Shown in pieces: positions 1 through 64,000 of a stretch of DNA of 64,000 nucleotides. Below the pieces are notes generated by a model that had not been told where the DNA came from, did no database searches, and saw only the letters and a list, made by a program, of their open reading frames with translations. Where the stretch lies: contig JAWPMV010000001.1 in assembly GCA_033391075.1 (NCBI GenBank), positions 7,998,001 through 8,062,000 on the forward strand, read 5' to 3'. Position 1 is the stretch's first letter. Each line of letters begins with the position of its first letter. The position numbers were made by a program, and so were the translations under genes. The stretch is from Bacteroidia bacterium. GTDB lineage: Bacteria; Bacteroidota; Bacteroidia; J057.

Positions 1-1257
1 GTGCTGTTCGAAGAGGGCAACCCGCAAATGCTCGAAAGGGGTGACATAATTGTCAGGAGAGCCACCGATCCAGGTGATCATATTAGGATCGATAAGATCA
101 TCTTCGATCAATTGATTCAGGAAGTATTTCGCAGGACGTGGATTCCTTTCCACCTGCCCCGTCTTATTATAATGATCGCGTTCATATACTTCTGTTCTGC
201 CTGCAAATTCAAAGTGTTCCTGAGAAGGAATCCGGCTTAAGTCCGTTTGAATTACTCCCATGGTATCTCTGAGCCAGCGTACAAATTTCTGCAGTACTTC
301 TTTGGGAGTACCAATTTCGCCGGGATCAGGATGCCCAAAAATATAAGGCATAGCAATGGCTGCCTTTGGGCCGACCATATTGAAGACAGTATCCAGGTGA
401 ATGAAGCCTCGTAAATCAGGTACATTCACCAAATAGACCTTTTGGATCTTTTTGCTTTTATCTTTTTCGAAAATCTCTTTTACCAGAAGTTCAAATGCCT
501 GACGGGTGGTACGATTGGAATAGAGGTATTCATATCTCCCGACACCTATTGCGATTACTTCTTCACTCAAAACGAGAATATTTCCTCCTTCCAGCAGCAA
601 ATGCTCATGCAGACCGCTGGCTGTATAGTCGGATTCTATATCCCTGACCAGCTGAACCATATCCAAAAAGATGGATTCCGGTCCAAACTCCGGATGGTAT
701 TTGAAGAGTGAGCGAACCAATGAAGGCTCAGGTCTCCTTCTTGCGGATGCCATGGAGGTGATGATCACTCCGCTTGCAATGGTGGCAGAAGAGTCCCGCA
801 TCCACATCAATTCTCTTTTGGGAGGAATGATGATGTGGGGAAGTTTGCCATTGTTAAGGGTGAGCTTGCGGGGATATCCTTCTATGAGGTCGCGAACGAT
901 CTTTGCCGGTTCATAATTCTCCAATTTGATCCCTCTTGCCTGCAAATGATCCACATACATATCTGCCGTCTTGTATAAGGTATCCTGAAGGATCTTATAA
1001 CGTTGGCGATAATCTGCTCCATCAAAAATATCTATGAGGAGGTCTCGCAATTCGAGTACATTCTCTGCTCCGATTTCTGCCTCGATAAAACTCTTGAGTG
1101 CGTGATGGTCTTTTTTTAGTTCTGAATAAACCCGGGGATTGGGGCCCATCAAATGATGATCTCCGGTCCAGGGAATGATGTGTCTATGCTCTGCTCCGGG
1201 GGTATGAACGAGAACTTTCTTTAGTTTACTGTATTCAGAAGTAATCGAGGGCTTCAT
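1..1257 (-). CDS. arcA: Arginine deiminase, C-terminus cut by window edge
   Basis: The first 419 residues of an arginine deiminase-family enzyme, which hydrolyses arginine to citrulline and ammonia in the cytoplasm. The family motifs are visible: MRDSSA (equivalent of the F-x-R-D substrate loop), LLLEGGN (guanidinium-binding Glu) and GFIHLDTVF with the catalytic His. The catalytic Cys lies near the C-terminus in this family and would be outside the window, so activity cannot be judged. The N-terminus MKPSITSEYSKLKKVLVHTPG is typical of guanidino-modifying enzymes. No ornithine carbamoyltransferase or carbamate kinase gene is adjacent inside the window, so membership of a full arginine deiminase pathway operon is untested. 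Confidence 0.88.
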   Translation of the reverse strand, partial: MKPSITSEYSKLKKVLVHTPGAEHRHIIPWTGDHHLMGPNPRVYSELKKDHHALKSFIEAEIGAENVLELRDLLIDIFDGADYRQRYKILQDTLYKTADMYVDHLQARGIKLENYEPAKIVRDLIEGYPRKLTLNNGKLPHIIIPPKRELMWMRDSSATIASGVIITSMASARRRPEPSLVRSLFKYHPEFGPESIFLDMVQLVRDIESDYTASGLHEHLLLEGGNILVLSEEVIAIGVGRYEYLYSNRTTRQAFELLVKEIFEKDKSKKIQKVYLVNVPDLRGFIHLDTVFNMVGPKAAIAMPYIFGHPDPGEIGTPKEVLQKFVRWLRDTMGVIQTDLSRIPSQEHFEFAGRTEVYERDHYNKTGQVERNPRPAKYFLNQLIEDDLIDPNMITWIGGSPDNYVTPFEHLRVALFEQH

Positions 1258-1341
1258 AAAGGAATCGGTTTTAGAGAATAAACTCCAATATAAAGCAAAA
1301 TGTATGGGAAAATCAGGAAATTCCGGAATCTTTTTTACCTG

Positions 1342-1370
1342 AAAAAAACAGATAGGGGAGGGGAGCCCCT
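1342..1370 (-). terminator. Possible terminator after CHAT-TPR gene
   Basis: Read on the minus strand, a short GGGG/CCCC stem directly after the stop codon is followed by seven T residues (1342-1348). The stem is short and GC-only, so this is a moderate candidate. Confidence 0.4.
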
Positions 1371-3262
1371 TATTTATATTTCTGGATCAGACTTTTGAAT
1401 TCCGGTTCATTGCGGTAGGTGCGGAAAGCGGAGTAGAAATACACATAGCGATCCATCTTCAATCCATTTTTCAAAGCGATCTCCAGATTTTCATAGAAAA
1501 GGTTTCGCTCCTTCTGATCTGCATATATCGCTGCAAGCACTCCATAAGCTCTCGCCAAATCGTACTGCTTTTCGCTCAACTCCAATACGATCTCCATATC
1601 ACTGATGGCTTCACTGAAGCGCTTCATATTGTAATAAAGGAGTCCTCTATTGTAATAGGCCTCGGCATAATCCGGCTTAATACGTATGGCATCATTGAAG
1701 TCATTCTCTGCTGCTTCCTGCTGACGAATCCGCGGCTGGGCATGGATATATCCACGCTCATTATAAGCTTTGTAGTTTTGCGGATCTATACGCAGAATGT
1801 GATCGTAATGGTCTCGGGCCTTCTCATAATCTTTGAGAAAGATGAAACACTTGGCAAGTCGACTATCTACTTTGATATAGCTTTCATCTTCTTTCACCTG
1901 AATCAGGGAGAAGTATTTAACGGCTTCTTCAAATTCTCTTCTTTCGAAATGTCCCATACCTCTCGCCCAGTAAACTACATCTTCAATGGCCGAACTGATG
2001 AAGTCATTTTCTCCTTCAAAAAGATCATTGGCCATATTGAGGATCATACTTCCCTGTGTGACTGTATCGGAGCGGGTGGTATACAGATATTGAAAAGTGA
2101 TGCTGGTTTCATCAGGGCCCATCTCTTCCAACTCTCCCCACATAGCCAGATCTGCACTTGTGCGGAGGATCATTTCTTTTACCGAACCAAAAGCCGGGGG
2201 ACAATCAGCCTCCTGAATCTTTTGGAATTGGAAATCACTGCCAGGATAGGCATCTGTATCTGCAAACATCTCCAGTCGACGCTCTATGGCTTCCACATAA
2301 TTGGGGTCACCTGCTTCGCAAGAACCTTTTTGGTTGAAGGGAAGCTGGAGAATATTAAAGGTCTTTCTATCAGAGAAAACATAATCCGAATAGTCTTCAT
2401 TCATAAGACCTATTCCTTTGGATACTTTCTCCGGAACTCCCAGTAAGAACATGGATAGGAAGATGAGGGCTCCGATTAGAAAACCTGACCCAATCATCTT
2501 GATTGTTTCTCTGCGGTTTTCTGTTTTCTCTACCTGATCCTGGATCATGGGCCGGGCCTGCACTTCACTTTCAGGAAGTTTCCATTCTAGTCTTTTTTCA
2601 TTATGCTCAAGGACATACATTCCCCAATCCAGTTTGCTGGTTCCATTATGAAAAGGCTTGCCCTTCCAAAGCATCTGATCCTGTTCAAAATCGTAGCTGA
2701 CTTTTTTATAGTCGAAACGATTGGCATAATTGTCTTTGACCAGGCGGAAAGAATCCTGAATACTTCGTCCTTTGGAAAGGCCGGAATAGAATGCGTGGGC
2801 TATTTCTTGTGAATATCTTCTTCCTCCCGGTTGAACCTCAGTCATCAGAAGTGCAGGTATGTCCATTTGGAGCATAAGATCACGAAGGTGTGGATCTCCA
2901 CATCCATTCATAAATACACACTGCAATCCTGGAAGTTTACCAAGCAGGCTAACAAATGCTTCGGCCCTTACCTTTTCCTCACCTCCATCATTTCTGAAGT
3001 GAAGTCCACTTCTATCCTGAAAACCGGCTATATGGACAACGGATATTTCCTCATTGAAAGCATGCTTGAAAAGCTGCTCGTAGAGGAACATTCCTTTGTC
3101 AGGATTTTCTTCAATAATGCGGAAATTGGTTTGAGAACGGCTGTTTTTAAAGATATCAGAAATAGCTTTCCTCTCCTGATTAAGGAGTTTGGTACGGCGC
3201 TTATCTTGATGCGAATTAGCGCTAGCAAGTAAGATAATAGGTATGTCGCTACTTCCTTGCAT
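1370..3262 (-). CDS. Membrane-anchored CHAT-domain TPR protein
   Basis: A 630-residue protein of three parts. Residues 1-200 look like a CHAT (caspase-like) domain, with the putative catalytic His77 in VVHIAGF and Cys121 in FMNGCGD. One transmembrane helix lies near 257-275. From about 410 to the end there are tetratricopeptide repeats (for example YNRGLLYYNMKRFSEAI). The CHAT part should therefore be cytoplasmic and the TPR part on the other side of the membrane, or the reverse. CHAT-TPR proteins are known in Bacteroidota as protease or scaffold proteins; the substrate here is unknown. It is a single gene with no obvious partner, between arginine deiminase and an amidohydrolase. Confidence 0.75.
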   Translation of the reverse strand: MQGSSDIPIILLASANSHQDKRRTKLLNQERKAISDIFKNSRSQTNFRIIEENPDKGMFLYEQLFKHAFNEEISVVHIAGFQDRSGLHFRNDGGEEKVRAEAFVSLLGKLPGLQCVFMNGCGDPHLRDLMLQMDIPALLMTEVQPGGRRYSQEIAHAFYSGLSKGRSIQDSFRLVKDNYANRFDYKKVSYDFEQDQMLWKGKPFHNGTSKLDWGMYVLEHNEKRLEWKLPESEVQARPMIQDQVEKTENRRETIKMIGSGFLIGALIFLSMFLLGVPEKVSKGIGLMNEDYSDYVFSDRKTFNILQLPFNQKGSCEAGDPNYVEAIERRLEMFADTDAYPGSDFQFQKIQEADCPPAFGSVKEMILRTSADLAMWGELEEMGPDETSITFQYLYTTRSDTVTQGSMILNMANDLFEGENDFISSAIEDVVYWARGMGHFERREFEEAVKYFSLIQVKEDESYIKVDSRLAKCFIFLKDYEKARDHYDHILRIDPQNYKAYNERGYIHAQPRIRQQEAAENDFNDAIRIKPDYAEAYYNRGLLYYNMKRFSEAISDMEIVLELSEKQYDLARAYGVLAAIYADQKERNLFYENLEIALKNGLKMDRYVYFYSAFRTYRNEPEFKSLIQKYK

Positions 3263-3334
3263 AAACAGGGTTAAAGGAAACCGCTGGGAACCACCAAGTT
3301 ATATAAACCGAATGCATTCTCTATATTTCTACGT

Positions 3335-3360
3335 TTCAATGGCGAAAAAATTCCATTGAA
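3335..3360. other. Small inverted repeat between two minus-strand genes
   Basis: TTCAATGG and CCATTGAA form a perfect 8-bp inverted repeat with a 10-base spacer, 73 bp upstream of the CHAT-TPR start. It could be a regulator site or an RNA hairpin. No T tract follows on either strand. The rest of 3263-3470 shows no gene. Confidence 0.3.
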
Positions 3361-3470
3361 TGGCCTCATTAGCCGATAAAATACGCTTTTTTAAGCAATT
3401 TTCAGTAAATGAGACTTTTTCGCGGATCATCAATCCGGATTTTTAGAAAATTTAAAGAATTTGATTGATT

Positions 3471-6464
3471 CTAGCGTGTTAGGTCTCTTAACCTATATAT
3501 TCTTCCGTTTTTAACAACTCTATCTACGTTCCAGGCATCAGAAATGTTTGTCAGAGGATCTCCGTTTACAATCACAAAATCAGCCAGTTTTCCGGGCTCC
3601 AGGCTCCCCAGATCACGATCTACCCCTAAAGACTCTGCTGCCCGGATCGTAGAACTTTGCAGTGCTTCAAAGGGGCTAAGTCCTGCCTTTACATATAGCT
3701 GCAACTCTGTATGAAGGCTCCAACCATAAGGCAAAATGGGTGAATCTGTCCCAGAAGTGATTTTTCCTCCGGCATCCAATAATTTTCGCAAATGGGCAAA
3801 TTCCGAAGGCAACTCATTCCTCCATCTCGGCAAACTTTTCTCCTTCCATACATTCAGAAGGTCTCGAAACTCTTTTTGCATATCCCAGGTGTACAATTCC
3901 TGGTAAGTTTTATGTTTAAGAATTTCCGGATTTTCATCCGAATGAACAATCAAGCCTCCTGTCAGTGCCAGGGTTGGGGTGAGGTACATACCTGACTGAC
4001 TCAAAATCTCTGTCACATCCTGATAAGAAACACTTGTCTCGGATTGTTTGAGAGAATATCCTCTTCGACTCGTTGCCCTCACATGTTCTACGGCATCCAC
4101 TCCATAAGCTGATGCAGGATATATTTCATGCGAGCTCACTGGGAGTCCCCATGAATGGGCGGTTTCAACGACCATTTTTTGAGCACTATCCGGTAGCCTG
4201 ACATAGGTTTTTACCAGATCATACTCCAATCTCCTTGCCCGTTCGAGTTCTCTCATCAGCTGGGCGGGATTTAGCATGGCATTGCCGACCTCATAGTATA
4301 TCCGGCTGCCGTCGGTTAGGTTACCCGTAAAGAATAGTCTGGGACCGGGTCTTTGCTCCGAACTCCAGGATTCTTTTCTTTCTCTTGCATCATAGGGATC
4401 TCCGCCTACCTCTCTGACAGAAGTAATCCCATAGGCCAGCCATATTTTTCCCAGAAGCTCCCCGCCATAGCAGGTTTGATGCGTGTGGGTGTCGATAAGG
4501 CCGGGAATGATGGTCCGGTTAGAGGCATCTATGATTTGCATGCCTTCCGGATGATTCTTTATAGGGGTAATCTCTTTGATGCGATTTCCCTCTACGAGGA
4601 TATCTACTTTATTTCTGTATTGGGTGCTTTTTCCGTCAAAAAGCTTTCCAGCACGAATGACATAGGTGTCTTCGGGAATCGCTCTTTTCCAGGTGAAGGC
4701 AAGCGGAATTTCATTTTCCTTGCCATCTGTTATATCGATGCGTTTTAACCTATCAGTAGCCAGATAAAGGAGACTTTTTCCATCTCCACTCCAACTAGGG
4801 CTATCCGCCAACTCTTCCGTAATCCTGAAGGCTTTACCCGTAGGATTGCCCAAAGAATCTACAGCCTGTATCCAAAGTTGTCCTTCCTGAATGAAGGCCA
4901 TATGTTTTCCATCAGGTGACCAGATGGGACCATTATTGCCACGTGTTCCCAAAGGCTTTCCTTCAGAAAGTTGCAGAGCTCTTTCGGCTTTTGTTTCTAT
5001 AGAAATCAGGGTGGCTTGATTCCTGCCTTCTCTAAATCTTGCTGAATATCTTTTTAGCTCAGAAAAAACGACATTTTCGCTATTGGGAGACCAGGTAGGA
5101 GCACCCGGACCGAAAAGCCCTTCTTTCAATACTTTCGCTCTTACATTGCTGAGGGTAAGTACCTTCAAATCGGTAGGTCCGATGAAGTTCATTCTGCTTA
5201 CATTATAGTAAGCAATTTTTTCTCCGTCTGGTGACCATGCCGGATAAATGATTCCATCTTCTCCTCGGCTTAGTCTTCTATCTTTTTCTGTCTCCAGATT
5301 ATAAACCCAAAGGTCCATCGTGCCTTTTCTGTCTGAAACAAAGGCAATTTGTCTGCCATCCGGGCTCCAGGTAGGATCCAGGTCAACAGCTGGGTCATCG
5401 GTAATCTTACGAGCATTGCCTCCGATTTCCTGAATCCATATATCACCCAATGCGGAAAAAAGGATAGACTTTCCATCGGGAGAAAGTTCCGGAGATCGGA
5501 TACCCATAGGAATTTGGGCGTTCTGGTTATCGAAGTCGTAGGTCTTACGCGTATAGGCTTTCCTCCTAAAATCAACATAGGCCGTAAAGTCAATGCTGAT
5601 GTAACTTTCCTGGCCCAGCATACGACGACAAATCTTCCCATCAGCAGTATATACCAATTCGCTATCAGATAGCCAGGAGCCTCTGAAAGGAAAAATATCT
5701 TTATTGGAAGTTTTCAAGGTATCAATGTTGCCCTGGCTGATGCCAATTCGCAATTGATGGGTGAGACCGTCTTGAATAGTGTGCACAATCAATTCCTGAC
5801 CGGAAGGGCTCCAAAGGGGCATGCCGATCTGGCCAGTCAGACTGGGTAGGCGAGAAATTCTTCCTTCAGCATCTTTCAAGGAAAGCCCATTGACTCTATC
5901 CACAAAGGCGATGCTTTTTTCATCGGGCGAATAAGCGGGATAATATTCATCCCCAGGACTGGAGGTTATCTGTTTCCAGTTTTTATTTGTGAGATCAATT
6001 TCCCACAAATCATAATTGCCTTCTCTGTCAGAAGAACAAATGATTTTATTGCCATCGCTGGACCAAAAGGGTTCTCGATAGTCAAAGGAACCTTTGCTAT
6101 GCTGTTGCAGATCTGTTCCATCTGCTTTGATGGAATAAATGTGAAAATTACCGTCCAGGTAGGAATGAAAGGCTATTCTGCTTCCATCCGGAGACCAGTT
6201 GGGTAAGTGGCTACCACCTAATTCGCTTGTAATGGGCTTCGCAATTCCTCCATTTACAGGTAAGACCCAGATTCTGCCCTGGAGATCCATGGCCAGTGTC
6301 TTTTTGTCTGGAGAAAGAGAAACTGCAATATTCGTCCCTTGCTGTAAAGCAATCAGATCTCCCGGCTCTGGGCTTTCTTTTACCGGAGCTTCATCACATG
6401 CAGTGTAGATCAGTATGCTGGCAAGGATGAAAAATAAATTGGCAAATTGTTTTATGCCTTTCAT
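3471..6464 (-). CDS. TolB-like propeller / amidohydrolase lipoprotein
   Basis: A 997-residue secreted lipoprotein. The chosen ATG gives a clean lipoprotein signal (MKGIKQFANLFFILASILIYTAC); an ATG 11 codons upstream would place an extra tail before it. Residues 40-600 hold repeated PD40/TolB-type strands (WSPDGSRIAF, WSSDGNKI, WSPDGRQIAFVSDRKG), forming one or two beta-propellers. The C-terminal third is an amidohydrolase domain with the metal motif GLIDTHTH near residue 657 and SGTDSPIL, the late Asp ligand region. Such proteins are usually annotated as imidazolonepropionase-like or TolB-amidohydrolase fusions. The substrate cannot be told. It stands alone, about 107 bp from rsgA. Confidence 0.82.
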   Translation of the reverse strand: MKGIKQFANLFFILASILIYTACDEAPVKESPEPGDLIALQQGTNIAVSLSPDKKTLAMDLQGRIWVLPVNGGIAKPITSELGGSHLPNWSPDGSRIAFHSYLDGNFHIYSIKADGTDLQQHSKGSFDYREPFWSSDGNKIICSSDREGNYDLWEIDLTNKNWKQITSSPGDEYYPAYSPDEKSIAFVDRVNGLSLKDAEGRISRLPSLTGQIGMPLWSPSGQELIVHTIQDGLTHQLRIGISQGNIDTLKTSNKDIFPFRGSWLSDSELVYTADGKICRRMLGQESYISIDFTAYVDFRRKAYTRKTYDFDNQNAQIPMGIRSPELSPDGKSILFSALGDIWIQEIGGNARKITDDPAVDLDPTWSPDGRQIAFVSDRKGTMDLWVYNLETEKDRRLSRGEDGIIYPAWSPDGEKIAYYNVSRMNFIGPTDLKVLTLSNVRAKVLKEGLFGPGAPTWSPNSENVVFSELKRYSARFREGRNQATLISIETKAERALQLSEGKPLGTRGNNGPIWSPDGKHMAFIQEGQLWIQAVDSLGNPTGKAFRITEELADSPSWSGDGKSLLYLATDRLKRIDITDGKENEIPLAFTWKRAIPEDTYVIRAGKLFDGKSTQYRNKVDILVEGNRIKEITPIKNHPEGMQIIDASNRTIIPGLIDTHTHQTCYGGELLGKIWLAYGITSVREVGGDPYDARERKESWSSEQRPGPRLFFTGNLTDGSRIYYEVGNAMLNPAQLMRELERARRLEYDLVKTYVRLPDSAQKMVVETAHSWGLPVSSHEIYPASAYGVDAVEHVRATSRRGYSLKQSETSVSYQDVTEILSQSGMYLTPTLALTGGLIVHSDENPEILKHKTYQELYTWDMQKEFRDLLNVWKEKSLPRWRNELPSEFAHLRKLLDAGGKITSGTDSPILPYGWSLHTELQLYVKAGLSPFEALQSSTIRAAESLGVDRDLGSLEPGKLADFVIVNGDPLTNISDAWNVDRVVKNGRIYRLRDLTR

Positions 6465-6571
6465 TTCCTTTATCTGAGGTCTAATTAATTGGGGCAATTT
6501 AAAAAAATATGTGAAGCTTCCCGTGAAAGCTGTGCTGGATTATTCTCTTTCCTGTATGGACAGTGCAGGAA

Positions 6572-7546
6572 TCAATCCAAATCGAGTATTTCCCTACGCA
6601 TTTTTACATAATTTTTATACCGACTGTCAGGAATTTCCCCTTTTTCCCACGAGTCTTTAACGGCACAAGCCGGTTCTCTGGTATGACTGCAGTCACTAAA
6701 TTTGCAATCCGACATCAATTGGAGGATTTCAGGAAAATAGTGGCCGAGGTCTTCTGCGGTAAAATCAGTAATTCCCCATTCTTTAATTCCGGGGGTATCT
6801 ATAATATATCCCCCTCCGCTAAGGGGATGCATCTCTGCATAGGTAGTTGTGTGTTTTCCTTTTTGGTGATAATCTGAAACTTCTGCAGTTTTTATATCCA
6901 GCTGAGGATCTACCAGGTTTATCAGGGTACTTTTTCCCGCTCCTGAATGTCCTCCGATAAAACTTCTTTTGCCGACCAGGAGTTCATTTACCTTCTCGAT
7001 GTATTGATCATCCAGGGCAGACAACTGACTTACGGAGTATCCTACTGATTCATAGGTTTCAACGATTTTTGCTAATTGTTCTTTCTGCTCTTCGGTCTGG
7101 ATAAGGTCCAGTTTGTTGATCACTATTTGGACCGGGATATGATAGGCTTCTGCAACAATGAGAAACCTGTCTGCAAAACCGGTAGAAGTTCGGGGAAAAT
7201 CAATGGTAAATAGCAGAATAGCCTGGTCGATATTGGCAGCAAGAATATGGACCTTATGATTATGGCCGATGGCTTTCCTTAAAATATAGTTCTTGCGAGG
7301 CAGAATCTCATAAATCACTCCTTTCCCTTCTTCATCTGTAAGCGCATATCTGACTTCGTCTCCTACAGCCACAGGATTGGTAGCGATGAGGCCTGCAATC
7401 CTGAATTTTCCTCTGATCGAACATTCTATATGCTCGCCTTTCTCATTCAATACTCTGCTGAAAGATCCTACTGACCGAATGACGGTTCCACTTTCCAGCT
7501 GAGTCGGAATTTCCGGCTGTTCTTTACGCTTTTTCTTCTTTGACAT
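6572..7546 (-). CDS. rsgA: Ribosome small subunit biogenesis GTPase RsgA
   Basis: A 324-residue circularly permuted GTPase that acts late in 30S maturation. The G motifs occur in the permuted order: G4 INKLDLI, then G5 SALD, then G1 GHSGAGKSTL, then the switch region TTTY and G3 DTPGIKEWG. The N-terminal OB fold (residues 20-90) and the C-terminal zinc knuckle (CKFSDCSHTREPAC) are both present, so it is full length. A lysine-rich start (MSKKKKRKE) suits an RNA-binding protein. The first 23 bp overlap the end of the upstream M61 peptidase gene, so the two are probably translated from one mRNA. Confidence 0.95.
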   Translation of the reverse strand: MSKKKKRKEQPEIPTQLESGTVIRSVGSFSRVLNEKGEHIECSIRGKFRIAGLIATNPVAVGDEVRYALTDEEGKGVIYEILPRKNYILRKAIGHNHKVHILAANIDQAILLFTIDFPRTSTGFADRFLIVAEAYHIPVQIVINKLDLIQTEEQKEQLAKIVETYESVGYSVSQLSALDDQYIEKVNELLVGKRSFIGGHSGAGKSTLINLVDPQLDIKTAEVSDYHQKGKHTTTYAEMHPLSGGGYIIDTPGIKEWGITDFTAEDLGHYFPEILQLMSDCKFSDCSHTREPACAVKDSWEKGEIPDSRYKNYVKMRREILDLD

Positions 7547-9287
7547 ATGTTGAGGGCTGAAAAAGTTCTACCTTCTGCCATGAGGCCCGATTTAGCAATT
7601 GCTCCGAACTCGGATTTGCAAGGGGCATAAACTGCGGAACCATAAAGCGCTTTTGAACAATGAGAGGAACAGAAACCTGGTATAATTTATTTCGATGAAA
7701 ATAGTGAAGTTCTACCTCAGATTCTTCGGCAAAATAACCCAACAAGTGTTCCAAATCTTTTTTGATCTTCTTTCCGTTTATGGCAATAATCTCATCTCCT
7801 TTATTTAGACCGGCCAGAGCTAAGGGACTTGCCGGCAATAAGTTTTCGATTTTTACCCCTATTTCGCTGAGGTTGCTGGATTTAAGTCCCCAGACGATTT
7901 GTTCCAGTCTTTCAGGAGGAGATTCAATCAATTTGAGCCCCATATATTCCCCCATCTCTGAGAGAGGCTCTTGCAGGTCGGCTATTCCTGAGATGTATTT
8001 TTTGAAAAATTCGGTAAAAGATTCTCCGCTGACATCTTCCAGCGCTTTTATATAATCCTCTTTGGTGTATCCTCGGTTTTCTTTGGTGACTCTGTGATAA
8101 AGGAGTCCTACAGCAGTATCGAGAGATGCCTTATTAGCTGTTGCCTTTCTGATTTTTCCATCGATCAGCATAGAGACAATATTTCCTTTGGTATAAAAGG
8201 AAATCCGACGATTGGGGATGCCTTCATTGGTGTAGCCATTGACCCAACTGTCGAAACTGGCCTGCTCTAGTGAAATGAATTCCTTCCCTCCCATGCTATA
8301 ATGTCTCCTCAATTCTCCATTTATAGCTTCTATCCACTGCTTGATATTCCAGACCTGAGATTTCCAAAGCATCAAATCGCCATAGTAGGTAGTGATCCCT
8401 TCTGTGATGTAGTGCAATTTGGAATAGTTGCGTTCATCGTATCTATAGGGATACATATCTGCCGGGCGAAGGGCTTTTACATTCCAGGTATGAAAAAGCT
8501 CATGGGAAGAAATCTCCAAAAAGGATTTATACATAGGACTTTGCATAAGTCTATGTCCAGGTCCCATGGCAATGACGGTCGAATTGTAGTGCTCAACCCC
8601 ATGCCGATATGGATAGGGAAGCATGACATAGAGGTAATGGTACTCCTGCACCGGAAACTCTGCAAACATTTTCAACTGAGCTTCTGTATAGGCCCGAATG
8701 TCCTCCTCCATTTTGTTAAGGGCAGGTTTACAATCTCCCTGAAACCAGAGAAACATAGGAATCCCTGCTACTTCAAACTCATGTTTGATGAGCTTTCTCC
8801 CTGCAAAAAATGGTGTGTCTACCAATTGATGGAAGTTCTCAAAGTAGTAGCCTTTGCCTTGCTCTTTCAGGGCTCCTCCAATTTGGTAGTCTTCCGGAAT
8901 TAAAAGATCCAGGGTACATGGCTCGTCAATTTTTTCTTTTTGATAAAGAAAGAGGTTGATCCCATTTATATAGAGGCCTTCCTGATCCAGGTAAGAACCT
9001 CCGGCATCAGAATTATTGCAATAGTATAGGTAGGAGATCGTAAGGGTTGTGCTTTCCGGACACTGAACCTCCCAACTATGTGTTCCCAGTTTTTTTACAG
9101 GGAGTTTTTGATCTTCATCATTCCAGACTTCCACATCCGTGATGAGTCGCTCATATTCCTGCAAAATATATCTTCCCGGTCTCCAGGTAGGGAGATGGAA
9201 AACCTGACTACCTTTTTCACAATGTGTTTTTAGGCTTAGGCGGATACATTGCTGGATAGAAGAGCTGACATCAAGAGTATAATGCAT
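7524..9287 (-). CDS. M61-family glycyl aminopeptidase with PDZ domain
   Basis: A 587-residue M61 metallopeptidase. The zinc motif HELFHTWN is at about residues 262-269 (H262, E263, H266), with the downstream Glu in TEGITTYYGDLM. An N-terminal beta domain (1-170) and a C-terminal PDZ-like region (LAGLNKGDEIIAINGKKI) complete the family layout. The ATG used is the first ATG; an in-frame TTG lies 11 codons upstream. There is no signal peptide, so it is probably cytoplasmic. It overlaps rsgA by 23 bp and probably shares its transcript. Confidence 0.88.
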   Translation of the reverse strand: MHYTLDVSSSIQQCIRLSLKTHCEKGSQVFHLPTWRPGRYILQEYERLITDVEVWNDEDQKLPVKKLGTHSWEVQCPESTTLTISYLYYCNNSDAGGSYLDQEGLYINGINLFLYQKEKIDEPCTLDLLIPEDYQIGGALKEQGKGYYFENFHQLVDTPFFAGRKLIKHEFEVAGIPMFLWFQGDCKPALNKMEEDIRAYTEAQLKMFAEFPVQEYHYLYVMLPYPYRHGVEHYNSTVIAMGPGHRLMQSPMYKSFLEISSHELFHTWNVKALRPADMYPYRYDERNYSKLHYITEGITTYYGDLMLWKSQVWNIKQWIEAINGELRRHYSMGGKEFISLEQASFDSWVNGYTNEGIPNRRISFYTKGNIVSMLIDGKIRKATANKASLDTAVGLLYHRVTKENRGYTKEDYIKALEDVSGESFTEFFKKYISGIADLQEPLSEMGEYMGLKLIESPPERLEQIVWGLKSSNLSEIGVKIENLLPASPLALAGLNKGDEIIAINGKKIKKDLEHLLGYFAEESEVELHYFHRNKLYQVSVPLIVQKRFMVPQFMPLANPSSEQLLNRASWQKVELFQPSTYVKEEKA

Positions 9288-9439
9288 CTTGTTTGAGTAT
9301 TGGGTGCCTAAATTACTCAAAAAAGCCTTGCCATTTCAATAAGCTGATTGATTGCTTTTGAAAGCTTTGATTTTTTTTTCCTGCCTTTAAGTGCGTTTTA
9401 GAACGATTTTCGAAATTTTTTTCAAAAAATTTAAAAGTG

Positions 9440-9553
9440 GGGTGACCTGTGAAGATTATTCCTGTCTACAAATTGAACGAGATTTTATTCTCGTTTCGTT
9501 TTAGGGCGTTTTCATGGCTGTTGCCCCATCGTTTAGATGGGGCGCTTTTTTTT
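9440..9553 (+). ncRNA. Candidate small RNA ending in a strong terminator
   Basis: On the plus strand a perfect hairpin AACGAG/CTCGTT (9476-9495) is followed by a second stem GCCCCATC/GATGGGGC (9523-9543) and eight T residues (9546-9553), a typical intrinsic terminator. Every annotated neighbour is on the minus strand: the M61 gene starts at 9287 and the lipoprotein operon ends at 9625. The terminator therefore has no coding gene to serve. The simplest reading is an independent short transcript. The 5' end is a guess; no convincing promoter was found, and no known RNA family was recognised. Confidence 0.4.
9523..9553 (+). terminator. Intrinsic terminator of the candidate small RNA
   Basis: An 8-bp GC-rich stem GCCCCATC/GATGGGGC with a 5-base loop is followed by GC and eight T residues on the plus strand. 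It has no T tract on the minus strand, so it is directional. Confidence 0.75.
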
Positions 9554-9556
9554 ATG

Positions 9557-9596
9557 AAAAATCTCCCATATTCTGAGGCCAGAGGATGGGAGATTT
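9557..9596 (-). terminator. Terminator of the lipoprotein operon
   Basis: A perfect 11-bp stem, AAATCTCCCAT (9559-9569) and ATGGGAGATTT (9586-9596), lies 29 bp after the last lipoprotein stop. On the minus strand it ends in a run of T. Confidence 0.65.
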
Positions 9597-9624
9597 AAGC
9601 ATGTTAGCCTCTTCTTTGTAGAAA

Positions 9625-10248
9625 TTATTCCTGATGATTACAGCCTCTCATGCATCCTATGTGAAAGTAGTGCCGTGCCATGAGTGCTCTGTGTTGGCAA
9701 TAGCTCAAATTATCCCTTTCGCAGCTTTCCAGAACTTTCTCAAACTCATCATTGGCTTCCCGATCACAATAGCGGAGACAGTTACTTTTCGCCTGAGCCT
9801 CCTCGAACTCTTCAGTATTGTTTGCAAAGAATAAGAGTTCGTTTAAATCACTGATTTGAAAAACATATCCCTTTGAGAGTTCCTCATGAATTTGCTGTAG
9901 CAAAGTCTTTATTTTCGAATTGCCTTCAGCTACATCAATACCGCTAAGCAAGCTATACTTCCGGATACTCCTTGATGAAGCTTTTTCAAGGAAGTTTTCA
10001 ATTTTCGGGTATTTCTCGTGGATATTGAGAAGCCACCAGAGATCCTTCTGATCCAGGTTTTTCCTTCTATCCTCGATCTTTTGTTCTAGTTTCTGCTCGG
10101 CTTCGAGAAATTGATGGAAAGCATCCAGGCTGAGGAGTTTTTCATTGAGTTGTTCTTGGGTAAGAATTTCCTGAGTTATTTCAACTTCTGGCTGACAGGA
10201 AAAAAGGAGTATAAGGCAAGTTGTTAGAATATAAATTGTGTTTTTCAT
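9625..10248 (-). CDS. Six-Cys tandem lipoprotein, copy 4 (last in operon)
   Basis: A 207-residue predicted lipoprotein (lipobox ends at Cys18, LLFSC). It is a paralogue of the three genes upstream. It shares the central HEKYPKIENFL and LLSGIDV blocks seen in the others as H-x2-Y-P-x4-F and L-(T/S/E)-G-(I/V)-(D/N). The C-terminus has six cysteines spaced CX3C-X14-C-X7-C-X14-C-X3-C, mirror-symmetric, which suggests an antiparallel helical hairpin tied by disulfides (inference). It ends GCMRGCNHQE. It is 10 bp behind copy 3, so cotranscribed. No known family is recognised; function unknown. Confidence 0.75.
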   Translation of the reverse strand: MKNTIYILTTCLILLFSCQPEVEITQEILTQEQLNEKLLSLDAFHQFLEAEQKLEQKIEDRRKNLDQKDLWWLLNIHEKYPKIENFLEKASSRSIRKYSLLSGIDVAEGNSKIKTLLQQIHEELSKGYVFQISDLNELLFFANNTEEFEEAQAKSNCLRYCDREANDEFEKVLESCERDNLSYCQHRALMARHYFHIGCMRGCNHQE

Positions 10249-10258
10249 GTTTATTCTC

Positions 10259-10702
10259 TTAAAGATTTTCCGGGGAAAGGAGGTTTACGAAATGGGCATT
10301 GTCATAGAGATAATGTTCATCTAATTTCTCCTTAAGTAATTCAAAGCTCTTTGTGAGAGAGGATTGCTCCTGGATAAGATCGATTCCGGTCAGGAAGTTG
10401 TACTTCTTGATTTCTTCCTTTTTGGCGAGTCGTAGAAAATCATCATGCTGTTCATACTTCCCATGAATACTTTGTATCCATTCTGCATCTTCCTGGCTAA
10501 GTTCAGAAGTGCGCGTTTCGATATTTCTCTGAAGTTCATGATAGGCATATACAAAGGCTTGATATTCCTTCATGTCCATGACTACTTCAGATAATTGATT
10601 TTCATTCAGGCGAATCTTACCCAGGGGCTTATCGATACTTTGGCAGGAGAAAAGCATGCATAGAGTAGAAACTAGCAAGCTGCTGATAGAAATTTTTTTC
10701 AT
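10259..10702 (-). CDS. Tandem lipoprotein, copy 3, without the six-Cys tail
   Basis: A 147-residue lipoprotein (signal up to Cys20, MLFSC). It is paralogous to its neighbours over the N-terminal region, with HGKYEQHDDFL and FLTGIDL at the expected places. It stops at SPENL, just where the others begin the six-cysteine module. Only 10 bp separate the stop from the next start, so there is no room for a missing tail or a simple frameshifted remnant. It could be a natural short form or a deletion product. It lies 30 bp behind copy 2 in the same operon. Confidence 0.72.
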   Translation of the reverse strand: MKKISISSLLVSTLCMLFSCQSIDKPLGKIRLNENQLSEVVMDMKEYQAFVYAYHELQRNIETRTSELSQEDAEWIQSIHGKYEQHDDFLRLAKKEEIKKYNFLTGIDLIQEQSSLTKSFELLKEKLDEHYLYDNAHFVNLLSPENL

Positions 10703-10732
10703 AAGAGTTGAGCTTAAAAATGGATAAGGAAA

Positions 10733-11377
10733 CTATTCTTGTTGACTACAACCGCTCAGACAACCCCTCAGGTAATAGGTAAATGCGAAACGGGCTTCTT
10801 CTCTACAAAAAGACTCAGGTTCGGATAAGCCTCCTACAGGTTGCATACATCTGTTATAGATCAGTTGTCGATATTGTGCGGCTGAACCCATGCACCAGAC
10901 AGAGCAACCGAGTGCTGTTTTTTCTGCTTCTCCAAAGATGTTTGATCCCAATTGGAACATCACATCCTCCAGGTCTGAAGCTTCGTATCGAATTTCCTCT
11001 TTTAGCTTGCTTAGGAAAATTTCAAACTTTTGCAGGGAAATAGAATTTCTGGTGAGCAAATCAATTCCTGTTAATTTTTTGTAGGTGGAATAAAGGTTTT
11101 CGTCAGCTGCTGCACGAAAATCTTCGAGCAAGGGATAGTTTTGATGCATACTTTTAACGAGTTCAAATTCCTTTTTACTGATCTCTCTTTTCTTTTTGAT
11201 GATGGCCTGGGTCTCAAGCCGAAATTCTGTGAGATATCCCTGGTATTCTTCTGATTGGGCCAAATGATACAGGAGTTCTTCTTTATCAAGCAAAGGTTTT
11301 TCCGGAAGGATCTCATTTTCACAGGCGAAAAAGAGGATGCTGATAAGGGCAAGGCTTAATAATTTTAGTGTTCTCAT
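10733..11377 (-). CDS. Six-Cys tandem lipoprotein, copy 2
   Basis: A 214-residue lipoprotein (lipobox at Cys19, LFFAC). The core has SMHQNYPLLEDF and LTGIDLL, matching the paralogues. The C-terminal module has six cysteines spaced CX3C-X14-C-X13-C-X14-C-X3-C and ends GCLSGCSQQE, almost the same final residues as copy 4 (GCNHQE). The spacing inside each half is invariant while the middle loop differs (13 residues here). It is 175 bp downstream of copy 1; that gap holds no gene and could carry a second promoter. Confidence 0.75.
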   Translation of the reverse strand: MRTLKLLSLALISILFFACENEILPEKPLLDKEELLYHLAQSEEYQGYLTEFRLETQAIIKKKREISKKEFELVKSMHQNYPLLEDFRAAADENLYSTYKKLTGIDLLTRNSISLQKFEIFLSKLKEEIRYEASDLEDVMFQLGSNIFGEAEKTALGCSVWCMGSAAQYRQLIYNRCMQPVGGLSEPESFCREEARFAFTYYLRGCLSGCSQQE

Positions 11378-11552
11378 ATGTAAATTGATTTTGTGTTGAC
11401 TATTCCTGGCTTCCTGTTAGAAAGGAAGAGCTATCTTGATTGAAGCTGAAGGATACGCTCCTCCTGGCCTTACAAAATGCTTTGACCAGAGAGGAGTTTC
11501 AAGGTCCCCGGATCGGGATACTTGAATGGATCAAAAATCGGATAGCATTTTT

Positions 11553-12119
11553 TTAACAATCCCCCATGCATTCAGTGAGGAAATAGAAATAGCGGATTTC
11601 AGCTTCTTCTTTGCATTCATGTTCATCCCCTTTTCCCGCTGTACAGGCATTCATGCTACTCAGACGGCTATGTTCTGCCCGTATGATGCACCATTCTTTG
11701 CAGCTCCAGCTTTGGTAGCCTTCGGAAACTTCTTTTTGATAAGAGGGGAATAGTTCTTCTGAGGGAAAAGCTTTTAGGCCTTGATCCAAAAGAACTGAGT
11801 GCTTTCTATTTTGGATGTTGACTCCTTCCAGAATTTTGATTCTGCCAATCTTCTTCAATCGTAGGATATCCTCTGCATTTCCTTCTTTGAGGAACTGATC
11901 AATCTGAGGATAGATGTGGTGGAGTTCTTCCAGAAATACCTGCTCGGATGGAGTGAGGTTATCGAGCTTGTCTGCAATATCCTGGAGATGTATGCTTAAA
12001 GTTGATGGCTGAGATTCTTGCTGATGGACTTGAAATGTTTCCTCTGAAAGTTGGTGGCAAGCGGTACTCAATAACAAGCCACAAAGCAGGAGGCAAAAAA
12101 GATTCTTCATGTGTTTCAT
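11553..12119 (-). CDS. Six-Cys tandem lipoprotein, copy 1 (first in operon)
   Basis: A 188-residue lipoprotein and the most divergent of the four. The signal ends at Cys21 (LLSTAC). The core has LHHIYPQIDQFL and ILEGVNI, aligning with H-x2-Y-P and LTGIDL of the others. The tail has six cysteines spaced CX3C-X14-C-X9-C-X14-C-X3-C, and the protein ends in the last Cys (CMGDC). It starts about 150 bp from the rplI stop, across a strong terminator, so it is likely the first gene of its own transcript. The 175 bp after it (11378-11552) show no gene. Confidence 0.72.
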   Translation of the reverse strand: MKHMKNLFCLLLCGLLLSTACHQLSEETFQVHQQESQPSTLSIHLQDIADKLDNLTPSEQVFLEELHHIYPQIDQFLKEGNAEDILRLKKIGRIKILEGVNIQNRKHSVLLDQGLKAFPSEELFPSYQKEVSEGYQSWSCKEWCIIRAEHSRLSSMNACTAGKGDEHECKEEAEIRYFYFLTECMGDC

Positions 12120-12224
12120 GTTCTTGGTTTAAAGCGATTCTTCAGAGATCATGTTAAAAGTTGATCTCATTAGGATATGACCCCAAAGCCAGGAGCTATG
12201 TCAACACGGGGGGAAATTTTTTGC

Positions 12225-12253
12225 AAAAAAAAAGCCCGACCAAACGGTCGGGC
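12225..12253 (-). terminator. Terminator of rpsF-rpsR-rplI operon
   Basis: A perfect stem GCCCGACC/GGTCGGGC with loop AAAC (12234-12253) lies 21 bp after the rplI stop. On the minus strand it is followed by at least nine T (12225-12233). The plus strand also has a short T run, so it may work both ways. Confidence 0.85.
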
Positions 12254-12273
12254 TTTTATATAGGTAGAGTTTC

Positions 12274-12720
12274 TTAGTTCTCTTTTCTGAGGACTTCAAT
12301 TTGAATCTCAGCTTTGACTTCTTTGTGAAGGTGAACTGTAGCAGTGTATTCGCCAGTAGTTCTGATATCTTCAAAAGTCAGAGTCTTACGATCAATTTCG
12401 TGTCCAAGTTCTTTCAGCTTGTTTACTAACTGAATGCCAGTAACAGATCCGAAGAGTTTTCCATCGGCACCTGCGAGGGTTTCGATAGTGATTTTCAAAC
12501 CTTCCAGTTTAGCAGCTTCTTCTTCAGCTTGTTGCTTTACGAATTCTTGCTTGTGGGCAGCTTGTCTCTTCTTTTCATCTAAAGCTTTCTTGCTAGAGGC
12601 AGTAGCCAAAATAGCAAGGCCTTGTGGGATCAGGTAATTGCGTGCATATCCAGGCTTTACCTTTACAACATCATCCTGATCACCCAGGTTTCTTATCGGT
12701 TGTTTTAAGATTACTTCCAT
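12274..12720 (-). CDS. rplI: 50S ribosomal protein L9
   Basis: A 148-residue L9, full length. The N-terminal rRNA-binding domain has the family start (MEVILKQPIRNLGDQDDVV) and VKPGYARNYLIPQGLA. A charged connecting helix (residues 47-75) leads to the C-terminal domain (FGSVTGIQLVNKL). It is the last gene of the operon, 8 bp after rpsR, and is followed by a strong terminator. Confidence 0.98.
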   Translation of the reverse strand: MEVILKQPIRNLGDQDDVVKVKPGYARNYLIPQGLAILATASSKKALDEKKRQAAHKQEFVKQQAEEEAAKLEGLKITIETLAGADGKLFGSVTGIQLVNKLKELGHEIDRKTLTFEDIRTTGEYTATVHLHKEVKAEIQIEVLRKEN

Positions 12721-12728
12721 GTCCTTAC

Positions 12729-13001
12729 TTATTTCAACTCGTCAGTAACAAATGGTAAAAGTGCCAAATGACGGGCACGCTTGATAGATACGGAAAGTCT
12801 GCGCTGAAATTTCAGGCTGGTTCCTGTCAAACGACGAGGAAGAATCTTTCCTTGATCATTTACAAACTTCAAGAGGAAGTCTGGATCTTTGTAGTCAATA
12901 TAAGTGATGCCAGCTTTCTTGAAACGGCAGTACTTCTTACTTCTTTGCTTTGACTTAATCCGGTTGGACGCCGTAGGCCCAATAACTGGAGATTTTGCCA
13001 T
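12729..13001 (-). CDS. rpsR: 30S ribosomal protein S18
   Basis: A 90-residue S18 with the hallmark block [17 protein letters not shown] followed by [12 protein letters not shown]. The basic N-terminus ([20 protein letters not shown]) is usual for Bacteroidota S18. S18 binds S6 on the 30S platform, in line with its place directly after rpsF (22-bp gap). Confidence 0.98.
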
Positions 13002-13023
13002 AATAAAATGTCTTTCTGATTAA

Positions 13024-13404
13024 TTAAAATGTCTTGGCTTCTTTGCGGAGGCCAAAGCTTTGGTCACGACGCTTCTTGTTATAAGCCAGCGCGTGCTTTT
13101 CCAATTTTACGGTTAAATACCTAATTACCTGGTCGTCGTAGCGATACGTTTGCTCGAGCTTAGGAATAATAGCTCCTGGAGCATTAAACTCCATGTAAAC
13201 GTAAAAGCCGGACGTCTTTCTCGCTATGGGATAGGCTAACTTGCGTACGCCCCAGTGCTCTCTATTGTGCACGGTCCCACCATTGTCCTTAATCAGATTG
13301 ACGATTTTGTCAACTGCCTGTTTCTGTTCGTCCCCTGACAGATCGGGAGTGAGGATGAACGTCGTTTCATACTCGTTGTTAAACGATTTGGGTGTTATAT
13401 CCAT
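13024..13404 (-). CDS. rpsF: 30S ribosomal protein S6
   Basis: A 126-residue S6, with NEYETTFILTPDLSG at the start and the family block REHWGVRKLAYPIARKTSGF. It is first in the rpsF-rpsR-rplI operon. No ssb gene lies between rpsF and rpsR. A Bacteroidota-type -7 box is 20 bp upstream, giving a very short leader. Confidence 0.97.
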   Translation of the reverse strand: MDITPKSFNNEYETTFILTPDLSGDEQKQAVDKIVNLIKDNGGTVHNREHWGVRKLAYPIARKTSGFYVYMEFNAPGAIIPKLEQTYRYDDQVIRYLTVKLEKHALAYNKKRRDQSFGLRKEAKTF

Positions 13405-13424
13405 AATTTTATTAAAACGGACTG

Positions 13425-13432
13425 CAAAGGTA
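13425..13432 (-). promoter_or_regulatory. -7 box of the rpsF operon promoter
   Basis: On the minus strand TACCTTTG matches the Bacteroidota TAnnTTTG -7 consensus, 20 bp before the rpsF ATG. No clear TTTG -33 box was seen at the usual spacing. Confidence 0.6.
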
Positions 13433-13495
13433 GTATAAATTTTTCAAATAAGCACGTAGCTTTGAGGAATTAACGATATAGCAAAATAGTCCTTG

Positions 13496-13503
13496 TATAT
13501 TTG
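13496..13503 (+). promoter_or_regulatory. Possible -7 box of the glycosyltransferase gene
   Basis: TATATTTG matches TAnnTTTG and ends 9 bp before the ATG at 13513. If used, the message would be almost leaderless, and the in-frame TTG at 13501 would lie inside the promoter, supporting the ATG start. Confidence 0.4.
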
Positions 13504-13512
13504 AGTCAGCGT

Positions 13513-14460
13513 ATGAAGATCTCAGGCTTTAGTTTTGTGAAAAATGGAGTAAAACTCTATTTCCCGATCCGAGAGGTAATCGAATCGGCTTTGCCGCTGG
13601 TGGATGAATTTATCGTAGCGGTAGGAGATTGTGATCCCGATGATAGTAGTCGGGCTGAGATTGAAGCCATAAATTCTCCTAAAATAAAAATCATTGATAC
13701 AGTCTGGGACCTGGAAGCTTATCCAAGGGGTATGGAAAATGCTCATCAAACAGACATAGCTAAAAGTCATTGTTCCGGTGATTGGCTACTCTATCTGCAA
13801 GGAGATGAATTGATTCATGAAAAGGATTATGCGGCCATCCGGAAACGCTGTGAGGATTTGCTGGAGGATCGGGAGATCGAAGGATTACTCTTTAAATACA
13901 ATCACTTCTGGGGAGATTATGATCATGTACACAGGTCTCATGGCTGGTATAGAAGGGAAATACGGATCATTCGCAATGATCCGGAAATTCATTCCTGGGA
14001 ATCGGCCCAGTCTTTCCGCCGCATTCCTGATTTTGAGGGGAAAAACTATCGACAGCAAGAAGGCACACATAAATTGAAAGTAGCGGAAGTAGATGCGCAC
14101 ATCTATCACTACGGATGGGTCCGTCCTCCTTCTGTTATGCTCAACAAAAAGAAAGCCCTGGATACGATTCATAAAGGCAGCGAAAGGGTAGGGGAAATCT
14201 ATAAAGATGCTCCAGTCCAATTTGACTATGGCGATATGAGTCGCATTCCAAAATTCAAAGGAAGTCATCCTGCTGTTATGCAGACTTTTATCCATAAATT
14301 TAACTGGGGCGATCAACTCCGATACGATAATTCGAAGCCAGATCGACCTTTATTCAAACACGAGAAACTAAAGTACCGTATCCTGAGTTGGATAGAGAAT
14401 AAGCTCATGGGAGGAAGAGGCATTTTCGGCTTCCGCAATTACCTCCTCCTCAAAAAATAA
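13513..14460 (+). CDS. Glycosyltransferase, GT2-like
   Basis: A 315-residue cytoplasmic protein resembling a GT-A glycosyltransferase. The N-terminus (FSFVKNGVKLYFPIREVIES) matches a family where the usual opening is F-x-K-N-A. DEFIVAVGDCDPDDSS is the nucleotide-sugar binding loop and LYLQGDELIHE replaces the usual DxD with GDE. A late HYGWVRPP motif is common in this group. The ATG is preferred over a TTG four codons upstream. It stands divergent from rpsF and 20 bp before osmC, whose likely promoter overlaps its stop codon. The acceptor is unknown. Confidence 0.75.
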   Translation: MKISGFSFVKNGVKLYFPIREVIESALPLVDEFIVAVGDCDPDDSSRAEIEAINSPKIKIIDTVWDLEAYPRGMENAHQTDIAKSHCSGDWLLYLQGDELIHEKDYAAIRKRCEDLLEDREIEGLLFKYNHFWGDYDHVHRSHGWYRREIRIIRNDPEIHSWESAQSFRRIPDFEGKNYRQQEGTHKLKVAEVDAHIYHYGWVRPPSVMLNKKKALDTIHKGSERVGEIYKDAPVQFDYGDMSRIPKFKGSHPAVMQTFIHKFNWGDQLRYDNSKPDRPLFKHEKLKYRILSWIENKLMGGRGIFGFRNYLLLKK

Positions 14461-14465
14461 TTTTG
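14458..14465 (+). promoter_or_regulatory. -7 box of the OsmC gene
   Basis: TAATTTTG fits the TAnnTTTG consensus exactly, 15 bp before the OsmC ATG. Its first three bases are the TAA stop of the preceding glycosyltransferase. No -33 box is evident. Confidence 0.5.
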
Positions 14466-14480
14466 CATTAAATCAATCTC

Positions 14481-14918
14481 ATGGCAGATACAACAACTAA
14501 AGTCGTTTATAAAACCAAAACCAGCTGGGTCGAAAAACTCGCTTTCGACAACCAGATAGATCAACATAGCTTCCGTATCGATGGAAATGGCCCCACGCCA
14601 GAAGGTACAGGTCCTAGTCCTAAAAAAATGCTGCTTACTTCTCTGGCAGCCTGTACAGGGATTGACATTGTTTCTATGTTGGAGAAAATGCGCGTGCCGA
14701 TTACAGGCCTGGAACTGGATACAGAAGCTGATCTTACAGAGGAGCATCCCAAAGTATTTTCCGAGATTCGTTTGACCTATCGAGTATTTGGAGAAAATAT
14801 CGATCGGGCGAAAGTGGAAAAAGCTGTTCAGCTCTCCAAGGAAAAGTATTGCGGAGTATCAGCTATACTGGAAAAGAATTCGCCGATCAAAATTGAGATT
14901 GAGTACGTAGAAGCTTAG
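14481..14918 (+). CDS. OsmC-family peroxidase-like protein
   Basis: A 145-residue OsmC/Ohr-type protein. The two redox cysteines are Cys58 (SLAACTGID) and Cys124 (KYCGVSAIL). GPSPKKMLLTSLAAC is the family helix start. Members reduce organic hydroperoxides using thiols; the closest subgroup here is OsmC-like rather than classical Ohr, judging by the KYCxVS block (inference). It precedes a pirin gene by 76 bp, with an AraC regulator next, suggesting a small stress-response unit. Confidence 0.9.
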   Translation: MADTTTKVVYKTKTSWVEKLAFDNQIDQHSFRIDGNGPTPEGTGPSPKKMLLTSLAACTGIDIVSMLEKMRVPITGLELDTEADLTEEHPKVFSEIRLTYRVFGENIDRAKVEKAVQLSKEKYCGVSAILEKNSPIKIEIEYVEA

Positions 14919-14994
14919 GCATTTTTTACCAGTGATGGTCTTTTTCTCACCTTTTAGTAGGCTAATGGTACCTCTACCTTTGGCTGAAAAGGAT

Positions 14995-15810
14995 ATGAGA
15001 AAGATTCGCAAAATTCAGTCTCCCCGAAACCACATACAATTCATCGTTTATCCAGAAGATAGAGAAGCGATGAAGCCCTTTGTCTTTTTCGATGCTGGTA
15101 ATATGCAAAGAGAGGATGAGGGCCTGGAAATTCATACCCATCCCCATTCCGGCATAGGGATCATTACCTATTTTCATGGAACGGATCTTCATCATGGAGA
15201 TAGCGGAAGCAATGAGGGAATTATCCGGGGAGGAGGTGCTCAATGGATCAGGGCTGGAGGAGGAGTTTGGCATGAAGAAAAGTACAGAAGACCTGCTGGG
15301 AAATCGGAGGGCAAATGGAAAGCTTCCATTCATCAATTGTGGATGGCGCTGCCTCCTGAATTCGAAGAAAGGGAAGTTGAGTACAGCAATCTGCAGCCAG
15401 AGGAGATTCCTTCAATTGGGCAGGTAAAGGTTTTGGTAGGGGAATACCAGGGAGTAAAAGGGAAAATCCATACCCCTTTCGATATGAGCTACCTGGACGT
15501 ATCTCTGGATGCAAAAGAAGAATGGGAAATTCAACTTCCGGCCACCCAAAGCAAAGGCTTTCTTTTCCCCCGAAACGGAAATCTTTTTATTGAAGGGGAA
15601 GAAATACCCAATCAGCGTATGGGAATTCTGCAAGAGGGGACAGGAACTCTATCCTTGAAAGCTGGAGCAGAAGGAGCAGATTTTGTCTTGCTGAGTGCTG
15701 CTCCCAGTCAGCATCCTTTGGTGATCTCTCGTAGTTCTATTCATACAAATAAAGAGGCTTTGGAGAGAAGTATGCTTCGGATACAAGAAATCGCAGAAAC
15801 TGTATCTTAG
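14995..15810 (+). CDS. Pirin family protein
   Basis: A 271-residue bicupin of the pirin family. The metal motif is visible as HTHPHSGIG (His49, His51) and GVWHEE (His93, Glu95). The chosen ATG gives the usual short start MRKIRKIQSPRNHIQFIVY; a GTG 21 codons upstream would add a hydrophobic stretch not found in pirins. A purine-rich GAAAAGGA precedes the ATG. Some pirins are quercetinases and others redox-sensing cofactors; the sequence does not decide between these. It lies in a row with osmC and an AraC regulator. Confidence 0.88.
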   Translation: MRKIRKIQSPRNHIQFIVYPEDREAMKPFVFFDAGNMQREDEGLEIHTHPHSGIGIITYFHGTDLHHGDSGSNEGIIRGGGAQWIRAGGGVWHEEKYRRPAGKSEGKWKASIHQLWMALPPEFEEREVEYSNLQPEEIPSIGQVKVLVGEYQGVKGKIHTPFDMSYLDVSLDAKEEWEIQLPATQSKGFLFPRNGNLFIEGEEIPNQRMGILQEGTGTLSLKAGAEGADFVLLSAAPSQHPLVISRSSIHTNKEALERSMLRIQEIAETVS

Positions 15811-15836
15811 GGAAATGCAAGATTTCAAAAGCATAT

Positions 15837-16706
15837 ATGTCTGACATCATATTCCATAGATCAAGTGAAAAAGGAAGAGGGCTTCCATTCGCCATCCTTT
15901 CCAGTAGCCAGGAACCGATGCTGGAGGAAGACCTCTTTACTCCCTCATTGCGGGATTTTCATGTAGTCTTTTGGTTTAAGAAAGGCGTAGGGAAATACTA
16001 CATTGATTTTCAGGAATATACCTATAAGCCCAATACGATTGTAATGGTTTCCAAAGATCAGGTTCACTATTTTGAAAAGCCTGAACAAGATTGGGAACTT
16101 ATTTCTATTCCTTTTCTCAGTGACTTCATCTACAGAAATGACAATGACCTAAGGCATTTGTTCAATTTCAATATTTCTTGCCATCTGGAAGGTCAGCAGA
16201 TTTTGCATTTGAAAAAAGAAGATGCTGACTTTCTGAAGGATATAGTTAGTTATTTGCGACTTGTGTATTATCAGTGGGTAGGCAAAGCGCAGCAAGACGC
16301 TTTTTACCACTGGCTTTGCATTTTCCTCATTTATTGCGAAAAATTGCAGGAAAGCCCTCCCACAGAACTTTTGGAAGGACAGGGAGATGATACCCGACTG
16401 CTGTTGGATTTTCTGGAGATTCTGGAAACACATTATAAAGAAGAAAGAAGTGTGGGCTTCTACATTGAACAGCTCAATATTTCCCTGAAAGTACTGGCCC
16501 GGATTACTCAGGAGCGATATAAAATCTCTCCCAAGCAAGTTATCAATGAGCGGGTAATGCTGGAAATGAAACGGCAACTCAGAGGAAGCAATCGACCCAT
16601 CAAGCAAATTGCTTACGATTTGGGCTTTGGAGAACCCACCAATATGGTCAAGTACTTTAAAAAATACAGTGGGCATACTCCCAGCGCTTTCCGGGAACAA
16701 AAGTAA
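15837..16706 (+). CDS. AraC family transcriptional regulator
   Basis: A 289-residue regulator. The N-terminal 1-150 is a cupin-like effector domain (VFWFKKGVGKYYIDFQEY). Residues 190-289 hold the two AraC helix-turn-helix motifs, ending IKQIAYDLGFGEPTNMVKYF and SGHTPSAFR, the family signature. It lies 26 bp after the pirin gene, so probably in one transcript. The next MATE transporter gene follows after about 80 bp and may be a target (inference). Confidence 0.93.
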   Translation: MSDIIFHRSSEKGRGLPFAILSSSQEPMLEEDLFTPSLRDFHVVFWFKKGVGKYYIDFQEYTYKPNTIVMVSKDQVHYFEKPEQDWELISIPFLSDFIYRNDNDLRHLFNFNISCHLEGQQILHLKKEDADFLKDIVSYLRLVYYQWVGKAQQDAFYHWLCIFLIYCEKLQESPPTELLEGQGDDTRLLLDFLEILETHYKEERSVGFYIEQLNISLKVLARITQERYKISPKQVINERVMLEMKRQLRGSNRPIKQIAYDLGFGEPTNMVKYFKKYSGHTPSAFREQK

Positions 16707-16787
16707 GGCGAAAAAATACCATCCTATCTCTTTTTCTGACCTTTAGACCGATGCAAAATATCCGGTCCTTTGACTCAAAATATTCAT

Positions 16788-18212
16788 ATGTCAAAGGATT
16801 TATTGAAAGGGTCGACCAACAAAGCCCTCTTGTCTATGTCCGTTCCCATAAGCATAGGCATGTTGTCTACCATTCTCTTTCAGGTCATTGATACCTATTT
16901 CGTTGGACAATTAGGAGCAGAGCCCCTGGCAGCTTTGAGTTTTGCTTCGACAGTTTACTTTTTGTTGGTAGGCTTATTTATCGGTTTTTCGGTAGCCGTT
17001 TCGATTATGGTTGCCAAAGCCTTTGGAGCAAAGGAAATTGATAAGTTAAAGCAGATTTTAGGCCTTTCACTCCTAATAAGCGGCTTGATAACTGTCTTTC
17101 TTTCCTGGCTGGGAATCATAAGCATAAGTTCTGTATTCGGTTTCTTAGGGGCAGATGAACAAACCTTGCCCCATGTTGCTGCCTATATGAGTATCCTCTA
17201 TCTGGGGATGCCTTTGCTGGCGTATGGAATTATTGGCGGGGGAGCATTGAGGGCCACCGGAAATGTGAAATCTCCTGAAGTCGTTTTTGGGTTAGCAGGC
17301 ATTATAAATGCTCTTCTGGATTATGCCTTTATTTTTGGAGTTGGTCCCTTTCCACAGCTCGGCATACAAGGAGTCGCTTTAGGAACCCTCATTTCCTGGA
17401 TCTTTATATTTCTAGCGATGACGGTCCTTCTCTTGAGAGATAAACTGCTCATCCTGCCCCACTTTAGATCATTGGTGCATGAACTCCCTATTTTTAAGGA
17501 AATATCGCGCTTGGGACTTCCTTCCATTGCCACCCAATTGGTCGGCCCTGCGACCCTCATGTTCATTACCTATATACTGGGTAAGGAAGGAGGTGCCGCT
17601 GTAGCTGCCTTTGGGGTGGCTGGCAGGATAGAAACCCTGATGCTCATTGGGGTGATGGGGGTAAGTACAGCAGCTACTCCTTTTATCGCGCAAAATCTGG
17701 GAGCAAAAAAGCACCTTCGCATAGATGAAGCTATTGTCTTTGGAGGAAAGGCATCTGTTTACCTCGGGATATTTCTATTCTTCTTTCTGATAGCCCTGGC
17801 CGGTCCCATAGCTGGAATGTTTAGTGAAGACCCCCTGATCATCAGCTATACCCAAAAGTACTTTTACCTGGTAGCAATTTCCTACGTCTTCTACAGCCTG
17901 TATTTGATCAGTAGTTCTATTTTCAATGGCTTGCAATTAGCTGTCAATTCGCTCAAAATCATTTTGGTGAAAAGCTTTCTGTTCACGCTTCCTCTGGTTT
18001 TAATTGGATCTTTTTGGGGCGTGGAGGGAATATTCGCCGGACTTTCAGTAAGCAATGTTTTGGGAGGACTTTATGCGGGAAAAGAGCTGCGAAAACAATT
18101 GAAAAAAGTGAATTCTCCTTTAAGCCAAAGAAATCCCTGGCAAGATTACAAATCAGACCTCAACTCTTTGGTTAAAGGACTACTGTCTTTGCTGGGAAAA
18201 TTGAAAACATGA
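16788..18212 (+). CDS. MATE family efflux transporter
   Basis: A 474-residue inner-membrane protein with about 12 transmembrane helices. It starts with the usual MATE opening (KALLSMSVPISIGMLSTILF, then VIDTYFVGQLGAEPLAALSF). The family exports cationic drugs or metabolites in exchange for Na+ or H+. The ATG is preferred over an in-frame TTG six codons upstream. It may be controlled by the AraC regulator just before it. A second, distinct MATE gene is at 22149-23444. Confidence 0.92.
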   Translation: MSKDLLKGSTNKALLSMSVPISIGMLSTILFQVIDTYFVGQLGAEPLAALSFASTVYFLLVGLFIGFSVAVSIMVAKAFGAKEIDKLKQILGLSLLISGLITVFLSWLGIISISSVFGFLGADEQTLPHVAAYMSILYLGMPLLAYGIIGGGALRATGNVKSPEVVFGLAGIINALLDYAFIFGVGPFPQLGIQGVALGTLISWIFIFLAMTVLLLRDKLLILPHFRSLVHELPIFKEISRLGLPSIATQLVGPATLMFITYILGKEGGAAVAAFGVAGRIETLMLIGVMGVSTAATPFIAQNLGAKKHLRIDEAIVFGGKASVYLGIFLFFFLIALAGPIAGMFSEDPLIISYTQKYFYLVAISYVFYSLYLISSSIFNGLQLAVNSLKIILVKSFLFTLPLVLIGSFWGVEGIFAGLSVSNVLGGLYAGKELRKQLKKVNSPLSQRNPWQDYKSDLNSLVKGLLSLLGKLKT

Positions 18213-18301
18213 TCTGGCGGGTAAAAAACTGACCATCAAAAGGGCAAAACGGACCTTTAGTTCCGCCAGTATCAAACCTAATTTTGGAGAAAGAAATAAA
18301 A

Positions 18302-18868
18302 ATGAAAAAAGTATTAGTCTTTGGAGGAAGCAATAATTCAGAATCAATCAATCAGGAGCTGGCTCGCATTGCAGGAAAATTGTTGGAGAGGACGACGATG
18401 CAGGAAATAAAGCTTAGCGACTATCCCCTGCCTATTTATGGTATTGACCATGAGAAGACCTTAGGGATTCCAGAAGAAGCGACTAAACTGAAAGCTGTCT
18501 TTGATGCATATGATGCATATATCATTTCAGTGCCTGAGCACAATTTGTCTGTGCCTGCTTTTTTCAAAAACAGCATTGATTGGCTTTCTCGCATACACAT
18601 GAGTTTTTTTGAGCATAAACCGATTCTTTTGCTGAGTACTTCTCCAGGCAAAGGAGGAGGAGAAAGCTCCCTTGCTCATGCGGAAACCATTTTATCCAAC
18701 TATTTGGCGGGAAGAATTGTGGGGAAATTCAGCCTGGCAAGATTCTATCAATCAGTAGAGATCCAGGAAGATGGGAGTATTAGGCTAAAAGAGGAGTATC
18801 TGGAGGTCTTGAAAGAGGAAGTAGATCGATTAGAGGAGGAGGTAGGCGCGAAAGTAGAAAGTCTATAG
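18302..18868 (+). CDS. NADPH-dependent FMN reductase
   Basis: A 188-residue flavodoxin-like flavin reductase. The FMN phosphate loop is VFGGSNNSESINQ, and VPEHNLSVPAFFKNSIDWL is the dimer/flavin region of the NADPH_dep_FMN_red family. A TTG six codons upstream is a weaker start. The gene ends in a hairpin overlapping its stop codon. Confidence 0.88.
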   Translation: MKKVLVFGGSNNSESINQELARIAGKLLERTTMQEIKLSDYPLPIYGIDHEKTLGIPEEATKLKAVFDAYDAYIISVPEHNLSVPAFFKNSIDWLSRIHMSFFEHKPILLLSTSPGKGGGESSLAHAETILSNYLAGRIVGKFSLARFYQSVEIQEDGSIRLKEEYLEVLKEEVDRLEEEVGAKVESL

Positions 18869-18888
18869 GGCGCTCTTTCTACCTTTTT
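18854..18888 (+). terminator. Terminator overlapping flavin reductase stop
   Basis: GTAGAAAG (18854-18861) pairs with CTTTCTAC (18875-18882), followed by CTTTTT. The left arm is in the coding sequence. Confidence 0.6.
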
Positions 18889-18926
18889 GCATAAAGGAGG
18901 GAATCCTAATTTTTTCAGTTAAATTT

Positions 18927-19469
18927 ATGTATATGAAAAAATTAGTTCCTGTTCTCTTAATCCTGAATTTTGGGATTCTCTTTGGCATCGATCTACACGC
19001 TCAGGGGCGTCAGGAAGAGGAAGAAGCCAGCATAGGATTTGGAATAGGAATGATTGCCAGTATCGCTGAGGAAGATGATTGGGGAATAAACTCCCGATTT
19101 TTCTGGAAGATCACTCCAAGAGGCACGGTAGAATTTGAGGCGAACAATTACTTCGATCGGCAGGACCTCAAAAGCATGATGGAGTATAGCCTCAATTATC
19201 AGCGGGAAATCCTTTCGAAAAAAAGATTCGTCCTATATATTATGCTAGGCTATCTCGGAAATAACTATGACTGGGATCGAGATGCCTGTAGTTCCTGCTG
19301 GGCTGTTCAGAAAGGGGCCTGGAATCATGGGATAAACGGAGGACTGGGATTTAGCCTCAAAGTGGGTCCGCGTTCTGATCTCTTTTTTGAGCTGCGGAGC
19401 AAGAGTATCGGGTCCCGCTACGCCATCGGCATATTGGGGCTCAATTATTATTTATTATCTGCGGGTTAG
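18927..19469 (+). CDS. Small secreted beta-barrel-like protein
   Basis: A 180-residue protein with a signal peptide (MKKLVPVLLILNFGILFGI, cut near LHAQG). A second ATG two codons downstream is an equally good start. The mature part alternates short amphipathic strands with polar turns (VEFEANNYFD, RFVLYIMLGYLG, GLGFSLKVGP, AIGILGLNYYLL), as in small outer-membrane barrels. It is not assigned to a named family. It ends 4 bp before the convergent PurF-like gene. Confidence 0.6.
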   Translation: MYMKKLVPVLLILNFGILFGIDLHAQGRQEEEEASIGFGIGMIASIAEEDDWGINSRFFWKITPRGTVEFEANNYFDRQDLKSMMEYSLNYQREILSKKRFVLYIMLGYLGNNYDWDRDACSSCWAVQKGAWNHGINGGLGFSLKVGPRSDLFFELRSKSIGSRYAIGILGLNYYLLSAG

Positions 19470-19472
19470 AAA

Positions 19473-21392
19473 TTAAACATTGGCCATGGCATAGGCACGC
19501 GTGCTTTTTCCCTCATAGAAATTGAGATAGGCCTGATTCACCACACCGATACCACCTGGCGTAGGATAATCTCCAGAGAAATACCAGTCTCCTCTATGAT
19601 CCGGAATTGCCTTGTGCAGATTTTCAATCGTTTGGTATACAATCTCCAGTTCTGGCTTGAAATCTTTCGGACAAACGAGCTCGGCAATTTTGGCAGAAAT
19701 CTCTTCGTCCGTGAAAGGCGCATAAATGTCTTTTACCACATTGCGGGCAGACATATTTCCTTCTTCTTTCATGCTGAGAATCTTGCGATAGGTCTTATCT
19801 ATCACATCCTGCATACCTCTTTCCTTTAGGAGAGCGATAGCTGCCTGGAAAGCGATGAGCTTGCCGATTTGAGACATGTCGATTCCGTAACAATCCGGAT
19901 ACCTGATCTGAGGAGCAGAAGAAACGATAACTACCTTCTTGGGTTTTAGTCTCTCCAGTATGCTGAGGATACTCTTTTTGAGGGTAGTCCCTCTCACAAT
20001 AGAGTCGTCTATACATACGAGATTGTCAACATCTGTATTGACAATTCCCCGGGTAATGTCGTAAACGTGAGCTACCAGATCATCCCGAGCGGAATCATCG
20101 GTAATAAAGGTCCGCATCTTTACGTCCTTGCTGATCACCTTTTCCACCCTTGGGCTCAGGTCGATGATCTTCTGGATATCTGCAGCCTTTGCTTTTGGCC
20201 CCAATTCTTTGATCCACTCTACCTTCTGAGAATTCAAGGTTTTCTCTAATTCCTTGATCATCCCGAAGAAGGCACCTTCTGCTGTATTGGGGATAAAACC
20301 AAAAACAGTATTCTGAAGGTCGTGATTGATGCTCTTCATGATGCTGGGGACAATTACTTTCCCCAGATTCTTCCTCTCTTTATAAATATCGATATCTGTT
20401 CCCCGAGAGAAATAGATTCTTTCAAAAGAACAGCTCAGCTTTTTGCCAACTTTGGTAAAGGGCTTCAGTTTTGCGCATTGTCTTCCTCCTTTGATACTCA
20501 GGATATGGCCTGCGGGCAATTCGTGGATATCTGAAGGGTGAAGGTTGAATATGGTGCTGATAGCAGCTCTCTCGGAGGCGGCTACGATATAGTCTTCATG
20601 TATATGATAAAAGCAAGGGCGAATTCCATTAGGGTCTCTAACGACGAAGGCATCGCCGTTGCCGACAATGCCCCCCATAACATAGCCTCCATCCCAGGCC
20701 CTTGCAGAGTTTTTCAAAACCTTTGTCAGGTTTAAGCCCTCCGAAATGAGCTTTGCGATTTCATTCCGGGAGTAACCATTCTTTTTGTATTTGGCATATA
20801 AATGCTCATTGGCTACATCCAGGAAGTGGCCGATACGTTCCAAAACGGTTTCCGTATCTGTCATATAACGGGGGTGCTGCCCCAACTCCACGAGTTTTTC
20901 GAAGAGGTAATTTACATTGGTGAGGTTGAAATTTCCGGCTATGGCGAGTGCACGGTTGATGTACTCATGGGTACGAATCACCGGATGGCAACTACTGATA
21001 CCATAGCTTCCCTGAGTTCCATATCGCAAATGCCCCATAAGCACTTCTCCTGCAAAGGGGAAATGTTGTTTGAGAACCTCTGCTTCTGTATGGGTGTCGG
21101 GAAAGTCGGCTTTAAACCTTTCGTGGGCCTGGTCAATTTTTTTGAATACATGAGACCAGGGCTGCGCCTTGTTGCTTCGCATTCGCTCCATGTATGGGCG
21201 ACCGGGTCTGACATTCAATTTCACTACTGCCAAACCGGCACCATCCTGGCCGCGGTTACGTTGCTTTTCCATAAGCATGTAGAGCTTGTTGAGGCCCCAC
21301 ATGGCAGTACCGTATTTTTCCTGGTAATATTCGAGGGGTTTCAAAAGCCTGACGAGCCCTAAACCGCACTCATGTTTTATCTGATCGCTCAC
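19473..21392 (-). CDS. PurF-like amidophosphoribosyltransferase, long form
   Basis: A 639-residue class II glutamine amidotransferase joined to a phosphoribosyltransferase. The nucleophile would be Cys9 after an eight-residue propeptide (MSDQIKHE|CG). RGQDGAGLAVV and MGHLRYGTQGSYG are the glutaminase motifs, and VCIDDSIVRGTT is the PRPP loop. PurF converts PRPP and glutamine to phosphoribosylamine, the first step of purine synthesis. At 639 residues it is longer than the usual 470-510 and has an extra C-terminal segment (DHRGDWYFSGDYPTPGG). Similar long forms occur in Bacteroidota. It is divergent from the purine-salvage gene hpt. Confidence 0.83.
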   Translation of the reverse strand: MSDQIKHECGLGLVRLLKPLEYYQEKYGTAMWGLNKLYMLMEKQRNRGQDGAGLAVVKLNVRPGRPYMERMRSNKAQPWSHVFKKIDQAHERFKADFPDTHTEAEVLKQHFPFAGEVLMGHLRYGTQGSYGISSCHPVIRTHEYINRALAIAGNFNLTNVNYLFEKLVELGQHPRYMTDTETVLERIGHFLDVANEHLYAKYKKNGYSRNEIAKLISEGLNLTKVLKNSARAWDGGYVMGGIVGNGDAFVVRDPNGIRPCFYHIHEDYIVAASERAAISTIFNLHPSDIHELPAGHILSIKGGRQCAKLKPFTKVGKKLSCSFERIYFSRGTDIDIYKERKNLGKVIVPSIMKSINHDLQNTVFGFIPNTAEGAFFGMIKELEKTLNSQKVEWIKELGPKAKAADIQKIIDLSPRVEKVISKDVKMRTFITDDSARDDLVAHVYDITRGIVNTDVDNLVCIDDSIVRGTTLKKSILSILERLKPKKVVIVSSAPQIRYPDCYGIDMSQIGKLIAFQAAIALLKERGMQDVIDKTYRKILSMKEEGNMSARNVVKDIYAPFTDEEISAKIAELVCPKDFKPELEIVYQTIENLHKAIPDHRGDWYFSGDYPTPGGIGVVNQAYLNFYEGKSTRAYAMANV

Positions 21393-21443
21393 GAGCTTAT
21401 TTTTGTGATTAAACCATTCACTACGTTAACCGCAAAATCATAA

Positions 21444-21451
21444 CAAAGTTA
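21444..21451 (-). promoter_or_regulatory. -7 box of the PurF-like gene
   Basis: On the minus strand TAACTTTG fits TAnnTTTG, 52 bp before the start codon. The -33 box is not clear. The 217-bp divergent region (21393-21609) contains no gene. Confidence 0.45.
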
Positions 21452-21609
21452 ACTAAATGTTATCGGTTTTTTATTGAGATTGTTTAAAGCATGAAATAAA
21501 AATTTCCACTTTTTATCCACGCGCTCTCCTGATTCGTCAAAATCCAAAACGAACTTCTAATTTTACGTTCGGCTTTTTATTTTATTTTAGCCACCTAAGC
21601 AGAAAAAAT

Positions 21610-22152
21610 TTGAAAAAGGAAATAAAGATCCATGATCTGGAGTTTGAAGAATTTATTTCTTCCGAACGTATTCAGGCAAGAATCCAGGAAATGGCTGATC
21701 AGTTAAACACTGATTATAAAGATGCTGATCCCATTATTGTTCCGGTTTTGAGTGGAGCCTTCCTCTTTGCAGCTGATTTGATCCGACGAATGGACGTTGG
21801 GCCAGAAATCCATTTTATCAAAGCATCCAGTTATGGAGATGAGCTGGAAAGTTCTGGAAAAGTGAAAATATTGTTGGATGTGCCGGTGGACCTCAAAGGG
21901 CGACATGTCCTGATCATGGAAGATATTGTGGATAGTGGCCTTACCTGCAGTTTCCTTTGCGATTATTTTGCCAGGCAATCACCCGCCTCTATTGAGATTG
22001 TAAGTTTGCTATACAAGCCTGAAAATTTGAAATATCCTCCTGTCCCTAAATATGTGGGTTTCGAGATCGGACCTGATTTTGTTGTAGGCTATGGCTTGGA
22101 TTATGCCCAGAAAGGAAGGGACCACGATGCGATCTATATCCTGAAGGACTAG
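21610..22152 (+). CDS. hpt: Hypoxanthine phosphoribosyltransferase
   Basis: A 180-residue type I phosphoribosyltransferase of purine salvage, making IMP or GMP from hypoxanthine or guanine and PRPP. The PRPP motif is VLIMEDIVDSGLT, and the rest (PDFVVGYGLDYAQKGRDHDAIY) matches HPRT. It appears to begin with TTG: the next ATG is at MADQLNTDY, which would delete the conserved N-terminal IHDLEFEEFIS segment. It overlaps the convergent MATE gene by 4 bp. Confidence 0.92.
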   Translation: MKKEIKIHDLEFEEFISSERIQARIQEMADQLNTDYKDADPIIVPVLSGAFLFAADLIRRMDVGPEIHFIKASSYGDELESSGKVKILLDVPVDLKGRHVLIMEDIVDSGLTCSFLCDYFARQSPASIEIVSLLYKPENLKYPPVPKYVGFEIGPDFVVGYGLDYAQKGRDHDAIYILKD

Positions 22153-23444
22153 GAAGAGAATATGTTTTTTGGGGAAACCCAACTCAGGCTGATAGCTCTT
22201 GACAGCATGAATAATACCATGGCAAACCAGAGGGCATGATTTCCCCAACTATCGACTAATGTATAATAGGCGATAAAGAAAACCGGCATACTGATAAGCA
22301 TCATATTTCGCATGGCTTTGGTTGCGGTTGCTCCGATATAAACGCCATCCCAGATAAATGCAAAGCCCCCGATAAAACTAACGGCCACCATCCAAAGAAT
22401 AAAAGGAAGGGCTGCTTCAATGAGTTGAGGATCATCTGTAAATATGTGTAGCAAAGGCTCAGGGAACAGAATATAAACGATCGAGCCAATAGCTGCTATT
22501 CCTCCGCCCCAAAAGAATAAATAGCGAACCACCACTTTCAGCTCCTCAAAAGCTTCAGCACCTTTGTATTTGCCAACCAGGCTTTCAGCTGCATAGGCAA
22601 AGCCATCGATTCCAAATCCCAGTACAAAGAAAAATTGGAGCAAAATGCTGTTGATTGCCAGAACCTCTTTGCTGAAACCTGAGGACTCATTGGTGAAAAA
22701 GGTGAAAACAAAGATGAGACAAAGGGTACGAATAAAAATGTCTCGGCTTACCGTAAAGAATTTTATCAGAGCCTCTTTTTTGAATAGTTTGGATTGGCTG
22801 AAATGGGATAAATAGCCTTTATAGTGAGCAAAGAAGAATCCGATGGCAGCGATTATTCCCAGGTATTGAGCAATAACGGTGGCCAAAGCGACTCCATCTG
22901 CTTTCATTCCCATCCCGAAAACAAAGAGAAAATTGAGCCCGATGTTCAGTGCATTTACTGTTATGGTCAGGTACATAGGGATACGCGCATTTTGCATACC
23001 CAGAAACCAGCCATGCAAAGTATAGGAAGCAATGGTAGCGGGTGCAGCCCAGATACGGATGTAATAATAGGATTTGGCTACTGCTTTTACTTCCTCATCC
23101 CCTTTTATGAGACTAAAGCCCCACTCGCCTATGGGCCACTGAAAAATAAGCAAGAGGATAGCTCCAAGGAAGCCTACCGCCAGAGATCTCCATAGGATCA
23201 TGCTGATCTCCGAATAATCCCTGGCACCATAGGCCTGAGCCGTGAGCCCTGTGGTCCCCATTCTCAGGAATCCAAATCCCCAATAGACAAAATTGAAAAT
23301 AATGCTTCCCAGAGCGATTGCACCTATGTATAGGGCCGAATCTTCCAGCCGACCCATCAGGGCCGTATCTGCAATACTCAAAAGAGGAACTGAGAGATTA
23401 CTCAGGATGTTGGGTATGGCGAGACGGAGGATATGTTTGTTCAC
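22149..23444 (-). CDS. MATE family efflux transporter, DinF-like
   Basis: A 431-residue multi-pass membrane protein of the MATE family, with about 12 helices. The start (LRLAIPNILSNLSVPLLSIADTALMG) is typical of the DinF branch, different from the MATE protein at 16788. LGFGIDGFAYAAESLVGK is the second-half family block. The substrate is unknown. It is convergent with hpt, overlapping by 4 bp. Confidence 0.9.
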   Translation of the reverse strand: MNKHILRLAIPNILSNLSVPLLSIADTALMGRLEDSALYIGAIALGSIIFNFVYWGFGFLRMGTTGLTAQAYGARDYSEISMILWRSLAVGFLGAILLLIFQWPIGEWGFSLIKGDEEVKAVAKSYYYIRIWAAPATIASYTLHGWFLGMQNARIPMYLTITVNALNIGLNFLFVFGMGMKADGVALATVIAQYLGIIAAIGFFFAHYKGYLSHFSQSKLFKKEALIKFFTVSRDIFIRTLCLIFVFTFFTNESSGFSKEVLAINSILLQFFFVLGFGIDGFAYAAESLVGKYKGAEAFEELKVVVRYLFFWGGGIAAIGSIVYILFPEPLLHIFTDDPQLIEAALPFILWMVAVSFIGGFAFIWDGVYIGATATKAMRNMMLISMPVFFIAYYTLVDSWGNHALWFAMVLFMLSRAISLSWVSPKNIFSS

Positions 23445-23510
23445 AGATTGGGAATAATTTGCACAAAACTATTATCTTATTCCCCATTAGCAAAGGGAAT
23501 TTGCTGATGG

Positions 23511-23624
23511 GAAGTGTTAGGGTGTTTGTGTGTTAGGGTATAGGAGTTAGGTGAAATGCCTGGACCTCTTATACTGATTGGAATAACACTAACACTCCAA
23601 CACACTAATACGCTAACACCTATT
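23511..23624. repeat. Imperfect inverted repeat, GTGTTAG-rich intergenic element
   Basis: Two arms rich in GTGTTAG and CTAACAC (23511-23551 and 23583-23624) pair imperfectly around a central spacer. The right arm shares the core AACACTCCAACAC with the element near 63.6 kb. It fills the gap between divergent genes. Confidence 0.5.
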
Positions 23625-23632
23625 AAACTACT

Positions 23633-24463
23633 ATGTCTCAAACCTTTTCTCTCAGCAGTAATGGCCAAAAATTTCATGCCTTAAAATGGGAGGCCTCCAA
23701 TACACAGGCTGTCATGTGCCTGGTGCATGGGCATGGAGAACATATAGGGCGCTATGATCATGTAGCGAAATTTCTGGCGGAGAAAGGAATCTCCACCCTG
23801 GGACATGATCTCTATGGGCATGGTAAAACAAATTTTAAAAAAGGACACTGGCCCAATTATGAGGCCGTGATGGATAGCATTGCTGCTTTGATCGAAGAGG
23901 CCCGTAATAGTTATCCGGATAAAGCTGTTTTTCTATATGGACATAGTATGGGAGGTAACTTAGCTGCGAATTTTGCGCTGCGCCACAAGCCGGATATTGC
24001 AGGAATCATTCTTTCAGCCCCCTGGTTTCGTTTGGCATTTAAACCGAGCAGTACAGACCTCTTCCTGGCCAAAATGATGCTCAATATTTATCCTTCCTTT
24101 ACCCAATCGACCAAACTGGATGCCAATGCAATCTCTCGCGATCCTGTAGAGGTGGATAAGTATAAAAATGATCCTCTGGTACATGATCTGGTCTCTCCTC
24201 AAATGTTTACCAGTATACATCAGTCTGCTCAATGGGCCCTCGATCATGCTGGAGATTTACAGCTTCCGCTTTTGCATATGCATGGAGATGCAGATGAATT
24301 AACCAGTTTTGAGGCTAGTAAAGAATTTTCATCAAAAGCTGGAGGAGGTGATGTTACCTTTCAGGCCTATCCCGGTTACTTTCACGAAATGCACAATGAA
24401 TCCGAGGAAAACAGGAAGCCTGTACTCAAGCTCTTGCGAAGCTGGATACTGGAAAGAATCTAA
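23633..24463 (+). CDS. Alpha/beta hydrolase, monoacylglycerol lipase-like
   Basis: A 276-residue serine hydrolase of the S33 / lysophospholipase group. The oxyanion segment VHGHGEHIGRY and the nucleophile elbow LYGHSMGGN (Ser105) are clear; the acid and His are in HGDADELTS and YPGYFHEMHNE. The mix is typical of monoacylglycerol lipases. It has no signal peptide, so it is cytoplasmic. The M15 peptidase gene follows 26 bp later. Confidence 0.9.
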   Translation: MSQTFSLSSNGQKFHALKWEASNTQAVMCLVHGHGEHIGRYDHVAKFLAEKGISTLGHDLYGHGKTNFKKGHWPNYEAVMDSIAALIEEARNSYPDKAVFLYGHSMGGNLAANFALRHKPDIAGIILSAPWFRLAFKPSSTDLFLAKMMLNIYPSFTQSTKLDANAISRDPVEVDKYKNDPLVHDLVSPQMFTSIHQSAQWALDHAGDLQLPLLHMHGDADELTSFEASKEFSSKAGGGDVTFQAYPGYFHEMHNESEENRKPVLKLLRSWILERI

Positions 24464-24489
24464 AATGTCTTACTTGCGTAAATAGAAAG

Positions 24490-25239
24490 ATGCGCAAGCG
24501 TCCCTTACTCCTTCGACTTGTATTGCTCCTTGTTTTTGTTTCAGTTACCTTAATTTGGAATTACTGGCGAACCCAAGAGCTGATCGGGAAGTGGGTATAT
24601 GACCTCCGTTATGAAGAAGCATATATCAATTCCAAAGCAGAGATCGATCAGGTCTTGAATAAGCTTCAAAGAGTACCCTACGAGAAACTTCCCGAGGCTT
24701 ACAAAGCCCAAACGGCCTCCGATAAATCTCCCTTTAAGGCAATGTTAAGCAATAAGACCTATTATGTGGTCAATGGGGATCATGTTTACAAAAAACTTAT
24801 CGGAGAGCACCGCATAAAGGATTTTCTTCCCAAAGATTCATTTTACAAAAGACACATAAAAAATCTGGACCCGCTCAACGAAATTTATTTGTTGCTGGAC
24901 CCTGAGCTGCTGTATAAGTTTCTTGAACTCAAGCATAGCTTAAAGAATAAGGGATATGACCCTGAAGCTTATCAGCTCAGGAGCGTATATAGACATCCAC
25001 TCCACAATGCAAATGTGGGCGGAGCGAGTCGGAGTAGACATATTTTGGGGGAGGCCCTGGATATCGGAGTAAGAGATATCAATCAGGACGGGAGATCAAA
25101 TCAGCAAGACAAAGAAATCGTTCTGGACTTGCTGGACAAAGAGATCATCGCTAATCAGGGAGGGCTAGGCCTTTATCCTAATACGATGTCGGTCCATTTT
25201 GATGTAAGGGGGAGAAGAGCGAGATGGAATACCTATTAG
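24490..25239 (+). CDS. Membrane-anchored M15-type D-Ala-D-Ala carboxypeptidase-like protein
   Basis: A 249-residue protein with an N-terminal transmembrane anchor (residues 7-25) and a peptidase M15 domain at the C-terminus. The zinc ligands are His184 and Asp191 in SRHILGEALDIG and His236 in MSVHFDVRG, the S-x-H-x6-D and H-x-D pattern. This family trims cell-wall peptide crosslinks. Between the second and third ligands is DINQDGRSNQQD (residues 196-207), which has the spacing of an EF-hand or dockerin calcium loop. It lies 26 bp after the hydrolase gene. Confidence 0.8.
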   Translation: MRKRPLLLRLVLLLVFVSVTLIWNYWRTQELIGKWVYDLRYEEAYINSKAEIDQVLNKLQRVPYEKLPEAYKAQTASDKSPFKAMLSNKTYYVVNGDHVYKKLIGEHRIKDFLPKDSFYKRHIKNLDPLNEIYLLLDPELLYKFLELKHSLKNKGYDPEAYQLRSVYRHPLHNANVGGASRSRHILGEALDIGVRDINQDGRSNQQDKEIVLDLLDKEIIANQGGLGLYPNTMSVHFDVRGRRARWNTY

Positions 25240-25258
25240 CAAGTGAGGGCTCAAAATA

Positions 25259-25290
25259 GATATTTCCCAGAAACGAGCCTGGGAAATATC
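25259..25290. terminator. Hairpin between convergent genes
   Basis: A perfect 12-bp stem GATATTTCCCAG/CTGGGAAATATC with an 8-base loop lies after the M15 stop. There is no clean T tract, so terminator action is likely but unproven. Confidence 0.45.
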
Positions 25291-25361
25291 ATATATGAGT
25301 GATTTTCTTTAGCTAATCCAAATACTTGCCAATTTAGTATAGTCAGCGAATCCTGTGGATA

Positions 25362-26039
25362 CTAGTTATGCTTATCCGGATTTACAGACCTTCCTTTTTC
25401 AGTATTCTTTGCCGATTTGTTTGCTGAAACTCTTTCGAGGCTAAACATCAATTGAGCTCCTTCGCCTCCTGGTAAAATAGTAAACTTCTCTCCACCGTAT
25501 TCGATAGATCCGTATCCCATTTCATCCCAATCAGCTACCAGATAATAGATGCCATTGTCTTTTTCACTTTTTTCAAAAGTGAGGAAACGATCATCACTTA
25601 CACTGAAGGTGATCATTACCCGGTCTTTTTCGTGTCCCTGAAGCGTTCCTTTCAGATCGCTGGGAATCAGAATTTCCGTTTCTTCCTTACCGTCTGCCAT
25701 GATGACCATACCATTCTCATCTATCTCCAGTTTATTGATAGGAGTAGATCTTTTCAGGGTAATGTCTTTAGAAATAAAGTATTGGATGCGGCTGATATTA
25801 GCATTTTTTGTGCTATCGATTCTTTCTCTGATAGAAGCAGAAAAGGGTGCCTTTTTCATAGGCTTTTGTCTGCGCTGAACCTGAGATTGATCAGCCTGAC
25901 CTCTAGTGTTTACGGGAGATACCTCAGCAGGTGGAGGAGTCGTTGGTTCCGCATTTACAATTCTGTCTGGCTTGACTGTCTTACATCCAAATAAAAGGGT
26001 GACAATGAGGAGCGTGGAAATGAGCAAGTGATTTTTCAT
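25362..26039 (-). CDS. Hypothetical lipoprotein
   Basis: A 225-residue lipoprotein (lipobox at Cys19, LLFGC). A proline- and glutamine-rich linker (residues 30-60) leads to a mostly beta C-terminal domain (ITFSVSDDRFLTFEK, GIYYLVADWDEMGYG). No known family is recognised. It is convergent with the M15 gene. The 199 bp upstream (26040-26238) are AT-rich and show no gene. Confidence 0.6.
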   Translation of the reverse strand: MKNHLLISTLLIVTLLFGCKTVKPDRIVNAEPTTPPPAEVSPVNTRGQADQSQVQRRQKPMKKAPFSASIRERIDSTKNANISRIQYFISKDITLKRSTPINKLEIDENGMVIMADGKEETEILIPSDLKGTLQGHEKDRVMITFSVSDDRFLTFEKSEKDNGIYYLVADWDEMGYGSIEYGGEKFTILPGGEGAQLMFSLERVSANKSAKNTEKGRSVNPDKHN

Positions 26040-26238
26040 AAGAATTCGTTTAATCCTTAGTTGTGTTAAGGAAATGTATAGGTTAAAGTAAATAGATTGG
26101 AAAAGCTGTTCGATTGAAAATCAAAGTAAACTTACAAATAGGTATGGATAAATAAAAATTTCTAAATGCCAATATATCGGACATTAACCAAGATTTTATT
26201 TCCAAAACAATAAGAAACCCTAAAAAAAGCGTGTAAGA

Positions 26239-27318
26239 TTATTTTTGGCCTACTCGAATATTTTGAATACCCATTATGTTTTGGAGGGCTGAAGCAAGTG
26301 ATTCGGTATAGCACATGGCTCCCTGATGATTGAGGTGCATGTCATCAAATGAATATTTTGACTCATAAAATTCCGGGAATTTCCGCGGATCAGAGAGGTC
26401 TATTTTATGTTCATTTGGAAGCTGTTGCATCATAGCGAGCAAGTCCGGTGCATATACCCTCGGAGAGAGAATAAAGACCAGGTGTATACCTTTTGCCTTG
26501 CTCCGGGCCATAAGGTCTTCTAGCCTGCGCATATGGGGCTGATTGATCGCCTGAGCAGGGTTTTGTTCCATATAAGAAAGAAAAGCTCTCTCTTTTGCAC
26601 TACTTAAAACTGTGGTATCAGCAAAAAAGCCATCTCGCAAAGCCTCCATACCCGAACGAATATCCGCATCGCTGGCATATAGTACGGCATCCTCCAGATT
26701 GATGAAGCCATTGTTCTCCAACCCCAGCAATTCTGAATTTGGTCCATCCCGTTCGACTTCGTACCAGGATTTGAGGAGGCCGACGTTCCAGAGGCGTTCT
26801 ATATAACTCATAGAGTATCCATACATGGACACCAGTTTATTTAGTTTTCTTATCCCGGGCTGCTTCCAGGTTCCTTGCATTCCAAACAAATATTCACGAG
26901 CGTCGAACCAGTATTTATAGTCTGTGACATGCATGTCCGGAGGAGTAGGTTGCATCAACCAGTCGAGTTCCAGAAGGACATATTCGGCTTTGGGAACATC
27001 CGATTTCAGGTATTCTTCATAAAAATGATAAGTGAGGGGAGCAAAGGTTCCGGCTAGTCCGCAATTGAAGGATTTTGCAGGATAAGTTTCGCTCATCAAC
27101 TCGTCCATCAGATTGGGATCCATATGACACATCACCCGACTGGAACCCAATGCTATAATGTTGTAGGGTGCACTCTTTTCCAGGTGATCCATTCGAGCAT
27201 GCATGTATTCATGTCCCCAGTGAAAATCTCTTTGAGATTCCAGTACAGAAGTCAGGCCCATCTGAACCAGACTAAGTATAAGAAGAAAGAGCACACATTT
27301 TCCTAAAAACTTGATCAT
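26239..27318 (-). CDS. SGNH-fold acetylation partner protein
   Basis: A 359-residue protein with one N-terminal membrane helix (residues 5-22) and an extracytoplasmic SGNH-like domain. The block I serine lies in NIIALGSSRVM and the late Asp-His pair in DDMHLNHQG. It follows an MBOAT gene by 20 bp, the same layout as AlgI with AlgX/AlgJ and DltB with DltD. Its job is probably to move acyl groups from the MBOAT channel to a polysaccharide outside the membrane (inference). A distant paralogue in the same kind of pair lies at 31476-32441. Confidence 0.68.
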   Translation of the reverse strand: MIKFLGKCVLFLLILSLVQMGLTSVLESQRDFHWGHEYMHARMDHLEKSAPYNIIALGSSRVMCHMDPNLMDELMSETYPAKSFNCGLAGTFAPLTYHFYEEYLKSDVPKAEYVLLELDWLMQPTPPDMHVTDYKYWFDAREYLFGMQGTWKQPGIRKLNKLVSMYGYSMSYIERLWNVGLLKSWYEVERDGPNSELLGLENNGFINLEDAVLYASDADIRSGMEALRDGFFADTTVLSSAKERAFLSYMEQNPAQAINQPHMRRLEDLMARSKAKGIHLVFILSPRVYAPDLLAMMQQLPNEHKIDLSDPRKFPEFYESKYSFDDMHLNHQGAMCYTESLASALQNIMGIQNIRVGQK

Positions 27319-27338
27319 ATCTCTTCAATTTGCTCTAA

Positions 27339-28778
27339 CTAGAACTGGAAATAGATGAATTGTTGCTGATTAAACTCTCCGAAATTCAGGATGATACTTA
27401 CCAGCATCACATAGACGGCCCAGCGGACAAAAAGAGGTTGAATAGAAATCCAGGTCCCCATAGATCGTTTTTCCTGAAAAACCTGTACTGTCAATAATAA
27501 ACCTATGGCCAGGAAGGAAAGTACGATTTCAAATCTATGTTCAGGTCTGAATATCCATCCAATATCGCCAGGTACCCAGACGAATAAATTCTGAATCAAC
27601 AGCAAGGCATCCGAAAGGGAGTTGGCTCTGAAGAATATCCAGGCGAAGCACACCAATGCAAAGGTGATACTCAGACTGAAGGCATCCTTCACAATTTTGG
27701 GAAGGGGATTGCTCAGTTCCTTCTCTTTCATATATCCTTTTGAGAAATTTTCTACTATGAGGTAGAAACCATGCAAGGCTCCCCAGATCACAAAGGTCCA
27801 GTTGGCACCATGCCAGAGTCCACTGATCAGAAAGGTCATGAAAAGATTATAGTACCAACGCCACTTTACCACTCGATTTCCCCCTAAAGGAATATAGACA
27901 TAGTCCCTGAACCAGGTTGAAAGGGAGATATGCCATCTGCGCCAAAATTCTCCGATGGAGCGTGAGAAATAAGGCCGCTCAAAATTCTTCATCAAATCAA
28001 AGCCCAACATACGAGCCACACCAATAGCTATATCTGAATAGCCGGAAAAGTCGCAGTAGATCTGGAAAGCAAAAAAGAAGGTTGCCAAAGCCACCGAGAG
28101 TCCATGAAAATTTTCCGGACTATTGTAGATCATATTTACGAAAAAGGCGAGGCGGTCTGCGATCACGACTTTTTTGAAAAGTCCCCAGGCTGCCAACCTC
28201 ATGCCACTCATCACCCGATCATAATCAAAGCTTTTTTTCTCCCGAAACTGGGGAAGCAGATTGCCGGATCGTTCGATAGGACCTGCGACCAATTGGGGAA
28301 AGAAAGAAACAAAGAGGGCAAATCTGCCCAGATGTTTTTCCGGATCAATCTTTCCATTGTAAACATCTATGGAATAGGAGAGGGTTTGAAAGGTGTAAAA
28401 GGAAATACCCACTGGTAGCAGGACTTCAAACAAGGGGGCTGAATAAGTGAGCCCCATTACATTCGCCAAACCTCCTACACTTTCACTAAAGAAATTGAAA
28501 TACTTGAATGAAAATAGAATCGACAGATTGGAGACGAGGCTGATATAGAGAAATTTCTTTCTCTTCTCCTTAAGGACTTCCTGCCCCATTTTGATCCCCA
28601 TAAAATAGTCTACCAGGGTAGACACTACGATCAGGAGGATATACTCCACCTTCCAGCTCATATAAAAGATATAGCTGGCTATCAGCAATAATAACCAGCG
28701 CCACTTATGAGGGGTCGTGAAATAGAGCAGAAATACTGCAGTAAAGAATACTACAAACTCGACGGAGTTAAATAGCAT
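27339..28778 (-). CDS. MBOAT family O-acyltransferase, AlgI-like (pair A)
   Basis: A 479-residue multi-pass membrane acyltransferase. The two family histidines are in SGLWHGANWTFVIWGALHG, and YCDFSGYSDIAIG and FWRRWHISLSTWFRDYVYIP are family blocks. AlgI-type proteins pass acetyl groups across the membrane for polysaccharide O-acetylation. The SGNH partner is 20 bp downstream. It is close to the MBOAT at 32454 and probably arose by duplication of the pair. Confidence 0.9.
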   Translation of the reverse strand: MLFNSVEFVVFFTAVFLLYFTTPHKWRWLLLLIASYIFYMSWKVEYILLIVVSTLVDYFMGIKMGQEVLKEKRKKFLYISLVSNLSILFSFKYFNFFSESVGGLANVMGLTYSAPLFEVLLPVGISFYTFQTLSYSIDVYNGKIDPEKHLGRFALFVSFFPQLVAGPIERSGNLLPQFREKKSFDYDRVMSGMRLAAWGLFKKVVIADRLAFFVNMIYNSPENFHGLSVALATFFFAFQIYCDFSGYSDIAIGVARMLGFDLMKNFERPYFSRSIGEFWRRWHISLSTWFRDYVYIPLGGNRVVKWRWYYNLFMTFLISGLWHGANWTFVIWGALHGFYLIVENFSKGYMKEKELSNPLPKIVKDAFSLSITFALVCFAWIFFRANSLSDALLLIQNLFVWVPGDIGWIFRPEHRFEIVLSFLAIGLLLTVQVFQEKRSMGTWISIQPLFVRWAVYVMLVSIILNFGEFNQQQFIYFQF

Positions 28779-28845
28779 GTTCGGGCGTTTCTTTGTTCGG
28801 ATTAAAGGTTCATCTTCTTCTCCGAAACTTCAATTGGAAAATGAA

Positions 28846-28879
28846 GGAATCCTGACAAAGCTATTTCTGCCAGGATTCC
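28846..28879 (-). terminator. Hairpin after subtilase gene
   Basis: GGAATCCTG (28846-28854) and CAGGATTCC (28871-28879) form a perfect 9-bp stem just 8 bp past the stop of the S8 protease. Downstream on the minus strand is T-rich but without a long run. Confidence 0.5.
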
Positions 28880-28887
28880 CGATATTT

Positions 28888-31164
28888 TTATTCTGTTATT
28901 ACAAACTTTCTGATCTCCTGCTTGGCCCCATCGGCATAAATCCGCAAGAGGTAAGAGCCTGCACTTAGATTTGATAGGTCCATGCTAAGGATCTCTGTTT
29001 CCAGACTGATCGTATAAGAATTCTGAACGAGGATCCTTCCTCTTACATCCATGATTCCTACTTCAACGGTCTTTCTTGCCATGTCGAAGATCTCTACATT
29101 GAGCTCATTTTTGGCAGGGATAGGAAACATGCGGGTGATCATCCCCAAATTTCCTGCGTCCATTGTTACTTCGATGGAGTTTGAATAATCAAGCGTTCCG
29201 TCAAAATCGACCTGACGAAGTCTGTAGATATTGCTACCAAAATTAGGTACTAAATCAGAGAAGGTATATCCCTGTGCATTGCTGCTGTTTCCGTTTCCTT
29301 CCACTCTTCCTATCGGACGGAAAAGTCCGTCAATTTCTTTTTCTACCAGGAAGTAATCATTATTGATTTCCAAAGCGGTTTCCCACTGAAGCTCAATACG
29401 CTGAACTTTGGCTTCTCCCGTAAACGACAGATACTCTACCGGAAGTCCGGGAGAAGGCGTAGCTGCCAGAACATCATCAGCCCTTAGCATACCATTTCCT
29501 TCCTGAGTTGCAAGCCCCCCCAAACCGGTGCGGGTATTGGCGAGCAGAAGATTGGTTACTTCTGTTGCAGTCAGGTTTGGATTTTTTGAAAGTACTAAAG
29601 CGGCAACTCCCGATACTTCTGCTGCTGCTACGGAGGTTCCTCCGAAGTAGCGGGTATATTTCATATTGGGATAATCAGAATTTGCTGCATTATTAGCTGC
29701 CTGATTATATCCATTGGTTTCACGATCCACGATCGCAACATTATTTTCTTTCGTAGCTGCCGGACTGGTTTGGCGTGAAGTCGGTGCCACAATGTCCAGT
29801 TCGGCGCCATAGTTGGCATAAGCGGGGAAATCGCCTCTCAGGTCAATGGCTCCAACAGCAATTACAGAAGTCAGCGATGCCGGATAGGCAACACAGTTGT
29901 AAGGGTTGTTGCCACCAGCAGCTCCAGGGCCTACTTCCTGTCCGGCAGAGAATACAACTAAACTTCCTTTGCCGGCTCTACCGTTTGTCTTTGCATTGGT
30001 GATAGCAGTTTCGATAGGGGCAAAAAGTGCAGTAGAAGTACAAGTGTTCAATACCCAGGAGTTGTTGATTACATCGGCTCCATTGAGATATGCCCAATTG
30101 ATTCCATCTGCCAGATAACCGATATCGGTAGCATCTGTTTCATCTACGGCTCCTGCATTGGTAAAGGCACAAACGGACATCAACTCACATTCCGGACAAA
30201 TTCCGGCAACTCCGATGGTATTATGAGAAGCTGCTATTACACCAGCTACACCCTGGCCATGTGCACCGGGATCTTCCTGAGGAACACCTCCAGCTATCAA
30301 GCCCGGATCAGGTGTATAACCTGCAACGATACGGCTTCCGCCGCCTCCATTGTCATCATTTAGGTCTTCATGAGCCTCTACTCCCTGATCAATCACTGCT
30401 ACTTTGATAGTGGATGATCCGATGGTTTCGCACCAGGCTTCAGGAGCATTGATATCCCAGTCAGCGATACCTGCTGACCAAAAGCCCAATTCAATAGGGT
30501 TTTGACCAGTATTGTTGAGGTAATATTGCTTTCCATAAAGGGAATCATTAGGCGTCACAGGCGTGCCTGTTTGGATGCTCTGAGGCAAAACAGTTACCGC
30601 AAAATTGGGCTGTGCCCATGCTACTTTGCCGCTTTCATATAACTGATTGGCCAAAGGCAAAATCGCCTGTATGTCATTTATCTCAAGTTCATTGGAGGTT
30701 TCTGCTGATTCTCTGATCAATTTTGCCCCACTATATTCTGCCCAAATAGGTGCTACCTCTTCCATGGAAACTCCCTCTTTCAGGATGAAACGGACTTTAT
30801 GGGTAAACCAGATGGGCATACCCGTATCCAATTCTACTCCCCAATGAGCGCTTCTAAGTTGAGTAGGGTCAATACCCAGCTTCTCAACCATTTGATAAGG
30901 GTTTAAGCCATAGTCAGCATCAAATTCAAAAATGAAACGTTGTTTCTGCAGTTGATCTGTGCCTCTTACTACGCGAAGTCCACGATGTTTGGTGAAGTTC
31001 AATTCATTCTTCGAAAGGGGCTGATTGAAATACAAGCAAAGCGAAGTTCTTTTCTCAATGACAGGTACCTTCTGGTCGTCAGAATTCCAGAAGTACTTAT
31101 CCTGGGCATGTGTTGCGCTCAAGCAAAGCCATGATAGGACTGCTAACAGTAAAAATTTCTTCAT
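28888..31164 (-). CDS. Subtilisin-like S8 protease with type IX secretion tail
   Basis: A 758-residue secreted protease. The ATG gives a signal peptide cut after ATHAQ; an in-frame TTG eight codons upstream is unlikely. An inhibitor-like prodomain spans about 25-200. The S8 triad is Asp259 (VAVIDQGVE), His302 (GAHGQGVAG) and Ser511 (GGTSVAA). Where most subtilases have an oxyanion-hole Asn (AGN), this has AGQ. The last ~80 residues form a Por sorting domain (FPIPAKNELNVEIFD to SAGSYLLRIYADG), so it goes out through the type IX system. It lies between two MBOAT/SGNH pairs. Confidence 0.9.
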   Translation of the reverse strand: MKKFLLLAVLSWLCLSATHAQDKYFWNSDDQKVPVIEKRTSLCLYFNQPLSKNELNFTKHRGLRVVRGTDQLQKQRFIFEFDADYGLNPYQMVEKLGIDPTQLRSAHWGVELDTGMPIWFTHKVRFILKEGVSMEEVAPIWAEYSGAKLIRESAETSNELEINDIQAILPLANQLYESGKVAWAQPNFAVTVLPQSIQTGTPVTPNDSLYGKQYYLNNTGQNPIELGFWSAGIADWDINAPEAWCETIGSSTIKVAVIDQGVEAHEDLNDDNGGGGSRIVAGYTPDPGLIAGGVPQEDPGAHGQGVAGVIAASHNTIGVAGICPECELMSVCAFTNAGAVDETDATDIGYLADGINWAYLNGADVINNSWVLNTCTSTALFAPIETAITNAKTNGRAGKGSLVVFSAGQEVGPGAAGGNNPYNCVAYPASLTSVIAVGAIDLRGDFPAYANYGAELDIVAPTSRQTSPAATKENNVAIVDRETNGYNQAANNAANSDYPNMKYTRYFGGTSVAAAEVSGVAALVLSKNPNLTATEVTNLLLANTRTGLGGLATQEGNGMLRADDVLAATPSPGLPVEYLSFTGEAKVQRIELQWETALEINNDYFLVEKEIDGLFRPIGRVEGNGNSSNAQGYTFSDLVPNFGSNIYRLRQVDFDGTLDYSNSIEVTMDAGNLGMITRMFPIPAKNELNVEIFDMARKTVEVGIMDVRGRILVQNSYTISLETEILSMDLSNLSAGSYLLRIYADGAKQEIRKFVITE

Positions 31165-31413
31165 TACAGAGATTATAATTATTCCCAAACTATGTTAGAG
31201 GCAAGAAGATATAGGAGTATACCTGCCTTGAATATCGATAATTTGTATTGTGGATTTTGTTGCTTTTTCCTCAATGGTTAAATGTTGAGGATGAGTGGAG
31301 TATTTGCCTGATAGACAAAAACTTCGCTCAAAAAGGCATAGCATTGAAATGCCTGCAAGAATAGAAGAGGGTGAACTAAAAAAGGAAGCCATAGGTCTCT
31401 TTTTTAGCTTACA

Positions 31414-31421
31414 CAAAGATA
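31414..31421 (-). promoter_or_regulatory. Possible -7 box of the subtilase gene
   Basis: TATCTTTG on the minus strand fits TAnnTTTG. It would give a leader of roughly 240 bases before the subtilase. The rest of 31165-31475 holds no convincing gene. Confidence 0.4.
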
Positions 31422-31475
31422 AATAACAGATGTAAGAAATTTTGGTTTTTCGTATGAATTGCGACTAATGCAGGA

Positions 31476-32441
31476 TTAACGGCGAGAGCCAGCCAGATTT
31501 GATAACGTTTCTTTTCGATCGATATTTCGGATCAGTTCTTCGGTGAAAATACCTGCTCCTTTCTCATTGAGGTGATTGGAATCGAAGAAATCGCCAATTA
31601 CAAAGCGGTCGTCAAAGGTGTGGTTGAAATAGCTGATCTCATATTCATGGGCCAAAGAATCAACCTTTTGAACCATCAACTCATAGCGCTCCTGTTTGAC
31701 GGTTTCCATATAGGACTTATACATGGGCAGAGAAACCAGGTATATTTCAATATCAGACTCTTTGCAGGCTTCGATGATCCGGGCAATATGATTCAGGTTT
31801 TCGGGAATCAGTTTTTCGTCATAATAGGAGTCATGAATGGCCCCTGTAGTCTTGCCGCTTGCTTCGGGATCTTTAGGAGCATCATCTCCCACATACCATC
31901 CGTATTCATCACTTTCCACCAAATCATCCTCTCCCTGATAATAGGCAAGGGTTCTGTCTACAGATCTTTTAACAGTAAAAAGAGAAACCAGGCTGAATCT
32001 ACGGGGAGCCAGTTTATTGATGAATGCTTTACTCCCGTAAAAATAGGCGAAATGATAACTCTTATTGAATACTCCCGGATTGAGGTAGGCCTCAGTTCCC
32101 AGGGAAGAATAACTTATGGGAAGAATCAATCGCTTTAGTTTAGGCATATCCTGATGATACTTTTCGAAAAGAAAGCGATCAAAGTATAAGGTTTGAGCAG
32201 TCGAAGCCAGATTGAAAGCTTTGCCTTCAAACATGGAGGGATTGATGCCCATATAACTATGCGAAGTTCCCAGAATCAGGCTTTCTATGGACCCCAGTTT
32301 TGACTCCAGCATTTCTTTTTTGTGCGAATAGTCATTGGGTAACTTTCGCTGTGTGATCTCCAGACTCAGCATCAGGATCAGGATGGGAGATAAATAGATC
32401 ATCACCCGGCTAAAAAACTGTATAACTGCTTTTTGCTCCAT
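31476..32441 (-). CDS. SGNH-fold acetylation partner protein (pair B)
   Basis: A 321-residue protein with an N-terminal membrane helix (residues 9-25). The SGNH-like motifs are SLILGTSHSYMG (block I serine region) and FFDSNHLNEKG (Asp-His). It follows an MBOAT gene by 12 bp, repeating the layout of pair A. It is likely the extracytoplasmic acyl-transfer partner. Sequence similarity to the pair A partner is low outside the motifs, so the two may act on different sugars or positions. Confidence 0.65.
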   Translation of the reverse strand: MEQKAVIQFFSRVMIYLSPILILMLSLEITQRKLPNDYSHKKEMLESKLGSIESLILGTSHSYMGINPSMFEGKAFNLASTAQTLYFDRFLFEKYHQDMPKLKRLILPISYSSLGTEAYLNPGVFNKSYHFAYFYGSKAFINKLAPRRFSLVSLFTVKRSVDRTLAYYQGEDDLVESDEYGWYVGDDAPKDPEASGKTTGAIHDSYYDEKLIPENLNHIARIIEACKESDIEIYLVSLPMYKSYMETVKQERYELMVQKVDSLAHEYEISYFNHTFDDRFVIGDFFDSNHLNEKGAGIFTEELIRNIDRKETLSNLAGSRR

Positions 32442-32453
32442 TTCTTTATCCTG

Positions 32454-33896
32454 CTAAAACTGAAAATAAACGAATGCCCTGCGATCATAATTGAAATACA
32501 AAATGACCAGCGCCAATCCATAATACACTCCCCATCGCAAAAGGGGATGCCATTCTGCGATCTGAAGAGGGAATACCTTTTTCTTATACATCATCAACCA
32601 TTCCACGCCCATAAAAAGAATCAACCAATAGAGTTCCTTTCGATAAATATTAGGGAAGCTAAACAAGGAACTACTAAACATATGGGAGAAATAGCTCATT
32701 GCATAACTGACACTTTCTGAAAAGAAGAAGACCAGGGCCAGCAAATTCAAGGTTAGGGTTATCCCCATCTGCAATGCCGCACGAAAAGTCCCATTGAGAG
32801 TAAAAGGCGGACGCGTATGCTGGATTTTGGAACGTAGCTTGGGCCAAATCAAATAGGGAACCTGAAAAAGTCCGTGAAGCAAGCCCCAGATCACAAAGGT
32901 CCAGTTAGCCCCATGCCATAAGCCACTGACCGTGAAGGTCAGGATGTAATTTCTAACAACGATCCATTTATCACTAACTACCTTTCCCTTACTCATAGAA
33001 AGGAAAACATAGTCTTTGAACCAGGTGGTCAGCGAAATATGCCATCTCCTCCAGAAGTCCAGCATATCGCGGGCGAAGAAGGGATAGTTGAAATTTCGCA
33101 TGAGGTTGAAGCCTAGCATACGAGCCGTACCTATGGCCATATCTGAATAGCCAGAGAAATCACAATAAAGTTGGATCGCAAAGAATATCACGCCCATGGC
33201 AAGGACACTGCCACTCATGGTCTCATGGTAGCCGATAATATTGTCCACAGCTAATCCCAGGGTATCGGCCATCACAACCTTCTTGAAAAGGCCCCAGAGC
33301 ACCTGTCTTAGCCCATCTTTGGCTTTGACGATGTCAAACTTTCTGCTTTTGAAAAATTGCGGCAGAAGATTGCTGGCTCTTTCAATAGGTCCGGCAATCA
33401 ATTGAGGGAAGAAACTGACAAAGGCCAGAAAAGGAACCAGTTCTTTGCTTGCCTTGAATCTTCCTCTATACACATCGATGGTATAGCTGAGTGTCTGAAA
33501 AGTATAAAAGCTGATTCCTACTGGCAAGACAATGCTTGTGCTCCTTTCATTGAGTTGATATCCAAACATGCTAAACATGTCGATGAAGGAATCAACGAAA
33601 AAGCCGTAGTACTTAAATACCCCCAGTAAACCCAGGTTGATAAACAGGCTCAGGAAGAGCCATGCTTGCTTATGTTTTTTATGCTCGGTTTTTGAGATTT
33701 GATTGGCTACGAAAAAATCCGTCAGGGAGCTTCCTAATACGAGACTCAGAAAGCGCCAATCCCACCAACCGTAGAACATATAGCTCGCTACGAGGATGAG
33801 GATGTTCTGCGCACGGAGATTTTTATTCGTCGCAAACCAATAGAGAAGGAAAACCGCTATATAAAGTATGGAAAACTCTAAGGTGTTATATAGCAT
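32454..33896 (-). CDS. MBOAT family O-acyltransferase, AlgI-like (pair B)
   Basis: A 480-residue multi-pass protein, clearly paralogous to the MBOAT of pair A: both start with MLxNxxEF, share PVGISFYTFQTLSY, and have SGLWHGANWTFVIWG with the family histidines. The final Q-F (VYFQF here, IYFQF in pair A) is also shared. It lies 103 bp after the O-antigen ligase-like gene, at the end of the EPS operon, so EPS O-acetylation is the probable role. Confidence 0.9.
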   Translation of the reverse strand: MLYNTLEFSILYIAVFLLYWFATNKNLRAQNILILVASYMFYGWWDWRFLSLVLGSSLTDFFVANQISKTEHKKHKQAWLFLSLFINLGLLGVFKYYGFFVDSFIDMFSMFGYQLNERSTSIVLPVGISFYTFQTLSYTIDVYRGRFKASKELVPFLAFVSFFPQLIAGPIERASNLLPQFFKSRKFDIVKAKDGLRQVLWGLFKKVVMADTLGLAVDNIIGYHETMSGSVLAMGVIFFAIQLYCDFSGYSDMAIGTARMLGFNLMRNFNYPFFARDMLDFWRRWHISLTTWFKDYVFLSMSKGKVVSDKWIVVRNYILTFTVSGLWHGANWTFVIWGLLHGLFQVPYLIWPKLRSKIQHTRPPFTLNGTFRAALQMGITLTLNLLALVFFFSESVSYAMSYFSHMFSSSLFSFPNIYRKELYWLILFMGVEWLMMYKKKVFPLQIAEWHPLLRWGVYYGLALVILYFNYDRRAFVYFQF

Positions 33897-33999
33897 GCGG
33901 CTGAATCAGCTTTTGCTCACAAGTTGCCTTATTTCGACTAATTTTTCCTGCTGCTTTGGGCTAAACCGTTACATAGAATACCTAAATGGCCAATTTGCA

Positions 34000-35520
34000 T
34001 TATTCAATCAAATATGCACTCCTGTCTTCGGGCCATCTGATGTTGCCAATTCGGATGATTACGGCGATAGAAATGTAAAACATGATGCTATTTGGAAGCT
34101 GTGTAATGGCTTGCTGAGGATAATGCGCAAGAATCATGGCAAATAGAAATCCAAAGAAAGCCAGGGCGTAACGTTTGGAAGAGTCCTTTTTCGCTCCGAA
34201 ATAGGTTCTCACAGCCGTCCATAAAATAGCTGCCATAAAGGTGCAGAAGAATAGCAAACCTATCCATCCGGTTTCTACTCCCAGTCTTACGTAACCACTA
34301 TCAGGAGGGAATTGTGATAAGAGTCTTTCTGGAGCAAATCTCTGGCCCCAGATTCCTGTTGTGCCTAAACCGTTTCCTATCGGATAATCTTTTATGATTG
34401 GCTGTATATATGCCTGATTCTGTTCGCGGGTTTGAAAGGACTCCGTAGTTTCTGGATTAAAGGCTGTGCGGAGCCTTAAAATCTGAGTATTGTCAGTGGG
34501 AACAACGAGCAAACCTAAGCCAATCAGTAGGACAACGCCACTACTGATAAACATTTCCTTTTTGGGATTCATGGCAGTCATGAAAAATAGGCCTGCAGGG
34601 AAAATAATATAAGCGGTACGTGTACCTGAGAATATCATGGCTACCAGCATAAGACTTGCCAGCACGCCCAGGATGATTCTTTTTACGATGTCCAGCTTTT
34701 TATCATAAATGAAAGGGATGCACATGAGTGCACTGGCTGCCATCATGATTCCAAATACGGTCGGATCAGAAAAGAAAGAGAAAACCCTGAATCGATCTGC
34801 AACGAAAAAGAGTTCGAAAATTTCCGGATCATCCATGACCCAATCATATTCAAATGCTGCAAATCCCCAGATCTCCTGCTTTAATCCATACAAAGCTCCC
34901 AAACTCGCCAATCCGATCCATAAGCGAAGTAGATTTCGGATATAGATAGGTCTGTCAAGCACATAAAGCGCCACAAAATAGATCAGCATGAGAAAGGCAA
35001 TATGCCTGACGGTATACACCCAGGGAATGATCGAACTGGGATGAGGATTTAAGCCCTGAAAAAGACTGAATCCGATCCAAAACAGGACAAATGCACTTAA
35101 GGGATGTTTGATAAAGGATAAATCCCTTTCGCGGGTTTGCTTTACCAGTAAACCAAAAATAAGAGCTAAGACACTGGCATCTATATAAACTCCCAAGGGA
35201 ACAGCATCATCTATAAATCGTTTTACCCCCAAAACAAAAACCGAGGCTATGAGGGTCATGAATAAGCCAAATCGCAAATGAAATACAGATGCAATCAAGG
35301 CGGGTAAACCAATCGACATCCCCAAGAGGAAAAAAGCAGTATCAACTCCTCCTTTTCCAATGAAGTATGCCAGGGCAAATCCGATACACATGAAGATCAG
35401 ATAGCCGAGTGGCGAATCAAAACGATCAATGATAAATTCCTGATAGAGCTTCCTTTTCAGTTCAGAGACGGGGTGGTCTTTGATGGGCTCTTGCCCTAAA
35501 TTAAATAAGGTTCGCTGCAT
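34000..35520 (-). CDS. O-antigen ligase/polymerase family protein (Wzy/WaaL-like)
   Basis: A 506-residue inner-membrane protein with about 12 helices and a periplasmic loop typical of the Wzy_C family (residues 350-420, GNGLGTTGIWGQRFAPERLL and GYVRLGVETGWIGLLFF). It either polymerises flipped repeat units or ligates glycan to lipid. Given the flippase, chain-length proteins and phosphoglycosyl transferase nearby, a Wzy-like polymerase role is favoured (inference). A 42-residue membrane protein is 48 bp upstream. Confidence 0.8.
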   Translation of the reverse strand: MQRTLFNLGQEPIKDHPVSELKRKLYQEFIIDRFDSPLGYLIFMCIGFALAYFIGKGGVDTAFFLLGMSIGLPALIASVFHLRFGLFMTLIASVFVLGVKRFIDDAVPLGVYIDASVLALIFGLLVKQTRERDLSFIKHPLSAFVLFWIGFSLFQGLNPHPSSIIPWVYTVRHIAFLMLIYFVALYVLDRPIYIRNLLRLWIGLASLGALYGLKQEIWGFAAFEYDWVMDDPEIFELFFVADRFRVFSFFSDPTVFGIMMAASALMCIPFIYDKKLDIVKRIILGVLASLMLVAMIFSGTRTAYIIFPAGLFFMTAMNPKKEMFISSGVVLLIGLGLLVVPTDNTQILRLRTAFNPETTESFQTREQNQAYIQPIIKDYPIGNGLGTTGIWGQRFAPERLLSQFPPDSGYVRLGVETGWIGLLFFCTFMAAILWTAVRTYFGAKKDSSKRYALAFFGFLFAMILAHYPQQAITQLPNSIMFYISIAVIIRIGNIRWPEDRSAYLIE

Positions 35521-35568
35521 AAGGAATAAAGCTGGACCTGCTTGAAGGTCGGGATAAATGATTTCTTG

Positions 35569-35697
35569 TTAGAAGAAAACAATTTTAACGAAAAATCCCA
35601 GACAAATGATGACGCAGACAGATAATAGGATAAATTCCTGGACTCTTTCAAAATTCGAGAGAACAAACTTCCGTTCTCGAGGGTTCTTGGGCTCCAT
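35569..35697 (-). CDS. Small membrane protein in EPS operon (42 aa)
   Basis: A short open frame, ATG to TAA, of 42 residues. The N-terminal half is charged (MEPKNPRERKFVLSNFERVQ) and the second half is one hydrophobic helix (about residues 22-42, ending KIVFF). It sits in a 297-bp gap between the GT4-like gene and the Wzy/WaaL-like gene, on the same strand, 48 bp before the latter. The clean layout of a charged head plus one helix suggests a real small protein, perhaps a subunit of the polymerase. It has no recognised family. Confidence 0.55.
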   Translation of the reverse strand: MEPKNPRERKFVLSNFERVQEFILLSVCVIICLGFFVKIVFF

Positions 35698-35817
35698 TAC
35701 TTTTATTAAATAGCTAAGGCGATTGAATGCGTATTCAATATACTTGAATTCTAGAGAAACTGCTTCTTATTTGGTATTATCCGACAGGATCACTTGCTCA
35801 ATGGTCAAAATATTACC

Positions 35818-37023
35818 CTAATGTGAATGATCCAAAAATACCTGTAGTTCCGATGCTCTGGAATCCCAACTATGCTGGCTAGCAACTGAGCTTCTCTTTA
35901 GTCTCAACGACTTTGTGTCCTCCTGAATTGCTTTCTCTATTAACTTTCCAAAGGAAAAATGGTTTTGGGCGAGAAAGATTTCTTTCTGGAAAGCATCTAT
36001 ATCTGCTGAAAAGGAGCTGCTAATTACCGGAATTCCTGCTGAGAGGTACTCATGGATCTTTAAGGGGTAGATAGCGGCGGTAAGGGCATTTACTTTGAAG
36101 GGGATGATGGCTGCCGAGGCATGTTGGAAATAGGGCAGAAGTTGTCTCTGGGGAATGGCACCTGTGAAGTGGACCTGATCATATTTTTCCAAAACCGGAT
36201 CGTAGTGATTGCCCTTGGGACCAATGAAAACAAAGCGAAAATGCGGGTATTCCTGAACTACTTTTTCCAATAAGTCAAAATCGATCCGTAACCCAATCGC
36301 TCCTACATAGAGGACTATTTTTTGATCCCTTTCTCCAAAAATGTCTGGACGCTCGAAGGTTTTTTCCAGTGCCTGCTGAAAAAAAGAACTTTCGGCAGCA
36401 TTGGGGAGGAAACTTACTTCCTTTTGGGTGTATTTGTTTAATTCATCTCTGAGTGCTGAAGAGGTCGTCAGTATATGATCCATTTTTGGCAGAAGCTCCT
36501 TTTCGAGATAGCTTCCATGCTTTTGGATATAGACAGACTCCGAAATTTTATCTACCGAATAATAGCTGGCTGAAAGTGAATCGGGCAATTCTTCTCGAGA
36601 GATGGGATAAAAAGGATTAAAGATATTGAGGAAATGAAAGGATGCTATCGATTGCCTTTTCAGAGTTTTCCGAATAAATCTTTTCATCCTATGCTGATTG
36701 ATCCGGGAAAACAAATTATAGAGCTTTCCCTTCGGTAGCCAATTGATGGGGAGCATCAGAGGAGCTATGCAAATATGGAGTTGGGGAAAGTCATCCAGAG
36801 GATTGCTAATTGTTCCTTGGGCCAGAATCAGGGCTTTCCATCTTCTACGGATTTGAGCATTCTTGAGGCCAAGGATAAAATCTTTCCAGGTGAAAGGATT
36901 GTCTATAAGAAAAACCCTTTGCTTTTTTGAAAGCGCTTTGGCGAGAGAAAATGCAGTGGAACTATAGGGAGCATCCCAACGGGCAAGCGCCAATATGAGC
37001 ATATCAGGAACCTTGCTGGGCAT
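35818..37023 (-). CDS. Glycosyltransferase, GT4-like
   Basis: A 401-residue GT-B enzyme without membrane helices. The C-terminal half carries the donor-site blocks VLYVGAIGLRIDFDLLEKV, FVFIGPKGNHYD and KIHEYLSAGIPVISS, the last with the Glu that contacts the nucleotide sugar. It overlaps the start side of the flippase gene by 20 bp, so the two are translated together. It probably adds a sugar to the EPS repeat unit. Confidence 0.85.
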   Translation of the reverse strand: MPSKVPDMLILALARWDAPYSSTAFSLAKALSKKQRVFLIDNPFTWKDFILGLKNAQIRRRWKALILAQGTISNPLDDFPQLHICIAPLMLPINWLPKGKLYNLFSRINQHRMKRFIRKTLKRQSIASFHFLNIFNPFYPISREELPDSLSASYYSVDKISESVYIQKHGSYLEKELLPKMDHILTTSSALRDELNKYTQKEVSFLPNAAESSFFQQALEKTFERPDIFGERDQKIVLYVGAIGLRIDFDLLEKVVQEYPHFRFVFIGPKGNHYDPVLEKYDQVHFTGAIPQRQLLPYFQHASAAIIPFKVNALTAAIYPLKIHEYLSAGIPVISSSFSADIDAFQKEIFLAQNHFSFGKLIEKAIQEDTKSLRLKRSSVASQHSWDSRASELQVFLDHSH

Positions 37024-38416
37024 CAGGTTCGGACTTTGTGGTAGGAAGAATATTGCCAGGAATGTTGGCCTTGTCGCGAATCACCAATTTATTCCAGAGC
37101 AGGCGAAATCCATTAGCATACACCTTTTGGGAGTACATGATGGCATTGAAGGGATTGCTCCCAATTTCTTTGTAGAGGATATACTGGTTTGCGATGAATA
37201 GCAGAAGCAGGGTCGTCAAGGTTGCATAGGCGGCACCAATGATCCCAAACTGAGAGATAAAGAAGAAATTGAAGACCACATTAAGCGCAGCACTGGCAAC
37301 TACCATAAAGAAATTGATCTGTGGTTTCCCCATCGAATCCATAATCACTCCAAATTGACGAGCGAAGGGAATGAGTAAGCCATACAACATGGTCAACCTC
37401 AATAAGGGTACAGCATCCATATATTTATCCCCGGCTACTACCTGAAGCACGAACTCGGGGAAGAGCAAGACAAAGAGGATGCCCGGAATAATCACTGCCA
37501 GGATTACCCCTACAGATTTCTCATACAATCCTTTAACAGAACCTTTGCCTTCTTTTTCTGCTTTCTGTGCACTTTTTGGAAAAACAATGGCTGCTACCGA
37601 TTGAGTAGGAACTTCTATCAGATTGGCAATTTTTATTGCCGTACCATATACAGCTGTTGCAATGGGATTGATGAGTAGTCCAAGCATCAATTGATCTATA
37701 CTCTTGTTGAGCATGGAGGCTATATTGGTCCCCAATACAAATTTCCCATACCAAAAAAGCTCTTTGAGCCAATCTCGATCGAGCTTGCCAGAGAAATTGA
37801 GGTATTTCCTGCCTAGTATGATTGATAGGATCGCAGCAGCAATGGCAGCGAAGACCTGAGCTACTGCCAGCAGCATCAGACTATAGGCTTGATTGGGATC
37901 TAAATATACATAGAGTACATAGCCAAAGAATATGCCTGTCCGAAGTAAATTGCTGAGGAAAATAGCCTTAAAGTCCAGATTTGCCTGTTGGATTACCTGC
38001 ATTTGTACCAAAGGGATAAGGGCCACATTGGTAAAAATGAAGAGGTAAAGAATCTGATCCAGTACATGTACCTGGAATGCCCGGTCAGCAACCTGAGCCA
38101 GGATAAAGACGATGACGGAGGTCAGAAAGGTAACGGCTAAATTGAGAATGATAGATGCCGTATTGATTCTTCCTTTGACTTTATGATCTTCTTGTGTACT
38201 GATGTATTTGACCAGTGCATTTTGGATCAAGCCAAATCTCAGCATCTCAATGATGGAGGTGACAAGAAGAAAAATGGTCCATATTCCGAACAGCTGCCGG
38301 GTAAGGCCTCTGACAAGCAGGAAGAAACTTCCGAAACGAAATAGCTGCAACGCAAATCGTTCCAAAAAGGTGTATGCCCCTGACTTGAGCCAATATGATC
38401 CCTTTATCTTCATCAA
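37004..38416 (-). CDS. Wzx-like polysaccharide flippase
   Basis: A 470-residue membrane protein with about 12-14 helices, of the MOP superfamily. The opening (GAYTFLERFALQLFRFGSFFLLVRG) and the SIDQLMLGLLINPIATAVYG block resemble RfbX/Wzx flippases. It would carry lipid-linked repeat units across the inner membrane. Its last bases overlap the GT4-like gene, and the phosphoglycosyl transferase is 84 bp upstream. Confidence 0.88.
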   Translation of the reverse strand: MMKIKGSYWLKSGAYTFLERFALQLFRFGSFFLLVRGLTRQLFGIWTIFLLVTSIIEMLRFGLIQNALVKYISTQEDHKVKGRINTASIILNLAVTFLTSVIVFILAQVADRAFQVHVLDQILYLFIFTNVALIPLVQMQVIQQANLDFKAIFLSNLLRTGIFFGYVLYVYLDPNQAYSLMLLAVAQVFAAIAAAILSIILGRKYLNFSGKLDRDWLKELFWYGKFVLGTNIASMLNKSIDQLMLGLLINPIATAVYGTAIKIANLIEVPTQSVAAIVFPKSAQKAEKEGKGSVKGLYEKSVGVILAVIIPGILFVLLFPEFVLQVVAGDKYMDAVPLLRLTMLYGLLIPFARQFGVIMDSMGKPQINFFMVVASAALNVVFNFFFISQFGIIGAAYATLTTLLLLFIANQYILYKEIGSNPFNAIMYSQKVYANGFRLLWNKLVIRDKANIPGNILPTTKSEPDAQQGS

Positions 38417-38499
38417 AATGGAAATTTAAGGCATTTTAGCCGGAATATATAGTCCTTTGGGCATTCGGCTAGATTTTCCGGGATTTTGTCAGATTTTTA

Positions 38500-39801
38500 T
38501 CACACGGATTTTCGTTGAAGAAGTGCGGGAATGGTTTGGATGACAATTTTCAGATCATTCCAGAAACTGGCATTGTCTGCATAAGCCACATCCATTCTTT
38601 TTCTTTCTTCTTCAGACATATAGGCTTTACCTCGTCTTTTTACTTGCCAGAGTCCAGTGATGCCGGCAGGTGCGAGGAAGCGTTTTGCCCAATAATCGGT
38701 AGTTAGTTGCTCTGCTTCGTAAAGAGGTAATGGACGATTACCTACGATAGACATATCCCCTTTGAGTACATTGATAAGTTGGGGGATTTCGTCAAGACTG
38801 GTATTTCTCAGTATTTGACCGAAAGGAGTGATTCGAGGATCGTTTTTGATTTTGATAAATGAGGAGCGACGTCCGTCAGCGTCCTGAACTTTCTTATAAG
38901 ATTTTTCGCACATTTGGTTTCCATTGATCATTATGGGAGAGGAGCACATGTTTCCTTCCACAATGCAATGAATACACCTTTCATGGCTATCTATATTTTT
39001 ATCTTCTGCTTGTTTGTACTGATTGAGGTGAAGTACAGTCTCCAATTGCTCGTCTGAGCCGGAGAACATAGATCGGAATTTATAGAAATTGAAAACCTTG
39101 TAGCCGGTACCCGCTCTTTTCGAAACATAAAAAATCGGTCCTTTTGATTCCAGTTTTATAATCAGCGCGGTCAAAAGCAATACGGGAGCGCATAGCAGGA
39201 GGAGCGTCAGGGAAACCAGAACATCGAAGATTCTTTTTCCCACAGGAATGCGAAATTCCTCTTCTTTATCCTGCTCATTATTAAGCTCCAGGGTACGACT
39301 TTTATATTGCTGGAGGAAGGCAATTCTACTGGTCAGATCCTCCAGTTTGACATCTACAGGATATAGATCGTCGACTTTGCTTTGTACTGCTTTCAATTTC
39401 ATTTCCTGGCTGATATCCTCTGCCAGTATGATAAACGGAATCTCTTTTAAGGTCTCATGCTTCCTCAGGCGCTCAAAGAGATCAGTTGCCATTCCATCTG
39501 AAAGCTCCCAGTCCGAAATAATCGCACAAGGCAGATCATCGCAGTCCTGATCCATTTTTTGGGACCAATTGTGCGATTCACTCATTTTCTCCAACCAGAG
39601 ATAGGCTTTGAAAGAAGTATTCAGGGGAATGCCCAGATAATCGAACGCCAATAATTTTCGACTGAATTGTTTGGCGATAGGTCCAATGTAGAGGATTTTT
39701 TGCGTATGGACCTCATGAATGGGATTAGCCAATAGATCGCCCATGTCCGCTTTAGAGACCTTGCTTTCTATCGTATTTCCTTTGGAACTAACCGCCTTCA
39801 T
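38500..39801 (-). CDS. Receiver domain fused to phosphoglycosyl transferase, with four-Cys insert
   Basis: A 433-residue protein that likely starts EPS synthesis by loading a sugar phosphate onto undecaprenyl phosphate. The C-terminal bacterial sugar transferase domain has a single membrane helix (about 192-219), KFRSM (241-245), the catalytic Asp337-Glu338 in NTSLDEIPQL, and SIVGNRPLP. Residues 30-168 look like a response-regulator receiver domain, with Asp97 (IISDWELSDG) in the phosphoacceptor place and FIILAED after it. Between KFRSM and DPRIT is an enlarged loop with CX2C-X6-C-X11-C (Cys276, 279, 286, 298), a likely metal site. The single-domain response regulator is 31 bp upstream. Confidence 0.85.
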   Translation of the reverse strand: MKAVSSKGNTIESKVSKADMGDLLANPIHEVHTQKILYIGPIAKQFSRKLLAFDYLGIPLNTSFKAYLWLEKMSESHNWSQKMDQDCDDLPCAIISDWELSDGMATDLFERLRKHETLKEIPFIILAEDISQEMKLKAVQSKVDDLYPVDVKLEDLTSRIAFLQQYKSRTLELNNEQDKEEEFRIPVGKRIFDVLVSLTLLLLCAPVLLLTALIIKLESKGPIFYVSKRAGTGYKVFNFYKFRSMFSGSDEQLETVLHLNQYKQAEDKNIDSHERCIHCIVEGNMCSSPIMINGNQMCEKSYKKVQDADGRRSSFIKIKNDPRITPFGQILRNTSLDEIPQLINVLKGDMSIVGNRPLPLYEAEQLTTDYWAKRFLAPAGITGLWQVKRRGKAYMSEEERKRMDVAYADNASFWNDLKIVIQTIPALLQRKSV

Positions 39802-39832
39802 TCCTGATTTTATTGCCTTGTTTTTTATAGGA

Positions 39833-40222
39833 TTAAGCCGCCATTTCGACCGTTAATAATTGCTCAATAGTAGAGAAAACTTCTTCCGGATTGAAGGGCT
39901 TCAACAAATAGGCACACTGCCCTTTACTCAAGCACTTCTCTTTTACTTCATCTTCCTCATATCCGGAAAGCATAACTACAGGTATATCTCTGTACAATCC
40001 ACTTTCCCTGATTCTACTGAGAAACTCAAATCCATTGATGATCGGCATATCAATATCAAGGATGATAAGGTCCGGTAGATTTCCTGCACTGATCCATGCG
40101 AGGCCATTCAAACCATCAGGACGGGTAGTGATGCTGTATTTCTTTCTTAGGAGAAATTCCAGCAGCATCCGAATATTCGGATCATCATCTACTACTAATA
40201 TTTGATGTTTTTTCTTCCCCAT
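39833..40222 (-). CDS. Single-domain response regulator
   Basis: A 129-residue CheY-like receiver without an output domain. All key residues are present: Asp13 (ILVVDDDPN, acid pocket), phosphoacceptor Asp56 (IILDIDMP), Ser87 (VMLSGY) and Lys108 (YLLKPF). It is 31 bp before the receiver-phosphoglycosyl transferase, suggesting a phosphorelay acts on EPS initiation. No histidine kinase lies in the window. A hairpin covers its leader (40237-40252). Confidence 0.92.
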   Translation of the reverse strand: MGKKKHQILVVDDDPNIRMLLEFLLRKKYSITTRPDGLNGLAWISAGNLPDLIILDIDMPIINGFEFLSRIRESGLYRDIPVVMLSGYEEDEVKEKCLSKGQCAYLLKPFNPEEVFSTIEQLLTVEMAA

Positions 40223-40236
40223 GATCTATTTCGCGG

Positions 40237-40252
40237 AAGGAGTAAACTCCTT
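40237..40252. promoter_or_regulatory. Leader hairpin before response regulator
   Basis: AAGGAGT/ACTCCTT forms a tight 7-bp stem 15-30 bp before the response-regulator ATG. It could mask the ribosome approach. Confidence 0.35.
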
Positions 40253-40300
40253 TTGCTTTAATTTCCCTTATTTTAAATTCTTTTTTGTCTGCTTATATAG

Positions 40301-40326
40301 CTAAATATTTCACAGGAAATATTTAG
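40301..40326. promoter_or_regulatory. 11-bp inverted repeat, operator-like
   Basis: CTAAATATTTC and GAAATATTTAG are perfect inverted arms with a 4-base spacer, about 80-105 bp upstream of the response regulator. The size suits a dimeric regulator site. The remainder of 40223-40595 shows no gene. Confidence 0.45.
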
Positions 40327-40345
40327 TACCAAAACAGAGAAATAT

Positions 40346-40429
40346 TGAGAATTGGTTTATCCTTATTTTTCAAATACAACAATGAACCTCAATTTTCTTC
40401 TCTCTGTAAATTCCCCAAACCAATTCTCA
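40346..40429. repeat. Long-range 13-bp inverted repeat
   Basis: TGAGAATTGGTTT (40346-40358) and AAACCAATTCTCA (40417-40429) are perfect inverted copies 58 bases apart, in the intergenic region before the response regulator. Confidence 0.5.
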
Positions 40430-40595
40430 TAAATTTACACTTGCTTTCAGTCCTTTTGACTGAATTTTGAGAGAAGGACACATAATTTTGTTTGAATGGC
40501 TACAATCTGCATCTGAATAGTTTTCCTGTCCGCATGGAATGCAGAGGAGCTTTGACCTTTCCTGAATGAAGGGAAAAAAAGCGGTAAGAAGAATC

Positions 40596-41105
40596 TTATT
40601 TATAGGGAATTTGAGTTTGGAAAAGTTCGTAATTGCGCAGGTCTACTATCTTACTTTCCAACTCAATGAAATGCTGATCATCCAGTTCCTGTAATTGGAC
40701 AATTTCGGAGATGAGCTCATTATTGGGTGCCTGAAAAAAACTTAGTTGCCAATAGTATTCGATGCTGGGCATACCCACTTCAGCGGGTATATCGCAATAG
40801 CTTTGTGCACCTGTAGCCAGGCAAATATCACGGGCAAACTGAACCCCCAACCAACTATCATAAGGCACTGATTTGCGAAAGAAACTCAGGCTAAGATCTA
40901 TGTCCCAGGGGAGTCCCTCAGGTTTGAGGGCAAGGCGTCTGGCTCTGAGCACGGAAAATGTATTTTGAATTTGGAGACTATTCAAATCGGCCTGGACCTG
41001 TTCTACCTTTACTCCCATAAATTCATCGGCAAATTGATGGAAGAGTTCCCACTTGATATTGGAAAGATAGCAGTGTATCTGTGCTGTCGTTATTCTATCC
41101 AGCAT
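40596..41105 (-). CDS. Hypothetical protein, 169 aa
   Basis: A 169-residue soluble protein with no signal peptide or membrane helix. Aromatic and acidic residues are frequent (DSWLGVQFARDICLATG, SIEYYWQLSFFQAPN). No family is recognised. It lies upstream of the response regulator on the same strand but 373 bp away, across several palindromes, so it may be a separate unit. Its codon use and length support a real gene. Confidence 0.6.
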   Translation of the reverse strand: MLDRITTAQIHCYLSNIKWELFHQFADEFMGVKVEQVQADLNSLQIQNTFSVLRARRLALKPEGLPWDIDLSLSFFRKSVPYDSWLGVQFARDICLATGAQSYCDIPAEVGMPSIEYYWQLSFFQAPNNELISEIVQLQELDDQHFIELESKIVDLRNYELFQTQIPYK

Positions 41106-41162
41106 AGCGAACCCGGAGTATTTATCTAAATCGAAGCAGCCTTATGCTGCAATTGCCGTTAA

Positions 41163-41170
41163 TACATTTG
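41163..41170 (+). promoter_or_regulatory. Possible -7 box of the secreted protein gene
   Basis: TACATTTG fits TAnnTTTG, about 73 bp before the ATG at 41244. No -33 box at the usual distance. Confidence 0.35.
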
Positions 41171-41243
41171 CATAAAGATAAGCAAATAATGTAATTTATG
41201 GGTTCATTCCGCAAACACCTAACCTAATATAAACTTTCTCTGC

Positions 41244-43202
41244 ATGAGACGATTATTTCTACTTTCCCTCATAAATCTATTCGGTTTTTGTCTTTTCGCC
41301 CAGGATTTACCCTGGCCTGCTGAGAGCCCCTCTCCGGATGGTTATGGATATACCTGGAAAACAAATTCCGCTTCTGGAGGCCCTCAATATAGTTGGGTGG
41401 AGATTTCTAATACTGGAACAGTTGTGGAAGGATTGGGCGACGATAATTTTGTTGGTCCCATTCCCCTCGGAATTGATTTTGAATTTTACTGGCTAAATAA
41501 AACGGAGGTATGGATCGCTTCAAATGGCCATATCTCATTTGCTCCTTATGTAATTGCATCTAATGCAGATGGATTTCCTCCTTCTCCCCGCTCTACTGAT
41601 GGTAAGAATGATTTGATTGCCCCATATCTTTCTGACCTGAATGCAGGAGAAAACGAAGGTGGTAACCCCAATTTGGGAGAAGTGTTGTACCTGAGTGATG
41701 TGGCCAATAACCGCTTCATCGTTACCTATAAAAATATTCCTTATTGGGTGAATAATGCCGACGGATGGCAAGGAGCAAATACCTTTCAGGTAATTCTTGA
41801 CGGAAATGATAATAGCATTACTTTCCAGTACAAGACCATGTTTGGCGATTGGTCTCCGGCTTATAATTCGGCTGATTATCCTTTTACGGTTGGGATCGAA
41901 GCTATCACAGGAACTTTTGGCATGAGTGCTACCGGGACAAGCCCTGTAGGGGTGACTGATAAACCCGTCAATCAAACGGCTATTCAGTTCATACCTCCAA
42001 CTAGTCCTTCTCCGGTTACAGACGTAGGAGTGAGTTCTGTAGGTCCTTCAGGGGACAAAGGCTTTTTCGTTCCATGGAATCCATTTCCCCTGGAAGAAGA
42101 ACCTCGATTTCGCTTGAGAGGAAAGATTAGAAACTTTGGTAGTGCAGACGTAAATAGCGCGATCATTATCCAGACCCAGGTTACAGATTCCCTGGAGTTA
42201 CTGTATGTAAATGAAATTGATACCCTATATGGAGGATTAAGCGCAGGTCAGGAAAGAGAATTCGTTTTTGAAGACGTTTTCTATCCAGCCTTTGAGAGTT
42301 CGTATGATTATGATGTACGGATTCTGAATTCGAATACTTTTGGTGATATCAATCCGGGTAATGATCAGGAAGCTGCTGAGATGATTACCATTGATACGAG
42401 TAAGGCGGATATTATTTTGTCTTACATCAATCGGGATGAACCTGAGTTTGTTACCAATCCAAACCTTACAGCTGAAGATGATGGACAAGGATTGTTCTTT
42501 GCACCTCCTGCTTATCCTGCAACGGTTAAGGAATTGCAGTTCAGGATTGCTCGACTTAGTGTAGATCCGATTTCACCGGGACTCGAGATCGCTGATGTAG
42601 GATTATATGGAGTAAGTCAGGATGGTTCCATTCCTGGCCCAGAGCTATACAGGACTTCTTTCACCGGGAATGATCTGGATCCAGCAAATTTTGATGGAGA
42701 TTATTTCAGGGTTGTATTGCCCACTCCTGTGACGCTTACTGAAGGAGGATTTTATGTAGGTTGGTTTCAGGAGCAGTCAATAATAGGACTTTCTATAGGA
42801 GGTACGGCTCCTATTTCTGGTCAGAGCTTTGAAGTTTCCAGTGGTACCTGGGCGCCTGATCGTAATGCAAACACTCAGGAGTTCTTCATTCGCGCGATCA
42901 TCTCTCTGGATGATAATGCCGTGTACACGCCGATCGACAAAGAGATTGAAGATCTGGCTAGATTTGAGGCTTATCCCAATCCCAATGAGGGCTCATTTAC
43001 CCTGGAAGTTGAGTTGGATAATCCTTCAGAACTGGGGATCAAGGTGTATGACCTTGCCGGTAATAAAGTATATCTGGAATTTGAGCCGGTTCTTAGCCGA
43101 TATTCCAAAGTTATGGATCTGAGCCACTTGAGTCAGGGGATGTACATCCTCCAAATCAGTACGGCAAAAGGAGTTCAAAGCAAAAGAATTATAATCCGAT
43201 AA
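41244..43202 (+). CDS. Secreted protein with type IX sorting tail
   Basis: A 652-residue secreted protein. A signal peptide ends near CLFAQD. The body is beta-rich with repeated aromatic and glycine turns (WIASNGHISFAPY, FQVILDGNDNSITFQYK), resembling the extracellular domains of Bacteroidota adhesins. The last ~75 residues are a Por sorting domain (FEAYPNPNEGSFTLEVE to LSQGMYILQISTAKG). No enzymatic motif was seen. It is the only plus-strand gene in this part of the EPS locus and may be part of, or a cargo for, the extracellular matrix (inference). Confidence 0.8.
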   Translation: MRRLFLLSLINLFGFCLFAQDLPWPAESPSPDGYGYTWKTNSASGGPQYSWVEISNTGTVVEGLGDDNFVGPIPLGIDFEFYWLNKTEVWIASNGHISFAPYVIASNADGFPPSPRSTDGKNDLIAPYLSDLNAGENEGGNPNLGEVLYLSDVANNRFIVTYKNIPYWVNNADGWQGANTFQVILDGNDNSITFQYKTMFGDWSPAYNSADYPFTVGIEAITGTFGMSATGTSPVGVTDKPVNQTAIQFIPPTSPSPVTDVGVSSVGPSGDKGFFVPWNPFPLEEEPRFRLRGKIRNFGSADVNSAIIIQTQVTDSLELLYVNEIDTLYGGLSAGQEREFVFEDVFYPAFESSYDYDVRILNSNTFGDINPGNDQEAAEMITIDTSKADIILSYINRDEPEFVTNPNLTAEDDGQGLFFAPPAYPATVKELQFRIARLSVDPISPGLEIADVGLYGVSQDGSIPGPELYRTSFTGNDLDPANFDGDYFRVVLPTPVTLTEGGFYVGWFQEQSIIGLSIGGTAPISGQSFEVSSGTWAPDRNANTQEFFIRAIISLDDNAVYTPIDKEIEDLARFEAYPNPNEGSFTLEVELDNPSELGIKVYDLAGNKVYLEFEPVLSRYSKVMDLSHLSQGMYILQISTAKGVQSKRIIIR

Positions 43203-43219
43203 GGATTCGTATAGCATAT

Positions 43220-43253
43220 AAAAAGGGAGTCCTGATTCAGGACTCCCTTTTTT
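43220..43253. terminator. Bidirectional terminator
   Basis: AAAGGGAGTCCTGA and TCAGGACTCCCTTT form a perfect 14-bp stem (43222-43250) with T runs at the plus-strand end and A runs at the other. It serves both convergent neighbours. Confidence 0.85.
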
Positions 43254-43280
43254 CATAAACATCAAACTATCAAACATCCA

Positions 43281-44285
43281 TCAGGCTTTGGATTTTACTT
43301 CCCAGCCTTGTGGCAATTTTTCCCTAATCTCGATATTTGAAAACTCCTGGCCTTGTCTGGCTCCCACACGTTTGGCCCAACTGGCCATTCTGTTGATCCC
43401 CTCTTCCAGATCGATGCCGCTCCCTGCTCCAAATACCCTATGCGCTTTGCTGTGATCTGCATAAGCATCTACTACTTCATTTCTTGCACGTAAGTGTGTT
43501 ACATCCAGCTCAACCTTAAATTGGCTGGAAACAACTTCAGCCAGTCGATTCACAGTATAAGGTTTGTCTGCTCCAATGTTGAAGACTTCATTATAAGAAG
43601 CAGGAATGTCAACACAGGTCGCAATAGGAATCGCTACATCATCTATATAACTGAAAGCTCGCGTCTGTTCACCATCTCCAAAAATGGTCAACGGTTTTTT
43701 CTGCATGATTTGATTCATGAAGATACCAATGACATTTCTGTATTTGTCTCCGATGTTTTGGTTCTCCCCATATACATTGTGCGGACGAAATACTACGTAG
43801 TTTAGCCCAAACATTTCATGTGCAGCTTTTAAATCCAACTCAACTGCATATTTAGAAACGCCATAAGGATCTTCAGGCTGAGGTACCATATCCTCTATCA
43901 TCGGCACCTGACCGGCACCATATACTGCGATAGATGAAGTGAAGACAAAGCATTTTACTTTATGCCTTACAGAAGCATTGATCAAATTCATGCTCCCGAT
44001 TAAATTGGTATTATAGTTATAGCATCTGATAAAGTGGGATAAACCCTCTGCTGCATAAGCTGCAAGATGATATACATAATCAAATTCAAATTCGTCGAAT
44101 AGCGCATCGACCAATTTTGCGTCCGTAATTGAACCTTTGATAAAGAGCACATTCTCAGGAAGATGGTCTTCAAAGCCACCGCTTAAGTCGTCTAACACCA
44201 CAACTTCATGGCCCTGATCCAAACAATGTCTGGCAACATGAGAGCCAATGAATCCAGCTCCTCCTGTAACGAGTGATTTAGGCAT
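43281..44285 (-). CDS. NAD-dependent sugar epimerase/dehydratase
   Basis: A 334-residue extended SDR enzyme. The NAD-binding motif is VTGGAGFIGSHVA and the active site is YGVSKYAVELD (Tyr-x3-Lys), with SSIAVYG before it. It acts on nucleotide sugars, most like UDP-glucose or UDP-GlcNAc 4-epimerases. The ATG used gives a natural start (MPKSLVTGG); a TTG 21 codons upstream would add an odd tail. An ATTCGTTGA/TCAACGAAT inverted repeat lies just upstream. It is the last gene of the wzz-wzc-GT2 group. Confidence 0.9.
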   Translation of the reverse strand: MPKSLVTGGAGFIGSHVARHCLDQGHEVVVLDDLSGGFEDHLPENVLFIKGSITDAKLVDALFDEFEFDYVYHLAAYAAEGLSHFIRCYNYNTNLIGSMNLINASVRHKVKCFVFTSSIAVYGAGQVPMIEDMVPQPEDPYGVSKYAVELDLKAAHEMFGLNYVVFRPHNVYGENQNIGDKYRNVIGIFMNQIMQKKPLTIFGDGEQTRAFSYIDDVAIPIATCVDIPASYNEVFNIGADKPYTVNRLAEVVSSQFKVELDVTHLRARNEVVDAYADHSKAHRVFGAGSGIDLEEGINRMASWAKRVGARQGQEFSNIEIREKLPQGWEVKSKA

Positions 44286-44293
44286 ATTGTTTA

Positions 44294-44353
44294 ATTCGTT
44301 GAATAATTTATTTAGTGTAAATTTAGAATATTGGATTAATATTCTCAACGAAT
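44294..44353. promoter_or_regulatory. Inverted repeat upstream of epimerase
   Basis: ATTCGTTGA (44294-44302) and TCAACGAAT (44345-44353) are perfect 9-bp inverted arms flanking an AT-rich loop, starting 9 bp from the epimerase ATG. It may be an RNA hairpin. Confidence 0.35.
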
Positions 44354-44412
44354 AGGAAAGGAATGCCCGGCGATAGGATAGGAGGGCGTGTCAAAGATTT
44401 TAAAAAAAGCGG

Positions 44413-45300
44413 CTAAATCCAGGCTTTTTTCCCTGAAAGATGCCAGCATATAGCTTTGAGGAATGATTTGGCGTGTAAGTTTTTGCCTTTAAGAAAAAAA
44501 CCAAGAAGTTTAAGAGGACTTAGAATCAAAAAGAAATATAGCAGGAATATACCCAATGGCAGCCCCCTTACATTTCGACGCATAAAAAGCACACGATTTC
44601 TATAATAGTAATAGGTCTTTAGGGGACTGTCCTGGCCTGTACTTAAGGAGGCATGATGATAAACCGTAGCTTCCGGGAAATAATATAACTTATAGCCCGC
44701 ATTTCGAATTGCCACAGACCAGTCCAATTCTTCATAGTAGAGAAAATACATCTCAGGCATCATACCGACTTTCTCAATAATCTCCCTTTTTAGCATGCAG
44801 GCTGCCCCATGCACATAGGCCGTTTCCCTTGCTTTGTCATGCTGTCCCTGGTCGAGTTCTTCTTTCCCTATGGTCTGATTTCTTCCCGTAAATGGATGGA
44901 TTTTTGTATAACCGGCGTATTGAATGCGCTTTTTATCCTGCAGGTATAGAATCTTGGGGCTTATTCCTCCAGCATCTTCGTATGCTTGGAACCCCTTGAG
45001 CATATTTTCAACCAACTCAGGTGGAGGGACTGTATCATTATTGAGAAAGAATAAATAGTCGCCTTTTGCTTGCTGGATACCCAGATTATTTCCTCCGGCA
45101 AAACCCTTGTTTTTTTTCTCTGCAATCAACTTCACCTCTGGAAAGTCTCTTTGCAATAGAGAAAATGCCTCGGGATCAGATTCATTATCGACCAAAATCA
45201 GTTCCAGCTCCTTATGCGTCTGATTTAGACAGGCCTTCAGAAATCTCCTGCTGGCTTCATACTCTTTGTAGTTGACACTTATGATGGAGACTTTGGCCAT
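44413..45300 (-). CDS. Glycosyltransferase family 2, rhamnosyltransferase-like
   Basis: A 295-residue GT-A enzyme. It opens with KVSIISVNYKEYEASRRFL, has the nucleotide-sugar loop LILVDNESD, NKGFAGGNNLGI and the metal motif FLNNDTVPP (N-D in place of DxD), with YEELDWSVAIRNAGY later. This pattern is shared with rhamnosyltransferases such as WbbL. It overlaps the upstream GT2 gene by 1 bp (TAATG). A C-terminal hydrophobic segment (LGIFLLYFFLILSPLKLLG) may anchor it. Confidence 0.9.
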   Translation of the reverse strand: MAKVSIISVNYKEYEASRRFLKACLNQTHKELELILVDNESDPEAFSLLQRDFPEVKLIAEKKNKGFAGGNNLGIQQAKGDYLFFLNNDTVPPPELVENMLKGFQAYEDAGGISPKILYLQDKKRIQYAGYTKIHPFTGRNQTIGKEELDQGQHDKARETAYVHGAACMLKREIIEKVGMMPEMYFLYYEELDWSVAIRNAGYKLYYFPEATVYHHASLSTGQDSPLKTYYYYRNRVLFMRRNVRGLPLGIFLLYFFLILSPLKLLGFFLKGKNLHAKSFLKAICWHLSGKKAWI

Positions 45301-46475
45301 TATTCCGATGGGTTTTGCCCATGAGGGGTATGGATAAATTTCTTATTGGCTCCTTTGAGTTTGAATAATAGGGAAAACATGATCCCGAAAGCCTGAGGTA
45401 GCTTAGCCAAAGATTTAAAGAAGTCTTTGTTGTAGTAACTCATCGGGACGGCTGGTACAAAAGAAAGCAATAAAACGCCCAACAAGGCCCACCAGAGTAG
45501 GGGAGAAAGTGTAAGCCAGGAAGATAGAAAGCTATAAGTCATTGCAAGTAGTCCCAGTAAACCCAGATTGATCACTCGTGGGAGCTGGATGTTGCGAAGG
45601 ATGGTGCTGTTGAATAAGGCCAATTTCCCCCTAAACAGGGCTTTCATCCCCAGTCGCCAGAACTTGAACAGATAATGATATTGACTGGCAATCCATCGCT
45701 TCCTTTGTCCGGCAAATACTTCTGCCTTTTCCACTTTCTCATCATACACCCAGGCATCAGGAACATAAGTTACCTTGTGGCCTTTTTCGACCAGTAAAAC
45801 CTCCAGTTCCCGGTCAAAACCTCCCACAGATTCCATCTTGGCCAGACAGCTTTTCAACAGATCAAATTCGAAAGCCATCCCGGAACCAATTAATGAACTG
45901 GACCATCCCAACCCGCAATTGCCTTCCCGATAGATATGATTATTGATCATCTCACTTAATCCATCCAGAACTGCAAAGTCCGTATTCTTATTCTTGGCGG
46001 TCCGTCTTCCCTGAAGGGCTGTCAATCCAGAGGCATAACTAGCATTGATTTTCTGAAGAAAATCCTCCTTCATCACATTGTCTGCATCCAGAATCAGGGC
46101 CAGATCAAACTGCTCTTCTATTTTATTCAGGGCAAAGTTGAGGGATTTGACCTTGGTACTTTGCTCAAAGTCGACCTCAATGAGGCTAACCGGCATTTTC
46201 CTAAGGCCTTCAAGGCTTTCCTTTTTAAGGCTGTCAGCGATGATAATTAGTTCGAAAGATTCCTTGGGATAATTGACCATCAGGTTGCGGGTTGTAGCGG
46301 AAAGGATGACGGCATCCTCCTTATAAGCCGGAACCAGGATCGCTATTTTGTGGAAATCCCATGTATCGGATAGGGGACTTTTGAAAGATCTGATCATTCC
46401 GGCAAGGGAGCAGCAGGCGGTGTATCCAACCACATACAGGAAATAGCCAAGGATCAGATATTCAAAAAATATCAT
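45300..46475 (-). CDS. Membrane glycosyltransferase family 2
   Basis: A 391-residue processive-type GT2 with an N-terminal helix and two or more C-terminal helices (LGLLAMTYSFLSSWLTLSPLL). The catalytic blocks are ILVPAYKED, the first Asp in IIIADSLK, LILDADNVM, and the QRKRW motif typical of synthases. It is 4 bp overlapped with the Wzc-like gene (ATGA) and 1 bp overlapped with the next GT2, so the three form a translationally coupled group. Confidence 0.88.
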   Translation of the reverse strand: MIFFEYLILGYFLYVVGYTACCSLAGMIRSFKSPLSDTWDFHKIAILVPAYKEDAVILSATTRNLMVNYPKESFELIIIADSLKKESLEGLRKMPVSLIEVDFEQSTKVKSLNFALNKIEEQFDLALILDADNVMKEDFLQKINASYASGLTALQGRRTAKNKNTDFAVLDGLSEMINNHIYREGNCGLGWSSSLIGSGMAFEFDLLKSCLAKMESVGGFDRELEVLLVEKGHKVTYVPDAWVYDEKVEKAEVFAGQRKRWIASQYHYLFKFWRLGMKALFRGKLALFNSTILRNIQLPRVINLGLLGLLAMTYSFLSSWLTLSPLLWWALLGVLLLSFVPAVPMSYYNKDFFKSLAKLPQAFGIMFSLLFKLKGANKKFIHTPHGQNPSE

Positions 46476-48649
46476 GAGTTAAGATTGCGCATGTCCACTT
46501 TATTCAGGACTGCACCAATGACTTTATCGCCAAATTTCTTTAGGTAAGTGATAGCGTCCTGGTCTTTATCGCTTAAGCTTTCTTCTGCGGAAAAGACAGG
46601 CAGGAGACGCGTAGCTACCGGACTGAGTTCACGGCTATCTACAAATTCATTGATAGAAGGACCTTCCATCAAAATATAGTCATAGCGCTTCTGCATTGCA
46701 GTGATCAGTTTCTGGAACTCATCTTTTTTGAAAATCTCAAAAGGTGAGTAATTCCCTCCCTGACATCCGATTACATCCACTCCCTCAAATACAGACCCAG
46801 AAATGAGGGCCCTTTCGGAAATCTCCTTGTTGAGGTATTTTTCCAATGAAGGAGATGCGGCAGTTATATCGGTAAGTGAGTGATTTTTGAAGTTGGTATC
46901 TATCAGGAGAACTTTGCTATCATTCAGGCTCAGAGAATAGGCCAGAGAAACCATGAGAGAAGTTTTTCCGGAACCTTCCTTGGTACTTGTGATCAAAATA
47001 CTTTGGTCTTTTTCTCCGCTAACCTCATGGCGTATTTTTCTCAGAAGCTGCTTATAGTTCTCGAGGTTCTTGACATTTTGGTCGCTTTTAAAGAGGGCCA
47101 CCAAATCAAGGTTTCCATTTTTTAGTTTATTCAAAGAACCGATCACCTCTATGCCGGTGAGGGCTTTCAGGCGGGCCGGGTGCTTGATACTGGTGTCGAG
47201 GTATTCGATCAAAAAGATAATTCCCATGCTGAGTCCCAGGGCCACAAGGCCAGCCAGAACCGTTAATACAAGCGTCTTGGAGGGAAGAGGTTTTTGAGGG
47301 GGAAGCACATGCTCGACCTGAGATACTCTTTCTAAGGCCAAATCCGGAGCTCCTATCAAGGCCAAAGCGGTTGTCCATTGATTGAGGGAAAGGAAATATG
47401 CATCTCTTGCCAGCTGAACTTCTTTTCCATAATCAGAACTGTACTCATCTGCCCCTATATTTCCGGCTCTGGCTGTCAAGACCCGAACTTCCTGATTGAT
47501 TGCTACGATTCTTTTTCGGGAAATCTCGAGTTGTATTTCAGCATCTATTTTGTTTCTGAGTAAAGAACGGGTTTCGCTGCTTGCATTGGGGACGCGATTG
47601 TTCGCTTCCTCCAAGAGCAAATCGGTCAGTTCTCTACGTGTCATTCTTATGGAATCCCGCAATGCACGATTTTGCAAATTCCCTCTGATATAGCGATAAT
47701 TCAGTCGTTCTATGCGATTTCTCAGGAGCACAGAATTATCTATGCCTCTGCTGCCTGGATCAAGAAAAGAGATCTGTGCAGCTTCGGGAAGAAATTTGTC
47801 GGCATCATAAAGTTTTTGCTGCGCATCATAGATCGTTTTGTTAGCTCGCTCTCTTTCATTGGTTAGGCGGTCAATCTGTCTAACGATGCTTCTGGTAGGG
47901 CTCTCATTTTCTGAGGCTTTCTCAGAAGTATAACCATCCCAGGTTTGCATTTTCGCATTGAAGTCATCTCGTTTTTCCTTTACCAGCTTCTCCAACAGCT
48001 CGAGAGAATTCTCCGCAACTTTCGCATGGGTATTTACATGATAGCGAGAAAATTCCTGGGCGAGGGTATTTGCTGCGAAAGCAGATAGCTCAGGTTTTTC
48101 AAATCTTGCGTCTATTCCTATAAAATCCGTACCTGCAACTCGTCTTACGACCAGCTTCTTTCTCAGAGACTCCGGATCATACTCCATTTGACGCATACTT
48201 TCAATATGCTTTTTCTCCAACTCATCATTGATAGACAAAGAAGTCAGAGAGTCACGTTTTCTTTTCAATTGACGATTGAGGACCTGCAATTCTTCTGCAG
48301 AATTATTTCTTCTCAGGGGAGTGAGTGAACGAAAGGGGAATTTATTATTGAGGTCGTGGATCATGAGTTGATACCCCAATAGGAAGAGGGAAGGATCAGA
48401 AAGGATATTTTCTTCCATTGTTCTGAACTTGCCTTCGATCTCATGCTTGAGGGCTGAACCTGATTTTTCAAGGGAGAAAACAGGATTGGAAGTATCTTCT
48501 GTGATGCCAGTTGCCAATCGAACTTTCGCTTCGTAAACGGGAGGAGCCTGACTGGAAATCAGAAAGGTCGTCACCATAGCAATACTCGTAATAGCAAGAA
48601 TCAGCCACTTCCTTCTTAGCAGAACCTTTATAAAATATATCAACTCCAT
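46472..48649 (-). CDS. Wzc-like chain-length protein with degenerate tyrosine kinase domain
   Basis: A 725-residue inner-membrane protein: a Wzz domain (helix 15-32, a long periplasmic coiled coil, second helix near 458-480) fused to a cytoplasmic BY-kinase-like domain. The Walker A is EGSGKT (558-563). Walker A' is DTNFKN, where active kinases have DxD, and the B motif reads MEGPS rather than the usual D-x-P-P. The C-terminus (VDMRNLNS) has no tyrosine cluster. It probably still controls length and export but may not autophosphorylate (inference). The ATG gives the natural start MELIYFIKVLLRRKW; a TTG 17 codons upstream is weaker. Confidence 0.85.
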   Translation of the reverse strand: MELIYFIKVLLRRKWLILAITSIAMVTTFLISSQAPPVYEAKVRLATGITEDTSNPVFSLEKSGSALKHEIEGKFRTMEENILSDPSLFLLGYQLMIHDLNNKFPFRSLTPLRRNNSAEELQVLNRQLKRKRDSLTSLSINDELEKKHIESMRQMEYDPESLRKKLVVRRVAGTDFIGIDARFEKPELSAFAANTLAQEFSRYHVNTHAKVAENSLELLEKLVKEKRDDFNAKMQTWDGYTSEKASENESPTRSIVRQIDRLTNERERANKTIYDAQQKLYDADKFLPEAAQISFLDPGSRGIDNSVLLRNRIERLNYRYIRGNLQNRALRDSIRMTRRELTDLLLEEANNRVPNASSETRSLLRNKIDAEIQLEISRKRIVAINQEVRVLTARAGNIGADEYSSDYGKEVQLARDAYFLSLNQWTTALALIGAPDLALERVSQVEHVLPPQKPLPSKTLVLTVLAGLVALGLSMGIIFLIEYLDTSIKHPARLKALTGIEVIGSLNKLKNGNLDLVALFKSDQNVKNLENYKQLLRKIRHEVSGEKDQSILITSTKEGSGKTSLMVSLAYSLSLNDSKVLLIDTNFKNHSLTDITAASPSLEKYLNKEISERALISGSVFEGVDVIGCQGGNYSPFEIFKKDEFQKLITAMQKRYDYILMEGPSINEFVDSRELSPVATRLLPVFSAEESLSDKDQDAITYLKKFGDKVIGAVLNKVDMRNLNS

Positions 48650-48841
48650 ATAAATCGTCCAATTTTCTCTTGTCCTTGATACTGATTGCTTTGAAAGCAA
48701 AAATCAGCATATTTAGCCTGCAGCCAAAATAATATATTCTCGACATATTACTTTTTCCCCAATACTCAGCAGAGGAAAATACTGCTTAAATCGTACCAAA
48801 AGGTAATAATAATAAAGCTTTTGTTGCCTTTCAGGAAATAT

Positions 48842-50116
48842 TTACCTGAAATACTGGATCTTCAACAATAAAATTAGCCAAAGTGCGAGTATAGCAAAAA
48901 ATGAAAAAGCCGTAAGGACCCAGATAGCGCCGTTATTGGGTAAATAGGTTTTGGCTGATTCGACCAATTTTATTTCTGAGAGGTTTACAGAGCTGCTGCC
49001 CAAAACTTCCTGCAAATGTTGCTGAGCTTCCAGCAATGCCTTGCGGTCATTCTTTTCTTTCTCCCAAAATATCTTCAAATGCTTCTCCTCATATTTCTTG
49101 AGTCTGTCCTGAAGAGCCTTTAATTCTGCATTTATTAATCTTAGATCGTTTAAATTCTTACTTAGATCCAGTAAGAGACTTTCCTGATCTATCTCTTCAT
49201 TTCTTACAGAAATAATGGTCGGGGCATTGCTTTCTTCCTCCCTTTTATTTCGAATTTTTTCCCGAAGCTCATTTATTTTTCCTTCCACTTCTACCAGATT
49301 CCGTTTGAGGGCAAAGATCTTTCTGCTGATTTCTCGCATAATAGAAGGACCTCCTCCGGAATTTAACTCCTGCTTTTCCAACTCCAGGCGTTCTTTACTT
49401 GCTTCCCAGCTATCTCGCCTTTGGGTAATGAGCAGCTTTTGCGCATTTATTCCTGCACTTACATTTCTTCTTCCTATTACTTCCTGGTACTGGATGATGA
49501 GGTAGGCCAATGTATTTACCATGAAATTGGCTCGCTTTTGATCCTCATCAAAAGCTTTCAAATACAAAAAATTGCTTTGAGGTACCCATTGAAGGTGAAT
49601 TTTTGAAGACAGAGATTCAAAATCATTATGAAATATATTGAGGCTAAGCTCAATCAGGCTATCGAGTTGAACTTCTTCAGATTTCTTGTTTGCGAGAAAC
49701 TCTATAGCTTCCATACTCTCAAGCATATAGTTGAGGAGCTCCGGCTGTTTGATTCCAATTTCCTGACTGAATCTTGCGCGCTTCTCTTCTTGCCTAAGGT
49801 CATAAGCGGTAAGTCTGCATCCCAGTAAATGCAATACCCGTGGAGATTTTACCTGAAAAGTAATTTGCTGGGAAAGTTCGACCATTTCCTCATAAAAGGA
49901 TTCGGCAGAGCTGTCATTGCTTACGGGTTGTTGGATAGGCTCTTTGAATAAAAGCTCCAATTTGGCGGAAGAAATGTAAGAGGAGGGCTTACTAAGCAGA
50001 AATGCGTGTACCAGTACCGAAAGGAATACTGGTATAGATAAAAGAACCAGTATCTTTTGGGGCCATTGTTTTAGGGAGTAAAGAAATCTTTTGATAGTAA
50101 GCTGGGCAGAATTCAT
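48842..50116 (-). CDS. Wzz-like chain-length determinant without kinase domain
   Basis: A 424-residue protein with membrane helices near 21-41 and 400-420 and a long periplasmic part, strongly coiled coil between about 200 and 370. This is the Wzz/PCP layout without a kinase. It is the first gene of the EPS group on this side, 192 bp before the Wzc-like gene. The start codon directly abuts a 26-bp palindrome (50118-50143). Confidence 0.78.
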   Translation of the reverse strand: MNSAQLTIKRFLYSLKQWPQKILVLLSIPVFLSVLVHAFLLSKPSSYISSAKLELLFKEPIQQPVSNDSSAESFYEEMVELSQQITFQVKSPRVLHLLGCRLTAYDLRQEEKRARFSQEIGIKQPELLNYMLESMEAIEFLANKKSEEVQLDSLIELSLNIFHNDFESLSSKIHLQWVPQSNFLYLKAFDEDQKRANFMVNTLAYLIIQYQEVIGRRNVSAGINAQKLLITQRRDSWEASKERLELEKQELNSGGGPSIMREISRKIFALKRNLVEVEGKINELREKIRNKREEESNAPTIISVRNEEIDQESLLLDLSKNLNDLRLINAELKALQDRLKKYEEKHLKIFWEKEKNDRKALLEAQQHLQEVLGSSSVNLSEIKLVESAKTYLPNNGAIWVLTAFSFFAILALWLILLLKIQYFR

Positions 50117-50117
50117 G

Positions 50118-50143
50118 GAATCAGTTTACCGGCAAAGTGATTC
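50118..50143. promoter_or_regulatory. 26-bp near-perfect palindrome at the Wzz start codon
   Basis: GAATCAGTTTACC and GGCAAAGTGATTC match as inverted arms in 11 of 13 positions. The right side of the palindrome is one base from the ATG. It could be an operator or a hairpin over the initiation site. Confidence 0.5.
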
Positions 50144-50231
50144 TTTAAAATTATCATCTTAGTTCGATTAATCAGACTAATCTCTTTCCAGCAGGATTAG
50201 AGGATGACTGATCGGATAAAATAGGAACCTG

Positions 50232-50253
50232 AATTGTCCCAATTCGGACAATT
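50232..50253. promoter_or_regulatory. Inverted repeat in the divergent EPS promoter region
   Basis: AATTGTCC and GGACAATT are perfect 8-bp arms with a 6-base spacer, 90 bp before the divergent GT2 gene. The size suits a dimeric regulator site. Confidence 0.45.
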
Positions 50254-50342
50254 ATTCTGAAGGATTTCCTGAATTTTTCTGAATATTGCAGATAGAGTCA
50301 AAAAAGGATCTATTCTTTAGAGGGATCCTAATCATTGGGTAC

Positions 50343-51515
50343 ATGTTATTAGTCTTCTGGATTTCCTTTGCCATTCTTTTCTATACCTATTTTGGGTATG
50401 GGATTCTGCTATATATATGGCTTAAATTTTTCCGGAAGAAAAGCTATGAAATCGGAGGCTATGACAATCCTCGTGATCTTCCTGAACTCACCCTTCTGAT
50501 CGCTGCCTATAATGAAGCGGATTTTCTGGAAGAAAAGATTGCCAATTGTTTCAAATTGCAATACCCCAAGGAGAAACTAAAGATCTGTTTTGTTACAGAT
50601 GGTACCACCGATAATAGCCAGGAAATCCTTTCTCTTTATCCAGGTATCCAGGTGTTTCACGAAGAGGAGCGTAGAGGTAAGATGGCAGCTGTGGATCGGG
50701 TCATCCCTTTGATCGATTCTTCAGTCACAGTTTTGAGTGATGCAAACAGCCTCCTGAATCCCGGGGCCATGCTCCAACTGGCCGATCATTTTGCAGACCC
50801 TAAGATCGGGGCAGTTGCGGGGGAGAAAAAAATTCGGGTAGGACGAGTGGCAGATGCTACCTCCGGGGAAGGACTTTACTGGAAATATGAATCCAAACTT
50901 AAATCCTGGGATTCTGAATTGCATTCGGTAGTAGGGGCAGCGGGCGAATTATTTGCGTTTCGCACGGAACTTTATGAAGAATTGCCCAGCGATACCCTTA
51001 TCGAGGATTTTGTTCAAAGCATGCTGATTGCCCGAAAAGGATATAAGGTAGCTTATGAAGCAGATGCCTATGCGGAAGAATATAGTTCGGCATCTATACA
51101 GGATGAGTTAAAAAGAAAAATTCGCATTGCAGCCGGAGGTATACAAGCCGTAGTTCGTCTAAGGGATTTGCTCAATCCTTTCAAATACAAATTGCTCAGC
51201 TTTCAGTATATCTCGCATCGGGTCCTGCGCTGGACCCTCGCACCTTTGGCCCTGGTTTTCCTTTTTATCAGCAATATTTTTCTGTTGAAGGGATCTGGCT
51301 TTTATCAGCTGGTCTTCCTGGGCCAACTATCATTTTATCTGGCGGCTATCCTGGGATACTTCCTGGAAAGGAAAAAGATTCGCCTGAAACTCCTCTTTGT
51401 CCCTTTCTACTTTTGTATGATGAACTATGCCGTCTTCGCAGGATTTCGGAGGTATCTACAGGGGCGTCAGAGCGTTCTATGGGAGAAGGCTCAAAGAAAG
51501 CAACACAATTTCTAA
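50343..51515 (+). CDS. Membrane glycosyltransferase family 2, divergent
   Basis: A 390-residue GT2 with one or two N-terminal helices and several C-terminal ones. LLIAAYNEADF, FVTDGTTD, VLSDANS and EDFVQSMLIARKGY are catalytic blocks. The ATG places a single clean helix at the start; a TTG 19 codons upstream would lengthen it, and is possible. It points away from the Wzz group across 226 bp of palindromes (50117-50342), so the two directions may be co-regulated. Confidence 0.85.
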   Translation: MLLVFWISFAILFYTYFGYGILLYIWLKFFRKKSYEIGGYDNPRDLPELTLLIAAYNEADFLEEKIANCFKLQYPKEKLKICFVTDGTTDNSQEILSLYPGIQVFHEEERRGKMAAVDRVIPLIDSSVTVLSDANSLLNPGAMLQLADHFADPKIGAVAGEKKIRVGRVADATSGEGLYWKYESKLKSWDSELHSVVGAAGELFAFRTELYEELPSDTLIEDFVQSMLIARKGYKVAYEADAYAEEYSSASIQDELKRKIRIAAGGIQAVVRLRDLLNPFKYKLLSFQYISHRVLRWTLAPLALVFLFISNIFLLKGSGFYQLVFLGQLSFYLAAILGYFLERKKIRLKLLFVPFYFCMMNYAVFAGFRRYLQGRQSVLWEKAQRKQHNF

Positions 51516-51520
51516 AGATG

Positions 51521-53008
51521 TTATTTATCGCCTCTGATCCGGGCATTTAAATCTTCCTCATTGATGATCAATTGAGAAAGTAGCCAGGAGTCTCTGATGG
51601 CATCCTTGTACTTGGGTAAAAGGATGAGGTCTTCATAATAAGAACCTCCTGCAGAAAAACGAACCGTGATTTCCTGCTCGGAATTTCTGGCAATCACTTC
51701 CATCATCCCATTATCCGCTCCTCCCTGGAAATGAATTTCCTCGATAACGCGATTTCCTTTGCGATATCGAACACTTCTGGGATCGAGGGCTCGAATCCTG
51801 TCTGAGATGACTTCTTCTCCATTTACATAGAGATGGATACGGGTATGGTAAAGACCTCTTTCAGAAGAATAATGAGACTGGAGATAAGCTTCTCCATCTA
51901 TATTTACATGGGCCGAAAGAAAACTCTTAAGGAAGGCTTCTTCATCTTTGAGGTAAAGGCATTCATATTCTGCTTTTTCCGCGCTGATGCCCTGATGAAG
52001 CCTGAAACGGCCTTTCAATAGATCAATTACCCAGTCGTTTTCAAAAATATCGATGATTTCCTCTCCGGAACTTGAGCTGATGAGTTGATTGAGTTCATCA
52101 TTTGAGGTGCTAAACTCATCTTCATAGCTTGACCATCTGACTTCATTTTCCGCTTCGAGGCAATCGAGGTCGAACATCTTAAAGCTGGAATAGTCATCCA
52201 GCACTATATAAATTTTATTGTCTCCGCAATAGAGCAGTACTTCTTCCGCATAGCTCAATACATCGCTCACCCGAACTTCCATGCCCGGATTTTCAGGGTC
52301 GAGATGTTTGTCCGGACCATCTGCACGGTGGCGATATCTAAGGCTCGCATGATTTTCCAGGAAAAATCTTTGTCCGATAAAAGTCTCGGACATTTCGGTA
52401 CGGCTATCGATTTGGTCTATTGATTCGGCTCTCACAAATACATGAGAAACATCCGGATAACCGGGATAAAAAATGTAGGTAGAACTATTGCCTTCCAGTA
52501 AGACATAGTCGCTATTATTTTCCAGTACTTTCAGTTTTACTCCACTAAGGCTTTTGCTATTGACCGGATCCAATCCCAGAGGAAGGATAAGATAAGGGTC
52601 TTCCCAGGTGCCTGCGAGAGGTCCTTCAAAGCCGGGTCGAGGAGTGAAAAAATGAAAATGTGAAGGAAGAAAATTTAGTCCGTATACGTTTCCATCCCCA
52701 AAAACCAGTTCGTACTTTTCCCCATCTTCGATCCCTTGCTTCATTTCTTTTTTTGAAGCGGGCCTCAGATATTCAAAATACTTGGTCTCGGCTGGACTTT
52801 GATCATATTTTCCGGAAGCGAGTGCCTCCAAATATGCGTTGCTAAGGTAGATCTCCTGATCTACTTGTAAAGTTCCTAATTCAGTATCTATCGTATAGCT
52901 CAGTAAAGAATAATCTCTTGAACAAGTCTCTCCTTTTTGCGCATAGGTTGTAAAGAAGATAAGACACAGAAAAAGGCTTGATGCAGTAATTTTCACATTC
53001 ATAAGCAT
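51521..53008 (-). CDS. Hypothetical secreted protein, 495 aa
   Basis: A 495-residue protein with a signal peptide (up to about YAQKG). It is rich in acidic and aromatic residues with several beta stretches (YIFYPGYPDVSHVFVRA, KIYIVLDDYSSFKMFDLD). No family or catalytic motif is recognised and it has no type IX tail. It lies 5 bp after the divergent GT2 stop (convergent) and about 50 bp downstream of the DUF885 lipoprotein. Confidence 0.6.
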   Translation of the reverse strand: MLMNVKITASSLFLCLIFFTTYAQKGETCSRDYSLLSYTIDTELGTLQVDQEIYLSNAYLEALASGKYDQSPAETKYFEYLRPASKKEMKQGIEDGEKYELVFGDGNVYGLNFLPSHFHFFTPRPGFEGPLAGTWEDPYLILPLGLDPVNSKSLSGVKLKVLENNSDYVLLEGNSSTYIFYPGYPDVSHVFVRAESIDQIDSRTEMSETFIGQRFFLENHASLRYRHRADGPDKHLDPENPGMEVRVSDVLSYAEEVLLYCGDNKIYIVLDDYSSFKMFDLDCLEAENEVRWSSYEDEFSTSNDELNQLISSSSGEEIIDIFENDWVIDLLKGRFRLHQGISAEKAEYECLYLKDEEAFLKSFLSAHVNIDGEAYLQSHYSSERGLYHTRIHLYVNGEEVISDRIRALDPRSVRYRKGNRVIEEIHFQGGADNGMMEVIARNSEQEITVRFSAGGSYYEDLILLPKYKDAIRDSWLLSQLIINEEDLNARIRGDK

Positions 53009-53057
53009 CTCCTCTGGATAAGAAACGGACAGTTAAGCTGGAATCCTTACTATGCAA

Positions 53058-54809
53058 TTAACGTTCCATATTTGCTGTTCCATATACATTCACCAGGCGT
53101 TTAAGCAAATTCCAGGGCAATGGCCCATGTGCAAAGCAGATGCTATGGAACGATTTAAAGGTCAACTTGTTAGGGAATCTTACTTGTGCTTCCTCAAGCA
53201 ATTTTGAAAATTGATTGGCGCCATAGATTGCCGCAGTATAAGATCCCGGATCAGCAAAGATCTGAAGCATTAGCTCTTCTACTTCGGAAGAAGAGGAAAA
53301 ACTGTTTTTTCTGAGAAAGGCTTCGGCTTCTTGCGAACTCCAGGATTTAAGGTGTATCCCTATTTCGGCGAGCATGGCTGCCTGGTTTTTTATCTGTAAT
53401 TCCAGGTAGTCTTTTCGTGAATAAGGATTTTCAGAGAAAAGATACAAAGGCTCATTGGCAAGACGAAGCACATATGTCTGCCAACCTTTCTCCCATGCCG
53501 GATAATCCGAAAGTCTGATGTAAGATAACTCTCTATCGGACAACTGTTTTAGGGTATGAGTACCCGGATAAAGGTTTTTATATAAAAGGATATTTTGTTC
53601 AAATAGGCTGAGTTCCTGCCATTTTCCTTCGTCTACTACGACACGTGCCTTCCGCAGCTGATCGAGAGAAGCCGCTTCATATTTGAGGACAAAATTTTCA
53701 GATAGATGACTGGGTTTCAACATGATCTCGGGAGAACGCTGAGGCAAACTGTCGAAGAGTCCGATCATCTGCTCGCGGGCCTTACGCATACTTGAGGCAA
53801 ATACCTGAACCTGCTCAACCCGATTTCGCTTCCGTTTTTCAATTGTTTTTCTTTTTAGTCCCGCGTCCTCGATTTCTTTATTTACTTCATTCAGGAGTAG
53901 CTGGAGGCTATCCAGTTTAAGCTGTCCCTCACTAAATAAGCTTTCCGGATCAACTTCCGCCCCACAATAGCTATTAAGTTTCCATCTGAAAAAATCCTCT
54001 GATCCCGTATTTTCTGGGGAGGGGGTCAATTCATCCAGCAAAGGCAGAATCTTTTCATAGGAGGGAATAAGGTAATCTCTAAGGTTCCTTTCTGTTACTT
54101 CCAGATAATCTCCCGCTTCATAGAGGTTCATTTCTGTGGGATTTACCCCATTGAGTTTGATGGCTAATCCCCGATAAATGGGATTTAGCTCGATATCACT
54201 GGCCAGCAAACTTTCTATTTCTTTTTTGCTTATTTCTATGACTTTGGCAGAACTGTAAATGCCTGCTGCCTGACGGGCTTGAAGGAGTGAAACGGCATCT
54301 CGAAGATAAGCAGGAACCATTCTCAGGCGAGCATTATAATCTTCGGTTTCTTCTTTAGTTGAACAAAGCTGATTATGAAAGCTTAGCATCAGTTTTGCAT
54401 GAAAGCCATTAATTGGGCTGAGGGGATCCTCGTATAAATAGAATTTTTCTCCAGCTATGGCTTGTTGAATGGCCCAGATATCTGCTTTCCGTACTATTTT
54501 TTGTATAGAATCTTGCAGAGCCGGAGCCGCCTTCAGGTTCTCGAGCTGATTTTTAAGAAGATTTATCCTCGATTTTTGACCTTCCTGATCTATAGCATTG
54601 AGGGTATGTCCGTTTTTCCCAAATTCATCCAAAAAATCCGGGCGCAGCGTGGATAGTTCCTGGGGAAGGCTAGCGATATAAGCTTTGAAATCTTCAGATG
54701 CTTCGATTTTCTCCTCCGAACTTTCTTCACAAGAAAAGAAACTCAATCCTAAGCCTAAGCTCAGCATATAAAGAATCGAAGTAAAATGGCGGAGCCTTGA
54801 ATGTCTCAT
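53058..54809 (-). CDS. DUF885 lipoprotein with degenerate metal motif
   Basis: A 583-residue lipoprotein (lipobox at Cys27, SFFSC). The C-terminal half aligns with DUF885 zincin-like proteins: late blocks PGSYTAAIYG and FHSICFAHGPLPWNLLKRLV are typical. Where active members have HExxPGHH, this has YKNLYPGTH (residues 410-418), replacing the first His and the Glu. It is probably a dead enzyme or a binding protein (inference). It is 8 bp after the M48 gene in a tight operon with crp/fnr. Confidence 0.78.
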   Translation of the reverse strand: MRHSRLRHFTSILYMLSLGLGLSFFSCEESSEEKIEASEDFKAYIASLPQELSTLRPDFLDEFGKNGHTLNAIDQEGQKSRINLLKNQLENLKAAPALQDSIQKIVRKADIWAIQQAIAGEKFYLYEDPLSPINGFHAKLMLSFHNQLCSTKEETEDYNARLRMVPAYLRDAVSLLQARQAAGIYSSAKVIEISKKEIESLLASDIELNPIYRGLAIKLNGVNPTEMNLYEAGDYLEVTERNLRDYLIPSYEKILPLLDELTPSPENTGSEDFFRWKLNSYCGAEVDPESLFSEGQLKLDSLQLLLNEVNKEIEDAGLKRKTIEKRKRNRVEQVQVFASSMRKAREQMIGLFDSLPQRSPEIMLKPSHLSENFVLKYEAASLDQLRKARVVVDEGKWQELSLFEQNILLYKNLYPGTHTLKQLSDRELSYIRLSDYPAWEKGWQTYVLRLANEPLYLFSENPYSRKDYLELQIKNQAAMLAEIGIHLKSWSSQEAEAFLRKNSFSSSSEVEELMLQIFADPGSYTAAIYGANQFSKLLEEAQVRFPNKLTFKSFHSICFAHGPLPWNLLKRLVNVYGTANMER

Positions 54810-54817
54810 GCGATGAT

Positions 54818-56038
54818 TTATGCCCCCAAAGCTTTTAGTCTTTGTAAGAGGGTGGGGTGTGAGTAATTGAAAAATACGTAGAGGGGATGCGGGGTCAGAT
54901 TGCTTAGGTTTTCCTGATGGAGTTTGACAAGTGCATCTTGCAAAGGCTGGGCTTTAAAAGTTTCTGCTGCATAGCGATCAGCCTCATATTCATTCTTTCG
55001 GGAGAAGAGGTTCATGAATAGACCGATGACCAAAGATATGGGGCTATAAAGCAGGGCGAAAGCCATCAGATTGAGATGGATTACACTGGCACTTCCTCCC
55101 ATTGCTGCGGTAAAAGATTCGCTAAAGACAAAAAAGGAGAGGATGAAAAGCATCAAGCCACTTTGAGCAATGCTCAAAACCAAACTTTGAATGATGTGTT
55201 TCTTTTTAAAATGCCCCACCTCATGTGCGAGTACTGCCAGCAATTCTTCTTCCTCATGTTGCTCAATGAGGGTATCATAGAGCACAACTTTCTTTTGTTT
55301 ACCTAAACCGGAGAAAAATGCATTGGCTCGACTGGATCTTTTCGATCCATCAATGACAAATACATTATCCAGGGGAAATTTTACCTTTTCACTATAGCCT
55401 TCAATCGCTGTTCGTAAGGGACCTTCTTCTAAAGGGGTCAACTTATTGAAAAGCGGCATGATCAGGCTGGTGTAGAAAATATTCATCAGGAGGGTAAAGG
55501 AACTGATGAAGATCCAGAACCATATCCAGAAAGATTGCCCCAGCCATTGGATGAGAAAAATCAGGGCTCCGAGCACCAGCGAACCTAAGATGATTCCTAG
55601 CAGATAGGATTTCAGTTTGTCTATCCAGAAGGTCTTAACCGTCGTTTTATTAAAGCCAAATTTCTCTTCGATTACAAAGGTCTTATACCACTGAAAAGGA
55701 AGAGTACTGATGTCCGAGATGATGCCTAGTACTCCAAAAAAAAGAAGCGCCAGTAAAACGGGATGTTCTGTTAGCGTCCGCAATTGTTCGTCCAACCATC
55801 CAAAGACTCCAAAATAGAGGAGGGCCAGCATGATGGGGAAGCTGATAAGCGTTTGGATCAGAGAAAAGCGGTAGTTTTCCTTATGATAGTCATAGCTTTT
55901 TGCATAGGCTTCCGGATCATAACTGTCGGACAGTTCTTTGGGAAGGTCAGCTGTATGGTTCCTGAGATTGAGCCAGGAAAGCAGCTGGGCAAAAAGGGTA
56001 TTTACTACCAGGATAATGAGGATGAGTTGAAGGATCAT
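54818..56038 (-). CDS. Ste24-like M48 family metalloprotease
   Basis: A 406-residue membrane zinc protease of the CAAX prenyl protease 1 type. The zinc motif is HEVGH (His272, Glu273, His276) and the third ligand is Glu352 in NEYEADRYA. About seven membrane helices surround the site. In bacteria it takes part in membrane protein quality control or peptide processing. It starts 4 bp after the Crp/Fnr gene. Confidence 0.92.
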   Translation of the reverse strand: MILQLILIILVVNTLFAQLLSWLNLRNHTADLPKELSDSYDPEAYAKSYDYHKENYRFSLIQTLISFPIMLALLYFGVFGWLDEQLRTLTEHPVLLALLFFGVLGIISDISTLPFQWYKTFVIEEKFGFNKTTVKTFWIDKLKSYLLGIILGSLVLGALIFLIQWLGQSFWIWFWIFISSFTLLMNIFYTSLIMPLFNKLTPLEEGPLRTAIEGYSEKVKFPLDNVFVIDGSKRSSRANAFFSGLGKQKKVVLYDTLIEQHEEEELLAVLAHEVGHFKKKHIIQSLVLSIAQSGLMLFILSFFVFSESFTAAMGGSASVIHLNLMAFALLYSPISLVIGLFMNLFSRKNEYEADRYAAETFKAQPLQDALVKLHQENLSNLTPHPLYVFFNYSHPTLLQRLKALGA

Positions 56039-56042
56039 CTAC

Positions 56043-56747
56043 TCAGGCATTGGGGGTAAGTTCAGAACGGAGACCATTGAGATCACGTACCGTAATCCTT
56101 TTTCGGTCAAAATCCAGCAGTTTGGATTCCCTGAACTGATTGAGAACAGTGGTAACCGTTTGACGGGAAGTACCCGTGAAGCTGGCGATTTCCTGATGGG
56201 TCAGGTAATTTTTTAAAACTACGGCTCCATCCATAGTCGTACGTCCACTTTTATCCGCTTGCTCCAATACATACTCAGCAATTCGAGCTTTTGCGTCTTT
56301 AAATAAAAGGGATTCCAATCTTTTCTGGCTATAAATCACACGTTGGCCCATCAGTCGGTGGAGGAAAGAACGGAAACCATCCGTATTTCTCATCATGTCC
56401 ACGACCTGATCTGCTGTAAGGATACACAATTCGCAATCCTCTGCAGCCTGGGCATAATCATTCCTTTTTGCCGCTCCATATACCGCCAACTCACCAAAGA
56501 TTTCTCCTTCGTGCAAAACGGCTTTGATCATTTCATTCCCTTCTTCGGTATAGCCTGCGATTTTTATGGCACCACTATGTATGAAATAAACCTTGTCGGC
56601 AGTATCGTCGCTGAAATATATGAAGTCCCCTTTTTTAAATTCCTTCTTCGCCTGCTTATTATATTTTCCTTCGCCATCTGTAATCGGGCAAAAACACTCC
56701 TTTAAATTGAGGTCTTCCAGATACCAGATATTACTCTTATTGTTCAT
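56043..56747 (-). CDS. Crp/Fnr family transcriptional regulator
   Basis: A 234-residue regulator. A cyclic-nucleotide-binding fold (GDFIYFSDDTADKVYFIHSG and GEIFGELAVYG) is followed by a C-terminal helix-turn-helix (IASFTGTSRQTVTTVLNQF). No Fnr-type Cys cluster is present. The ATG chosen is typical of Bacteroidota homologues; an ATG 22 codons upstream lies in a repeat element and is unlikely. It is followed 4 bp later by the M48 gene, so it may autoregulate that operon. Confidence 0.92.
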   Translation of the reverse strand: MNNKSNIWYLEDLNLKECFCPITDGEGKYNKQAKKEFKKGDFIYFSDDTADKVYFIHSGAIKIAGYTEEGNEMIKAVLHEGEIFGELAVYGAAKRNDYAQAAEDCELCILTADQVVDMMRNTDGFRSFLHRLMGQRVIYSQKRLESLLFKDAKARIAEYVLEQADKSGRTTMDGAVVLKNYLTHQEIASFTGTSRQTVTTVLNQFRESKLLDFDRKRITVRDLNGLRSELTPNA

Positions 56748-56807
56748 AAAAATAAATTCTACTAGGTCTGTAAGTAAAACAGATTTTGTTGAAACACCTG
56801 ATATAGC

Positions 56808-56898
56808 TGTCATTGCGAGGGGACCGAAGCAGTCCCTTTGGCCATGAATGTTATCGGGTATAAAGGAGATTGCTTCACTTCTTTCGCGATTATTACGA
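56808..56898. repeat. Degenerate intergenic palindromic repeat
   Basis: CATTGCGAGGGGACCGAAGC and, later, GAGATTGCTTCACTTCTTTC followed by GCGATTA, resemble the widespread CATTGCGAGGxxCGAAGC ... GCTTCGxxCCTCGCAATG type of repeat, in a decayed copy. It overlaps the rejected upstream start of the Crp/Fnr gene. The rest of 56748-57042 shows no gene. Confidence 0.5.
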
Positions 56899-57042
56899 TT
56901 GAAGTTTTGCGTTAAAGCAAATATTCTCTCCCAACTTATCCTGTTACAAAAATACTATACTAATATGCGATCTACAAGGCATAAAAGTATCACGAGTGGG
57001 GATTTGTTTAGATTTTTATTCTCTTTAAATATCAGGGACTTG

Positions 57043-57465
57043 CTATAGGTAGAGAGGTGTCAGGATAATATCCACCCTTCGATTGGCCATTCTTCCTCTT
57101 GCAGTCTTATTATCGTAGAGGTTGTTGAACTGCCCGTTATCCTCCTGAAGGATCTTTTCATTTTCAATATCCAGCCGAAGCAGTTGTCCCCGCACAGATC
57201 GGCTTCTTTGTTGGGAGAGCCATTCATTATATTCGACTCCTCCCACATTATCTGTATAGCTGGAGATGGAAATTTGGTATTGCTCGATATTAGGAATGGA
57301 TTGGATAAACTCCTGAATTTCTTTCACCTGTACCCCATCTATATAATAACTCCCTCCTCCGAAGTAAACACTCTTTACCAGAGTTTCCTGAGAAAAGGCT
57401 GTCAGGAGACTGAGGCAAGTCAGCAATAGACTTAATACATACTTCGCAGGCGTATTAACAAGCAT
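57043..57465 (-). CDS. Small OmpA-like periplasmic protein
   Basis: A 140-residue secreted protein consisting of little more than a signal peptide (to about TAFSQE) and one OmpA-like domain. SSYTDNVGGVEYNEWLSQQR and ARGRMANRRVDIIL match the peptidoglycan-binding core, with the key Asp and Arg. It is about 40 bp after the HExxH protein gene and may be in one unit with it. An upstream ATG (57498) is less likely as it would bury the signal peptide. Confidence 0.75.
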   Translation of the reverse strand: MLVNTPAKYVLSLLLTCLSLLTAFSQETLVKSVYFGGGSYYIDGVQVKEIQEFIQSIPNIEQYQISISSYTDNVGGVEYNEWLSQQRSRSVRGQLLRLDIENEKILQEDNGQFNNLYDNKTARGRMANRRVDIILTPLYL

Positions 57466-57505
57466 GAGATTGACTTGGAGGTAAAAAAGGAGATGCATCT
57501 ATAAA

Positions 57506-58261
57506 TTACTTATTCCTCTTTCCAATTTCAAGCTTTCTCTCTCCACTTTTTCCCAATCCCTGTTTTTTCTCATAAGCTCTCCTCCGTTTGTAAGTAGCTT
57601 TCAACTGAGCAATTCGTACTTCCAAATTGTCCCTGCAAGCATCACTCAAAACATAGAGGCCTGATTTCTCTCCTTTTAATTGAGCTTTATAGGCTTCCAA
57701 TTCTTCTTTCGCCAGGTTTGAAGGTGCATAAATAAAAGCTTCTGTAGTTTTCTGAGAAAAGTCCTTCTCCATTGCAAGGGCCAGCTTTTCTTTCTTTTCA
57801 TCACTCATCTGCTTGAAGCCTTCATAGGTCGGTAGAATATCTGCTTTAAAGTGCGAGAGGTTTAAAGCGACTTCTTTCGGGTGAGGCTGATAAGTGTAAG
57901 TATGGCCTGTATCCCATTGAAGGATAATTCCCTGTTTATCACGACCCAATTTGTATTTCCCTTTTTTTTGGAGCTGGAAGTGTATGTATTCGTGGTAAAG
58001 GATAGAGAGGCTATCATCGAAGGTCTGAAAAACGCTTTGGACATTTCCGAAAAAGATGCTGTCTTTTTCAAATTTCGCATTGGCGATGAGTTTTTTGTCG
58101 AGGATGAGAGGAGGAAAATCTGTGAGCGTTTTTCCCTGAAGTTGAGAAATGCGATGGATCATCTCTTGCCGCAAAAACTGGATTCGGTCCTGCGCCTGAC
58201 TGCCAGCCGACAGAAAGAGAGAAAACAGAATAATTAGCCGGCTTTTTTTGAAGAAAACCAT
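57506..58261 (-). CDS. Secreted putative zincin-type metalloprotein
   Basis: A 251-residue protein with a signal peptide (to AGSQAQ). It contains SILYHEYIHFQL: His90, Glu91 and His94 make an HExxH site, the usual zincin centre. GHTYTYQPHPKEVAL (132-147) may hold a third ligand. The C-terminus is strongly basic. No family is recognised, so metallopeptidase activity is inference from the motif. It precedes the small OmpA-like gene. Confidence 0.6.
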   Translation of the reverse strand: MVFFKKSRLIILFSLFLSAGSQAQDRIQFLRQEMIHRISQLQGKTLTDFPPLILDKKLIANAKFEKDSIFFGNVQSVFQTFDDSLSILYHEYIHFQLQKKGKYKLGRDKQGIILQWDTGHTYTYQPHPKEVALNLSHFKADILPTYEGFKQMSDEKKEKLALAMEKDFSQKTTEAFIYAPSNLAKEELEAYKAQLKGEKSGLYVLSDACRDNLEVRIAQLKATYKRRRAYEKKQGLGKSGERKLEIGKRNK

Positions 58262-58302
58262 CTGAGATTTGATTTATTACGTATATTCAGCAAACTCTCA
58301 TA

Positions 58303-58821
58303 ATGTACGAAATCCAATTTTCCGAAAGACAAAATTATAGACAAATCTGGGTTTGGGTGCTGCTGCTTTCGGTAGCCGGATTATTTCTCTGGGGCATTGT
58401 CCAGCAAATATTTCTCAACATCCCTTTTGGTAATCAACCTGCTTCTGATACCCTGCTTATGTCGCTGAGTTTGGTACCCATGGCGCTCATTGGTATGTTT
58501 CTCTATTTGCGCCTGGATACAGATGTAAATGGAACGGGGATACGGATTCAGTACCGTCCTTTTCACATGAAGCCTCGATTTATAGACTGGAAGGATGTTA
58601 AGAGTATAGAATTGAAAAGAATCAGTCCCTGGAAATTGGGAGGTTGGGGACTTCGTTTCAGTGGGAGTTCAATCGTATATAGTGTTGGAGGAAATACCTA
58701 TTTGAAATTGACCTATTCCAGAGGGCGGGCCTTGCTGATCGGAACCCAAAGGCCCAAGGAACTGCAGGAGGCTTTGAAAAAGTGTTTACCTCCCGGCAAG
58801 CCTATCAGTTCAGATTACTAA
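58303..58821 (+). CDS. Hypothetical two-helix membrane protein with PH-like domain
   Basis: A 172-residue protein with two N-terminal membrane helices (WVWVLLLSVAGLFLWGIVQ and LMSLSLVPMALIGMFLYL) and a C-terminal beta-rich domain resembling bacterial PH-like domains (FIDWKDVKSIELKRI, GLRFSGSSIVYSVG). Function unknown. Its end overlaps the convergent nucleoside phosphorylase by 4 bp. Confidence 0.62.
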   Translation: MYEIQFSERQNYRQIWVWVLLLSVAGLFLWGIVQQIFLNIPFGNQPASDTLLMSLSLVPMALIGMFLYLRLDTDVNGTGIRIQYRPFHMKPRFIDWKDVKSIELKRISPWKLGGWGLRFSGSSIVYSVGGNTYLKLTYSRGRALLIGTQRPKELQEALKKCLPPGKPISSDY

Positions 58822-59711
58822 TCCCATCTTAGCATAAGTTCAATTCCCGTTTTTATCAGTTTTTCGACTACCCCTGCTGGATCATCTGAAAACTTTCCGG
58901 TACTTCTGTTGGCGAGTATGGCTGAAAGGGAAGCCGCCTGATGTCCCAATCCTTTTCCCAATCCCAAAATCCCCGAAGTTTCCATTTCCAGATTCAAAAC
59001 AGGTAAACCTGCAAAGTGAAATTTCTTTAATTGATCAATAAGATCCGCAGATCGAAGGGGAACTCGCCCCAGATTTCTTCCCTGAGGGCCATAAAAACCT
59101 GCAGCAGTCAGGGTAATCCCTTCTTTAATAGGAGATTCTCCCTTTCCAATCAGCTCAGAAAAACTTTGAGAGGCCTCACTTGCATAAAAGGCAGGACTTG
59201 AGGGGAGATAATCTACCTGGAAATCCAATAAAGCCTTTTGAAAAGTAAGATTGGTAAATTCCTGGGTATCATAAAAATGCATCAGACTATCTGCACCAAT
59301 GGCGTAGCGCGAATTTACCAGACTTCCTACAGCTATATCTTCCTGCAAACCACCACAGGTTCCCAATCGCAAAACCTTGATCGAATGTAGTTGGTCATTT
59401 ATGGTCCTGCTGTGGAGGTCGAAATTGAAAATGGCATCCAGCTCATTCCAAACAATATCAATATTATCTGTGCCTATACCTGTTGATATGACACTGAGAT
59501 CTGTTTTTCCTATTCTACCTGTGATGGTGAAAAATTCTCGATTTTTTACCTGAAAGCTGATTTGGTCAAAATATTTGCTTACTTTTTCTACTCGCATCGG
59601 ATCTCCGACAAAAAAGACTTTCTCAGCCACTTGTCCCGGCTTTAGGTGCAAATGATAGAGGGATCCATCGGGATTTAGAATGAGCTCTGATGCTTTCTTT
59701 GACTGTTTCAT
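58818..59711 (-). CDS. Uridine phosphorylase-like nucleoside phosphorylase
   Basis: A 297-residue enzyme of the PNP/UDP phosphorylase fold. Blocks FFVGDPMRVEKVSKYFD, VISTGIGTDNIDI and VLRLGTCGGLQ (phosphate and ribose sites) and NLEMETSGILGLG (base and ribose) are typical of uridine phosphorylase-type proteins. It cleaves nucleosides with phosphate; the exact base is not fixed. Convergent overlap of 4 bp with the previous gene. Confidence 0.9.
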   Translation of the reverse strand: MKQSKKASELILNPDGSLYHLHLKPGQVAEKVFFVGDPMRVEKVSKYFDQISFQVKNREFFTITGRIGKTDLSVISTGIGTDNIDIVWNELDAIFNFDLHSRTINDQLHSIKVLRLGTCGGLQEDIAVGSLVNSRYAIGADSLMHFYDTQEFTNLTFQKALLDFQVDYLPSSPAFYASEASQSFSELIGKGESPIKEGITLTAAGFYGPQGRNLGRVPLRSADLIDQLKKFHFAGLPVLNLEMETSGILGLGKGLGHQAASLSAILANRSTGKFSDDPAGVVEKLIKTGIELMLRWD

Positions 59712-59958
59712 AGGAAATGCGACTCCTTGAAGTTAAACAAAAATAGCCTATAATGGAGTTACTGTATATGACGGAAGTTTTATTGTGTTATGAAAGGTTT
59801 TCTTGTCACTTTAACCTAAAAAGACCGTCTTACATAAGGAATTTCCCCTGTACATCCATACAGTCTGGGCAGCTTTTTTGTCAATCCGTACACAAATAGC
59901 AGGAGGGGTCAGATCTTTGCACAACAAGTAAGATGTTACATTCGTATCATTTATTGTA

Positions 59959-59990
59959 TTTGCGAATGAAAAGGAAAGCCTTTAATTTTG
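59959..59990 (+). promoter_or_regulatory. rpoD promoter, full Bacteroidota consensus
   Basis: TTTG (59959-59962), a 20-base spacer, and TAATTTTG (59983-59990) match the -33/-7 Bacteroidota consensus exactly. It would give a leader of about 75 bases before rpoD. The rest of 59712-60073 holds no gene that I can support. Confidence 0.8.
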
Positions 59991-60073
59991 CGGATCAGGA
60001 AAGGAAAAACCCAACAATAAGCGCTTTTTTGCGTTAAATCGCCCTCTAAAGCAATCATATTAGCCAAAGATAA

Positions 60074-60940
60074 ATGAGACAACTCAAGATTAGTAAGCAA
60101 ATTACCAACCGGGAATCCCAATCCCTGGACAAATATCTTCAGGAAATTGGTAAAGTTGAGTTGCTTACGCCGGATGAAGAGGTGGAATTGGCTCGCAGGA
60201 TTAAACAAGGAGACCAGGTAGCATTGGAGAAATTGACCAAAGCCAACCTACGTTTCGTGGTTTCTGTTGCTAAACAGTATCAGAACCAGGGACTGTCTCT
60301 GGGAGACCTGATCAATGAAGGCAACCTTGGACTAATCAAAGCGGCAAAACGTTTTGATGAAACCCGGGGATTCAAATTCATTTCCTATGCAGTTTGGTGG
60401 ATCCGCCAAAGTATTCTTCAAGCATTAGCAGAGCAATCTCGGATTGTTCGTCTGCCATTGAACAGGGTAGGAGCCCTAAACAAAATTGGTAAGGCATTCT
60501 CAAAGCTGGAACAGGAATTTGAACGTGAACCTTCTCCTGAAGAAATTTCGGAAGTACTGGAAAACATGAGTGAGGAAGAGATTTCCGACACCCTCAAGAT
60601 TTCCGGACGCCATGTGTCTGTTGATGCACCCTTCGTACAAGGAGAAGAGAATCGTCTGCTGGACGTACTGGAAAATGATGCAGAACCCAATCCAGACAAC
60701 GAACTAATCAATGAATCACTCAGCAAAGAGGTAGAGCGTGCCCTGAGTACCCTTACCCAAAGAGAAGCTGAAGTTATCCGTTTGTATTTCGGAATTGGAG
60801 TTGAGCATTCCCTTACGCTGGAAGAGATTGGAGAGAAATTCGATCTTACCCGTGAGCGTGTACGTCAGATCAAAGAAAAGGCAATACGCCGCCTGCGTCA
60901 TACATCTCGCAGTAAAGGATTAAAAACCTACCTGGGATAA
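60074..60940 (+). CDS. rpoD: Primary sigma factor, RpoD/SigA
   Basis: A 288-residue sigma factor. It has no region 1.1 and opens [20 protein letters not shown], typical of the housekeeping sigma of Bacteroidota. Region 2 has [40 protein letters not shown] and [15 protein letters not shown]; region 3 and region 4 ([33 protein letters not shown]) follow. It has its own consensus promoter, and a clear terminator after it. Confidence 0.98.
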
Positions 60941-60959
60941 TCCTCAGGTATTGAAAAAT

Positions 60960-60993
60960 AAAAACGGGAGCAGATATCTGTTCCCGTTTTTTT
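60960..60993. terminator. rpoD terminator
   Basis: AAAACGGGAGCAGAT/ATCTGTTCCCGTTTT form a 15-bp stem with one G-T pair, followed by seven T on the plus strand. It may also act on the convergent gene. Confidence 0.8.
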
Positions 60994-61005
60994 ATGTGTT
61001 AAATT

Positions 61006-61027
61006 AGAGAAGCTCATGAGCTTCTCT
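61006..61027. terminator. 22-bp perfect palindrome after PQQ dehydrogenase gene
   Basis: AGAGAAGCTCATGAGCTTCT, continuing CT, is a perfect palindrome 7 bp past the stop of the minus-strand gene. No strong T tract follows, so terminator function is tentative. Confidence 0.45.
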
Positions 61028-61033
61028 ACAGTT

Positions 61034-62437
61034 TTATTCGACAAATACCTTTCCGCTAAATAATTTCTCTCCTCGAATCTCAAGCAAGTATATTCCTGAA
61101 GCAAGATTTCTTCTTTCCAGTTGCAATTCTCCACTCCTGATATCTCGCAGTTCTCGAACTACCTGCCCCTGACTGTTGATCAGTTTTAAGGTATAGGGTT
61201 TAGCATCTGCATTGTCAAACTCGACCCGCAGGACATCTTTGAAGGGATGGGGATAGAGTTTTACGGGCAAAGCATCAACTCCGGGTGTAACAGCTGTATT
61301 GGCATCCGCGATCTTGTAGATAGTTCCGGAATTATGATCCGCTACATAGATCTCTCCAGCTGAATCTTCTCCAAAAGTGCTAAGCCTGTCTCTGGAGAGC
61401 AGCTGGCCCTGACGAGTTGTATCCCAGGCTCCATTTCCATCCGGAAAAATGGTAAAGACTTGCCCACTATTATAATCTCCTCCTATATAATGTCCAAGCA
61501 GGCCGGGATGATCCTGTCCTCGATAAACAAAGCCGCCTGTAATGGAGGAACCTGAATTGAAAGCGTGGAGGTATTCAAATACGGGGGCTACATAATCAGA
61601 TACTGCCCCACAATTGCTGGTATTGAAATCATGATCCCCTTCCCGGCATCTCCATCCATAATTTAATCCTCCAGAATTAGCGGCTTCAAAACTTACTTCT
61701 TCATACTGATTCTGGCCTACATCAGCAATCCACATATCACCCGTTTGTCTGTCAAAAGAAAAACGCCAGGGGTTACGCCAGCCAAGAGACCATATTTCAT
61801 CCAGGACATTGACGTCATTTATAAAAGGATTGTCAGCCGGGATGCTATAGGGTAAACCATTGTCTACATCGAGACGAAGAATTTTTCCGTGGAAAGTGGT
61901 GGTCTTCTGCCCATTGTTTAGGGGATCGTTTCCACTACCTCCATCTCCAAAAGCAATATATAAAAAGCCATCTGGGCCGAAGTTCAGGTCTCCTCCATTG
62001 TGATTGGTAAAGGGTTGGCCAAGGGTGAGAATCGTTTCTGCAGAAGCCTTATCGGCCAAATTCGGATTTTGAGCATCAACCGTATATCGAACTACTTTTG
62101 TGTCAATCCCGGAAGTGGTGAAATTGACAAAGAAATATCCATTGCTGCTATAATTGGGATGAAACGCCAGGCCCAATAGACCGAGCTCACCTCCCGATCG
62201 TACCTCTGGGTCGATATCCAGAAAGGGAACGGATTCAGTCGTTCCATCCGGGTTTACAATATATATCCTGCCGGCTTGCTCGACAACGAATAATCTGTCA
62301 TCTCCGGCAGATGCAATATCGACCGGGTCGTTAAATCCTGAGGCAAATGATTGTAGAGTGATTCTGGGTTGGGAGAACAGTTGGGTGAATGAAAGCATAA
62401 GAATTATGCTTGCGATTGTGTAATTGATTCTGTTCAT
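61034..62437 (-). CDS. PQQ-dependent sugar dehydrogenase with type IX tail
   Basis: A 467-residue secreted protein. After a signal peptide (to LFSQ) comes a beta-propeller of the glucose/sorbosone dehydrogenase family (VDIASAGDDRLFVVEQAG, GLLGLAFHPNY, LGWRNPWRFSFD, NYGWRCREGDHDF). The last ~75 residues are a Por sorting domain (LYPHPFKDVLRVEF to LASGIYLLEIRG), so it is exported by the type IX system. It probably oxidises sugars at the surface with PQQ; cofactor use is by family. Confidence 0.87.
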   Translation of the reverse strand: MNRINYTIASIILMLSFTQLFSQPRITLQSFASGFNDPVDIASAGDDRLFVVEQAGRIYIVNPDGTTESVPFLDIDPEVRSGGELGLLGLAFHPNYSSNGYFFVNFTTSGIDTKVVRYTVDAQNPNLADKASAETILTLGQPFTNHNGGDLNFGPDGFLYIAFGDGGSGNDPLNNGQKTTTFHGKILRLDVDNGLPYSIPADNPFINDVNVLDEIWSLGWRNPWRFSFDRQTGDMWIADVGQNQYEEVSFEAANSGGLNYGWRCREGDHDFNTSNCGAVSDYVAPVFEYLHAFNSGSSITGGFVYRGQDHPGLLGHYIGGDYNSGQVFTIFPDGNGAWDTTRQGQLLSRDRLSTFGEDSAGEIYVADHNSGTIYKIADANTAVTPGVDALPVKLYPHPFKDVLRVEFDNADAKPYTLKLINSQGQVVRELRDIRSGELQLERRNLASGIYLLEIRGEKLFSGKVFVE

Positions 62438-62712
62438 AGGCTTCGATGGTTTTCGAATGATGAAAATTATTCTGTTCTAGAATATGGGTAAAATAGGATT
62501 CCTTAACTCAATGTTTCCTGATTTTAACAATACCCTTCTTTGAGTGTTTTGAAAATTCGTTATTACGGTAATCAGGACTAATCTATTTGCAAAAACTCCA
62601 ATTTATAGGTGATTTATGGGTATATTTGGGCCTCAAACTTGCTTATTTGCCTAAGTATGAATATCTATGTCACTTGAAATTTGAAGTCATAAAAAACGCT
62701 AAGAAACTGACT

Positions 62713-62720
62713 TAAGTTTG
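62713..62720 (+). promoter_or_regulatory. -7 box of the OmpA lipoprotein gene
   Basis: TAAGTTTG fits TAnnTTTG, 29 bp before the ATG. No -33 box at the normal spacing. The 312-bp gap (62438-62749) otherwise shows no gene. Confidence 0.5.
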
Positions 62721-62749
62721 AAAATAAGACTATCAACGCAAATTCTATC

Positions 62750-63514
62750 ATGAAAGTATCTTTTAATCTCCTAAAAGTATTCCCCCTCATCCTCGCAATG
62801 GGACTTATGTCTTCTTGTGTATCTAAAAAGGTATATACAGAAGATTTAGCCCGTGCAAATGCTGAAAAGAGCGCACTTGAAAGTGAGCTTGCAACAGCTC
62901 GTGAAGAAACTGAGAATGTAAGAGGACAAATGGCTGAGCTAGAAAATAACCTCAGCATGAAGTCTGATGAGATCGTTTCTTTAAGTTCTGAGATCAAAAA
63001 GAACAATGAGCAAATTGCTGAGCTTCAAAATGCGATCAAAGATGTATTTGAGATCTACAACTCTGCAGATTTCAGCATCGAAGAGAAAAATGGAAAGCTT
63101 TATCTTACTATGGATAACAAGATCCTTTTTGACTCTGGAAGAGACAGAATCAAAAAAGAATCTAAAGATCTCATTACTTCTTTGGCCACTGCTTTCAACA
63201 GCAATCCTGGTCTGAACATCTACGTTGAAGGGCATACCGACAACGAGCCTATCAAAATCCACAGAAATCGTTACAAAGATAACTGGAGCTTGAGTGTTGC
63301 TCGTGCATTGAACGTTGTTCGTATGCTTGAAGAAGGTGGTGTAGCTGCCAGCCGTCTGACTGCTTCTGGAAAAGGTGATACACAGCCTATCGCTAGCAAT
63401 GATTCCGAAGAAGGAAGAGAAACTAACAGAAGAACTGAGTTTGTTATCGCTCCTAAAATCGAAGGTTTGTACAAAATGTACAAAAATGGATTTGAGTCTT
63501 CTAGCTCAAACTAG
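62750..63514 (+). CDS. OmpA family lipoprotein with coiled coil
   Basis: A 254-residue outer-membrane lipoprotein (lipobox at Cys23, GLMSSC). A coiled coil (residues 33-95) separates the anchor from the OmpA-like domain (from 110), with ILFDSGRDRIKKES, IYVEGHTDNEPI and GRETNRRTEFVI binding peptidoglycan. It ties the outer membrane to the wall. The codon choice is somewhat biased to a few codons, as for a well-expressed protein. A terminator follows. Confidence 0.92.
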   Translation: MKVSFNLLKVFPLILAMGLMSSCVSKKVYTEDLARANAEKSALESELATAREETENVRGQMAELENNLSMKSDEIVSLSSEIKKNNEQIAELQNAIKDVFEIYNSADFSIEEKNGKLYLTMDNKILFDSGRDRIKKESKDLITSLATAFNSNPGLNIYVEGHTDNEPIKIHRNRYKDNWSLSVARALNVVRMLEEGGVAASRLTASGKGDTQPIASNDSEEGRETNRRTEFVIAPKIEGLYKMYKNGFESSSSN

Positions 63515-63537
63515 TCGATAATAAATAAAGATATTCA

Positions 63538-63571
63538 GCCTCGCAGGTTTTCCTGCGGGGCTTTTGTTTTT
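63538..63571 (+). terminator. Terminator of the OmpA lipoprotein gene
   Basis: GCCTCGCAGG and CCTGCGGGGC form a stem with one T-G pair and a TTTT loop, followed by TTTTGTTTTT. Confidence 0.85.
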
Positions 63572-63591
63572 GGGGATGTATTGTAGTGCGT

Positions 63592-63656
63592 AAGTGTTAT
63601 AGTTTAGATTGTCTACTTGCACTATAACACTCCAACACTCCTCAACTATAACACTT
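63592..63656. repeat. Inverted repeat related to the 23.5 kb element
   Basis: AAGTGTTATAGTT (63592-63604) and AACTATAACACTT (63644-63656) are perfect 13-bp inverted arms. Between them is AACACTCCAACAC, shared with the right arm of the element at 23511-23624. Confidence 0.55.
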
Positions 63657-63720
63657 CCTAAAAATTCCCTAAATTTGCCCTCCAAATTATCCAGCAACAA
63701 TCGAATAGAATCTTTCCCAC

Positions 63721-64000
63721 ATGGGTTTTAAACAAGAAATAGAGCGTAGAAGGACCTTTGCCATCATCTCCCACCCGGATGCCGGTAAAACGACTTTGAC
63801 CGAAAAACTTTTACTTTTCGGTGGAGCTATCCAGGTAGCAGGGGCTGTGAAATCCAATAAGATCAAAAGAGGAGCGACTTCAGACTTTATGGAAATAGAG
63901 CGGCAAAGGGGTATCTCTGTAGCAACCTCTGTGATGGGATTTGAATACAAAGGTTTGCAGATCAATATTCTGGATACTCCCGGTCACCAGGACTTCGCGG
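63721..64000 (+). CDS. prfC: Peptide chain release factor 3, start only
   Basis: The first 93 codons of a translational GTPase. The G1 loop is [14 protein letters not shown] and G3 is DTPGHQDF, with [11 protein letters not shown] in switch I. The opening [18 protein letters not shown] and [11 protein letters not shown] are characteristic of RF3, which recycles RF1 and RF2 after termination. The right edge of the window cuts the gene. Confidence 0.93.

Follow-up and report, generated by a model that had tools for sequence, protein, structure and literature searches.

Helical hairpins stapled by disulfides are best known from mitochondria and plants, and the plant α-hairpinins are not known to have a lipid anchor or a head domain. 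The α-hairpinins occur with two motifs, a 4C form, CX3C-X4-20-CX3C, and a 6C form, CX3CX3C-X4-20-CX3CX3C, which is mirror-symmetric, according to the sections of the source cited here (PMC11591084). The small Tim proteins carry a twin CX3C motif and are described, in the cited part of the paper, as helix-loop-helix proteins when oxidised, with an inner and an outer disulfide (PMC3759932). A nested pairing of six cysteines is known from the saposin-like insert of a potato protein, where Cys6-99, Cys31-71 and Cys37-68 join the first to the sixth, the second to the fifth and the third to the fourth cysteine; the saposin-like fold is given there as four to five helices (PMC7447066, sections cited). 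Here we describe a tandem gene family with a predicted tail that varies the cysteine spacing of these eukaryotic stapled hairpins in a new way and would work like them.

The window, that is the whole stretch of 64,000 nucleotides that was analysed, contains four adjacent open reading frames at 9625-12119, all on the minus strand, which we labelled A, B, C and D:

Putative lipoprotein A: 11553..12119, minus strand; 188 aa, lipobox-type Cys21, short head and a six-cysteine tail with a 9-residue loop.
Putative lipoprotein B: 10733..11377, minus strand; 214 aa, lipobox-type Cys19, helical head (predicted) and a six-cysteine tail with a 13-residue loop.
Putative lipoprotein C: 10259..10702, minus strand; 147 aa, lipobox-type Cys20, head only, without the six-cysteine tail.
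Putative lipoprotein D: 9625..10248, minus strand; 207 aa, lipobox-type Cys18, helical head (predicted) and a six-cysteine tail with a 7-residue loop.

Only 30 bases separate B from C and 10 bases separate C from D, an operon-like spacing, and the gap between A and B is 175 bases.

The six-cysteine modules lie at the following positions:

Six-cysteine module of A: 11556..11702, minus strand; residues 140-188, the last cysteine being the final residue of the protein.
Six-cysteine module of B: 10748..10906, minus strand; residues 158-210.
Six-cysteine module of D: 9640..9780, minus strand; residues 157-203.

The sequence-only reading had proposed that three of the four proteins end in CX3C-X14-C, a loop and C-X14-CX3C, and this spacing is exact in D, B and A, with loops of 7, 13 and 9 residues. 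Both arms are exactly 20 residues long in every copy, and changes in length are confined to the loop. When all six frames of the window were scanned with the spacing relaxed, no further copy was found. The same reading had noted little identity besides the cysteines, and this was borne out, because non-cysteine identity in the arms is 9/34 for A-B, 5/34 for A-D and 6/34 for B-D. When the cysteines were masked, the tails of A and D aligned no better than shuffles (445 of 500 scored at least as well), and those of A-B and B-D were still alike (4 and 2 of 500 shuffles reached the score). All 18 cysteines and both arm lengths are kept across the three tails, so that on these comparisons nothing else in the tail is kept as well as the cysteine frame. 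The sums of the cysteine positions are constant (157+203 = 161+199 = 176+184 = 360 in D, 368 in B and 328 in A), which is the register of an antiparallel hairpin with its turn at the loop. The three cysteines of each arm would fall within 100 degrees on an ideal helix.

Structure prediction agreed with this register. AlphaFold2 models of D and B, both made on one four-row alignment of the four paralogues, had a mean pLDDT of 80.4 and 80.7 for the best model; over the five models of each run, this mean spanned 67.7-80.4 for D and 69.1-80.7 for B. In the D model the head is helical up to about residue 144, pLDDT is below 50 at 143-152, and two helices follow at 156-175 and 181-204; ten-residue means of pLDDT are 80-90 over 161-200 and drop to 65 and 56 in the end blocks that contain Cys157 and Cys203. 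The B model has helices at 158-178 and 188-207 and pLDDT below 50 at 149-154, just before the tail; its ten-residue means are 81-90 over 161-210 and 62 for 151-160, which holds Cys158, and Cys210 is placed just beyond the second helix. In both models the tail is thus a predicted two-helix hairpin behind a flexible linker, with the cysteines in mirror register. A pairing of Cys1 with Cys6, Cys2 with Cys5 and Cys3 with Cys4 would fit this register. The helical hairpin proposed from sequence reappears in the models of D and B, and the proposed disulfide tie would be compatible with the register of the cysteines.

Six cysteines scattered by chance over tails as long as these would give exact mirror gaps with P ~0.003 per tail, a value judged post hoc, and the mirror spacing was counted as one event and not three, because the three copies share an ancestor. 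It might then be argued that the spacing was merely inherited from one ancestral gene and is no sign of a selected hairpin. We regard this as unlikely, since identity outside the cysteines has fallen to 5-9 of 34 arm positions, yet all 18 cysteines and the arm lengths stay, and the two models place the predicted helices in matching register. The earlier claim of selection on a disulfide-tied hairpin is partly supported, and only by this pattern among three paralogues, in which six cysteines and two 20-residue arms were kept without indel and most else drifted.

Compared with the known hairpins, the tail shares most with the 6C α-hairpinins, the closest pattern, as both have CX3C in each arm and α-hairpinins are a disulfide-held helix-loop-helix; CX3C-X14-C-X7/13/9-C-X14-CX3C nevertheless fits neither the 4C nor the 6C motif as given in the cited sections (PMC11591084). 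The α-hairpinins are short plant peptides, and their arm is CX3CX3C, not CX3C-X14-C. Small Tim proteins have four motif cysteines, reside in the intermembrane space and lack a third pair near the turn; the tails described here have six conserved cysteines with an extra pair at the turn, and so fall outside that family. Saposin-like proteins share the six cysteines, and their nested order matches the one that the register suggests here, but they interact with membranes, have another spacing and comprise four to five helices against two in both of our models (PMC7447066, in the sections cited). This nested pairing, together with the α-hairpinin architecture of a stapled hairpin (PMC11591084, same sections), raises the idea of a membrane-active or antimicrobial tail displayed on a lipoprotein. 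The tails are neutral to acidic (net charge -4 in A, 0 in B and -2 in D) and hydrophilic on average (GRAVY -0.53, -0.27 and -0.89), and the predicted number of helices differs from the saposin-like fold, so that a membrane-active role seems very improbable.

The structural match that ranked best for both models was the helical collar of the yeast clamp loader RFC, with Z 5.5, rmsd 3.5 and 95 aligned residues for D and Z 7.0, rmsd 2.8 and 98 aligned residues for B, at 6-10 percent identity. These rows stood above the next unrelated ones (Z 3.9 for D and 4.4 for B). For helical bundles, a Z below about 13 may reflect no more than a frequent arrangement of helices, and the match is probably of this kind; RFC is a cytosolic AAA+ subunit, unlike the putative envelope lipoproteins A-D. 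A Foldseek search with the D model gave 0 of 110 among the matches listed at E <= 0.001.

All four genes had been proposed to be paralogues on the strength of two core blocks. Paralogy was supported by pairwise E-values and shuffles, but the exactness of the blocks was not, as each motif is exact in only three of the four proteins. A, B and D carry H-x2-Y-P-x4-F exactly, and C has H-x2-Y-E instead; L-x-G-I-D is exact in B, C and D and absent from A. Besides Met1 and the lipobox cysteine, five columns are invariant in A-D: one H, one Y, two I and one F. In its own genome, D as query found C (E 2.2e-17), B (2.8e-14) and A (0.012), and B as query found D (1.7e-13), C (8.8e-9) and A (4.3e-5). In alignments of the heads only, 6/6 pairs scored above 500/500 shuffles, so that the sequences indicate paralogy of A, B, C and D beyond chance. 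Similarity of the heads is strongest between C and D (z 22.1) and weakest between A and B (z 4.5), which suggests that C and D were the last to part and, therefore, that C probably lost its tail. The gap of 10 bases leaves no room for a relic of a tail behind C. Because C ends at about the position of the low-confidence linker in D, head and tail look like separable modules. Profile A1, built from the four paralogues, found four strong places in the own genome and three weak ones at E 0.06-0.6; the weak matches (L008, L009 and L010) cover only profile positions 1-45, the signal-peptide end, and were rejected.

The cluster is flanked by an rplI-like gene (12274-12720, named by eye) and by a gene for an M61-type peptidase (7524-9320, by Pfam). 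Two putative terminators border it:

Terminator-like hairpin: 12230..12257, minus strand; 12-pair stem with a T tail, after the rplI-like gene.
Inverted repeat with a T run: 9557..9596, minus strand; just after D, read by eye.

The hairpin would set gene A apart from the ribosomal genes, and the inverted repeat is a possible terminator of B-C-D. It stands outside the list of the terminator scan, which had a loop limit of 8; that scan counted four terminator-like sites in the region, compared with 2.8 (sd 1.6) in shuffles. No Bacteroidetes-type -33/-7 promoter pair was found on the minus strand between 9300 and 13600, and σ70-type sites numbered 2 against 6.0 in shuffles. Rfam gave no match in the window. 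A Pfam scan of ten flanking proteins (1370-9320 and 13501-18868) named 9/10, mostly common enzymes and repeats, with one regulator and one transporter, and the protein at 13501-14460 had no Pfam match. Among these ten proteins, Pfam named no metal-transport family and no toxin, secretion or defence family. The neighbouring genes give no functional clue.

Oxidation of the cysteines is a question in itself. Neither VKOR (PF07884, E <= 0.001) nor DsbB (PF02600, E <= 0.01), the two oxidases that the search covered, was found in the genome; as controls, 14 named genomes were searched as well, and the two models matched in 3 and 6 of them, respectively. This result weakens the disulfide reading, and it is the main reason for keeping another one, in which the six cysteines are reduced, or partly so, and hold a metal such as zinc between the helices, making the tail a metal-binding or metal-sensing hairpin. 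The CX3C pairs, whose cysteines are spaced by one helical turn and lie where the hairpin is open, would be capable of binding a metal, and reduced Tim9 and Tim10, with their twin CX3C, bind zinc 1:1 in vitro according to the cited part of the paper (PMC3759932). However, the third cysteine of each arm is 15 residues off, near the turn, so that the six cysteines do not form one site, and the flanking proteins hold no named metal-transport family. A metal hairpin is accordingly an unlikely account of the tail, on a par with mere inheritance of its spacing, and we continue with the disulfide-stapled hairpin.

The lipoprotein nature of the four proteins, also proposed from sequence, stands at the level of pattern. 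In 4/4 proteins a hydrophobic N-terminal stretch leads to a lipobox-type pattern, matched with a PROSITE-like expression. The -3 residue of A is Ser, which is less typical. A-D are therefore putatively lipidated, and they share the hydrophobic N-terminus and the lipobox-type pattern with outer-membrane lipoproteins of Bacteroidota; they differ in having no convincing match to a named family and no export motif of the Capnocytophaga type. Surface-export motifs other than that of Capnocytophaga are used by other genera. In C. canimorsus, the motif is K-(D/E)2 or Q-A-(D/E)2 right after the lipidated cysteine (PMC5080379, in the sections cited). Residues +2 to +6 after the lipobox cysteine are HQLSE in A, ENEIL in B, QSIDK in C and QPEVE in D, so that 0/4 proteins carry this motif, which is Capnocytophaga's own and may not be that of this genome. 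Its absence slightly favours proteins that face the periplasm.

The sequence-only reading knew of no described family with this pattern. For the databases this was upheld, since Pfam, NCBIfam, PHROGs and PADLOC returned weak matches or matches in the range of the signal peptide only, but a mirror-symmetric six-cysteine hairpin has a precedent in the plant 6C α-hairpinins (PMC11591084, sections cited). A match of B to a beta-lactamase model (E 7.1e-4, residues 7-53) was rejected, with 18.8 bits against a cut-off of 535. PADLOC gave nothing convincing, its one match being B at E 0.0099. Against PDB sequences, D alone reached a best E of 0.18, profile A1 had one match (E 0.9, profile positions 9-43) and the tail profile A2 had none. 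Among the titles and abstract openings listed in literature searches, none described this six-cysteine module.

Relatives were sought with A1 in 13 family, 22 order, 395 class and 395 phylum genomes, with protein B in the 395 class genomes and with A2 in the 13 family and 395 phylum genomes. The sets have genomes in common, and all of them contain the own genome, the sole one of its genus among the 13 of the family; those for class and phylum were sampled evenly from larger groups. At most the best 7 candidates per genome were scored for A1 and B in the class and A1 in the phylum, and at most the best 15 for A2 in the phylum. Other genomes above threshold numbered 1/13 in the family (E <= 0.01), 6/22 in the order (0.1), 2/395 in the class (0.001) and 3/395 in the phylum (0.001) for A1, 4/13 in the family (E 1) and 5/395 in the phylum (0.01) for A2, and 5/395 in the class (E 0.01) for B. 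On translation, these matches were signal peptides, stretches of other proteins and stop-ridden or antisense frames; the translated set comprised all but L015 and L017 (profile positions 1-38 and 1-48) and L044 (E 0.875). The tail profile, used to look for homologues with the same spacing, had no accepted match outside the own genome in either of its two sets, and a six-frame scan of the matched loci outside the cluster found 0 copies of the six-cysteine module in 196,915 bases.

Two candidates resembled the family in part. In a family genome, L042 has a look-alike of the second arm, C-X14-C-X3-C (E 0.299), which was taken as chance, as it runs antisense to a 244-aa open reading frame and is immediately preceded by a stop. 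The other candidate, L057 (E 3.8e-5), has H-x2-Y-P and later T-x-I-D in the correct order; it lies partly before the start of, and partly inside, a 382-aa open reading frame that looks acyltransferase-like by eye, and was also taken as chance, a borrowed domain being the less likely reading. Two scans of genome_contigs returned 52 and 24 pattern stretches and a scan of viral_contigs 96, with 0 relatives among them. Neither plasmids (query B) nor phages (query D) gave a match in tblastn. The rplI-like gene is present in 11/13 family genomes, the own one included. Of the regions behind it in the 10 other genomes, one of 323 bases was left out and nine, two of them short, were compared: other genes are found there, and tandem small lipoproteins were not seen among non-overlapping open reading frames of at least 70 aa.

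No relative was thus accepted beyond the own genome in any set searched, and the family is apparently undescribed and, within the reach of these sets, confined to this lineage. Small, diverged, apparently lineage-restricted lipoproteins in tandem, with B, C and D closely spaced, are also what might be expected of immunity or decoy proteins that diverge under changing selection by toxins or phages. The ten flanking proteins include no toxin, secretion or defence family and PADLOC offered nothing convincing, which makes such a role rather improbable, less so than membrane activity of the tail.

Taken as a whole, our reading is of a lineage-restricted family of envelope lipoproteins with two modules, in which a disulfide-stapled hairpin serves as a binding arm, and we hold the chances of this reading to be about even. 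The N-terminal module, common to all four proteins, would be a head that is helical throughout, about 120-140 residues long and tethered through a lipidated cysteine. An antiparallel helix hairpin would follow in A, B and D beyond a flexible linker, and three nested disulfides, Cys1-Cys6, Cys2-Cys5 and Cys3-Cys4, may staple it into a short, stiff and protease-resistant arm. Such an arm would most likely bind protein and extend from the outer membrane, probably on the periplasmic side, and C would be a partner consisting of the head only. A bolder version is possible, though we lean against it: a new family that joins an outer-membrane lipoprotein head to a triple-disulfide hairpin, as an independent bacterial counterpart of the mitochondrial and plant hairpins, perhaps oxidised by a route other than DsbB or VKOR.

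The wider importance of the family is limited without a function. These tandem genes, an orphan family, also offer a clear instance of a cysteine frame that was kept as the remainder drifted. If the tail is triple-stapled, it would be a compact bacterial example of a stapled hairpin, usable as a stable scaffold, and would raise the question of how disulfides form in an envelope where DsbB and VKOR were not found.

Judged by ORF coordinates, rsgA slightly overlaps the M61 peptidase gene, and the pair spans 6572-9320. An adjacent pair of genes that by eye resemble rsgA and the M61 peptidase gene is also seen in one family genome (locus L032, 2738-5586). Two further features flank the lipoprotein genes.

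9522-9544, plus strand: terminator-like hairpin followed by a T run, between lipoprotein gene D and the M61 peptidase gene
13501-14460, plus strand: ORF of 319 aa, adjoining ribosomal genes

The hairpin could be the end of an unannotated small transcript. The ORF listing shows no plus-strand ORF of at least 80 aa ahead of it (8904-9522), and an Rfam search of the window gave no match. The 319-aa ORF had no match in a Pfam scan at 1e-4, and by eye its product looks like a glycosyltransferase-type protein.

Protein B matched positions 1501-1707 of L057, a locus from another class member, with an E value of 3.8e-5. This segment carries H-x2-Y-P and then T-x-I-D, in the same order as in the lipoprotein core, and it is the start region of an ORF resembling an acyltransferase.

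Neither DsbB nor VKOR was matched in the host genome (9.49 Mb, listed as 99 percent complete), yet this genome encodes predicted exported proteins with six conserved cysteines.
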